Shown here: in pieces, positions 1 through 39,603 of the stretch
Position numbering within the stretch: position 1 is the stretch's first letter
How the letters are laid out: every line of letters begins with the position of its first letter
Assembly (NCBI GenBank): GCA_003650365.1
Contig: QMPA01000004.1
Location: forward strand, 1-39,603
Reading direction: 5' to 3'
Length of the DNA: 39,603 nucleotides
From: Bacteroidota bacterium
GTDB lineage: Bacteria; Bacteroidota; Bacteroidia; Bacteroidales; F082
Translations under genes and position numbers: made by a program
Notes under the pieces: model-generated
The model's input: only the letters and a program-made list of their open reading frames with translations
Told to the model about the DNA's origin: nothing
Database searches by the model: none

Positions 1-957
1 AAAGATTTCTCTTTCATCACCCGGATTCCAACCCAGCAGTGCCAACATATTGATAAAAGCATCAGGAAAGTATCCTTCTTCGCGATAACCTGTAGAAACA
101 GTAGCAGTTTTGGGATCAGTCCATTGCAAAGGAAAAACGGGGAACCCCAGTCTGTCGCCATCGCGTTTGCTGAGTTTTCCGTTACCATCGGGTTTGAGCA
201 ATAAAGGGAGGTGGGCAAATTCCGGTTTGTCAAATCCCAGGGCTTCATACAGTAAAACATGTAAAGGCAGTGAGGGCAACCATTCTTCGCCTCGAATAAC
301 GTGGCTAATTTCCATCAAATGATCATCAACAACATTGGCCAGATGGTAGGTGGGCAGTCCGTCTGATTTGAACAGCACTTTGTCGTCTAATACTTTGGTA
401 TTGACTTCTACCCTACCCCTGATGAGGTCGTTCATCACAACTGTTTGGTCTTCGGGCATCTTAAAGCGGACAACATAAGGGGCGTTGTTTTCCAGTAATT
501 TCTCCGTCTCGGCTTTACTCAAAGAAAGTGAGTTTCTTAAACTGTTGCGCTGGATGGCATTGTAAGTAAAGGTCTTTTTTCTGCTTTCAAATTGCTTTCG
601 GATGGCATTCAGTTCTTCCGGTGTATCAAAGGCAAGGTAAGCATTTCCTGATTTCAAAAGTTGGTCAACAAACTGTTTATAAATCCCAGAACGTTCCGAC
701 TGTTTATAAGGGGCAAAAGGACCTCCTTTAACAATGCCTTCATCAAACTCAATTCCGCACCATTTAAAGGCTTCGATGATGTATTCTTCTGCACCGGGAA
801 CAAAACGGGTCTGGTCGGTATCTTCAATCCGCAGGATAAATTGTCCGTTGTTTTTTTTAGCGAAAAGATAATTGTACAAAGCTGTTCTTACCCCTCCAAT
901 GTGCAGTGGTCCGGTTGGGCTGGGAGCAAATCGTACCCTGATATTTTTTTTATTCAT
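1..957 (-). CDS. gltX: Glutamate--tRNA ligase, 3' part cut by window edge
   Basis: Charges tRNA-Glu with glutamate in the cytoplasm (class I aminoacyl-tRNA synthetase). Only the first 319 codons are inside the window; the frame is open to base 1, so the anticodon-binding end lies outside. The ATG at 957-955 opens a protein with the class I signature [11 protein letters not shown] near residues 9-19 followed by [11 protein letters not shown], the [12 protein letters not shown] region in the middle, and the KMSKS-type loop as [14 protein letters not shown], the variant usual in Bacteroidota GltX. No frame break was met on translation. The gene is read in the same direction as the two genes upstream of it but is separated from them by a strong hairpin at 984-1033, so it probably has its own promoter or depends on read-through. 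Identification is secure; the C-terminal part was not seen. Confidence 0.96.
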
Positions 958-983
958 CTCTTGATTATTTGGGTGGTAAAAAT

Positions 984-1033
984 AAAACTTCTAAGCGGTT
1001 TTTTGTAGATAATAACAGCCGCTAAGAAGTTTT
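984..1033 (-). terminator. Long hairpin terminator ahead of gltX
   Basis: Arms 984-998 (AAAACTTCTAAGCGG) and 1019-1033 pair over 15 positions with one mismatch around a 20-base loop. In minus-strand RNA the hairpin is followed by a T-rich stretch (GTTTTATTTTTACC). The distal arm starts inside the last codons and stop codon of the membrane-protein gene ending at 1022. It fits a Rho-independent terminator for the M1 peptidase/membrane-protein pair; the U-rich tails on both sides could let it work in either direction. Confidence 0.75.
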
Positions 1034-1426
1034 ACCTAACTGTTTTCTTTTGATCAAAGCCCACCACAAAAATCCGAATGGAGCAAGAATCATGGTAGGG
1101 ATGGTTGAATTAAGTGGTTCGGGCGTGCCCTTTAATGAATGTAAAATGTAAGTGAGGGTAACGGCAATAATAGTGGGGATGAACACAGCGAGACAGATGG
1201 CAATAAAAGTGTTGGAGATGCGAGAAGCAAAATTCTCTGTCATCCGCATCATTACTCCGCCAGCCAGAAAGGTGTATAAAGCTTGTTTAGAAGCCGCAAT
1301 CAAACCAATACCAATTCCGTGATCCCAATTAATGAAGAACACAATCATCCCCATTGCGAGGCCACTGAGAAAACCCATTTTGAGATCGAAAAACTTATTG
1401 TAGCCCTTGGTGTTTTTGTTGGTCAA
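1022..1426 (-). CDS. Small membrane protein of unknown function
   Basis: I do not recognise a named family. The product is about 134 residues with three to four hydrophobic segments (roughly residues 17-35, 39-58, 71-95 and 108-124) and a basic tail (IKRKQLGKTS), so it is probably an inner-membrane protein. The start is uncertain: no ATG lies at the 5' end of the frame; a TTG at 1426 gives the listed length, while the first ATG (1378) would remove 16 polar residues just before the first membrane segment and is a credible alternative. It follows the M1 aminopeptidase gene by 36 bases on the same strand and its stop lies within the terminator hairpin, so the two are probably co-transcribed. No functional link to the peptidase can be read from the sequence. 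Confidence 0.7.
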   Translation of the reverse strand: MTNKNTKGYNKFFDLKMGFLSGLAMGMIVFFINWDHGIGIGLIAASKQALYTFLAGGVMMRMTENFASRISNTFIAICLAVFIPTIIAVTLTYILHSLKGTPEPLNSTIPTMILAPFGFLWWALIKRKQLGKTS

Positions 1427-1462
1427 TTTGATTTGCTTAGAAGTTGCGATTTTAGAAGTTAT

Positions 1463-3424
1463 TTACTTAACAAACCTCTTCACCCGGATATTGTCACCTT
1501 CAGTTACCTTTATGAGATAAACACCTTTTGAAAGCCCTGATACATCAAGATGGATGTGCTTGTTGCCGTTGTTTGTAAACAGCATCTCTTTCCCTGAAAG
1601 ATCGTAAATTCGAATTTCACGTGATGTGTTATCAGCTTCTGAAAAATAAACATTCAGTGTATTTTCAACAGGGTTTGGTCCAATACTGAAAAATGTAGGA
1701 GAGGTCATTTCGTCAACAACAACAGTAAGATTAATCACTTTTTCCATTGTCCAATTGTCGGGGTCAACAGTAACATCTATCACATTTTTACCTGTGAATA
1801 CCGTGAAGTGATTCATGTTTTCTGTTTGTTCAAACTGCACAATAGTATCTGTTCCGTCATCAAAATGAAGCTGGTAATCCATCAGCATTTTAAAAAATGG
1901 TGTCGAAGATGCCGAACCGCTTTGGGTTGAAACCAGGTGAAAGTTTCCTCCTGTCATATAGTAAGAAAGGTCGTATTTTGGATAACCTTCACCGTAATAC
2001 CATTGGTCGAAAAAAGTTTCGAAATCCATTCCGGTCACTTCTTCGGCAGTATTTCTAAAGTCATCTCCTGTTGCTGTACTGTCGGTAAAATCGGTTTGGA
2101 AAGTTCCCATCACATCAAAGAAAAGATCGTCATCCTGAATCTCATGGCGCAAGATGTGAACAATAGATGCACCTTTGTTGTAAGAAAGCCTTCCATCAAA
2201 AATACGCCATTCGTTACCGGGATAAATTTCATCTTCAGGAATATAAATACTACCTGTTGGCGAGGACATGGCACTGTTTTGTTTGTCAACAATAAATCCT
2301 TCAGCGCTTTCCCATCCATTGATAAATTCTTCAACAAGAAAATTTGAATAGGTGGCAAAACCTTCGTTGATCCAAATATCGCTCCAGGTGGCACAGGTAA
2401 CGTTATCGCCAAACCACATATGTCCCAATTCGTGGGCTACCAGGCCAAACCAAAAACCACCGAGAGTAGTGTTGGTCTGGTGTTCCATTCCACCACCCAG
2501 TTCCACAAGTGTTTGACCGTATTTTTCTTCCCAAAAGGGATAAAGAGTATACAAATCTGATAATATTTCAACCATTTCTGGTGTTCTGTCAATGCTATTC
2601 TGGTAGTTTTCGAGGCATCCGGGGCTGTCGTAAACATAGTTTTCAATTAAAATAGAATCGCCTTCCATTTCTTCAGGATGGGCATAAAGATTGTACTGCT
2701 GGTATTCGGAAACGGCAAATGAAATTAAGTAATAAGCAATGGGATAAGCTGATTTCCATTCGTACCTTTTTTTGTCGCCAACAGTTACAGTACTGGTTAA
2801 TATACCTTGCGAAGTGGCCATGTTTGCCGAATCGGTCGTAAGAAAAACCCAAACCGAGTCGGCTTTGTCTTCCAGGTCTTGTTTTACTGGGAACCAATCT
2901 TTGGCGGCAAAAGGTTCTGACAACGTCCATGTTACATCTTGGTTCCAGGCATTTGCATGTGCTGTTGATACTCCTGAGAAAAATCCCCCACTTGGTGGTG
3001 CACCATGGTAATAGATTTGTGCAGTAAAAGTCGTACCAGCATCAATTGCATTAACAGGAACAAGTACATTATCCCCGTCCCGGGTCCAACTCGTGTATTC
3101 TACACCCTCAACATAAATCTGGTCGATAGTTTGTTCGGCAATCAGTTCAAAAGCAAATGTGTCAAGAACAACAACTGCTTCTGCATCAATGCTTACATTA
3201 CCACTAATATAGGTCGATGTATTTGTAACTTCAATGTCTATCAAATAAAAACTAACATCGTAATCATCAAGGTATTCGCTTTGCCAGTCGTAAATATGTG
3301 CTAAAATATCTTTATCGAAGTGCTTTGCATGGGAGCATGTGCCTTCAAGATCGTGGTATTCATTTTGTTGACCAATAACATTGATCGAAATTATGAGAAT
3401 AATAAATGTTAAAATACGTTTCAT
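1463..3424 (-). CDS. Secreted M1-family zinc aminopeptidase with T9SS sorting domain
   Basis: Predicted extracellular metallo-aminopeptidase removing N-terminal residues from peptides. The 653-residue product starts with a signal peptide (MKRILTFIILIISINVIGQQ), has an N-terminal beta-rich domain typical of M1 enzymes, then the substrate-anchoring exopeptidase motif as GGGMEHQ (310-316, in place of GAMEN) and the zinc site H331-E332-L-G-H335 with E354 in the NEGFATY segment, exactly the HExxH-18-E spacing of the family. The C-terminal catalytic helical domain is short. The last ~75 residues (from GPNPVENTLNVYF to VYLIKVTEGDNIRVKRFVK) are a type A T9SS sorting domain, so the enzyme should cross the outer membrane and be anchored or released there. 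The ATG at 3424 puts the signal peptide at the very start. All catalytic residues are present. Confidence 0.93.
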   Translation of the reverse strand: MKRILTFIILIISINVIGQQNEYHDLEGTCSHAKHFDKDILAHIYDWQSEYLDDYDVSFYLIDIEVTNTSTYISGNVSIDAEAVVVLDTFAFELIAEQTIDQIYVEGVEYTSWTRDGDNVLVPVNAIDAGTTFTAQIYYHGAPPSGGFFSGVSTAHANAWNQDVTWTLSEPFAAKDWFPVKQDLEDKADSVWVFLTTDSANMATSQGILTSTVTVGDKKRYEWKSAYPIAYYLISFAVSEYQQYNLYAHPEEMEGDSILIENYVYDSPGCLENYQNSIDRTPEMVEILSDLYTLYPFWEEKYGQTLVELGGGMEHQTNTTLGGFWFGLVAHELGHMWFGDNVTCATWSDIWINEGFATYSNFLVEEFINGWESAEGFIVDKQNSAMSSPTGSIYIPEDEIYPGNEWRIFDGRLSYNKGASIVHILRHEIQDDDLFFDVMGTFQTDFTDSTATGDDFRNTAEEVTGMDFETFFDQWYYGEGYPKYDLSYYMTGGNFHLVSTQSGSASSTPFFKMLMDYQLHFDDGTDTIVQFEQTENMNHFTVFTGKNVIDVTVDPDNWTMEKVINLTVVVDEMTSPTFFSIGPNPVENTLNVYFSEADNTSREIRIYDLSGKEMLFTNNGNKHIHLDVSGLSKGVYLIKVTEGDNIRVKRFVK

Positions 3425-3449
3425 TTTTAAGTGTTTTGTAATTATTAAA

Positions 3450-3478
3450 TTGATGAGGGAGCTGAATTTTTATCTTTG
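3450..3478 (+). promoter_or_regulatory. Bacteroidota-type promoter for the DUF4175 operon
   Basis: TATCTTTG at 3471-3478 matches the Bacteroidota -7 element TAnnTTTG in full, and a TTG at 3450-3452 lies 18 bases upstream, in the range for the -33 element. Transcription would begin near 3484, giving a leader of about 55 bases before the ATG at 3539. It sits in the divergent gap between the M1 peptidase gene and the DUF4175 gene. Confidence 0.55.
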
Positions 3479-3538
3479 CCAAAAGTATAAATTTCACCTA
3501 TTCATAAAACAGACAGTCAAAATTGTGATATTTTGTCT

Positions 3539-6500
3539 ATGAGCCAGGATTTTAACATACTCATCGAAAAACTTCATGCTTTCATTAGAAGGTATTATAA
3601 GAACCAAATAATCAAGGGAGTTATAATAAGTACGGCCCTGATTATTACTTTGTTTTTGTTGGTAGATCTGATTGAATATTTAGCTTGGAATTCAACGGTT
3701 ACAAGGGCCATCATTTTTTATAGCTTTATTTCATTAACTGTTTTTGTTCTTGTTTTTTATATACTCCTGCCGGCGCTAAAAATTATACATATTGGTAAAG
3801 CTATTTCTGAGCAGGAGGCAGCAGAAATTATTGGCACTCATTTTCCTGAAGTAAAGGATAAGCTGTTGAACACTTTGCAGCTTCAGGGTTTGAAGCGGAA
3901 TTCTTTATCGCAAGGGGAATTGCAATTATTGCTGGCAAGTATTGGGCAGAAAGCACTGACATTGAGACCAATTCCTTTTAAGCGGGCCATCGATTTTAAA
4001 TCAAATCTCCCTTATTTAAAATATGCAGTGCCGCCGGTGATTATAGTTTTATTGATCTTTATAATTTCACCCGCGTTTATTATTGGCCCTTCAAAACGAA
4101 TTGTTCAGCACAATACTAATTTTGAAAAGCCGCTCCCCTACCAGTTAACAGTTACCAATAAATCCTTGGAGGTTTTGCAGCGTGATGACATTGTCGTTAC
4201 TGTAAAAGCTGAGGGAGAAGAAATCCCATCCATGGTTTTTATCAGAAGCGATAACAACAAAATGCTGATGCAGGAAACCAATCCGGGCATTTTCAAATAT
4301 ACTTTTATTGACCTGAAGGGGGATGTCTATTTCCGGCTGGAAACCGAAGATCTGAGTAGTGATAATTACCGGATAAAAGTTATTCCAAAACCGGTTATTT
4401 TTAATTTCAATGTTGATTTAGATTACCCGGCCTATTTGAATAAGAAAGACGAAACCATAGAAAGTTCAGGCAACCTGATAGTTCCGGAAGGGACAAATAT
4501 TGACTGGCGGGTATTTACCCGCGATACGCGTCACATCATTTTCAAAGTTGATGGCGAGAAACACACGCTTAGTCCTGCAAAGAACAATGTTTTTCTTTTT
4601 TCACGACGGGCGAAGAATAATTTCAATTACACATTTATTCCTGAAAATGAATTTGTAAGCGGAATAGACTCATTACAGTTTTCTGTTCAGGTTGTGAAGG
4701 ATGAATATCCACGAATTAAAACTGAAGAATTTAAGGAGAAATCAATGCTTGGTTTTATCCATTTTAATGGACAAATCAGTGACGATCATGGATTTCATTC
4801 GTTGCGCTTTTTTTATCGGAAAGATGTTGTTGACAAAGCACCCTATCTGTATAAATCTATTCGGGTTGATGTTGATATTACACAACAATACTTTAGTTAT
4901 ACAGTACAGGCAGATAGTTTTGGTTTATTGCCAGGAGATGGCATGAGCTATTATTTTGAAGTCCGTGATAATGATGCAGTAAATGGATACAAGCGTACAA
5001 AATCGGCAACCTTCTATTTAAAAATGCCTGATGTTTCTGAAATAGAGGAAAACATTGATCAATCGTCTGATGAAATCAAAGACAAATTGAAAGAGGCCAT
5101 TGATGAACTTGAAGATATAAATCGTCAATTGGAACAGGAACGTTTGTCGATGTTTGAAAAGAAGGAATTAAGCTGGTCTGATAAGCAGAAACTAGAAGAG
5201 TTATTTAAAAAAGAGCAATCTATCCGGGATCAAATCGAACAATTGGAAAAATTGAATCGTGAAATCAATCAGTTAGAGGAAAAAATAAAGCAGGAAATGG
5301 ATCCTGAAATGCTTGAAAAAATGAAAGAGTTGGAGAAAATGTTTGCTGATCTGATGGATGAGGAAATGAAGAAACAGCTTGAAGACTTGGAAAAGCAACT
5401 GGAAAAAATGAATAAAGATGAGCTTTCTGATTTTCTCGAGGAAATGAAAAAACGTAGCGAGGACATGAAGAACAGTCTGGAGCAAAACCTCGAACTTTTT
5501 AAAGAGATGGAGTTTGAAAAAATGTTTCAGGAAGCTGTCGACCAACTTGAAAAGCTTGCAAAGGAGCAGAAAGAACTTGCTGAAAAAACAGCAATTAAAG
5601 CTTTAGATAAAGAGGATGCGATAAATAAGCAGGAAAAGATTAATGAAGAATTTAAGCAGGTTTCTGACAAACTGGAAGAAGCTGATAAACTAAACAAAGA
5701 GCTTGAAGAACCATTCAATGTAAAAAGTGACACATCGGGAATGAATGACATTCAATCGGATCTTGATGAAGCCAGTTCTAAATTAGAAAAGGGCAAGCAA
5801 AAGAAAGCTTCTGAGAGTCAAAGTGATGCGGCTGGTAAGATGGAAAAAATGGCGTCCGATCTAAATGCGATGATGGCTGGTGCACAAATGGAGCGCCTTG
5901 CAGAAGATATCCAACAGGTAAAAAACATGCTCGATAATTTGCTCGATTTGAGTTTTAAACAAGAGCAACTTTTTACCGAAATTGGTGAAACTTCGCAAAA
6001 TGACCCCAAATATGTTGAACAAGCTGCTGAACTTAAAAATTTAAAGGAAGATTTTAAAATTGTTCACGATTCGCTGATTGCCTTAAGTAAACGGCAGGCA
6101 GCAATTAAGTCGTTTATTGTTAAGGAATCAGGAAAGGTTAATCAATACATGGAGGCCGCGATTGGATATATGCAGGATCGAAAAAAAGGAACAGCAATGG
6201 GCCAGCAGCAATATGCAATGACCTCGATGAATAATTTGGCACTCATGCTCGCCGAATCTCTGGATGAAATGAACCAGAGCATGCAATCTCAAAGTGAAAA
6301 AGCCGGAAAAGGAAAGTGCAACAATCCCGGGGGAAAAGGCAAGGGCAAACCATCCATGAAGGAAATGCTTAAAATGCAGCAGGAGATGAATGGTAAGATG
6401 CAGGGAAAGGCAAAAAAGAAAGGCCTAAATGGTAAGGAAGGTTTAAACAGTCAGAGTAAAGAATTGGCCCGTATGGCTGCCATGCAGGGAGAAATACGAA

Positions 6501-6886
6501 GGAGAATGCAGCAATATATTGATGAGATTGGAAAAGATGGAGGTGGTTCTGCATTGAATAAGCTGGCTGACGAAATGAAGAAAATAGAAGATGATATCAT
6601 TAACCGAAGAATTACTGAACAAACACTTGAAAGACAAAAACAACTAGAAGTAAGACTGTTAAAATCGGAGCAGGCAGAGCAGGAACGCGAAAAGAAAAAA
6701 AAGAGAGAATCTGAATCAGGAAAAAACAGAAAAAGAAGTAACCAAAATAATAATTTGCAGTATAAGAATGTAAAAGAAAATCAGCAGGAAATTTTAATTT
6801 TATCACCTATTGAAATGTCCCCCTATTATAGAGCGCTGTTAAATAAGTATTTATATAAACTGGAGAAAGAAAATGGTGAAGAATAA
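3539..6886 (+). CDS. DUF4175-type large membrane-anchored coiled-coil protein
   Basis: A very large protein (1115 residues) of a Bacteroidota family that I recognise as DUF4175; its function is not established. It has two N-terminal membrane segments (about 25-48 and 58-80), a third near 163-185 (PVIIVLLIFIISPAFII), then a beta-rich region to about residue 500 that resembles Ig-like domains, and from about 500 to 890 a Glu/Lys/Gln-rich stretch predicted to be long coiled coil. Residues ~920-1000 are Lys/Gly/Met/Gln-rich low complexity (GKGKCNNPGGKGKGK) and the C-terminal tail is highly basic. I place the start at ATG 3539; an in-frame TTG six bases earlier is less likely. It overlaps the next gene by 14 bases, so translation is probably coupled with the GHKL-like protein and ybeY. 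Suggests an envelope scaffold, by inference only. Confidence 0.85.
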   Translation: MSQDFNILIEKLHAFIRRYYKNQIIKGVIISTALIITLFLLVDLIEYLAWNSTVTRAIIFYSFISLTVFVLVFYILLPALKIIHIGKAISEQEAAEIIGTHFPEVKDKLLNTLQLQGLKRNSLSQGELQLLLASIGQKALTLRPIPFKRAIDFKSNLPYLKYAVPPVIIVLLIFIISPAFIIGPSKRIVQHNTNFEKPLPYQLTVTNKSLEVLQRDDIVVTVKAEGEEIPSMVFIRSDNNKMLMQETNPGIFKYTFIDLKGDVYFRLETEDLSSDNYRIKVIPKPVIFNFNVDLDYPAYLNKKDETIESSGNLIVPEGTNIDWRVFTRDTRHIIFKVDGEKHTLSPAKNNVFLFSRRAKNNFNYTFIPENEFVSGIDSLQFSVQVVKDEYPRIKTEEFKEKSMLGFIHFNGQISDDHGFHSLRFFYRKDVVDKAPYLYKSIRVDVDITQQYFSYTVQADSFGLLPGDGMSYYFEVRDNDAVNGYKRTKSATFYLKMPDVSEIEENIDQSSDEIKDKLKEAIDELEDINRQLEQERLSMFEKKELSWSDKQKLEELFKKEQSIRDQIEQLEKLNREINQLEEKIKQEMDPEMLEKMKELEKMFADLMDEEMKKQLEDLEKQLEKMNKDELSDFLEEMKKRSEDMKNSLEQNLELFKEMEFEKMFQEAVDQLEKLAKEQKELAEKTAIKALDKEDAINKQEKINEEFKQVSDKLEEADKLNKELEEPFNVKSDTSGMNDIQSDLDEASSKLEKGKQKKASESQSDAAGKMEKMASDLNAMMAGAQMERLAEDIQQVKNMLDNLLDLSFKQEQLFTEIGETSQNDPKYVEQAAELKNLKEDFKIVHDSLIALSKRQAAIKSFIVKESGKVNQYMEAAIGYMQDRKKGTAMGQQQYAMTSMNNLALMLAESLDEMNQSMQSQSEKAGKGKCNNPGGKGKGKPSMKEMLKMQQEMNGKMQGKAKKKGLNGKEGLNSQSKELARMAAMQGEIRRRMQQYIDEIGKDGGGSALNKLADEMKKIEDDIINRRITEQTLERQKQLEVRLLKSEQAEQEREKKKKRESESGKNRKRSNQNNNLQYKNVKENQQEILILSPIEMSPYYRALLNKYLYKLEKENGEE

Positions 6887-7364
6887 TCAATCGTTTTCGA
6901 TTAAATTAGAAGCAGATTCCATAAGGAGGATTGAACAGATCGTTGATTTGGTATGTGACCAGTTGTTCATCAACGATACTTATTATGGAAGTATTTTGAC
7001 AGCTTTAACCGAGTTATTCGAAATCATGCTTATAAGGCAAAAATCAGAAACGTTTAAAATTGAATATAATACAGATTATCAGAAATTAACATTTAGAATA
7101 TACCCTGTAGATCATAAAATAGCAAGTAATTTCGAAGATGAGTTTAGTATAGATATGCTTCTTGACGAGGAGCCACAAACAAGTATTTTTCTGATTAAAT
7201 CTCTGGTAGATAGCCTTCACGTTGAAGATAAAGAAATCATTCAGCTTAGTTTCGATATTAGCGCACTTCACAATAAAATTTACGAGCAAAGAGCTACGCA
7301 ATTAAAAGATTATTTTAAAGTGAAGGAAGACTCAAAAGTGAACGAAAATAATGATCAGCTTTAG
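6873..7364 (+). CDS. Small degenerate GHKL/RsbW-like ATPase-fold protein
   Basis: A 163-residue cytoplasmic protein. The first third (residues ~8-55: an SIKLEAD strand, then a helix VDLVCDQLFI and a helix SILTALTELFEIMLI) resembles the start of anti-sigma-factor-type GHKL ATPases such as RsbW, in which the second helix carries the E...N ATP/Mg box. Here the position normally held by Asn appears replaced (ALTELFEIML), and no clear DxGxG or glycine-rich lid can be seen, so ATP binding is doubtful. It overlaps both neighbours by 14 bases (ATG inside the end of the DUF4175 gene; its own end overlaps ybeY), which argues for tight co-expression. Proteins of this size between DUF4175 and ybeY are, to my recollection, common in Bacteroidota. 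The family call is an inference from residue pattern only. Confidence 0.7.
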   Translation: MVKNNQSFSIKLEADSIRRIEQIVDLVCDQLFINDTYYGSILTALTELFEIMLIRQKSETFKIEYNTDYQKLTFRIYPVDHKIASNFEDEFSIDMLLDEEPQTSIFLIKSLVDSLHVEDKEIIQLSFDISALHNKIYEQRATQLKDYFKVKEDSKVNENNDQL

Positions 7365-7767
7365 CGTTCTAAAAGCGGATTTTCAATTAAGCAATCCTGG
7401 CGAAAAAAAAGAGTGGCTTAAAAATACAATTCTTGCTGAGAAAAAAATCACCGGTGAAATTCATTTTATATTTTGTGACGATAAGTATTTAGCACAGGTT
7501 AATCTTAAATACCTGAGCCACGATACATTAACCGATATTATCACTTTTTCAAATTCGGAAAACCCAATAATCATTTCTGGCGATATTTTTATTAGTGTCG
7601 ATCGGGTATTTGATAATGCCCGTACATTGAATAATGAATTTGAAGCAGAACTATCTAGGGTAATTGTACACGGTGTTTTGCATTTGTTGGGTTATAACGA
7701 TCATACTCCAGATGAAAAGCTGCAAATGCGTGCAAAAGAGGATTATTATTTACATTTGCAGCCTTGA
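7351..7767 (+). CDS. ybeY: Endoribonuclease YbeY (rRNA maturation factor)
   Basis: Metal-dependent single-strand endoribonuclease involved in 16S rRNA 3'-end maturation and ribosome quality control. The 138-residue product has the UPF0054 signature HGVLHLLGYNDH near residues 109-120, where three histidines bind zinc, and the upstream TLTDIITFS block conserved in the family. Length is normal for Bacteroidota YbeY. Its ATG overlaps the preceding GHKL-like gene by 14 bases, and it ends 35 bases before mnmG with a parS palindrome in the gap. Pairing of ybeY with mnmG places two RNA-maturation functions side by side. Confidence 0.95.
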   Translation: MISFSVLKADFQLSNPGEKKEWLKNTILAEKKITGEIHFIFCDDKYLAQVNLKYLSHDTLTDIITFSNSENPIIISGDIFISVDRVFDNARTLNNEFEAELSRVIVHGVLHLLGYNDHTPDEKLQMRAKEDYYLHLQP

Positions 7768-7778
7768 TTTAATTCATT

Positions 7779-7794
7779 TGTTCCACGTGAAACA
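7779..7794. promoter_or_regulatory. parS centromere site 1 (ParB binding)
   Basis: The 16-mer TGTTCCACGTGAAACA matches the bacterial parS consensus TGTTNCACGTGAAACA at every position. ParB loads here to form the partition complex with ParA and SMC, normally near the replication origin. It occupies the 35-base gap between ybeY and mnmG, so it also lies in the mnmG leader. Confidence 0.9.
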
Positions 7795-7802
7795 ATAAGA
7801 AA

Positions 7803-9671
7803 ATGTTTGAGCAATACGATGTAATTGTTGTTGGTGCAGGTCATGCTGGTGCAGAGGCTGCCGCAGCAGCAGCAAACCTAGGCTCCACAGTATTGCTTAT
7901 TACGTTTAACATGAATGCCATCGCACAAATGTCATGTAATCCGGCAATGGGTGGAATTGCAAAAGGGCAGATTGTTCGCGAGATTGATGCATTGGGTGGC
8001 TACTCTGGCCTGGTCACCGACAAAACAATGATTCAGTTCAGGATGCTCAATAAATCGAAAGGACCCGCTATGTGGAGTCCAAGGGCACAAAGCGATCGCA
8101 TGCTCTTTTCTGCCGAATGGCGAAATGTACTAGAGCAAATACCGAAGCTTGATTTTTGGCAGGACATGGTTGTGGGTCTGATTGTAAAAGACAACCGGAT
8201 TGTTGGTGTCCACACCTCAATGGGTCAGGAAATTAAAGGACGTTCTGTAATTCTTACCAACGGTACTTTTTTAAATGGAAAAATTCACATTGGGAAAAAG
8301 CAGTTTGGTGGAGGAAGGATTGGTGACCCCGCATCAAAGGGATTAACCGAACAGCTGGTTAATTTGGGATTTGTTTCTGATCGTATGAAAACCGGAACAC
8401 CTGTTCGTGTGGATGGACGATCCATCGATTTTAGCAAAATGGAAGAGCAAAAAGGAGATGAAATCCCCGGCAATTTTTCATTTCTTAAACAGAGTAGGTT
8501 GATTAAACAGCGCAGTTGTTGGATAACTTACACCTCCCCTGTTGTTCACGATATTTTGAAATTGGGTTTCGAAGATTCACCTATGTTTGCTGGTAGAATT
8601 GAAGGAATTGGCCCACGTTATTGCCCATCCATTGAAGATAAAATTGAACGCTTTTCCGATAAAAACCGCCACCAACTTTTTGTTGAGCCGGAAGGTTGGA
8701 ATACTATTGAATATTATGTCAACGGATTTTCATCGTCCCTCTCCGACCATATTCAGCTTAAAGCATTACAAAAAATAGCGGGATTTGAAAATGCAAAGAT
8801 TTTCAGACCGGGTTATGCCATCGAATATGATTTTTTCCATCCTACTCAATTGAAGTATTCACTTGAAACAAAAAAAATTGAGGGATTGTATTTTGCCGGA
8901 CAAATAAATGGTACAACAGGTTATGAAGAGGCTGCAGCTCAAGGCTTGATGGCTGGAATTAATGCACATCAAAAAATTAATGAAAAACCTGATTTTGTAT
9001 TGAAACGGCATGAATCGTATATTGGTGTGCTTATTGACGACCTGATTACCAAAGGGGTTGATGAACCTTACCGTATGTTTACCTCACGTGCCGAATACCG
9101 GATTTTATTGCGTCAGGACAACGCTGATATTCGCCTTACACCAAAAGCTTTTGAGCTTGGTCTCGTAAGTAAAGAGCGTTACGAAATGGCAATTGTTAAG
9201 GATGAAAAAGTACAGAAAGTTATTAAATATTTACAAAGGGAAAGCATCAGCCCTCAGGAAATAAATGTAAAACTTATTGAACAAAATACCACCGGTTTAA
9301 AGCAAAAAGTAAAAATGTCGTCTTTGTTACTGCGCCCTCAGTTGGGTATTGATCTACTTATCGAATCGAAACCGGAGCTATCGAAATTTATTGAAGAAAT
9401 TGATGCGGATAAAGACACACTGGAGGAAGTAGAAATTCTAATTAAGTACGAAGGCTATATTTTAAAAGAAAGCGAGATGGTGGCTAAGCATACAAAGCTT
9501 GAAAATATCCCACTTAAAAAAGACCTTTCTTATCACAATATGCAGGCGCTCTCGATGGAGGCCAGGGAAAAGTTAAGCAATATCCGGCCTGAAACTATCG
9601 GACAGGCTTCAAGAATTAACGGTGTTTCACCGGCTGATGTTAATGTCCTTGTTGTTCTAACTGGAAGATAA
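7803..9671 (+). CDS. mnmG: tRNA uridine 5-carboxymethylaminomethyl modification enzyme MnmG (GidA)
   Basis: FAD-dependent partner of MnmE; together they install the (carboxymethyl)aminomethyl group on wobble uridine 34 of several tRNAs, using glycine or ammonium, methylene-THF and NADH. The 622-residue length is standard. The N-terminus has the FAD dinucleotide motif VVGAGHAGAEAA (residues ~9-20), followed by the family blocks SCNPAMGGIAKGQIVREIDALGG-like (around 45-65, beginning QMSCNPAMGG) and GPRYCPSIEDK; the C-terminal helical domain ends RINGVSPADVNVL. The ATG at 7803 follows the first parS by eight bases; the stop is five bases before the second parS. mnmG/gidA is an origin-proximal gene in many bacteria, which agrees with the parS sites. 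No damage seen. Confidence 0.97.
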   Translation: MFEQYDVIVVGAGHAGAEAAAAAANLGSTVLLITFNMNAIAQMSCNPAMGGIAKGQIVREIDALGGYSGLVTDKTMIQFRMLNKSKGPAMWSPRAQSDRMLFSAEWRNVLEQIPKLDFWQDMVVGLIVKDNRIVGVHTSMGQEIKGRSVILTNGTFLNGKIHIGKKQFGGGRIGDPASKGLTEQLVNLGFVSDRMKTGTPVRVDGRSIDFSKMEEQKGDEIPGNFSFLKQSRLIKQRSCWITYTSPVVHDILKLGFEDSPMFAGRIEGIGPRYCPSIEDKIERFSDKNRHQLFVEPEGWNTIEYYVNGFSSSLSDHIQLKALQKIAGFENAKIFRPGYAIEYDFFHPTQLKYSLETKKIEGLYFAGQINGTTGYEEAAAQGLMAGINAHQKINEKPDFVLKRHESYIGVLIDDLITKGVDEPYRMFTSRAEYRILLRQDNADIRLTPKAFELGLVSKERYEMAIVKDEKVQKVIKYLQRESISPQEINVKLIEQNTTGLKQKVKMSSLLLRPQLGIDLLIESKPELSKFIEEIDADKDTLEEVEILIKYEGYILKESEMVAKHTKLENIPLKKDLSYHNMQALSMEAREKLSNIRPETIGQASRINGVSPADVNVLVVLTGR

Positions 9672-9675
9672 AAAT

Positions 9676-9691
9676 TGTTTCACGTGAAACT
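9676..9691. promoter_or_regulatory. parS centromere site 2 (one mismatch)
   Basis: TGTTTCACGTGAAACT differs from the perfect palindrome TGTTTCACGTGAAACA only in the last base and keeps the full CACGTG core with GTTTC/GAAAC arms. It lies 1.9 kb from the first site, just after the mnmG stop, and it spans candidate start codons (TTG 9675, GTG 9684) of the next gene. Confidence 0.85.
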
Positions 9692-10586
9692 AAAGCAAGA
9701 AAAAGTGGAAATTAAAAAATGCCCGGTTTGTTCAAAAGATGATTTTTCGTTGTTTTTAAAAACCAAGGATTACTTTTTGACGCAAGAAACCTTTACACTT
9801 GATAAGTGCCGCAATTGTGGCTTTGTCTTTACGAACCCTATTCCTTCGCAGTCAGAATTATCAAAATATTACGATTCGCCAGACTATCTTTCACATACAG
9901 CCAATACTACCAGCCTTACAGCGCTTGTTTATAAACTGTTCAGGAACGCAAATATCAAAAGAAAATTTAAGCTTGTTAATCAGTACACAAAGGAAAAAAC
10001 AATACTTGATATTGGTTGTGGTACTGGTGAGCTGTTAAATTATTTTAAGCACAATGGTTGGAATACCCAAGGTGTAGAACCTAATCAATCTGCAAGGAAC
10101 TTTGCGGAAAAAAATTATCAACTTGAAGTTTTTGATGAGCAAGAATTAAACAGCTTTGAAGAAAACAGTGTAGATGTAATAAGCATGTGGCATGTTTTGG
10201 AGCATGTTCCTGATTTGAACAGTAGGATGAAACAGTTAAAAAGACTGGTGAAAAAAGATGGTTTGCTTGTTATTGCACTGCCCAATCTCGATTCACCAGA
10301 TGCGATAAAATATGGGCCACATTGGGCCGGATTAGATGTTCCACGGCATTTATACCATTTTACAAAAGATACATTCAAGGTGTTATTGAAAAATCACAGC
10401 ATGAAATTAATCGAAAGTATTCCGATGAAATTTGATGCTTTCTATGTAAGCATGTTAAGCGAGAAGTACCTTAAAAGTAGTTTCCCCCAAATACCTGCAA
10501 TTGTAAATGGTTTTCGTTCGAATTTAATTGCCCGTCGCAATAACAACTATTCCAGCATGATTTTTGTTATCAAGCCGAATAATTAA
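9684..10586 (+). CDS. Zinc-ribbon class I SAM-dependent methyltransferase
   Basis: Predicted cytoplasmic methyltransferase of unknown substrate. An N-terminal four-cysteine zinc ribbon (CPVC ... CRNC, within the first ~50 residues) is followed by FTNPIPSQSELSKYYDSPDYL, a layout common in Methyltransf_23-type enzymes acting on sugars or cell-surface compounds. The Rossmann core shows motif I ILDIGCGTGELL, the acidic residue of motif II in VEPNQSA, and VISMWHVLEHVPDL plus LLVIALPNLDS. The C-terminal part (HWAGLDVPRHLYHFT) is typical of the family. The start is ambiguous: TTG 9675, GTG 9684 and GTG 9705 are all in frame before the ribbon, and there is no ATG; I list GTG 9684. The first two candidates lie in parS site 2, so ParB binding could affect expression. 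It follows mnmG closely and is probably co-transcribed. Confidence 0.85.
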   Translation: MKLKQEKVEIKKCPVCSKDDFSLFLKTKDYFLTQETFTLDKCRNCGFVFTNPIPSQSELSKYYDSPDYLSHTANTTSLTALVYKLFRNANIKRKFKLVNQYTKEKTILDIGCGTGELLNYFKHNGWNTQGVEPNQSARNFAEKNYQLEVFDEQELNSFEENSVDVISMWHVLEHVPDLNSRMKQLKRLVKKDGLLVIALPNLDSPDAIKYGPHWAGLDVPRHLYHFTKDTFKVLLKNHSMKLIESIPMKFDAFYVSMLSEKYLKSSFPQIPAIVNGFRSNLIARRNNNYSSMIFVIKPNN

Positions 10587-10639
10587 TATACTCTTTTGTT
10601 ACAGTATTTCTTAATTAGTTTATAATTTGAATAAATAAA

Positions 10640-13600
10640 ATGGGTACAGTTTCCAGACATAAAACGCGTAAGCTTTTTTTATTTGGGTTGATGCTTGTAT
10701 TCTTGTTTATTGCATTCATTTTATTTGTAAATAGCTACAAATCAGAAGGTCAGATTGCTAATCGGTTTCAAAATAATTTTCTGAAGCAGGAGTTGGTCTT
10801 GGTTGATAAAATTCCTGCAGTAATAGAAATTCTGGATGGTGAGGAAAAAAAGTTTTGGCCACGATTTGAGCGGCTGTTAAATGAGCATCAAATTTATGCG
10901 CAAATATATCGAAACGATACTTTGTTGTTTTGGAATAACAGCCTGATTTCAAATAAAGAAATTCATCCTGAAATAGAAGCAGAAAGTTTTATTTCACATC
11001 TCCAAACAGGATGGTATCTAACACAGTATCAGAAATATAACAATTATACTATTTTTCTTTTTAAAGAAATTAAGTCTGAGTATTCTGTTAGTAATTCTTA
11101 TCTTCCTGTCGAAATTCAAAGCACGTTTTCAAGTTATGAAAATATTCGTCTAACACTTGATACACTATCCACAAAGCGAATTATCCGCAACCGAAACAAC
11201 AATGCGGTACTTGGCATTATTATTCAACAACCAATAGCCTTAAGTAATTCGAGTATTATATTGTTATTTAGCTTGTATATACTGATTTATCTAGTTTTCC
11301 TGTCTTGGATTTCTAGACTTTATATGCATTTAAATGTTCATTATAATAAAACATATTTACTGTATTTATTTTTTGTTTTGGATGTGATAATTCTTCGTAG
11401 CCTTGATTATTATTTTGACTTTCCGGCAATACTCAAAACAAGTTTTCTGTTTGAAACCAATCCGCTCGGATTCCCAGGTTTTTCTTCGATAGGAGACTTG
11501 ATTATGAATGTAATCCTTATACTTTACGTAACTGTCAGGATGTTTAGAATGCTTGGAAACAAGTCTAATACGGTTGAAAAGCAACAGACTGCAAAGAGGT
11601 CGCTACTGGTATTGGTTTTCCTGTGGGTAGTATCAATTTCTGTATTCTATTTTATTTTTTATATTGTCTCACAGCTACCTTATACCTCTCATTTTGGTAC
11701 ATTATTTAACAATATTGGAGGCATTGGATACTTGTTTTCAATTGTAATATTGTTGATTGCCTTATTGCTTACCATTGTTTCATTGTCACAATATTTTGTA
11801 GTCACGAAGAATATTTTATTCGGATATATTTTGTTTACGCTGCTGTTATCAGCCTTAGCATTATTAAGTTTGTATAACGAATCTTTTCTTCTAATTATAC
11901 CCACTGTCTTTTTATTATTGATCGTTCTACTCTTATTTTTCAACAGGGATAGAAGGGGAATATCAACAGAAAAATATTTGCTGATACTTGTCATTATTTC
12001 TGCTGCGGCTGCTTTAATTATTAACAGGGCAGATAGTAAAACAAGAGATACGCATCAGTTGCAAGCAATAGCCTACCTGGCCCATACGCATGAAACAGAA
12101 CTGGAATTAGCGTACACAAAAATTTATAAAAAAATCAGGAAGGACACTGTGGTACAGAACATTGTTGCAAGTAGTGCATTCAATAAGGAGGATGAGTTAG
12201 CCTGGTATTTGCAAGAAAAGTATTTTTCCGATTTTTGGAAAAAATATGATATTCAATTGACAATTTGTGCTAAGGAAGAACAGTTGGAAATTCAACCTGA
12301 AAATATACTGATAAATTGCAATGATTATTTTCTGGGTTTAATTAATGATTTTGGTGAAGAAACAGATGATCCTACCTTATTTTTATTGAATGCAGACCCG
12401 GAGAGCATATATTATCTTGGCGATCTTGAATTTGAGAATATAGATGATTCACTTGAAATTCAGCATGTTTATATCGAATTCTTTTATACAATAGTTCCAA
12501 AAGGCCTTGGCTATCCAGAGTTGCTTGTCGACCAAAAATTTTCGAATGTTGATTTGACTGCTTATTCTTTTGCAAGGTACGAAAATGATAAATTGGTTTA
12601 TAAATTTGGAAACTTTGCATACCATACCAATTTTCAATTTTTGAAAACGTTCCCAACAAAAACGCTATTTAATTTCTTAAAGTTCCGCCACTATCAGTTA
12701 GAGACTAATCCTGGAAACTATTTAGTAGTCAGCCGACCCAACACATTGCTGACGGAAAAAATTTCTACATTTTCTATTTTATTTATTATTCTTGGATTTA
12801 CCTTTTTTGCCACTGTTTTATTTCTATTTGGCAGAAAATCAGAATCCGTATTTCGGCCATTTGTTTTTGGGATTAATTTTCAAACCCGGCTACAAATTAT
12901 TTTTACAGGAAGTATTGCATTCATTATCATACTGATAGCAGTAATTACAATGTATTATGTAAGAAGTAATAATGAGGAAAACCTGACAGATCAATTGAAC
13001 GAAAAAACATATTCGGTACTGATTGAACTTCAACATAAATTGGGTGGAGAGGAGAATCTGGAGGATTACGACGAAGAAATGCTTTTTCAGCTTCTGCGAA
13101 AGTTTTCCATGGTTTTTTTCTCTGACATAAATTTGTATAATTCTTCAGGACAATTAATTGCAACATCGAGACCGGAAATATTTGATAAAGGTCTGTTATC
13201 GGAAAATATCAATCCAATGGCATTTGAAGAACTTTTTGTGGATAACAAACTCTTTTATTTGACGGAGGAAAAAATCGGGACACTGGCTTATTATTCATCC
13301 TACGTTCCCTTAATTTTGGATGGCAATAAGCCAATAGGAATTATTAACCTACCCTATTTCGCCCGTCAAAATGAAGTACGTCATGCCTACAACCAGATGT
13401 TATTCACCTTTGTAAACTTGTTTGTACTGCTTGGAATATTTGGGATATTTATTGCGCTCATCCTTTCTAAAGTTTTAACCAAACCCTTGAAAGTATTACA
13501 ACAAAGCCTTGCCAATATTCGAATTGATAAACAGAATGAGAAAATCAGATGGAATAAAAAAGACGAAATAGGAAAACTTATTGAAGAATACAACCGCATG

Positions 13601-14320
13601 GTTGACAAACTGGAGCAAAGTGCCGAATTGTTGAAACATTCTGAACGGGAAAGTACATGGCGGGAGGTGGCAAGACAGATTGCCCACGAGATTAAAAACC
13701 CATTAACACCCATGAAACTGAATGTGCAATACTTAGAAAAAGCCTACCGAGAAAGCGATCCTGATTTCGATAATAAAATAAGAAGTATCAGCGTTTCGTT
13801 AATTGAACAAATTGAAAGCCTGAACCGTGTAGCAGAAATGTTTGCCGATTTTTCAAAATCAACAACAAAGAATCTCGAAGAGGTCAATTTACTTTCTACA
13901 ATTAATTCATCAGTTGAACTGTTTAAAAATAATCGTGATGTAAAAATATCCGTAACAAATTACGATAATGATCTAAGTCCTTTAGTATCTGCTAATAGCA
14001 GTGATGTACTCAGGGTTTTTAATAACCTCATTAAAAACAGTATTCAATCGTTGGTAGGCGTCGCCGGTGGCCACATAGATATTTCTATCGAAACAAAAGC
14101 TCCCTGGTACATTGTTCGTATTTCCGATAATGGGAAGGGAATTGACGATGAAACAAAGCATCGGATTTTCCAACCTTATTTTACAACGAAATCAACGGGG
14201 ACAGGCCTTGGCCTTGCTATTGTTAAAAGTATTATGACTGGAATAGGAGGGGAGATTGAGTTTGAATCACGGACAGGGAAAGGCTCGGTATTTACATTAA
14301 AGTTTAAAGCGATTAATTAA
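10640..14320 (+). CDS. Large multi-domain NtrY-like sensor histidine kinase
   Basis: Membrane sensor kinase of 1226 residues. Order: one membrane segment (10-33), an extracytoplasmic region (~34-200), a block of about seven membrane helices (~205-470), a second extracytoplasmic region (~475-705), helices at ~709-730 and ~754-775, a third extracytoplasmic sensor region (~780-920), a helix at ~923-945, a HAMP linker (ILSKVLTKPLKVLQQSL), the phospho-acceptor block REVARQIAHEIKNPLTPMKL with His1016, an N-box (FNNLIKNSIQSL), DNGKGID, and the glycine lid GTGLGLAI from Gly1187. The H-block sequence is the NtrY type. Catalytic motifs are intact. No response regulator gene is adjacent, so it is an orphan here; the gene just downstream, 10 bases away, encodes a flippase-like protein. 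The unusual length comes from the repeated membrane and sensor blocks, making it hard to guess the signal. Confidence 0.92.
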   Translation: MGTVSRHKTRKLFLFGLMLVFLFIAFILFVNSYKSEGQIANRFQNNFLKQELVLVDKIPAVIEILDGEEKKFWPRFERLLNEHQIYAQIYRNDTLLFWNNSLISNKEIHPEIEAESFISHLQTGWYLTQYQKYNNYTIFLFKEIKSEYSVSNSYLPVEIQSTFSSYENIRLTLDTLSTKRIIRNRNNNAVLGIIIQQPIALSNSSIILLFSLYILIYLVFLSWISRLYMHLNVHYNKTYLLYLFFVLDVIILRSLDYYFDFPAILKTSFLFETNPLGFPGFSSIGDLIMNVILILYVTVRMFRMLGNKSNTVEKQQTAKRSLLVLVFLWVVSISVFYFIFYIVSQLPYTSHFGTLFNNIGGIGYLFSIVILLIALLLTIVSLSQYFVVTKNILFGYILFTLLLSALALLSLYNESFLLIIPTVFLLLIVLLLFFNRDRRGISTEKYLLILVIISAAAALIINRADSKTRDTHQLQAIAYLAHTHETELELAYTKIYKKIRKDTVVQNIVASSAFNKEDELAWYLQEKYFSDFWKKYDIQLTICAKEEQLEIQPENILINCNDYFLGLINDFGEETDDPTLFLLNADPESIYYLGDLEFENIDDSLEIQHVYIEFFYTIVPKGLGYPELLVDQKFSNVDLTAYSFARYENDKLVYKFGNFAYHTNFQFLKTFPTKTLFNFLKFRHYQLETNPGNYLVVSRPNTLLTEKISTFSILFIILGFTFFATVLFLFGRKSESVFRPFVFGINFQTRLQIIFTGSIAFIIILIAVITMYYVRSNNEENLTDQLNEKTYSVLIELQHKLGGEENLEDYDEEMLFQLLRKFSMVFFSDINLYNSSGQLIATSRPEIFDKGLLSENINPMAFEELFVDNKLFYLTEEKIGTLAYYSSYVPLILDGNKPIGIINLPYFARQNEVRHAYNQMLFTFVNLFVLLGIFGIFIALILSKVLTKPLKVLQQSLANIRIDKQNEKIRWNKKDEIGKLIEEYNRMVDKLEQSAELLKHSERESTWREVARQIAHEIKNPLTPMKLNVQYLEKAYRESDPDFDNKIRSISVSLIEQIESLNRVAEMFADFSKSTTKNLEEVNLLSTINSSVELFKNNRDVKISVTNYDNDLSPLVSANSSDVLRVFNNLIKNSIQSLVGVAGGHIDISIETKAPWYIVRISDNGKGIDDETKHRIFQPYFTTKSTGTGLGLAIVKSIMTGIGGEIEFESRTGKGSVFTLKFKAIN

Positions 14321-14330
14321 GGCACTGAAA

Positions 14331-15818
14331 ATGGCAATAAATCCAATAAAAAAACTAGCAGGTGATACCGTTATTTACGGTTTGGGGACAATGGTGCCAC
14401 GGCTGTTGAATTATTTGTTGGTTCCTTTTTATACAATCGTTGTTTTTAACCAGAGCCAATACGGCCAAATCACTAGTCTTTACGCCTATCTTGCTGTGTT
14501 ATTGGTTATCCTAACTTTTGGTATGGAAACGGGCTTTTTTCGTTATGCCAATCTAACCAAACAACCACTTAAAATATTCAATCTCGCTTCAACAGTTGTT
14601 TTCATTTTATCTGTTCTTTTCCTGTTCTTGTCCGTTCTGTTTATTGATGATATAGTGAGTACACTTGGCTATTCGGATAGTAAAATCAGTGTTTTATTGG
14701 TAATACTTATTGTTGTACTGGATGCTTTTACGGCCATTCCTTTTGCCTATTTACGTTTGAAAGAAAAAGCAAAACGGTTTTCAATTATTCGAATAGCTAC
14801 CGTTGTTGTGAATATTGTGTTAAACCTAACCTTCCTTGTTCTTATTCCAAAGTATTTTGGGGAATTCGCCAGCGAGATTCCGTTATACCAGGGCAACAGC
14901 CTGATTGTATTTGTATTTATTTCAAACGTGGCTTCTTCTTCCCTGGCATTTTTATTACTTTGGCCCGAGTGGCGGAATTTTAAAATCAGTCTTGACAAAG
15001 TATTGCTCGCTAAGCTGCTCAACTACAGTTACCCGATTTTAATCATTGGAATCGCCGGGATTATCAATGAAGTTGCCGATAAAATTTTACTGAAGTATTT
15101 CCTTCCCGATCCGGCAACCGCCGATGCTCAAATCGGAATTTATGGTGCCAGTTACAAACTGGCCATTTTAATGATGCTTTTTATACAGATGTTCAGGTAT
15201 GCTGCCGAACCCTTCTTTTTTGCTGAATCAGATAAAAAAAATTCAAGGCAAACTTACAGTAGGGTAATGACCTATTTTGTGATTTTTACCTGGTTCATTT
15301 TTCTGGGAGTAAATCTTTATATTGATGTTTTTAAATATTTTATTGGTGAAAAATTCTGGGCTGGTTTGGCCGTTGTTCCCATTGTTCTTGCTGCTAAACT
15401 ATTTTTGGGTGTATTCTATAATTTATCGGTTTGGTACAAATTAACCAACAAAACAATTTACGGTGCAGCTATCGCCCTGATTGGCGTAGCCATTACAATT
15501 GGGTTAAATATCATCTTCATCCCACGCTATGGATTTATGGCGTCAGCCTGGGCAAATTTTGTTTGTTACTTCACCGTTATGTTCGTTTCGTTTATTTGGG
15601 GAAGAAAAGTGTTTAAAGTCAATTATAATATCAAAAAATTAATGGCTTATTCAATACTTGCAGTTGGCTTGTTCTTTCTTTCAGGCCTTTTAGCTCATAA
15701 TGATTTAGGCTTACGCTTGCTGATTAACACAGGTCTGATTTTAGTTTACATAGCAGCTGTGTTCTTCTTTGAAAGAAGATACTTTGTCAGCAGAAATTTG
15801 AATAGCTTAAGTGGCTGA
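14331..15818 (+). CDS. Wzx/MATE-like polysaccharide flippase family membrane protein
   Basis: Predicted 495-residue integral membrane protein with 12-14 hydrophobic helices spread over the whole length. The N-terminus (KKLAGDTVIYGLGTMVPRLLNYLLVPFYT) and the block YGQITSLYAYLAVLLVILTFGMETGFFRYAN fit the polysaccharide biosynthesis (PST/Wzx or MurJ-like) branch of the MOP exporter superfamily, whose members flip lipid-linked sugars or related lipids across the inner membrane. The ATG is 10 bases after the stop of the sensor kinase gene, so the two are probably co-transcribed. No glycosyltransferase cluster surrounds it, so an O-antigen or capsule role cannot be inferred from context; a lone conserved copy like this may serve a housekeeping lipid-linked substrate. 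Confidence 0.88.
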   Translation: MAINPIKKLAGDTVIYGLGTMVPRLLNYLLVPFYTIVVFNQSQYGQITSLYAYLAVLLVILTFGMETGFFRYANLTKQPLKIFNLASTVVFILSVLFLFLSVLFIDDIVSTLGYSDSKISVLLVILIVVLDAFTAIPFAYLRLKEKAKRFSIIRIATVVVNIVLNLTFLVLIPKYFGEFASEIPLYQGNSLIVFVFISNVASSSLAFLLLWPEWRNFKISLDKVLLAKLLNYSYPILIIGIAGIINEVADKILLKYFLPDPATADAQIGIYGASYKLAILMMLFIQMFRYAAEPFFFAESDKKNSRQTYSRVMTYFVIFTWFIFLGVNLYIDVFKYFIGEKFWAGLAVVPIVLAAKLFLGVFYNLSVWYKLTNKTIYGAAIALIGVAITIGLNIIFIPRYGFMASAWANFVCYFTVMFVSFIWGRKVFKVNYNIKKLMAYSILAVGLFFLSGLLAHNDLGLRLLINTGLILVYIAAVFFFERRYFVSRNLNSLSG

Positions 15819-15849
15819 TCAAACAAATCCCTGTCTCCTTCTAATTAAC

Positions 15850-15857
15850 TATTTTTG
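15850..15857 (+). promoter_or_regulatory. Possible -7 element for dut
   Basis: TATTTTTG matches TAnnTTTG and is followed by C, about 75 bases upstream of the dut ATG. No convincing -33 TTG was found at the expected distance, so support is moderate. Confidence 0.4.
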
Positions 15858-15931
15858 CGAAAATTTCAAAGTGGTTTCTTTTGCCACAAAAAAAACCACT
15901 TGGCAGTTGTTTTGCCGAAAAGATTAACAAT

Positions 15932-16366
15932 ATGAAAGTAAGAATTGTCAATAAATCGAAACACGATTTACCAAAATACGAAACACAGGCTTCGGCAGGA
16001 ATGGATCTGCGGGCCAATTTGGAAGTAGCAGTGCTATTAAAACCATTGCAGCGGACATTGGTGCCAACCGGCTTATTTATGGAACTTCCGCTTGGCTACG
16101 AAGCGCAAGTGAGACCCAGAAGCGGACTGGCTGCAAAATTTGGAATTACAGTGTTAAATACACCGGGTACGATAGATTCAGATTATCGTGGCGAAGTGAA
16201 AGTGATTCTTGTAAACCTTTCAGACACTGACTTTGAAATTAAAGATGGAGAACGGATTGCGCAAATGATTATTTCGGCACATGTTCAAGCCGAGTGGGAA
16301 GCTGTTGAAGAACTGAATAAAACAAGTCGTGGAGCAGGAGGTTTTGGACATACAGGCCATCAATAG
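15932..16366 (+). CDS. dut: Deoxyuridine 5'-triphosphate nucleotidohydrolase (dUTPase)
   Basis: Hydrolyses dUTP to dUMP and pyrophosphate, which keeps uracil out of DNA and supplies the dTMP precursor; acts as a trimer. All five family motifs are present in order: [43 protein letters not shown] and [10 protein letters not shown]. The frame is open further upstream to a TTG at 15881, but those 17 residues are unlike any dUTPase; the ATG at 15932 gives MKVRIVNKS and a normal 144-residue protein, so I use it. It heads a run of four plus-strand genes with short gaps (31 bases to the TPR gene). High confidence. Confidence 0.97.
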
Positions 16367-16397
16367 CCCAGTGTTTCAATTTTTTAAAATATTGTAA

Positions 16398-18128
16398 ATG
16401 AAAAAAATACTCATCATATTTTTGGTTTTGTTTTTTGGAATTGTCATTTCCGGAATGGCGCAAAAAAGGTCTTCCAAAAAGAAACAAGCCGAAAAAGAGC
16501 TGACAGAAAAAGAACACTTTGCACAGGCCGACCTCTTTATGAAGGCTATGAGCGAAAAGTCGTTGAATAACCTTGAAAAGGCAAATGAGCTTTTAGGAAA
16601 AGCCCTGGAAATAAATGCAAAGGATGCTGCTACACATTATGAAAAAGCAAAAATTCTACAAGCATTGGGCAGAAAAGATCAGGCCCTGGAACATGCCTCG
16701 TTGGCGATTACTTTTGATGATACGAATAAGTGGTATAAAGTACTGTATGCCAACCTTTCAAAATCTAACGAAGCCTACGAAACCTATGTTGCAGTTTATG
16801 AAGAATTAGTGGTAGAATATCCCGGAGATCTTAACTTTTTAAACGAATTGGCTTTTGCTTATTATTATACAGGAGATTATAAAAATGCAATAATTACATT
16901 CGATAAAATTGAAGAAATTGTTGGGGTAAATGAAGGGCTTACTACACAAAAAGTTCAACTTTATAGCAGGACATCACAGCCCGAAAAAGCAGTACAGGAA
17001 TACGAAAATTTGATTGAAAGCAATCCTGACGAACCAAGATATTATGCTTTGCTTGCTGAGTTTTGTACCAAGAATAATATGGAGGATAAAGCAATTTGGG
17101 CCTATGAAAAAATTGTAGAACTCAATCCTGACGATCCATATGTACACATTTCTTTGGCTGAATTTTACAAGAACAAAGGTAACGACCAAAAAGCATTTGA
17201 AGAATTGAAAATGGGCATGGCCAATAAAAAACTCGGCCTAAAAACCAAGATCAATATTTTGTTTGGCTACTATTCTGGTCAGTTAACAGATGAGCAAAGA
17301 AAGCAGGCACTGGAACTTTCGGAAATACTTAAACAAACACATCCTGATGACATATTGGGCGAATCATTTTATGCAACTATGCTTTATGAAAATAAAGAGT
17401 ATGAAGGTGCCAGGACGATTTTTAGGGAAATCCTGAATGAAGATACCGGAAATTATCCTTTCTGGGAACAGTTGTTATTTTGCGATTTATACCTTGAAGA
17501 TAATGTGCAATTGACCAAGGATTCGGAAGATGCCATCGACCTGTTTCCATCTTACCCATTGCCCTACTTTTTTGCTGGAATCGGGAATTTTCAATTAAAA
17601 GATTTTGTTAAAGCACAAGCTTTTCTTGAGTCGGGAAAAGAATTTGTGGTGAACAACAATGCTTTGCTCGAGCAGTTTTATTCAACATTGGGCGATACGT
17701 ACAACGAACTTGAAAACTATGAAGCATCCTATGCTGCCTACGATAAGGTATTGAGTCTTAACCCTGTGAATGCCACAGTATTGAATAATTATTCCTATTA
17801 TCTTTCGTTAAGGTCAGAGCAACTTGATAAGGCTGAAAAGATGGCTGCAAAGTCTGTAGAGCTTGATCCGTATAACAGCAATAACCTGGATACTTATGCC
17901 TGGGTTTTGTTTAAAAGGGAAAAATATGAAGAGGCTCTCGAATGGATAAAAAAAGCATTGGGCAATGGTGGCGCGGACAGCGGTGTTGTACTTGAACACT
18001 ATGGCGATATTTTATACAAAATGGGTGAAACAGAAAAAGCCATCGATTTCTGGACCAGGGCTAAAAAGCAAAAAGATTATTCCAAATTGCTCGATAAAAA
18101 ACTAAAAGACGGAAAACTATATGAATAA
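16398..18128 (+). CDS. Exported tetratricopeptide-repeat protein
   Basis: A 576-residue protein with a signal peptide (MKKILIIFLVLFFGIVISGMAQ), then a basic stretch (RSSKKKQ) and helical repeats of ~34 residues over almost the whole length; typical repeat ends such as ALEINAKDAATHYEKAKI, IVELNPDDPYVHISLAEF, VLSLNPVNATVLNNYSYYL and SVELDPYNSNNLDTYAWVL fit TPR units. No enzymatic motif is visible, so it probably serves as a periplasmic or outer-membrane-associated scaffold. It overlaps the DUF4292 lipoprotein gene by eight bases, indicating translational coupling, and an EnvC-like gene follows. This order (dut, TPR, DUF4292, EnvC-like) is, as I recall, widely kept in Bacteroidota, suggesting a shared envelope function. 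Confidence 0.88.
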   Translation: MKKILIIFLVLFFGIVISGMAQKRSSKKKQAEKELTEKEHFAQADLFMKAMSEKSLNNLEKANELLGKALEINAKDAATHYEKAKILQALGRKDQALEHASLAITFDDTNKWYKVLYANLSKSNEAYETYVAVYEELVVEYPGDLNFLNELAFAYYYTGDYKNAIITFDKIEEIVGVNEGLTTQKVQLYSRTSQPEKAVQEYENLIESNPDEPRYYALLAEFCTKNNMEDKAIWAYEKIVELNPDDPYVHISLAEFYKNKGNDQKAFEELKMGMANKKLGLKTKINILFGYYSGQLTDEQRKQALELSEILKQTHPDDILGESFYATMLYENKEYEGARTIFREILNEDTGNYPFWEQLLFCDLYLEDNVQLTKDSEDAIDLFPSYPLPYFFAGIGNFQLKDFVKAQAFLESGKEFVVNNNALLEQFYSTLGDTYNELENYEASYAAYDKVLSLNPVNATVLNNYSYYLSLRSEQLDKAEKMAAKSVELDPYNSNNLDTYAWVLFKREKYEEALEWIKKALGNGGADSGVVLEHYGDILYKMGETEKAIDFWTRAKKQKDYSKLLDKKLKDGKLYE

Positions 18129-18945
18129 AGGACTTAAGATATTATTTCTTTTTGCGCTGCCAGCGACTTTGATTTTTACATCGTCTTGTAAATCCACGCG
18201 CTCCACCCTTAAAAAACCACTGAAAGAGCAAGGTTTCGATTTCCTGTATTCGCGAATGCTCGAAAACCAAATTAGTTTTGATTACCTGAATGCGAAGTTT
18301 AATATCGTTTATCAAAAGGGAAAAAAGAAAACAGATTTACGCGGGCAGTTGCGTATTCGGAAAGATAGTATTATTTGGGTATCCTTATCGCCTGCATTGG
18401 GTATTGAAGCAGCCAGAATATCGCTGTCTAACGATTCAGTTAAATTCATCAACCGCTTAAACAAAACCTACCTTACCGGCGAATATAAAATACTCGACAG
18501 TTTATTACGAACGTCTATAGATTACTCCATTGTCGAATCGATGATAATTGGAAATGACCTTACACAATATGATGTTTCTAAATTTAAAGCCTCTGTTGAT
18601 GGCGGATTGTATAGGATAACTATACAGAAGAGAACAAAGATTAGAAAGTATATGCGAAAAGGCGAAATCGAATCAAAAGTTCTGGTACAAAACATTTGGC
18701 TTGATCCGGAGAATTATAAAATTCGGAAAATTGAAATTAGAGAACTTGGCGATGACAATAAAAAGCTTCAGGTATTTTACAATAAGTATCAAGCAGTTGA
18801 AAACCAGTTATTTCCTTCGGAGGTAAGAATTGAGATTATTGCGGAAAATAAAATAACGATTGATATTAAATTTGGCAAAACGGAATTAAATGTACCGCTA
18901 AAGTTCCCATTTAGGATTTCGAAAAAATATGAGCGGATTTATTAA
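18121..18945 (+). CDS. DUF4292 lipoprotein, possibly LolA/LolB-like
   Basis: A 274-residue lipoprotein: the signal peptide ends in a lipobox with Cys23 (FTSSC-KSTRS), and no Asp follows the Cys. The body is predicted to be almost entirely beta strands. The block LNAKFNIVYQKGKKKTDLRGQLRIRKDSIIWVSLSP, followed by EAARISLSNDSVKFINRLNKTYLTG, has the strand pattern of lipoprotein-carrier folds (LolA/LolB), and I believe DUF4292 belongs to that clan. If so, it may receive or insert lipoproteins or another lipid-like ligand at the outer membrane, but this is inference. Its start overlaps the TPR gene by eight bases, and the EnvC-like gene starts 19 bases after its stop. Family call confident; function unknown. 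Confidence 0.88.
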   Translation: MNKGLKILFLFALPATLIFTSSCKSTRSTLKKPLKEQGFDFLYSRMLENQISFDYLNAKFNIVYQKGKKKTDLRGQLRIRKDSIIWVSLSPALGIEAARISLSNDSVKFINRLNKTYLTGEYKILDSLLRTSIDYSIVESMIIGNDLTQYDVSKFKASVDGGLYRITIQKRTKIRKYMRKGEIESKVLVQNIWLDPENYKIRKIEIRELGDDNKKLQVFYNKYQAVENQLFPSEVRIEIIAENKITIDIKFGKTELNVPLKFPFRISKKYERIY

Positions 18946-18964
18946 AGCCCTATAAATTCAAAAA

Positions 18965-20173
18965 ATGATTAGCCGTAAACATTGTACTTCCATTGTTCTC
19001 TTTTTTTTGCTCTTCCTCTCTGCCTTCCCCCTATTCAGTCAGGATCAACAAAAGCTCGAGAAAGAAAGAAAGAAAATTGAGGCTGACATCAAGTATACAA
19101 ATGACCTTCTTGAAGAAACCAAAAAAAGCAAGAACACAACGGTTTATAAACTCCGGCTCATAGGTAAAAGAATAGACCAGCGCAATAATTTAATCACAAC
19201 ACTTAGGAAAGAGATTGATGTAATTAAACGTAAAATCAGGAATACCGAAGACGGTATTGACGGTTTAAACGAGGAACTTTCAGCATTAAAGAGTGACTAT
19301 GCAAAAGTTGCTTATTTTGCGTACAAGCACAAGACATCTTACAATAAACTCATTTTTTTATTTTCTGCCGAAGACCTGAATCAAGCTTATCAGCGAATGC
19401 GTTATTTGGATCAAATTGGTGCATTTATTCGCAATGAAGCCAAACTAATCAGGGAAAAGGAAAGTATAAAAGAAGAAGAACTCAAAGTATTGAAGCGGCA
19501 GAAATCAGAGAAAAACAACCTTTTGGAGGCTCAAAATATTCAGTTGCTAAAGTTGGAACAGGAAGAATCGGAAAAGAAAAAGGTCAAATCAAAGCTTTCA
19601 GGAAAAGAAAAGCAATTGCGGGCTTCTTTGCGTGCTCAGGAAAAAGAAGCGAAAAAACTTAAGAAAAAAATTGAGGACATTATCGCCAGGGAACTTGCAC
19701 TTACAAAACCCAAAAGCAAGGGGGCATCTTACGCCCTTACTCCTGAAGAAAAACTACTCTCCAGTTCATTTGCAGCAAACAAAGGGAAACTGCCCTGGCC
19801 TACTGTAAGCGGGCTGGTTTCGGAAACATTTGGTGTTCACCGTCACCCTGTTTTAAAGAATGTAAAAACCAAGAACAATGGACTGAATATTGTTACGTCA
19901 AAGGGAAGCGAAGTACGCACTGTTTTCTCGGGAGAAGTAGTAAGCGTTGTTACCATTACCACAACCAATAAAGCCGTAATTGTTAAGCATGGCGATTACT
20001 TTTCTGTTTACTCCAATATGGATGCCATTTATGTAAAGAAAGGTGACCGCCTGGAAACCAAAGCAAACATAGGCCGTGTACACACTGATACAAAGGGAAA
20101 AACAGAACTTCATTTTGAAATATGGCTGGGGAAGGTTTTGCTTAATCCATCTCTTTGGATATTAAAACGCTAG
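18965..20173 (+). CDS. EnvC-like protein with degenerate LytM (M23) domain
   Basis: A 402-residue exported protein: signal peptide (to about residue 26, FPLFSQ), a long charged coiled coil (~27-250), and a C-terminal LytM/M23 domain (~285-402). This is the layout of EnvC, which activates cell-wall amidases at division rather than cutting peptidoglycan itself. The zinc ligands are mostly gone: the H...D pair is N304 and N308 (NNGLN), the histidine after YS is N351, and of the final HxH only H383 remains (ELHFE). Thus it should be non-catalytic. It closes the plus-strand run after the TPR and DUF4292 genes and ends 16 bases from the converging S8 protease gene. No amidase partner gene is in the window. 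Confidence 0.92.
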   Translation: MISRKHCTSIVLFFLLFLSAFPLFSQDQQKLEKERKKIEADIKYTNDLLEETKKSKNTTVYKLRLIGKRIDQRNNLITTLRKEIDVIKRKIRNTEDGIDGLNEELSALKSDYAKVAYFAYKHKTSYNKLIFLFSAEDLNQAYQRMRYLDQIGAFIRNEAKLIREKESIKEEELKVLKRQKSEKNNLLEAQNIQLLKLEQEESEKKKVKSKLSGKEKQLRASLRAQEKEAKKLKKKIEDIIARELALTKPKSKGASYALTPEEKLLSSSFAANKGKLPWPTVSGLVSETFGVHRHPVLKNVKTKNNGLNIVTSKGSEVRTVFSGEVVSVVTITTTNKAVIVKHGDYFSVYSNMDAIYVKKGDRLETKANIGRVHTDTKGKTELHFEIWLGKVLLNPSLWILKR

Positions 20174-20189
20174 AAAAGGAACAGGTCGA

Positions 20190-22166
20190 TTACTTTTTCA
20201 CCAATTTTCCGGTTTTCAGCATTTGACCATCAACCGAGATTTTATAGAAATAAATGCCACTGGATGATTGGACATTGTCCCATGAAAGCTGTTGAATACC
20301 GGGTGAAATGCCTTTATTTTTTGTAAAAATGATTGTCCCCTTTTGGTCGAAGATCTCTAACAAAACAGTAGCTTTTGTTGTTGTTTCAATTTCGAAAGAG
20401 GCTTTGTCTGTAAAAGGATTTGGAAATACACTAACCGAATTTGTATTTAAAACAATTTCTTCAGTTCCCACATTGGGGTCAACCAGCATTTCAACAAAAA
20501 TGGTCTTGCTGAAAATCCGATTTCCTTCAATGATGACTGCACAGTTATAGAAACCACTATCCATTCCTTCTGTACTAAAATACAAGATAAGCGGTTCTTC
20601 TTCATTTTCTGCTAGTATTCCGCCATCATGGCTCAATGAAATCCAGTCGGGTTGCTCAGGGATGTTAACAGAATAATGCAAGTCCTGAGCACCAAGGTTT
20701 GATAATAAAACAGTGTCTTGTCCGCTGCTGTTTGGCTCAAAAGCAACTTTCACCGAATCTTTGTCAGCCTGCAGAATCGGGGCATTCAGCATCAAATTAA
20801 TAGATTTGAAAACATTCAAGCGGCCACCGCTAACAGTTATTCCAAGAAGGCTGTTTAACTTCTTTACACCATCCATAATAAAGCCCTTAATGAGCAATGC
20901 GCCTTCGGCAGGTTGGTTTTTGTAATTGATCATAAATGTAGAATCAGCTGCTGATAAAATCAATGCAACTGCACCAGTAACATGTGGAGTAGCCATTGAA
21001 GTTCCTGTACTGTTACCATAACCATTGTTCACCCTGCACGACACGACTATAGTCCCTGGCGCTCCCAAATCGATGGTTGTGTCACCGTAAGCTGCCGACA
21101 TATAAAGCTGATCGCTTTTGGTTGTATTGGTAACAGAAATCATATAATCTGTAGTAAAAGCGGTAGGAACATCGCCAACACTGTCAATATCCCAAGGTCG
21201 GTTTGCCGTTGCTCCCATACTCAGTATTCCCAAATGCCCCAACGAATCGTACATGGCTTCCCAAATAGGGAAATTATCAGGATTCCCTTTGTCAACGCCG
21301 AAGGAACAATTATCAGCCACAACAAAAGCCCCTTTTTCGCCATTGGTTTGGTCGTAAGTTTCACGCACAGTATAAACATAAGAAAGTGCTTCTACAACAA
21401 TTGATTCTGTAGTGGAGGTGGAACCTGCAATCGGTAATATTTTAACATTCCAGTTTACGCCACTTACTCCTTTACCATTGTTGCCAATAGCTCCGGCAAT
21501 ACCACCAACGTGCACACCATGATTGTGTTGCGGAATAGTGCCTGAGTGATTGTAAGCATTCCACCCATCGTAATCGTCAATATAACCATTACCATCGTCA
21601 TCATTTCCGTTGTTGGGAACTTCATGGGTGTTTTTCCAAAAGTTCATGTCTTCGTGGTTGAGGTCGGAACCTCCATCAATAATGGCAATAACTATTTCAT
21701 CGTCCAAAGCTGTTTGGCCGCCTGTTGTGATGTCCCAGGCTTCATCGGCATCAATATCAGCATCTGGCAGGCCTCCATTTTGACCAGTGTTTTTTAATGC
21801 CCATTGGTCGCCAATACGGGGGTCATTGGGAAGGGTATCGTTGGTGTTGCGCAACTCGACATAATGGTTGTTTTGAACATTAACAACGGATTTTTCTAAT
21901 TGTAAAGCATTGAGAAAATTAGAATGACTTGTTTTTGATGAGTTAAAACGCAAAAGAAAAATATTGAATCTTTCAGAAACTGTTTGAACTGACTGCAGAT
22001 TGTATTGTTTAAAATGCTTCTCAAGAATATGTACTTCGGAGGCACTGTTGAGTTGAACTAACACTTCTCCATCAATATAATTGGTGTTGGTTTGTTTTTG
22101 TCCGTAAGTTATAATGCTTACGCTGAGGATTAAAACAATAGTTGCAAAGAGGAATTTAATATTCAT
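20190..22166 (-). CDS. Secreted S8 subtilisin-like protease with T9SS sorting domain
   Basis: Predicted extracellular serine endopeptidase of 658 residues. Signal peptide (to about residue 22), an inhibitor-like propeptide (~28-105), and the catalytic triad Asp164 (AIIDGGSDLNHEDM), His216 (HNHGVHVGGIAG) and Ser390 (STGTSMATPHVTG), with oxyanion Asn286 (DNCSFG). Between Asp and His lies an acidic, metal-binding-like loop (NNGNDDDGNGYIDD), common in Bacteroidota subtilases. A beta-sandwich region (~475-570) precedes the type A sorting domain (VFPNPFTDKASFEIE to the terminal KLVKK). The ATG at 22166 gives a clean signal peptide. It is on the same strand as the C25 peptidase gene but is separated from it by a terminator hairpin, so it is probably transcribed alone. 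Confidence 0.94.
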   Translation of the reverse strand: MNIKFLFATIVLILSVSIITYGQKQTNTNYIDGEVLVQLNSASEVHILEKHFKQYNLQSVQTVSERFNIFLLRFNSSKTSHSNFLNALQLEKSVVNVQNNHYVELRNTNDTLPNDPRIGDQWALKNTGQNGGLPDADIDADEAWDITTGGQTALDDEIVIAIIDGGSDLNHEDMNFWKNTHEVPNNGNDDDGNGYIDDYDGWNAYNHSGTIPQHNHGVHVGGIAGAIGNNGKGVSGVNWNVKILPIAGSTSTTESIVVEALSYVYTVRETYDQTNGEKGAFVVADNCSFGVDKGNPDNFPIWEAMYDSLGHLGILSMGATANRPWDIDSVGDVPTAFTTDYMISVTNTTKSDQLYMSAAYGDTTIDLGAPGTIVVSCRVNNGYGNSTGTSMATPHVTGAVALILSAADSTFMINYKNQPAEGALLIKGFIMDGVKKLNSLLGITVSGGRLNVFKSINLMLNAPILQADKDSVKVAFEPNSSGQDTVLLSNLGAQDLHYSVNIPEQPDWISLSHDGGILAENEEEPLILYFSTEGMDSGFYNCAVIIEGNRIFSKTIFVEMLVDPNVGTEEIVLNTNSVSVFPNPFTDKASFEIETTTKATVLLEIFDQKGTIIFTKNKGISPGIQQLSWDNVQSSSGIYFYKISVDGQMLKTGKLVKK

Positions 22167-22203
22167 ACTACTTGTTTTTCAAATGATTCTTGGCGAAAAT
22201 AAG

Positions 22204-22240
22204 TAAAAAAACCGGCTCAGTAATTAGACTGAACCAGTTT
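22204..22240 (-). terminator. Rho-independent terminator after the C25 peptidase gene
   Basis: Arms 22209-22220 and 22229-22240 form a 12-bp stem with an 8-base loop, followed in minus-strand RNA by a run of seven U. The two non-complementary positions are C-A mismatches on the plus strand but G-U wobble pairs in minus-strand RNA, so the hairpin is only perfect in the direction of the C25 gene. That is good evidence of selection for termination of that transcript. Confidence 0.8.
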
Positions 22241-22258
22241 CAGGTTTTTCAAATCTAA

Positions 22259-22286
22259 GCGGTTTCAGGCTTTTGTGTAAAACCGC
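22259..22286. repeat. Inverted repeat between the C25 stop and its terminator
   Basis: GCGGTTT (22259-22265) and AAACCGC (22280-22286) are perfect complements around a 14-base loop, in the 3' untranslated region of the C25 gene. It could be a second, weaker 3' hairpin protecting the mRNA end. Confidence 0.4.
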
Positions 22287-22310
22287 GGTGAATTAGCACT
22301 TTCTCTTTTG

Positions 22311-25300
22311 TTATTGAATTAGTACTTTCCTGCTGTATCGCTTTCCGTTTTGTTTAACAACCAGAATATAAACCCCTGACTGGAGTTCAGGATTACTGAA
22401 TACCTGTGTAAAACCGTTGGATGAATTGTTATTTTCCAGGCTCATCACTTCAACACCAAGGTAGTTAAACAGCTTTATTTGCACAGGTGATTTTTCCAGT
22501 GTTTTAATGGTCAGACTAAAGATTCCATTGTTGGGATTGGGAGCAACCATCATCATTAATTCTTTATCTGGTGTGGTAAAAGCACCAACGGTATTGTCAA
22601 TAAAAATAATGAGCGAATCGGAAAACGAACCCATTCCACAATCATTAACAGCACTTACTTTTAAGCTCGCTTCACCAAGATATTCATCATTCCAAAAAAC
22701 CGTAGCCATATTGTCATTGGCAATAATCGATCCGGATTCTTCGGGCCATAATTCCCATACGTAGTCCAAAACTCCATCTACTTCCTGTACAGTATAATCG
22801 GTTTCGGTAACATTGTAAACATCAACATAATCAGGACCTACCGGTGTTTCAGGGGCTTCAGCTGTTTGCTTGAAAGTTAAGGTCATATCATCAGAATATG
22901 CATCGCCTTCAACATCAATAATGTGTAGAGTAAGTATGATGCTTTTGTTTTCGTAATCATTGGGCCCGGGTGTATAAACCGGTGTAAAAAGACTGTCATT
23001 ACTAAATTCGCCATCACCAGAGGTAGTCCAGAAAACAGTATTGTAATTGGTTGCCGTACCCTTGCAAAAGAAACCAGAACCTTCGCAGCTTTCCTCATCG
23101 GGGCCTGCGAATAATGTAGTAACAAGCATGGTGGGTAATTCAATGTAATCAAGCCAGGCCTTGTCAGCACCTCCATCACCTGAGAAATCTTTTTGATAAA
23201 CCCATTCAAAAGTGTGGAACCCTTGCTGGACAGGGAAACTTTCCTGCCGCCATCCCTGGCTGGTGCCCGACCAACTTCCACGCAAAGTGCCGTCAACATA
23301 AAATTTGAGTTTGTCAAAATCTATTTCAGAAGATACTTTTCTGTAAAACTTAATGTTGTCGTTACCCATTACTTTATAGGTAATTTTAAGCTTTGTGGTT
23401 TGGTTGCTGTTAATTTCTCCTGACACGGCATGGTAGCTTCCTTCGAAAGGATATTCGTATGTAATTTCCCAGGGAAGATTTCCCCCAAATTGCCAGTTGT
23501 GTTTACTGAAGTCACCGGTTTCCCAGTCTTCAAGAAAAATACCAATTTTGGAATAATAGACTTCATTTTCTGAATACCCTGTTGTTGAGGCGTTAAAACG
23601 CATTTCAGCAATAATTGCTTCAGGAACATTCTCGGCAACTGTTACGTTGAATCGTGGATGGGCAGCACCCAGAAACCCAAGGACCGGTATTATTTGATCC
23701 TCGGAGTTTACAGTGATATATTGATTCCATGCAACCATTGAACAAACAACATCCTTTACAATACAGTGTCCTTTGTTGGAGACACTTACAACAAGGTCGG
23801 CTGTTTCACCCGGATCGAGACGACCATTGTTATTTCCAAATTCCGAATCATCAACCACCATTTCTTCGGGGGTAATCTTCGGCGCGTTTACTACCATAAA
23901 AAATTTACTGTTCCAGGTAGAGTCTTGATCATCACAGGCATGTACATCAAACTGTAATTGGTGTTGGTCGGGGACACCATCATGAATATGTAATTTATAA
24001 GCATAATCCCGATTTACATTTTCCCGCGTTTTAATGGTGTCGTAGTTTTCTGTTGGGTCAATAAAAGTAACATAGTCATTATTGGTTGAAAGACTTACTT
24101 CCACGTTAATGGCATCTTTGTTACCTAGGTTTTTAATGACCATACTGATTAAAATATCCTCATCAAACTCTACTTTGTTGTTGTCGTTACCAAGGCTGTC
24201 GCTCACGCTATGTTCATCGTAAAGACAGTAAGCACCTTCTGGAGGAATTACTTCAATGCTGTTTTCATAGCGATAATAATTTTGTCCGGTAATAACAATA
24301 TCAACAAATATACCGGGGTCTTGTGATGGGATGGCAATGTCGAGGGGAGCACCTGTTCCTGTTCCTGTACCAATAATATCATCGCCAATAGTGAGACAAA
24401 TAAATGAACCAGGATTAGAAGTTACTGTAAAATAATCAAGTCCACTAAGTAAAACCTCATCGTGATCGACCGTTAAATATTGTGGAACTTCAAAATACAG
24501 ATTTGTAAAAGCATCACCGTGGTGATGGAAAAGATGGTAGGTAACCTCTTTGTTATTGCTGTTGTATGGCCAGCTCGATTGTTCAAGAAAGTATTTTCCG
24601 GCAGCATTTCCAAAAGCCGGTAAAACGCCACGCGATTCGGGAGTGGTTCCGTATTCGGGCATAAAATCAGGCCAAAGATTATCATACATTCCCCAAACAT
24701 AAGTATCGTTTACAAACGAATAAGATACTTCAGTAGCGGCAATTATACCGAGTGCGCCGAATTCAGAACGGTGAAATTTTTCGGCAAAACACTCGCCACC
24801 AATATTAAATTTTCCTGTAAGGCAATTGATTGAAAAAACAAAAGTGAGATCCGTATTGTACAATCCGTTAATATCGCTGCTACTATAAGCTGGTTCGCCC
24901 CAACCAGTGGTGCTACCGTGATCGCGGTGTTGAAGTAAAAAGGCACCACTGTTAATATCGTCGTTAATGCGTGTTGCATTGCCACCCCAATCGCTTAGGT
25001 AACCGGGAGTATCAGGAATGTACCCCAGTCCTTCATCCCCAAATTCGTCAATAATGGTTTGTGTATTTGTTGCAGTTGACCAGGGGCCACTGCTGTTACC
25101 ACTGTAAATAGCGTTTTCACGCACGGGAGATTTATCGTGTTCGTTTTCAAAATACCCGGCAATAATTTCTGAACACATTTGAAACCATCGTTCGGTTTGC
25201 CAACCCATGGCTGTAATAGGGTTGGCATAGTAATCAGGATTTGTCGGGGGATTTCGTTCGTAGTTAATGGCCTTCATTACCATTCTTTCCACCATGTTGG

Positions 25301-26381
25301 CATCGGGGGCAGTCATTCGTGCAAAAACAATGTCCGGTAAATGATCGTTATCCACATCAGCATAAATATTATCAGAAGCGCAGTAATTGTTGTAAATAGG
25401 TGAAATGATTGTATTTCCCGAACTACCGAAATCACCAATTAATAATACTGCAGCCGGTGGTGTTTCCCAATTGTTGTAGGCGTCATTCACATAAGCTTCG
25501 ATTGCGGCAGTAGTATTTCCGCCAATTTCTGCGGTTGTTACCACATTGGTTGTAATACCCTGTTTAATCCTGAATTGACGAATGGTATCAGCCCATGCTT
25601 GAAAATCTTCATCATCGGGAGTAATAATAATATATTCGTATTCTTCATCAGATGAACGGTTTTCGGGCTTTTTACTGATCGGGGCAATGGAAGCTTCATT
25701 AAGAACGGCATCGCGAATAATGGGCTCCCACCAACGGCTTCTCAATCGGTCTTCACCAAAATGTCCGTTGCCGCCTTCAAAAACAATTTCTAATTCAATA
25801 TCGCGGTTAATAATGAGTTCCTTTGTAACCGGATTGTATTGGAAAGGGCTGATGGACAGAAGTACCACATCCATTCCCCGTATTTTTTTCAGTTCCGAAA
25901 GTTGAATCATTTTTTCCGGATACAACGCATTTGTGTTGTAAATAGATTCGTTTTTCTGGTATTGCAAAGGCCCAATATCGGTGTCTAAAGGAATTCGGGG
26001 AGATGGGGCTATCAATATATTTTCTGATTTTTCAGTACGGTATTTCCGTAAGTTTACTTTTACGGTTGCCCCTTGTGGTACAGCAATATACTTGCTATAT
26101 GCAGGAAGATTGGGTGCGCCTTCCTGTCCTTGCAAAAGCACTCCTGGCATGGCAATAGTTTTCATTTGTTCGCCATCCACAGTAGTTTCAACAATTGAAT
26201 AGTTGTTTACTGAGAAACTGATTTCAACACCTTGTTGGCTTTGGTTTGTTAGTGATGCTCCCTGTTTTCCCCAACTGTCAGTAAACGACATTTTTTGGCT
26301 TTGGGAATACAAAACTTGTACAGTAAAAAATGCAAATACTAACCATACTATTTGCAGCTTAATTCTTGATTTTGGTATCAT
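22311..26381 (-). CDS. Gingipain-like C25 cysteine peptidase with T9SS sorting domain
   Basis: Predicted secreted cysteine endopeptidase (1356 residues from ATG 26381; a TTG 60 bases earlier would put 20 polar residues before the signal peptide and is rejected). Order: signal peptide (IVWLVFAFFTVQVLYSQ), a C25-type propeptide (~30-230, ending in a block like ELIINRDIELEIVFEGG), the catalytic domain (~255-660) with His488 in HGSTTGWGEPAYS and Cys520 in FSINCLTGKFN, matching the gingipain HGSETAW and Cys motifs; Ig-like regions; a jelly-roll or adhesin-like domain (from WETGDFSKHNWQFGG to KAWLDYIELP); another beta domain; and a type A sorting domain ending VYILVVKQNGKRYSRKVLIQ. The gingipain-like motifs and cargo-type tail suggest secreted cargo rather than the C25 sortase PorU; no porV neighbour is present. 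Regulated from a divergent region shared with lipA. Confidence 0.9.
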   Translation of the reverse strand: MIPKSRIKLQIVWLVFAFFTVQVLYSQSQKMSFTDSWGKQGASLTNQSQQGVEISFSVNNYSIVETTVDGEQMKTIAMPGVLLQGQEGAPNLPAYSKYIAVPQGATVKVNLRKYRTEKSENILIAPSPRIPLDTDIGPLQYQKNESIYNTNALYPEKMIQLSELKKIRGMDVVLLSISPFQYNPVTKELIINRDIELEIVFEGGNGHFGEDRLRSRWWEPIIRDAVLNEASIAPISKKPENRSSDEEYEYIIITPDDEDFQAWADTIRQFRIKQGITTNVVTTAEIGGNTTAAIEAYVNDAYNNWETPPAAVLLIGDFGSSGNTIISPIYNNYCASDNIYADVDNDHLPDIVFARMTAPDANMVERMVMKAINYERNPPTNPDYYANPITAMGWQTERWFQMCSEIIAGYFENEHDKSPVRENAIYSGNSSGPWSTATNTQTIIDEFGDEGLGYIPDTPGYLSDWGGNATRINDDINSGAFLLQHRDHGSTTGWGEPAYSSSDINGLYNTDLTFVFSINCLTGKFNIGGECFAEKFHRSEFGALGIIAATEVSYSFVNDTYVWGMYDNLWPDFMPEYGTTPESRGVLPAFGNAAGKYFLEQSSWPYNSNNKEVTYHLFHHHGDAFTNLYFEVPQYLTVDHDEVLLSGLDYFTVTSNPGSFICLTIGDDIIGTGTGTGAPLDIAIPSQDPGIFVDIVITGQNYYRYENSIEVIPPEGAYCLYDEHSVSDSLGNDNNKVEFDEDILISMVIKNLGNKDAINVEVSLSTNNDYVTFIDPTENYDTIKTRENVNRDYAYKLHIHDGVPDQHQLQFDVHACDDQDSTWNSKFFMVVNAPKITPEEMVVDDSEFGNNNGRLDPGETADLVVSVSNKGHCIVKDVVCSMVAWNQYITVNSEDQIIPVLGFLGAAHPRFNVTVAENVPEAIIAEMRFNASTTGYSENEVYYSKIGIFLEDWETGDFSKHNWQFGGNLPWEITYEYPFEGSYHAVSGEINSNQTTKLKITYKVMGNDNIKFYRKVSSEIDFDKLKFYVDGTLRGSWSGTSQGWRQESFPVQQGFHTFEWVYQKDFSGDGGADKAWLDYIELPTMLVTTLFAGPDEESCEGSGFFCKGTATNYNTVFWTTSGDGEFSNDSLFTPVYTPGPNDYENKSIILTLHIIDVEGDAYSDDMTLTFKQTAEAPETPVGPDYVDVYNVTETDYTVQEVDGVLDYVWELWPEESGSIIANDNMATVFWNDEYLGEASLKVSAVNDCGMGSFSDSLIIFIDNTVGAFTTPDKELMMMVAPNPNNGIFSLTIKTLEKSPVQIKLFNYLGVEVMSLENNNSSNGFTQVFSNPELQSGVYILVVKQNGKRYSRKVLIQ

Positions 26382-26403
26382 GGTTTTGGGTTTTGTTTGC
26401 TTT

Positions 26404-26434
26404 TTAACACATCTAGATAAAGCCGATGTGTTAA
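26404..26434 (-). repeat. Perfect 10-bp inverted repeat at the predicted mRNA 5' end of the C25 gene
   Basis: TTAACACATC (26404-26413) and GATGTGTTAA (26425-26434) are exact reverse complements with an 11-base loop. Relative to the predicted -7 element (26439-26446, minus strand), the right arm would be the first ten or so transcribed bases, so the mRNA would begin with a hairpin about 25 bases before the start codon. It may stabilise the transcript or be an operator. Confidence 0.6.
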
Positions 26435-26438
26435 TTTG

Positions 26439-26446
26439 CAAAATTA
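26439..26446 (-). promoter_or_regulatory. -7 element for the C25 peptidase gene
   Basis: Read on the minus strand the bases are TAATTTTG, a full match to TAnnTTTG, 58 bases upstream of the ATG at 26381. No good -33 element is seen at the usual distance, so an activator or a weak -33 would be needed. Confidence 0.45.
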
Positions 26447-26486
26447 CTTCAAAACAGACTTAAACTGATTCTAAATTACTAAGGGC

Positions 26487-26520
26487 TAAGCAGCTTTATT
26501 TTTCCGTGTACAGCTGCTTA
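26487..26520. promoter_or_regulatory. Perfect 9-bp inverted repeat in the C25/lipA divergent region
   Basis: TAAGCAGCT (26487-26495) and AGCTGCTTA (26512-26520) are exact reverse complements separated by 16 bases. The right half ends 19 bases before the lipA -7 element, so it overlaps where the -33 element should be, which is a classic place for a regulator to bind. Half-site spacing (25 bases centre to centre) is roughly two to two and a half helical turns. Confidence 0.5.
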
Positions 26521-26539
26521 AAAGTTGGCAAGCATTTCT

Positions 26540-26547
26540 TAGTTTTG
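26540..26547 (+). promoter_or_regulatory. -7 element for lipA
   Basis: TAGTTTTG followed by C is a full match to TAnnTTTG, 31 bases upstream of the lipA ATG, giving a leader of about 25 bases. No clear TTG -33 element; the inverted repeat at 26487-26520 lies there instead. Confidence 0.5.
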
Positions 26548-26578
26548 CCATCTTGATGGATAAATGGACGATTGAATA

Positions 26579-27445
26579 ATGGGTAAGAATAAAACAGATA
26601 CAATACTGAGAAAACCAGATTGGTTAAAAATTAAAGTTCCTTCGGGTAAGGAATTTATTTCGATACGAAAAATTGTTGATGAGCACAAATTACACACCAT
26701 TTGTACCAGCGGACATTGTCCAAATATGAATGAATGTTGGGGGAGGGGAACGGCAACTTTAATGATACTCGGCGATATTTGTACGCGTTCCTGTGGGTTT
26801 TGTAATGTGAAAACAGGCAGACCACTTCCGGCAGATTGGGAAGAACCTGTTCGTGTGGCCAAATCGGTGAAATTGATGAAGCTGAAACATTGCGTTCTGA
26901 CTTCGGTTGACCGCGATGACCTGGATGATCTGGGAGCTGGAATCTGGGCTTTAACCGTTCAGGAAATTAAGAAACAAAATCCAAATACTACCATCGAAAC
27001 ACTCATTCCCGATTTTGATGGGAGGGAAGATTTAATCCACCAACTTATTGATTCAGGACCCGAAGTGGTTTCACACAACCTGGAAACTGTAAGGCGAATA
27101 ACGCCCTGGGCAAGGAGTCGTGCGAAATACGATACTAGTTTATATACCCTTTCAATTATTGCTAAGTCGAAAGCTGTTTCCAAATCAGGTATCATGCTTG
27201 GATTGGGTGAGACTCAGGAAGAAGTATTAGAAACCATGGATGATTTGCGAAATGTTGGTGTCGAAGTGTTAACAATAGGCCAGTATTTGCAACCGACAAA
27301 AAAGCATCTTTCTGTAAAGGAATTTGTAACACCTGAGCAGTTTGAATTCTACAGAGTTACAGGCCTTGAAAAAGGGTTTCGTTTTGTAGAGAGCAGTCCT
27401 TTGGTCAGATCATCGTACCGGGCTGAGAAGCATGTTTGGAAGTAA
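26579..27445 (+). CDS. lipA: Lipoyl synthase LipA
   Basis: Radical-SAM enzyme that inserts two sulfur atoms into octanoyl groups on the lipoyl domains of 2-oxoacid dehydrogenases and the glycine cleavage H protein. The 288-residue product has both iron-sulfur sites: the auxiliary cluster cysteines in CTSGHCPNMNEC and the radical-SAM CxxxCxxC in CTRSCGFC, plus the family blocks TSVDRDDLDDLGA, VSHNLETVRR, SGIMLGLGE and the C-terminal serine ligand in VRSSYRAE. Start ATG 26579 gives a normal N-terminus. lipB, which makes the octanoylated substrate, follows 87 bases later on the same strand, with a 22-base palindrome between. Divergent from the C25 peptidase gene. Confidence 0.97.
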   Translation: MGKNKTDTILRKPDWLKIKVPSGKEFISIRKIVDEHKLHTICTSGHCPNMNECWGRGTATLMILGDICTRSCGFCNVKTGRPLPADWEEPVRVAKSVKLMKLKHCVLTSVDRDDLDDLGAGIWALTVQEIKKQNPNTTIETLIPDFDGREDLIHQLIDSGPEVVSHNLETVRRITPWARSRAKYDTSLYTLSIIAKSKAVSKSGIMLGLGETQEEVLETMDDLRNVGVEVLTIGQYLQPTKKHLSVKEFVTPEQFEFYRVTGLEKGFRFVESSPLVRSSYRAEKHVWK

Positions 27446-27459
27446 TTAGGATACACCTG

Positions 27460-27481
27460 TTTCAAGCGTCCACGCTTGAAA
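27460..27481. repeat. 22-base palindrome between lipA and lipB
   Basis: TTTCAAGCGT and ACGCTTGAAA flank a CC centre, exact over ten pairs. It begins 15 bases after the lipA stop. As RNA it could fold into an eight-base stem with a small loop, but no U-run follows, so it is not a standard terminator; an operator or a processing/attenuation hairpin between the two genes is possible. Confidence 0.6.
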
Positions 27482-27532
27482 GCCAATGTGCGAAGTAGGG
27501 GGAATAACGAAATTTGAAATAAATAATCAATC

Positions 27533-28234
27533 TTGAAGTACACAAAAGTCAACTACAAAAACCTCGGACTCATTCCCTACAAAAATGCGTGGGATTTACA
27601 GGAATTGTATTTTGCTGAGATATTGGCTGTCAAGAAAAAAAATAAAGAATTAAAAGAAAATACTTCCACCAAAAATTACCTCCTTTTTTGTGAGCACCCA
27701 CCTGTTTATACTTTGGGAAAAAGTGGTAAAACCTCACATCTTTTAATAAACGAAGAACAATTAAAAGCCAAAGGAGCTGAGTTTTATCGTATAAACAGGG
27801 GAGGGGATATTACCTACCACGGGCCCGGGCAAATTACAGGCTACCCTATTCTTGATCTTGATATTTTCAAGCTGTCAATCAAAGATTATATTTTTAGACT
27901 GGAAGAAGTTTTGATTCGTGTTTTGGCACATTACAATATTAAAGCAGACAGATCGGAAGGAGAAACAGGAGTGTGGCTGGATACCGAAGATCCGTTGAAA
28001 GCAAGAAAGATTGGTGCCATCGGAGCACGGATTAGTCAAATGGTAAGCATGCATGGATTTGCATTGAATGTGAATACCGATCTCGATTTCTATAATCATA
28101 TTATTCCCTGTGGTATCGTCGATAAAGGGGTTACTTCTTTACAAAAAGAACTGGGTAAAACAATAGCAATTGAAGAAGTTCAAAACCTACTGCTTAAAGA
28201 GTTTGTATTGGTGTTTGGGATGATTTTTGAATAA
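27533..28234 (+). CDS. lipB: Lipoyl(octanoyl) transferase LipB
   Basis: Transfers octanoate from acyl carrier protein to lipoyl domains, the step before LipA. The 233-residue product has the octanoyltransferase signature RGGDITYHGPGQITGYPIL, the catalytic lysine in ARKIGAIGARIS, HGFALNVNTDL, and the catalytic cysteine in IIPCGIVDKGVTSL. The start is a TTG at 27533: no ATG exists in the frame before the conserved region, and the residues from that TTG (KYTKVNYKNLGLIPYKNAWDLQE) match the family N-terminus, so the TTG is probably genuine. Downstream is the converging recO gene. Confidence 0.95.
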   Translation: MKYTKVNYKNLGLIPYKNAWDLQELYFAEILAVKKKNKELKENTSTKNYLLFCEHPPVYTLGKSGKTSHLLINEEQLKAKGAEFYRINRGGDITYHGPGQITGYPILDLDIFKLSIKDYIFRLEEVLIRVLAHYNIKADRSEGETGVWLDTEDPLKARKIGAIGARISQMVSMHGFALNVNTDLDFYNHIIPCGIVDKGVTSLQKELGKTIAIEEVQNLLLKEFVLVFGMIFE

Positions 28235-28254
28235 GAATTAATTGGTTTGAAAAG

Positions 28255-28273
28255 TCGGGATTACAAATTCCGA
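28255..28273. terminator. Short hairpin between converging lipB and recO
   Basis: TCGGGATT and AATTCCGA can pair over eight positions (one G-U) with a 3-base loop, in the 46-base gap between two converging stop codons. Only a four-U run follows on the recO side, so termination is possible but weak. Confidence 0.35.
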
Positions 28274-28280
28274 ACAGCTC

Positions 28281-29006
28281 CTAAGCCAGAATCGTTTTAA
28301 GCACCTCAAGTGATTTCATTTCCCCAAAGCCCGGTAGGTGGAGGCGGTAATAAGTAATTAAAATATCGACCAATCTACGGCGGTCGTTGTTGTTGATGTC
28401 GAGGGATTGACTGTTTTCGAAAGTAGATCCATAAAGTAATTCCAATTTTGTGACCATTATCCCGCTGATGTATTGTGGATCTTTTGGAATTATATCAGTA
28501 AATTGCCCCTCTTGCAAATCAAATACTATGTTATTTTTTCCGGGAATTTTTTTTGGGTAAAACCCCAAAAAACGACTTAGTTGTAACAAAAAAACCAAGT
28601 GGAAATTAACAGTGCCGGCATCATTCATGTCAAACCAGACAAGTGTATTAAACAGCCAGTTAAACAATTCCTTATCGGATGTTTCCTCACGGATGGAGCG
28701 GTACAATAATTCATTTATAAAAAACAGGACAGCGCGTTTTTCCATCTCCAGATGGATACTTTGAAAAGCATAATTTACGCTGATTTCTTTCAGGTGGCTT
28801 ATTGATTTGTTTTCTTTGTGGAAAGCCACAACATCAACAAGCGTAAGTGGCTCAAAAAGTGCCAGCCTGGTTTTTGAATGTTTGCTTCTAATACCTTTTA
28901 CAATGTACGATTGCAGGCCAAATTCTTCCGTAAATATCTTGGCGATAATACTCGATTCGGAATATTTAAAATATTTGAAAACAATGCCCCGGGTGTTGTA
29001 CAACAT
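28281..29006 (-). CDS. recO: DNA repair protein RecO
   Basis: Acts in the RecFOR pathway, loading RecA onto SSB-coated single-stranded DNA and annealing strands. The 241-residue product begins with the family's TRGIVFKYFKYSESSIIAKIFTEE-like OB-fold start (first block MLYNTRGIVFKYFKYSESS), continues with YIVKGIRSKHSKTRLALFEPLTLVDV, and has the helical C-terminal half (LLQLSRFLGFYPK, then YYRLHLPGFGEMKSLEVL). No cysteine zinc site is present, as in other Bacteroidota members I recall. It is divergent from the isoprenoid-synthase-like gene and converges on lipB. Confidence 0.93.
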   Translation of the reverse strand: MLYNTRGIVFKYFKYSESSIIAKIFTEEFGLQSYIVKGIRSKHSKTRLALFEPLTLVDVVAFHKENKSISHLKEISVNYAFQSIHLEMEKRAVLFFINELLYRSIREETSDKELFNWLFNTLVWFDMNDAGTVNFHLVFLLQLSRFLGFYPKKIPGKNNIVFDLQEGQFTDIIPKDPQYISGIMVTKLELLYGSTFENSQSLDINNNDRRRLVDILITYYRLHLPGFGEMKSLEVLKTILA

Positions 29007-29010
29007 TTTG

Positions 29011-29045
29011 CGAAGATAGCAGCTATTGTTTAATTGCTATCTTTG
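29011..29045. promoter_or_regulatory. Divergent -7 elements between recO and the isoprenoid-type gene
   Basis: TATCTTTG (29038-29045, plus strand) is a full TAnnTTTG match 22 bases before the ATG at 29068. On the minus strand TATCTTCG (29019-29012) is a one-mismatch match just ahead of recO, too close to allow more than a very short leader. The two create an inverted repeat (AAGATAGCA ... TGCTATCTT), which may simply reflect back-to-back promoters or may be a regulator site. Confidence 0.45.
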
Positions 29046-29067
29046 ATTTGCTTTACAATCCTGATTC

Positions 29068-29990
29068 ATGGAAATGTTCAATACGTTAAAATCTTTTTAC
29101 CAATTGTGGCAGTATTTGAAATACCTGAATAATTATGATTATGATGGTTTGTATCGTTCAATTGGCATTGAAGCAGAAGGGGATTACGCAATTCAAACCA
29201 AATATTTTAACCGCGGCCGGCAATATGTAAAAAGCTTTGGTTTGCTGGGTTTAAGTTTTGAAAAGTTGCTTGGCAGAAAGCTTTCGGAACCGGAAATTAA
29301 GCGCATTGTTTTACTGGCTCATTTTGCACCTGTTTACGATGATCTGTTTGATCGATTAGATACAGCAAAAGATAGAATTGTTAAACTGATAAAGACTCCT
29401 GAAAATATCAAAGCTGTCAATGCCGAGGAAAAGCTTTTTTTGTCTTTTTATCTCCCTGTTTTTCGAGACCTCAAAACGAATGATGATTTTATTGGCTATT
29501 TTTTAAAACTTACCGAGGCACAAGAACAAAGTAAGCAGCAAACCAATGGACATCTGTCGTACGATGAAATCAATCAAATTACCCGCGACAAAGGCGGATT
29601 CTCTAGTCTGCTATTGCGAAGTTTAATAAACGAACAGATGAATGAAAATGAAAGAGCCGGATTATACCAGCTTGGTGCGATGAGCCAATACATGGATGAT
29701 ATTTTTGACTGGTATGATGATCTTTCCGAAAACAGAACCACTATCGCAACCAGTTAACACTAAATGAACTTCTTGAGTTGTATCAAACAAATTTCCAGGC
29801 CCTGAATAAAATGCAGTTTACCGAAACTTTCAAACGACTGATTTCCATTCTACTTAGCCCTGCTTCTGTGTGTTTGGATGATTATAAAAAAAAGCAAGTT
29901 AATACAAAATCGCGTTCTCAAACTAGAGTTATTTGCGACATGGAGAAACCAATAAATCAATGGAATTTGTTTTTAAAAGTAGCATTTTAG
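29068..29990 (+). pseudogene. Class I isoprenoid-synthase-like gene with a one-base frameshift
   Basis: The first frame gives 229 residues ending at a TAA (29755-29757). The product is all-helical, with two DDxxD motifs, DDLFD (91-95) and DDIFD (210-214), and a Lys-Gly-Gly at 175-177, a layout like trans-prenyl/terpene synthases that bind diphosphate through magnesium. I take it as a member of an uncharacterised class I isoprenoid enzyme group; substrate unknown. Just at the stop, the -1 frame continues with LTLNELLELYQTNF and RVICDMEKPINQW to a stop at 29990. Adding one T in AGTTAAC (about 29753-29756) restores a single 307-residue protein reading TTIATSLTLNELLELYQ. Cause could be sequencing error, recent inactivation or, less likely, recoding: no classic slippery heptamer is visible. 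Family call moderate; frameshift reading strong. Confidence 0.6.
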
Positions 29991-30001
29991 TCATCGGACG
30001 A

Positions 30002-31795
30002 CTATTCATTTTCTAGCACAAAAACCGAAGCTTTCCCATTAATAATCTGGTAAGAAACCTTGTTGATATTCCATACAAACAAAAAGTATTTATCGCTTTC
30101 GGGTGGTAATTCGTTTACGTAAATGCTGTTTACCATCCGGTTTTCGGGATTGCTCCAATCTGTTCTCAGCCAGTCAAAGGGAATGCGTTCGTAACGCAAT
30201 GTCTTTTTGTTTTTATCTTTCACAGTAAATACCACCCAACTTTCAAATGGCTTGCTTTCTGCCGACACTGCCAAACTGAAACCAACTACCAATGATTTTC
30301 CAATCAAAGTGTCTGCCCGGCCTTTGAGCAACGAAAAAAACTCTCTTTGTGGTTTTTCTTTGTGGATGATATTATCTCTTGATTGGACCAGCTTTCTGGG
30401 TAAAGCCTTTTTTCGTTTAACAAGATAGAATTGTGTTTGCGGATCGTAGTCAATTGAATCGTAAAGTTCAAACCAATCGGGGTCATTTTCATAACCGGTG
30501 ATTTGATAATCTAAATCTAAACTGGGATAGCTGCGGGTATTCATTTGACTAAGTTTACCCCCATTTCTGAAATTCAGGTACGACCACATCAGTTCTTTGT
30601 TGTGCGAACCGCCAATGACTGAAAGCATTTCTCCCTCTTTTTGTTCCCCTTCTACTTTATCGTAAAACCTTTGAAGAATTCGGAAATTCTCCAATGAGTT
30701 GTGAGATAAATTGGCGGTCATTAAAAAATGAACAGGGAAAAACAGAAAGGCCGTAGAAAGTCCAATCAATACTTTTTGTAAGTAATTGGTTTTTGATTCA
30801 TCAGCAATAAAAATGAGGCTACCAATAAAGAATGGGAAGAAGAACAGTGCTGCCCGGTCTTCGGGGTAATTTACATCGAAAAGCAGCGCATTTAGTAAAA
30901 TGGCCACAACATTTCCAATCAGTAAAAAAGCAAAAACAAAATGAATATTGCTAAACGGATTGCTGCCTTTTGTTTTGCTAATCAGGAATGCCATTGCAAT
31001 GACAATAATGACAAAATAAAAAATGAGAAGGTATTCAATTGCACCCGATTCGAAACCCGTAAAATATTTCACCAAAGACCAAAGTGTCATCGACTTAAAA
31101 CCGACAGCCGATCCGTAATAGAGCAAGCCTTTGGTTTTCATAAAAAACAATAGTTTTACAAAAAAGGCTGCCGGAAGCATGCCGGCAATAAAAGTGATTA
31201 CAGCTGAAAGGATTGTTTTTTTTCTGCCAATTAAATTCAGGAATAACAACCCCAGAAAAATGAAGACAGAAAAGATGAGTGTTAAATTGGCCAGTACTGC
31301 CAGGTTAATAAATAACAAAGTCAGCAAGTAGTTTTTCGTGCCGGCTTCTTTCATCGACTGCATCAAATACCATATGGCGGCAAACAACAAAGCCATCGAC
31401 ATGCCATAACCACGGCTGAGGGTAAAATAATCGACAAAACTATGGGCAAATAACAGGGAAAGGATGAACACCCAACGTAGGTATTTGTTGTTGATTTCCT
31501 CAGCAATTTTGAAACAGTAAATGAAAAACAAAACAGAAACCAACAAATTGGGAAGCCTTAATGCCAGAGGCGACGATCCAAATAAATTGTAACTAACAAT
31601 AGTTAGCGCTGAGTTGAGAATATGGTTATTGGCATCCCAATGCGCAAACCAGGGAATAAATTCACCTGTATGGATGTAATGGTAAAAAGTAGCTACTTCA
31701 TCGTAAATAATTTGCACCTGCCAGGCCCGTAACCAAAGATAGATCCAAAGCAAAACAGACAACAAAAGATAGGCCCGTTTTTCAGTGGTGTTCAT
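30002..31795 (-). CDS. GT-C (ArnT/PMT-like) membrane glycosyltransferase family protein
   Basis: A 597-residue membrane protein with about ten hydrophobic helices in the first ~360 residues and a soluble beta-rich C-terminal domain (~370-597). The first loop after helix 1 carries the acidic pair D32-E33 (IIYDEVATFYHYI), the place where GT-C enzymes (glycosyltransferase family 39 and ArnT) have the catalytic/metal-binding acidic residues, and HWDANNHILNS follows as in these families. It would use a lipid-linked sugar donor to glycosylate an acceptor on the outer side of the inner membrane; the acceptor cannot be told. porZ lies 73 bases upstream on the same strand, so the two may be transcribed together. 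Converges with the isoprenoid-type gene. Confidence 0.75.
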   Translation of the reverse strand: MNTTEKRAYLLLSVLLWIYLWLRAWQVQIIYDEVATFYHYIHTGEFIPWFAHWDANNHILNSALTIVSYNLFGSSPLALRLPNLLVSVLFFIYCFKIAEEINNKYLRWVFILSLLFAHSFVDYFTLSRGYGMSMALLFAAIWYLMQSMKEAGTKNYLLTLLFINLAVLANLTLIFSVFIFLGLLFLNLIGRKKTILSAVITFIAGMLPAAFFVKLLFFMKTKGLLYYGSAVGFKSMTLWSLVKYFTGFESGAIEYLLIFYFVIIVIAMAFLISKTKGSNPFSNIHFVFAFLLIGNVVAILLNALLFDVNYPEDRAALFFFPFFIGSLIFIADESKTNYLQKVLIGLSTAFLFFPVHFLMTANLSHNSLENFRILQRFYDKVEGEQKEGEMLSVIGGSHNKELMWSYLNFRNGGKLSQMNTRSYPSLDLDYQITGYENDPDWFELYDSIDYDPQTQFYLVKRKKALPRKLVQSRDNIIHKEKPQREFFSLLKGRADTLIGKSLVVGFSLAVSAESKPFESWVVFTVKDKNKKTLRYERIPFDWLRTDWSNPENRMVNSIYVNELPPESDKYFLFVWNINKVSYQIINGKASVFVLENE

Positions 31796-31867
31796 ATTAA
31801 TTGATATATAGAAAAATCAGGGTAAAGGTAGTTTTTAAAGACATACCTTCTTTTGAAGAAAATGGGA

Positions 31868-34210
31868 TTAACGAATCATCAGTATTTTCGTAACCAATTT
31901 ATCTGTCCCATCATTGGTTGTAGAGAAAACAAGGTAAACGCCGGTTGCTGCCCTGCGTCCGTCAAAACTGTATCCATCCCAAATGGCCTGGCTTCCTTCT
32001 GATTTTGTTTCGTAAACAAGGTTTCCGTAGGAGTCGGTAATTTTTACATTGGAGTTGTCGGCCAATCCTTTAATGGCAATCGGTCCTGAATAGTTTTCTC
32101 TAACAGGATTGGGGTAAGCATAAACTTCGGAGCCGGCTGAAGGTGGAGGTGTTGCCGTACCACGAAAAGAAACAATTCCTTTGGCAGTCCCAATAAAAAC
32201 TTCGCCATTGTCTATAATAGCAATGCTGGTAATATTATTTGAAAGCAAGGGACTGTTTTCTGCTGTGAAATGATGCTTTTCTGTTAATCCGTCATCCGAC
32301 AGCAGGAAAACACCAGCACGGTCGGTACCAATCCATTTTTGGTTTGCCCCGTCAATAGTGATGGCTGTCACTGCTTCAGTCTCAAGAAGGATATCGGCAA
32401 GACCCGAGCCATCGTTACGGGGAACAAGAATTTGCTGTGCATCGAAATTGCCTTCCCCACCAAAAATACGATCGGGTGAATAAAATACAGCAACGCCTTT
32501 GTCTGTACCTACCCAAACTTCCCCATCGTGGTCAACGGCAAACGATAGCACACCACTTCCGGGGATGCCGCCATTTCCAGAAGCAGAATTCAATACCCGT
32601 ACTCTATCATCCGTAGGATCGTCAATAGTGTTGTTGTCATTGTATACAATAACGTAACCATCAGTACGTTTAATCATCCATTTCTGGTTGTAATTATCAA
32701 CCATTAGGTTACCAATATCAATTCCACTTAGCGAACCACCCAGATAAAACGAGCGCCACTGGCCATCATTTTTCATAACCGAAAGCATATTGGTAGCACC
32801 GGTATTGGCAACCCAAAGATTGTGTTGCTTATCGAAATCGAGGCCACTGATGTTCATTAGCCTGGGATCAGATATCCAGCGTTCGAGACTACTGTTCGAT
32901 TCGTTGTAAATAAGGCTCAACTCATTGTCAACAAATTTAAAAATGCCTTCTTGCCATGTGCCTATATAAGCAATGTTGGGATTGGCTGGATCAACCTTTA
33001 CACTTACCATATCGGTTACTGTATCAAAGGCAGCTGTGCTTTCATCATCGTGTGTACTCCAACTTTTGTCAACAAATGAAAAAACGCCATCGTGCATATT
33101 TAGTTTCGACCAATTGGACTGCCGCCCTCCCGGAGCAACCCAAACATTGCCGCCACTAGCATCCAGTGCGTACACATTTTTTGTTCCGGGACCATTGGGT
33201 TTAATAAATTCGCCATTGAAAGTATTCCAGTTCTTAATCAGGCCTTTGTTGTTGTCGCCAATCCAGAATACATCAGTATTCTTACGGTCAACTGCGAGGG
33301 GCTCAAATCCTTCGCCGGCTATTTGCCAGATATTTGTTATTTGGATTCCTTCATTATCAAAAACTTTGATGTTGGATCGGCCAACTAATAGCAATTCGCC
33401 ATTATTGGACGATAATTGAAAATGCCGGCTTTTGTTTCCCTCTTCAAAATAGTTCCAGGCTTGACCGTCAAAAACAAACAAAGTATCGCCCTCCCAACCA
33501 TTGTTGATGTAATTGCAATAAACTTTTCCTCCAAAACTTTCGACGAGGTTGTAGGGGAGGTCGGGATGAAAGATTGTAAGGTCTTTGTGCCACTGGTTAA
33601 AATCGGCCAGGTGCGGAGCATCAACATCTGCATAATAAATACCACTTTCGGTAGCTGCAAAAAAAGAGGTGTCATTAAACGTCATGTCTAATACATCAAT
33701 AGCATCGCCGTTTGGCCCGATGTAATAGGTGTCGGCAATTTCTTCTTTTTCCATATCCAACACAACAATTCCAAATCCACACGATAGGTATGCCAGGTTT
33801 TCTTTGAAGAGAATGTTGTTGATGGTTTTTTTACCCAGAATATCCTTGTTTTTAATATCTGAAATATTAATAATTGTTCCGTCCTCATGTACAATATCTA
33901 TATTGGTATTTGAGTAGGCAATGAGCAGTGATTTAATGGGCTGATTATACCCAATTTTACTGATACCCACATCGCTAAGGCCTTTTACTTTATCGAAACG
34001 AACCATGCTGTTATCGCCTGTGTTGTAGGTAAACATACTATAAGGGCTGGCTGCAAAAACCAGGTCTCCGGCAATAGCAACATCAATTATTTGGTCGTAA
34101 GGAAGGTGGCTTCTCCATTGGCCAATGGCAATGTCTTGTGCCGAAAGCGGTTGAGTAAATGAGAAGCCTAAAGCAAAAAGCAGAAAAATAAATATGTATT
34201 TGTTAAACAT
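31868..34210 (-). CDS. porZ: Type IX secretion system protein PorZ
   Basis: Component of the outer-surface attachment complex (PorU-PorV-PorQ-PorZ) that processes T9SS cargo and joins it to its lipopolysaccharide anchor. The 780-residue product has a signal peptide (FALGFSFTQPLSAQ), then IGQWRSHLPYDQIIDVAIAG and repeated beta-propeller blades (LSDVGISKIGYN, LAYLSCGFGIVVLDMEKEEI, IWIGDN-type and VWVGTDKGVAVF-type motifs of two-component-regulator propellers), and a C-terminal sorting-type domain (YAYPNPVRENYSGPIAIKG to VTKILMIR). The N-terminal block and the length match PorZ rather than other propeller proteins. It is not next to other T9SS genes here, which is usual since these are scattered. 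It supports a working T9SS for the M1, S8, C25 and nuclease cargo of the window. Confidence 0.88.
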   Translation of the reverse strand: MFNKYIFIFLLFALGFSFTQPLSAQDIAIGQWRSHLPYDQIIDVAIAGDLVFAASPYSMFTYNTGDNSMVRFDKVKGLSDVGISKIGYNQPIKSLLIAYSNTNIDIVHEDGTIINISDIKNKDILGKKTINNILFKENLAYLSCGFGIVVLDMEKEEIADTYYIGPNGDAIDVLDMTFNDTSFFAATESGIYYADVDAPHLADFNQWHKDLTIFHPDLPYNLVESFGGKVYCNYINNGWEGDTLFVFDGQAWNYFEEGNKSRHFQLSSNNGELLLVGRSNIKVFDNEGIQITNIWQIAGEGFEPLAVDRKNTDVFWIGDNNKGLIKNWNTFNGEFIKPNGPGTKNVYALDASGGNVWVAPGGRQSNWSKLNMHDGVFSFVDKSWSTHDDESTAAFDTVTDMVSVKVDPANPNIAYIGTWQEGIFKFVDNELSLIYNESNSSLERWISDPRLMNISGLDFDKQHNLWVANTGATNMLSVMKNDGQWRSFYLGGSLSGIDIGNLMVDNYNQKWMIKRTDGYVIVYNDNNTIDDPTDDRVRVLNSASGNGGIPGSGVLSFAVDHDGEVWVGTDKGVAVFYSPDRIFGGEGNFDAQQILVPRNDGSGLADILLETEAVTAITIDGANQKWIGTDRAGVFLLSDDGLTEKHHFTAENSPLLSNNITSIAIIDNGEVFIGTAKGIVSFRGTATPPPSAGSEVYAYPNPVRENYSGPIAIKGLADNSNVKITDSYGNLVYETKSEGSQAIWDGYSFDGRRAATGVYLVFSTTNDGTDKLVTKILMIR

Positions 34211-34316
34211 TCGGAATCGTTTTTATTTCTTAATTAACTGCAAATTAAGTAAAATATTGCGGGTATTTGAAATGTAGCTTACCTGCGTATAATTTTTGAT
34301 AAAATGGACAACATGC

Positions 34317-34350
34317 AAAAAAAAGGCCAGCCACAATCAGGGCCGGCCTT
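34317..34350 (-). terminator. Rho-independent terminator of the S46 peptidase gene
   Basis: AAGGCCAGCC (34323-34332) pairs with 34341-34350 across a short loop, and minus-strand RNA continues into a run of eight U. The single non-complementary position is an A-C mismatch on the plus strand but U-G in minus-strand RNA, so the hairpin is tuned for the S46 transcript, ending 20 bases after its stop codon. Confidence 0.88.
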
Positions 34351-34369
34351 AAATAATATTTTCAATAAT

Positions 34370-36580
34370 TTATTCAACAATAACTTCCATCTCTACTTTT
34401 GCCGTTCCTATCACTTTACTTTTAATAACGGGTCTTTCTTTAATGATTGTCATTTCCTCGATCAGGTTGCTTGCACCGGCAAATTTGTCGATGATAAACA
34501 TCACGTAACGAATATCAACATTAATGGTACGTTGCAATTCGGGTTCAAAGGCAATGTCGCCACTCATGGCTTCCCAGTTTCCATCAAACGCCAAACCAAT
34601 AAGTTCTCCTTTCGCATTAACAACGGGGCTACCTGAGTTCCCACCGGTAATGTCGTGGTTGGTTAAGAAACAAACGGGCATTTTATCACCATCGGCATAG
34701 GGTCCAAAATCTTTTGCTTCGTATAATTCTTTTAGTTTTTCAGGTACAATGAATTCCCAGTTATCTGGGTCTTCTTTTTGCATAATACCATCCATTGTGG
34801 TGAAATATTCAAAATGAATCGCATCAGCGGGATAGTAATCCTGAACAGTACCATAGGTTAAACGCATGGTAAAGTTGGCATCGGGATAGAAATTTTTATC
34901 AGGATTCATTTCTCTGAGTCCGGCAATATAAAGTCTGTGCCCTTTGTCCAGATTTTCATAGGCCTCATTTGTTTGACCTTTCAACACACCCCATTGTTTG
35001 AAAAATGCATTAACGGCCACATAAGCCGGATCTTTTTCAAGTTTCTTTTGTTTGGGCTTGTCAAGAAATTCTTCCACTTTTGTTTTATCACCGAAGATTG
35101 ATTTTTCAAATACATGATCAGCATATTTGTCATAATCACCCTTGAATTTCTTGTCCATTTCTAATAAGTAAACAGGCTGTTGGTCAAGCGGTACATTTTC
35201 GTGGTACATTTTCATCATCGATGCAAATAAATTTCTGTCGATGGTCACATTATAATCTTTAAAATGTTTTCCAACGCCATTCATTAAATGACCAATTGAT
35301 TGTTCTGTTTTTTCTTCATCCTTGTCTTCCAAGGCTTTGGCAAGTCCTTTGAACTTGGCAGCATAGCCCAAAATTTCGGGTCCGCGGTAAGCTGCTTCAA
35401 TAAAATACCAACGTGCGAGGGTGAAACCTTCAAGTGTTTCGTAGGCATCAGCAGTTAATGGAATGGCATCGCCATATTTTGCTTTGGCAGAAGGATTGCT
35501 GTTCAGCCAATCGGTGAAAGCAGCTTCTTCCATTTCTTTTTTTTCTTTTACTTTCAGACGTTTCAAACCTTTGGTCTGGCCGATGAAATATTTCCAGTAA
35601 TTAGCAGTGCGGGCATATTTTGAAGCATATTGCAAGCGGACTTTGTCGTCTGCATCCATTCCTTCTTTCATGATGCGCAATTTCTCTTCGCGAATTTTTA
35701 CGATGGTCATGTTTGATGTATTGACAGCAAGGTCGACACCATAAGAAGAAAGATAGCGCTCGGTACCGCCCGGATTTCCAAAAATCATTGAAAAGTCGCC
35801 CGGCTGTATACCTGCAATGTTTACTGGCAAATAGTGTTTTGGTTTCATCGGAACATTGTCTTCAGAATAAGGAGAAGGTTTTCCATCGGCGTCAGTATAA
35901 ACCCGGAACATCGAAAAATCGCCGGTATGACGGGGCCACATCCAGTTGTCGGTGTCAGCACCAAATTTTCCAATACTTACAGGAGGAGCACCAACCAAAC
36001 GGATGTCGGTAAATACTTCATAAACATAGAGGTAGTAATTGTTTCCACCAAAAATGGGTTTGGCAACAGCCGAATATTTTCCATCTTCGGAAGCTGTCTT
36101 TTCAATGGCCTTCAGGTTTTTTCTGATGGTGTCGTTTCTGGCAGCTTCATCCATGTCATCGGTTACATTTTGCAATGCAGCATCGGTTATATCTGACATA
36201 CTGGCCAAAAACTTAACCGTGAGACCTTCAATCGGAATCTCTTCTTTTTTGTTGGTTGCCCAAAAACCATCGTCTAAATAATTGTCAACTTCGGTACTTA
36301 CTTTTTGGATAGAACCAAATCCACAATGGTGGTTGGTAAGTAACAGGCCTTCGGGAGAAATAATTTCACCGGTACAGCCGCCACCAAAAATAACAATGGC
36401 GTCTTTCAGACTGGAATTGTTGATGCTGTAAATGTCTTCGGCACTTAATTTAAGTCCGAGTCTTTGCATTTCTGCAACATTTTTGTTGATGAGTAAAGGA
36501 ATCCACATTCCCTCGTCGGCACGTAGGCTTGAACCCAGTCCGATGATCATCGCGAATAATACGATTAATGTTTTTTTCAT
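34370..36580 (-). CDS. S46-family dipeptidyl-peptidase (DPP7-type)
   Basis: Periplasmic serine exopeptidase releasing dipeptides from the N-terminus of oligopeptides, feeding amino-acid-using Bacteroidota. The 736-residue product has a signal peptide (MIIGLGSSLRA), the catalytic His85 in TNHHCGFGS, Asp221 in WPRHTGDFSMF and Ser649 in GGNSGSP, plus the family block ADEGMW right after the signal cleavage. The residue 18 after the serine is Gly667 (FDGNWEAMSGD). In the characterised enzymes Arg here gives DPP11 (Asp/Glu at P1) and Gly gives DPP7 (hydrophobic P1), so DPP7-type specificity is inferred. No T9SS tail; instead a 20-30 residue C-terminal extension (KVIGTAKVEMEVIVE). Ends at a strong terminator; upstream lies a palindromic repeat array. 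Confidence 0.93.
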   Translation of the reverse strand: MKKTLIVLFAMIIGLGSSLRADEGMWIPLLINKNVAEMQRLGLKLSAEDIYSINNSSLKDAIVIFGGGCTGEIISPEGLLLTNHHCGFGSIQKVSTEVDNYLDDGFWATNKKEEIPIEGLTVKFLASMSDITDAALQNVTDDMDEAARNDTIRKNLKAIEKTASEDGKYSAVAKPIFGGNNYYLYVYEVFTDIRLVGAPPVSIGKFGADTDNWMWPRHTGDFSMFRVYTDADGKPSPYSEDNVPMKPKHYLPVNIAGIQPGDFSMIFGNPGGTERYLSSYGVDLAVNTSNMTIVKIREEKLRIMKEGMDADDKVRLQYASKYARTANYWKYFIGQTKGLKRLKVKEKKEMEEAAFTDWLNSNPSAKAKYGDAIPLTADAYETLEGFTLARWYFIEAAYRGPEILGYAAKFKGLAKALEDKDEEKTEQSIGHLMNGVGKHFKDYNVTIDRNLFASMMKMYHENVPLDQQPVYLLEMDKKFKGDYDKYADHVFEKSIFGDKTKVEEFLDKPKQKKLEKDPAYVAVNAFFKQWGVLKGQTNEAYENLDKGHRLYIAGLREMNPDKNFYPDANFTMRLTYGTVQDYYPADAIHFEYFTTMDGIMQKEDPDNWEFIVPEKLKELYEAKDFGPYADGDKMPVCFLTNHDITGGNSGSPVVNAKGELIGLAFDGNWEAMSGDIAFEPELQRTINVDIRYVMFIIDKFAGASNLIEEMTIIKERPVIKSKVIGTAKVEMEVIVE

Positions 36581-36760
36581 GTTTTTAATTTATGGTTGAA
36601 TAATGATTTTATCAAATTAAGCACCAAATAACAAAATTCAAAAAACAAATAAATTCTAAAAAACAATTTTTAAATGATCGAAACGATTCGTAAAATTGTG
36701 ATTTTGAACATTGTGATTTATTTGAGATTTAGTACTTGAAATTTGTCTTTTTTTTAATTT

Positions 36761-36858
36761 TTAGATTAGCCTTGACTATTTTGCACTAAGCTAAAAGCAG
36801 TTAAAGTCAAGACTTGACTATTTTGCGGAAACTTAAAGTCAAGGCCTGACTAATTGGC
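36761..36858. repeat. Three AGTCAAG-type repeats between manC-type gene and S46 gene
   Basis: CTTGACTATTTTGC occurs exactly twice (36771-36784 and 36813-36826), and AAAGTCAAG occurs twice (36803-36811, 36835-36843) ahead of related right halves. The middle unit contains a perfect palindrome, AGTCAAG-A-CTTGACT (36805-36819); the third is AGTCAAGGCCTGACT (36837-36851), a partial palindrome; the first has only the right half. Units are 42 and 32 bases apart. They lie directly after the guanylyltransferase stop and about 180-275 bases upstream of the S46 start. The rest of the 279-base gap is very AT-rich, with no gene. Confidence 0.65.
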
Positions 36859-36859
36859 C

Positions 36860-37957
36860 CTAAACAAACTGTTCCCCTTTTTCCATTTTAACATCAGCAA
36901 CAAACTGTCTGATTTGTTGTTCGTCGGTTTTGCGGCAAACCAACAATGTATTGTTTTCTTCTACAACAATATAATCTTCCAGCCCCTGTAATACCACCAA
37001 TTTCTTTTCGGGTACATTTACAATGCAGTCTTTCGAATCGTAGGTTATTACATTTTCGCCAACAATGGCATTGCTGTTCTCATCTTTTTCCCTGATGGTA
37101 TAAAGTGAACCCCAGGTTCCCAGATCCGACCAGCCGAAATCAACGCCTAAAACATAAACATTGTTTGCTTTTTCCATTACACCATAGTCGATGGAAATAT
37201 TTTTGCAAACAGCATACGTTTCTTTGATGAAATCACTTTCATCAGGTGTATTATATTTACCGTGGCCTTTGCTGAATAGTTTGTCAACTTCTTCCAGGTG
37301 TTCGTCAAAAGCTTTCATAATGCTTTTTAAGGACCAGATAAAAATCCCTGAATTCCATAAGAAATCACCACTTTCTAAAAATGATTCTGCAATTTCATGG
37401 CTTGGTTTCTCAGTAAAAGTCTTGACTTTCCGTAGGCGGTTGTCTTTGGAATAGATTTTTTCTTCCTGGTATTGGATGTAGCCGTAACCTGTATCAGGAC
37501 GGCTTGGCTTGATACCAAGTGTTAACAGCCAGTTATTTTCTGTTGCTGCTTTAATGGCAGTTTGAATATTGTTGACGAACTCCTCTTCTTTTAAAATGAT
37601 ATGATCAGAAGGGGCGACAACCACTAAGGCATTCGGGTTTACTTCATGAATTTTGTAATTGGCATAAGCAATGCAAGGAGCTGTATTTCGGCGTGAAGGT
37701 TCACAAAGCACTTGGTTTTCACTTAGCTCGGGAAGCTGTTCCAGTACAATGTCTTTGTAGATTTCGTTGGTCACTACATACACATTCTCGGCAGGACAGA
37801 TATTTTTGAAGCGTTCGAATGTTAACTGGATAAGAGTTTTTCCGGTTCCCAATACATCAATAAACTGCTTGGGTTTTGCTGTTGTACTCATGGGCCAGAA
37901 GCGGGCGCCAACCCCACCGGCCATAATTACACAATAGTTATTATTTTGGTTTGCCAT
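36860..37957 (-). CDS. manC: Mannose-1-phosphate guanylyltransferase
   Basis: Makes GDP-mannose from mannose 1-phosphate and GTP, the precursor of GDP-fucose and of mannose in surface polysaccharides and glycoproteins. The 365-residue product has the nucleotidyltransferase signature MAGGVGARFWPMSTTAKPKQF near the N-terminus, CEPSRRNTAPCIAYA, VVVAPSDHII, DTGYGYIQY, and FLWNSGIFIW with FGWSDLGTWGSLY. It is the short form without the C-terminal phosphomannose isomerase domain. Gene name manC (also rfbM/cpsB in other bacteria) is by function. A TATCTTTG element lies 26 bases upstream of its ATG; its stop abuts the repeat array at 36761-36858. Divergent from the MntP-like gene. Confidence 0.94.
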   Translation of the reverse strand: MANQNNNYCVIMAGGVGARFWPMSTTAKPKQFIDVLGTGKTLIQLTFERFKNICPAENVYVVTNEIYKDIVLEQLPELSENQVLCEPSRRNTAPCIAYANYKIHEVNPNALVVVAPSDHIILKEEEFVNNIQTAIKAATENNWLLTLGIKPSRPDTGYGYIQYQEEKIYSKDNRLRKVKTFTEKPSHEIAESFLESGDFLWNSGIFIWSLKSIMKAFDEHLEEVDKLFSKGHGKYNTPDESDFIKETYAVCKNISIDYGVMEKANNVYVLGVDFGWSDLGTWGSLYTIREKDENSNAIVGENVITYDSKDCIVNVPEKKLVVLQGLEDYIVVEENNTLLVCRKTDEQQIRQFVADVKMEKGEQFV

Positions 37958-37982
37958 TGTTTACGTTTTGAAAATGAGGCTG

Positions 37983-37990
37983 CAAAGATA
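37983..37990 (-). promoter_or_regulatory. -7 element for the guanylyltransferase gene
   Basis: TATCTTTG followed by C on the minus strand is a full TAnnTTTG match, 26 bases upstream of the ATG at 37957, giving a leader of about 20 bases. No TTG -33 element at the expected distance. Confidence 0.5.
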
Positions 37991-38072
37991 GTAAACTACT
38001 TTGTTTGGAAAACGAGTGAAATATTATTTAGCTTCTTAGCAAAGCCTAGCTGATTACCGCAACAGAAATTCG

Positions 38073-38080
38073 TAGTTTTG
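38073..38080 (+). promoter_or_regulatory. -7 element for the MntP-like gene
   Basis: TAGTTTTG followed by C matches TAnnTTTG, 19 bases before the ATG at 38099, implying a very short leader. No -33 element recognised. Confidence 0.45.
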
Positions 38081-38098
38081 CCCCTCAAAATTTGTTTT

Positions 38099-38650
38099 AT
38101 GCTCGATTTTACTGTCATAGCAATACTCTTTTTTCTAGCTGCACAGTTATTTACTGTTGCCATTGGAATCGATTTTAAACAATTAGGAGGCAAAGCAATC
38201 TTGTTTGTGTTTGGCCTTGCCATTGGGCAGGTTTTTCTTTTTTGGATAGGATACGGCCTGGGGAGTTTGTTCATGCATTTAATGGAAGGCTTTAAAAGCT
38301 TTGTCATTTTTGCTGCCTTGTTTCTCATTGCCATTCGCATGCTGATGGAATCTTTCCCGGTTTGGAAAGGAGAGCGGACGTATTCCTTTGATAGTTTCCG
38401 AATGATTCAATTTGCTGGACTTGCACAGGGGATCAATACTTTTCTTATGGGTTTACTTTTTGTCTTTCTCCCTTTTGAAAAGTATTGGTTAATGACTATA
38501 CTATTTATTTTTACACTCATTTTTTCACTTGCCGGTCTGTTGGTTAAACCCACAAAGAATAGCATTACTTTTGCCGCCCTGATGTTTGTGCTTGGTGGCA
38601 TTCTGATGACTTTTTCATCTATTTACATTGGCTTCTTTGCAATAGAATAA
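38099..38650 (+). CDS. MntP-like (manganese efflux family) membrane protein
   Basis: A 183-residue inner-membrane protein with six hydrophobic helices in two similar halves, the arrangement of the MntP/DUF204 family. Helix 1 plus the loop (FFLAAQLFTVAIGIDF) and helix 4 (FAGLAQGINTFLMGLLF) align with the two MntP repeats, but the conserved aspartates thought to carry Mn2+ are replaced, by Gln16 and Asn113. Therefore manganese export is uncertain and another role is possible. The frame extends upstream to a TTG at 38078, but the ATG at 38099 is preferred because it starts right at helix 1 and follows the -7 element. The endonuclease gene begins eight bases after its stop, so they are probably one operon, although no functional link is evident. 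Confidence 0.78.
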   Translation: MLDFTVIAILFFLAAQLFTVAIGIDFKQLGGKAILFVFGLAIGQVFLFWIGYGLGSLFMHLMEGFKSFVIFAALFLIAIRMLMESFPVWKGERTYSFDSFRMIQFAGLAQGINTFLMGLLFVFLPFEKYWLMTILFIFTLIFSLAGLLVKPTKNSITFAALMFVLGGILMTFSSIYIGFFAIE

Positions 38651-38658
38651 ATTTAATT

Positions 38659-39603
38659 ATGTTTCAAAAAAAATACCTTTTTCAAATATTTCTCCTGAAC
38701 TTCATTCTGTTTGCATTTGCCTTGCAAGCACAAATACCTGATGGTTATTACGATGATGCCGAGGGGCTAAGTGGCGATGATTTAAAAAGCGCCCTTCACA
38801 ATATTATTGATAATCACGACGAATACAGCTACAACGACCTGAGGGATTTCATCCTGAAAAATACGGACGAAGACCCCGATAACAGCAGCAATGTAATTTT
38901 GATTTATTCCGGAATTTCACGATCAAAAAATGATTTTGGCGGAAATCTCGGTGATTGGAACCGTGAACATGTTTGGGCCAAATCGCATGGTAATTTTGGG
39001 AATAGCCCTCCTGCCGGAACAGATGCACACCACATCCGGCCTTCAGATGTAAAAGTCAATAGCTTGCGTGGCAACCTTGATTTTGACCTCGGAGGCGATC
39101 CTGTTCCCAACTGCCCCGGCTGCAAAAGAGACGGCGACTCCTTCGAGCCACCCGATCGCGTAAAAGGCGATGTTGCCCGTATGATTTTTTATATGGCTAC
39201 CCGCTACGAAGGTGGCAGTGGCGAACCCGATCTGGAAGTTGTGGATGAGGTAAATACATATCCAAATCCAGAGCATGGCAAATTATCGGAATTATTAGAA
39301 TGGAATATGCAGGACCCGCCCGATGATTTTGAAGAAAACAGGAACGATGTGATTTACTATCAATACCAGGAAAACCGCAATCCTTTCATCGACCATCCTG
39401 AGTATGTGAATGCCATTTGGGGAGAACCTGAGGATATTTCTAATTCTTACGATTTGAGCATTGCTTGTTATCCCAATCCTGTTATGAACACTGTTTTTGT
39501 TGAATATTCTTTTAATAGCAGCATCCTGTTTTCACTTTATTATTCAGATGGAAGCCGCGTTGCCGAAGGAAAAATGAACAGGGGGAAATCCAGTATTGAT
39601 ATG
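38659..39603 (+). CDS. Secreted endonuclease I with T9SS sorting domain, 3' end cut by window edge
   Basis: Predicted extracellular non-specific DNA/RNA endonuclease (EndA/NucM, Pfam Endonuclease_1 type). The frame starts at ATG 38659 and stays open to the window end (315 codons). It has a signal peptide (IFLLNFILFAFALQAQ), the family core with IYSG, the metal/catalytic histidine block WNREHVWAKSHGNFG, then GTDAHHIRPSD with its histidines, SLRGNLDFD, and GDVARMIFYMATRYEGG. After ~residue 265 a linker leads to SIACYPNPVMNTVFVEYSF, the start of a type A T9SS sorting domain, which the window cuts off. Secreted nucleases of this kind help Bacteroidota use environmental DNA as a phosphorus and nitrogen source. 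Likely co-transcribed with the MntP-like gene. Confidence 0.93.
   Translation, partial: MFQKKYLFQIFLLNFILFAFALQAQIPDGYYDDAEGLSGDDLKSALHNIIDNHDEYSYNDLRDFILKNTDEDPDNSSNVILIYSGISRSKNDFGGNLGDWNREHVWAKSHGNFGNSPPAGTDAHHIRPSDVKVNSLRGNLDFDLGGDPVPNCPGCKRDGDSFEPPDRVKGDVARMIFYMATRYEGGSGEPDLEVVDEVNTYPNPEHGKLSELLEWNMQDPPDDFEENRNDVIYYQYQENRNPFIDHPEYVNAIWGEPEDISNSYDLSIACYPNPVMNTVFVEYSFNSSILFSLYYSDGSRVAEGKMNRGKSSIDM

Follow-up and report, generated by a model that had tools for sequence, protein, structure and literature searches.

Why do genes for a tetratricopeptide repeat (TPR) protein, a DUF4292 lipoprotein and an EnvC-like protein lie side by side at this Bacteroidota locus, and what might their products do for the cell envelope? 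The window, meaning the whole analysed stretch of 39,603 nucleotides, carries them on its forward strand, as it does every feature located below. We consider it probable that the three genes constitute a widely conserved Bacteroidota envelope operon, in which LolB1 is co-produced with an FtsEX-type amidase activator and an LbcA-like adaptor.

The three frames are all intact, and each translation carries a hydrophobic N-terminal stretch. The TPR gene (16398–18128; 576 aa), recognized from the open reading frame list and Pfam TPR repeats, overlaps lolB1 (18121–18945; 274 aa) by 8 bases (18121–18128), an arrangement that may allow translational coupling. A spacing of 19 bases (18946–18964) precedes the EnvC-like gene (18965–20173; 402 aa), whose product has a signal peptide by eye, a long coiled coil and a degenerate LytM domain. 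These coordinates match the 8-base overlap and 19-base gap reported in the preliminary description. Pfam assigns the second protein to DUF4292 (E 6e-40) and the third to Peptidase_M23 (E 1.2e-15). An operon scan returned 16 promoter-like sites against 17.2 expected and nine terminator-like sites against 4.8 expected, with no terminator-like site between the three genes. From the spacing, we infer that the TPR, lolB1 and EnvC-like genes are probably read as one transcript.

On its profile score and modelled fold, the DUF4292 protein is LolB1. It reaches 194.3 bits against the NCBIfam equivalog NF053559 (LolB1; cut-off 50), and its AF2 model (pLDDT 91.3) adopts the open β-barrel fold of LolA and LolB. 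The model aligns with LolB of P. gingivalis (PDB 9tpm; Z 24.7, rmsd 2.1 over 220 residues), at an identity of 14–16% in structural alignments, and with E. coli LolB (1iwm; Z 16.0, rmsd 2.9 over 167 residues), while the family profile retrieves 9tpm at E 6.7e-13. The putative lipid anchor is the lipobox cysteine Cys23 (SSC; 18187–18189), a position occupied by Cys in 65 of 65 aligned rows. A protruding loop with a hydrophobic tip, PALGIEA (aa 91–97; 18391–18411), lies between predicted strands 3 (84–90) and 4 (98–103), and its Leu93 is by fold position the counterpart of E. coli LolB Leu68, with L, M or F in 53 of 65 rows. The fold, lipoprotein nature and protruding hydrophobic loop are thus common to the window LolB1 and E. 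coli LolB, although the window protein is longer and scores 12.4 bits against the proteobacterial Pfam model PF03550, short of its cut-off of 23.7. The source genome also holds two LolA matches.

The name LolB1 was given to this family in 2025 in work on F. johnsoniae, which established its function there (PMC11885536), and the P. gingivalis structure was solved in 2026 (PMC13103446). Both proteins, Fjoh_1066 and LolB-PG (PGN_0994), share the equivalog family, fold, lipobox and loop leucine with the window LolB1. The E. coli and F. johnsoniae LolB proteins cannot replace each other (PMC11885536). The preliminary description had anticipated a LolA/LolB-like protein and had proposed structure prediction and comparison with LolB, taking the lack of a barrel as the outcome against it; the equivalog match and the fold bear its expectation out. 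Its further premise, that Bacteroidota have no obvious classical LolB, fails, and we reject it on the NF053559 match and the published family (PMC11885536, PMC13103446). Surface lipoproteins remain surface-exposed without any LolA or LolB (PMC11885536), and deletion of P. gingivalis LolB left growth and the tested fimbriae unchanged (PMC13103446), so LolB1 is not obviously a device for the surface-lipoprotein load.

The TPR protein is a candidate LbcA-like adaptor, as judged from its C-terminal region (about aa 388–571; 17559–18110), which matches the C-terminus of P. aeruginosa LbcA/PA4667. Positions 17–200 of the 205-position profile of this region align with PA4667 residues 343–520 of 540 in one stretch (78.6 bits), and against the PDB LbcA/PA4667 is the best natural protein among the matches listed, with engineered consensus TPRs outscoring it in total. 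TPR solenoids resemble one another, and the full-length phmmer match to PA4667 contains no single stretch passing 1e-8. The NCBIfam PrsT TPR model scores 156 bits, below its cut-off of 312. The P. aeruginosa genes lbcA, lolB and ipk belong to one operon (PMC6050968); as here, a gene for a large TPR protein with a matching C-terminus stands upstream of lolB, although lolB is followed there by ipk and here by the EnvC-like gene. Among the clients of P. aeruginosa CtpA–LbcA are four proteins predicted to hydrolyse wall cross-links, of which two belong to the LytM/M23 type. LbcA is an outer-membrane lipoprotein, whereas the window TPR protein has a signal peptide by eye and no lipobox; a simple lipobox-like pattern occurs in 26 of 87 TPR relatives. 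LbcA also works with an S41 protease. The source genome has three S41 matches, all on other contigs, and three S41 queries found no relative at E 1e-5 in 200 neighbourhoods with flanks of at most 6 kb, often shorter. We regard the window TPR protein as LbcA-like rather than as a member of the LbcA class.

Across the phylum, DUF4292 matched in 145 of 148 genomes, and 120 loci were fetched. The genes stand as direct neighbours in the order TPR–DUF4292–EnvC-like in 84 of these 120 loci and in 22 of 33 families, with a TPR gene near in 87 loci and an EnvC-like gene near in 93. The median TPR–lolB1 gap across the 84 loci is −4; each gene was taken to begin at the first start codon downstream of a stop, which means that strongly negative gaps are not true overlaps. 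A second survey, anchored on the best 80 of 588 confirmed EnvC places and using a single EnvC peptide pattern, gave the trio order in 66 of 77 loci, of which three were too short for a TPR gene; three of the counted TPRs were truncated at contig ends. The preliminary description had called for a neighbourhood survey and had named genes that are rarely neighbours elsewhere as the result against it; instead, the trio is adjacent in most families sampled.

The linkage has clear exceptions. In 25 of 120 loci, including whole families, neither TPR nor EnvC-like gene lies beside DUF4292, and two loci hold the TPR alone, one of which depends on a weak 100-residue match. Because the family profiles were made from the same surveyed loci, distant TPRs may have been missed. 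An EnvC–TPR pairing at unlinked EnvC genes was rejected, with no profile TPR or DUF4292 within three genes either side in 20 loci drawn from 25 genomes with an EnvC match. An EnvC–FtsX gene pair was likewise rejected, FtsX being found in 0 of 10 neighbours scanned with Pfam; these comprised four aroA (EPSP synthase), three TonB_C, one VanZ-like and two unmatched genes.

Such exceptions bear on two alternative explanations. Housekeeping envelope genes might be held together through co-expression or history, sharing a transcript with no functional coupling. As this explanation would expect, the window's further upstream neighbours, the housekeeping genes dut and a flippase gene, are found upstream again at some loci, and although linkage is lost in whole families, 25 of the 26 genomes checked still have an EnvC-like gene at another place (some matches with internal stops). 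In the fetched flanks of at most 6 kb, however, a same-strand dut gene is found at only 21 of the 120 loci and a same-strand flippase gene at 20, compared with the TPR and EnvC-like counts given above; this places the trio arrangement far from chance. A TPR–lolB operon also recurs in P. aeruginosa (PMC6050968). We regard this explanation as unlikely.

The products could alternatively form a physical machine, as the preliminary description proposed; in it, the TPR protein would bind both LolB1 and the EnvC-like protein, siting lipoprotein insertion at places of wall opening. TPR solenoids are binding scaffolds and overlapping frames are common for subunits, and the tight gene association over many families fits this proposal. 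It is nonetheless quite improbable in our judgement, as EnvC-like and lolB1 genes lie apart in whole families, four of six loci in one family lack the TPR at the site yet retain lolB1 and the EnvC-like gene, and the shape of an F. johnsoniae lolB1 deletion mutant is restored by plasmid-borne lolB1 alone (PMC11885536).

The third protein combines a predicted long-helix, coiled-coil region in its AF2 model (aa 24–247; 19034–19705) with a degenerate LytM/M23 domain (aa 265–401; 19757–20167). M23 peptidases carry four motif residues, in HxxxD and HxH. Three of these are changed here (N304, N308 and E381) and H383 is kept, which makes the earlier wording of a catalytically dead LytM a fair reading. 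In two alignments, 0 of 94 and 0 of 55 sequences keep at least three motif residues, and an active M23 peptidase was rejected for the third gene on this ground. The architecture of long coiled coil followed by LytM follows the EnvC fold: the top-ranking structures are EnvC chains, one from the FtsE/FtsX/EnvC complex and one bound to FtsX (Z 19.9), and the LytM domain matches that of AmiB-bound EnvC (Z 18.4), the placement of helices relative to LytM in the model being unreliable (pTM 0.56; rmsd 25 over the whole chain). Long helices and a degenerate LytM are thus common to this protein and EnvC of the FtsEX–EnvC–amidase pathway, and FtsX and an amidase are encoded in the source genome. The two differ in sequence (19–25% identity in structural alignments; 44.8 bits against the NCBIfam EnvC model NF008644, cut-off 270) and in the position of the gene beside lolB1.

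The distribution of partner genes points the same way. The source genome has one Amidase_3 and one FtsX_ECD match, and Amidase_3 was found in 42 of 42 genomes and FtsX_ECD in 37 (36 above the Pfam cut-off). FtsX_ECD is missing from each of the three genomes in which no full-length EnvC-like gene was convincing (Fisher p 8.7e-4), a test that covers three genomes only and ignores shared descent. Absence was set at below 125 bits, a cut chosen after the EnvC search and before the FtsX_ECD search; when one genome (107 bits, residues 154–410 of 415) is recounted as EnvC-bearing, the comparison becomes 2/2 versus 3/40. That the EnvC-like protein instead regulates a different wall enzyme, such as an active M23 peptidase, is improbable: four further loci with M23 matches in the source genome, two EnvC-bearing genomes without detectable FtsX_ECD and the M23 enzymes among P. 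aeruginosa LbcA clients favour it, but the FtsX- and AmiB-bound EnvC structures as top fold matches, the amidase in all 42 genomes and the joint absence of EnvC-like and FtsX_ECD in three genomes argue against it.

In the operon of co-produced proteins that we favour, LolB1 would accept outer-membrane lipoproteins from LolA and insert them into the outer membrane, as its fold, lipobox and loop suggest. The EnvC-like protein, bound by FtsEX, would act as a LytM activator with no enzymatic activity of its own, opening a presumably autoinhibited amidase, and the opened amidase would split the septal wall, as the EnvC fold and the partner genes suggest. The TPR protein may serve as a periplasmic adaptor that gathers a carboxy-terminal processing (S41) protease or wall enzymes, and may thereby hold cross-link hydrolases in check, a role drawn from the LbcA C-terminal match and the lbcA–lolB order. 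Since the trio is kept in most families sampled, the proteins for lipoprotein delivery may be produced in concert with those for cell-wall opening, and a single operon could keep the supply of new outer-membrane lipoproteins matched to wall opening as cells grow and divide. A bolder version is tentative and, on balance, doubtful: the TPR–lolB pair would predate the Proteobacteria/Bacteroidota split, the Bacteroidota version would have captured EnvC, and one operon would jointly set the rate of outer-membrane lipoprotein insertion, the choice of wall hydrolases degraded through an LbcA-type protease adaptor and the moment at which FtsEX allows the amidase to open the septum.

Each protein belongs in or near a known kind, and the fixed gene company appears to be the new part: this gene order was not found in the open-licence literature searched, judged from titles and abstract starts, and the words EnvC and tetratricopeptide do not occur in PMC11885536 or PMC13103446. 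The case for shared descent of LolB1 and proteobacterial LolB has otherwise rested on fold so far, and PMC13103446 states that the genes usually found beside lolB in Proteobacteria are missing elsewhere. In Pseudomonas, too, lolB follows a large TPR gene, and this shared position adds support that depends on neither sequence nor fold. The locus also provides an entry point for studying how cells coordinate the supply of outer-membrane lipoproteins with the opening of the wall, and gives testable roles to uncharacterised TPR genes and to genes labelled ‘peptidoglycan DD-metalloendopeptidase’ in Bacteroides and relatives. That label is the one RefSeq gives to the EnvC-like homologues of Parabacteroides and Bacteroides.

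A tblastn search of the TPR protein against plasmids returned four Bacteroidales records, three of which were inspected (one of these without gene annotation), and no Proteobacteria among the matches. At the Amidase_3 locus of the source genome, the longest frame is LptD-like.

The trio comprises a TPR gene (16398-18128), a DUF4292 gene, lolB1 (18121-18945), and an EnvC-like gene (18965-20173), all on the forward strand. Their ORF coordinates confirm the 8-base overlap and 19-base gap reported in the preliminary description, and Pfam assigns TPR repeats, DUF4292 (6e-40) and Peptidase_M23 (1.2e-15) to the three products. Pfam also identifies a flippase (14331-15818) and a dUTPase, dut (15881-16366), upstream on the same strand, and a subtilase with a T9SS tail downstream on the opposite strand.

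The gene order of the trio is conserved and operon-like. A DUF4292 match occurs in 145 of 148 genomes of the phylum, and 120 of these loci were fetched, omitting the window, 22 of the 30 in family f16, and genomes G070 and G144. The proposed association recurs in 84 of the 120, where DUF4292 is immediately preceded by TPR and immediately followed by EnvC-like; these loci span 22 of 33 families and have a median gap of -4 bases at each junction. The remainder carry EnvC-like only (9), TPR only (2) or neither (25), the last being every fetched locus of families f14, f16, f21, f23, f26, f27, f30 and f31. Of the 120 loci, 21 have dut and 20 have the flippase nearby on the same strand, versus 87 for TPR and 93 for EnvC. 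A second survey took EnvC as the anchor in named genomes and used the 80 best of 588 places, of which 77 remain after setting aside three loci without room. DUF4292 lies directly upstream in 74 of these, preceded by TPR in 66, and 3 have neither. RefSeq gives the order dut-TPR-DUF4292-'DD-metalloendopeptidase' in Parabacteroides distasonis and Bacteroides finegoldii. In family f3, four of six loci (L061, L070, L071, L072) lack TPR at the site; dut directly precedes lolB1, and EnvC-like is retained.

Of the genomes without the full link, 26 were checked for an unlinked EnvC-like gene, namely the 25 with neither neighbour and G130. Such a gene lies elsewhere in 25 of them at E 1e-15, nearly full length in 21; in the 20 of these loci that were fetched, the three genes on each side of it include neither TPR nor DUF4292. 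Among ten neighbouring genes scanned with Pfam, four (at L247, L262, L263, L266) are aroA (EPSP synthase), in either orientation.

The DUF4292 protein is LolB1. It scores 194 bits against the NCBIfam equivalog LolB1_Flavo (cut-off 50; model positions 5-244 of 244), and falls under the threshold of the Pfam LolB model (12.4 vs 23.7 bits). The LolA/LolB-type fold proposed earlier is borne out by an AlphaFold2 model built from 65 sequences (pLDDT 91.3). The top Foldseek hit is P. gingivalis LolB (9tpm; TM 0.71/0.82), and the hits below it are mainly LolA and LolB chains; VIA-align gives Z 24.7 against 9tpm and Z 16.0 against E. coli LolB (1iwm). The lipobox Cys is kept in 65/65 aligned rows. Leu93, in the loop joining predicted strands 3 and 4, occupies the position of the loop residues E. 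coli Leu68 and F. johnsoniae Leu74 (PMC11885536) and P. gingivalis Leu77 (PMC13103446).

The LolB1 nature of the DUF4292 family is already published (PMC11885536, PMC13103446); the words EnvC and tetratricopeptide are absent from both texts. PMC11885536 names F. johnsoniae LolB1, describes it as required for gliding and type IX secretion, and reports that cells lacking every LolA and LolB are viable and still place surface lipoproteins. PMC13103446 presents the P. gingivalis LolB structure and reports no measured change in growth or fimbriae upon deletion. Short LolB1 forms of 174-192 aa (Bacteroides finegoldii L271:6108-6686; also loci L201, L235, L193, L203) lack one internal block of 75-90 residues, around aa 159-248 of the window protein, and their loci are arranged like the trio; the long form occurs in Parabacteroides. 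In all 11 fetched loci of families f21, f23, f26, f31 and f32 (L093, L120, L124-L126, L132, L137, L139, L143, L147, L152), lptD (LptD_2) directly follows lolB1 with gaps of -4 to 35 bases, six calls being confirmed with Pfam and all 11 by profile. The genes for a lipoprotein receiver and for the LPS translocon are thus direct neighbours there.

The third protein is an EnvC-type degenerate LytM, as the preliminary description held. At least three of the four HxxxD/HxH residues are kept in 0/94 and 0/55 sequences of two alignments, each of which contains the window protein. The predicted structure combines long helices with a LytM domain (pLDDT 84.7); its pTM of 0.56 leaves the placement of the helices relative to that domain uncertain. 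Its best structural matches are EnvC in the V. cholerae FtsE/FtsX/EnvC complex (Z 19.9) and E. coli EnvC in complex with FtsX; the EnvC LytM domain bound to AmiB gives Z 18.4 over 128 residues. In a congener (G002; L004, L005) the gene is broken over two frames with internal stops, which may be an assembly error or a real break.

The window's genome has one Amidase_3 and one FtsX_ECD match. Across 42 hand-picked genomes (41 of the 148 plus G001), Amidase_3 is present in all and FtsX_ECD in 37, 36 above the Pfam cut-off. A convincing full-length EnvC-like gene is missing in G111, G045 and G025, all three of which lack FtsX_ECD, versus two (G066, G107) of the other 39, where EnvC comes from 14 genomes without the full link, 24 surveyed loci and G001 (Fisher p 8.7e-4, ignoring shared descent). 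The EnvC-like protein probably activates an amidase via FtsEX. On contig C26 of the window's genome (region L157:2-3652), the Amidase_3 gene precedes an MlaD gene and is paired back to back with an LptD-like gene.

The C-terminus of the TPR protein is LbcA-like. Searched against the PDB with phmmer, the protein matches five sequences at 1e-8, of which only P. aeruginosa PA4667 aligns over most of its length (85-565 vs 45-514, 41 bits), with no single stretch reaching 1e-8 by itself. With a profile built from the C-terminal 205 residues, PA4667 is matched at 343-520 of 540 in one stretch at 78.6 bits (93 bits overall), whereas no single stretch of an engineered TPR exceeds 46 bits among the matches listed; the next natural protein, OGT, totals 77 bits. 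The aligned regions share LN..Y.L..R, LD..W..Y and H.G(D/E).L. PA4667 is LbcA, recruiter of the CtpA protease; among its clients are four proteins predicted to hydrolyse wall cross-links, including two of the LytM/M23 type (PMC6050968, PMC8764530). In P. aeruginosa lbcA shares an operon with lolB and ipk (PMC6050968), so the TPR-lolB order recurs in another phylum, in one species. The window TPR protein has no lipobox and is therefore not classed as LbcA. The window's genome has three S41 matches, and S41 queries found no relative within 200 gene neighbourhoods; an S41 protease would be a candidate partner of the TPR protein.

The three genes are probably expressed as a single transcript, the cell presumably benefits from producing their products together, and these could form a physical complex. 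T9SS-linked genes flank the operon in the window (1463-3424, 20190-26441 and 31868-36580); the nearby set includes a sorting-tail M1 peptidase, a sorting-tail subtilase, a gingipain-like C25 peptidase, PorZ and an S46 peptidase.
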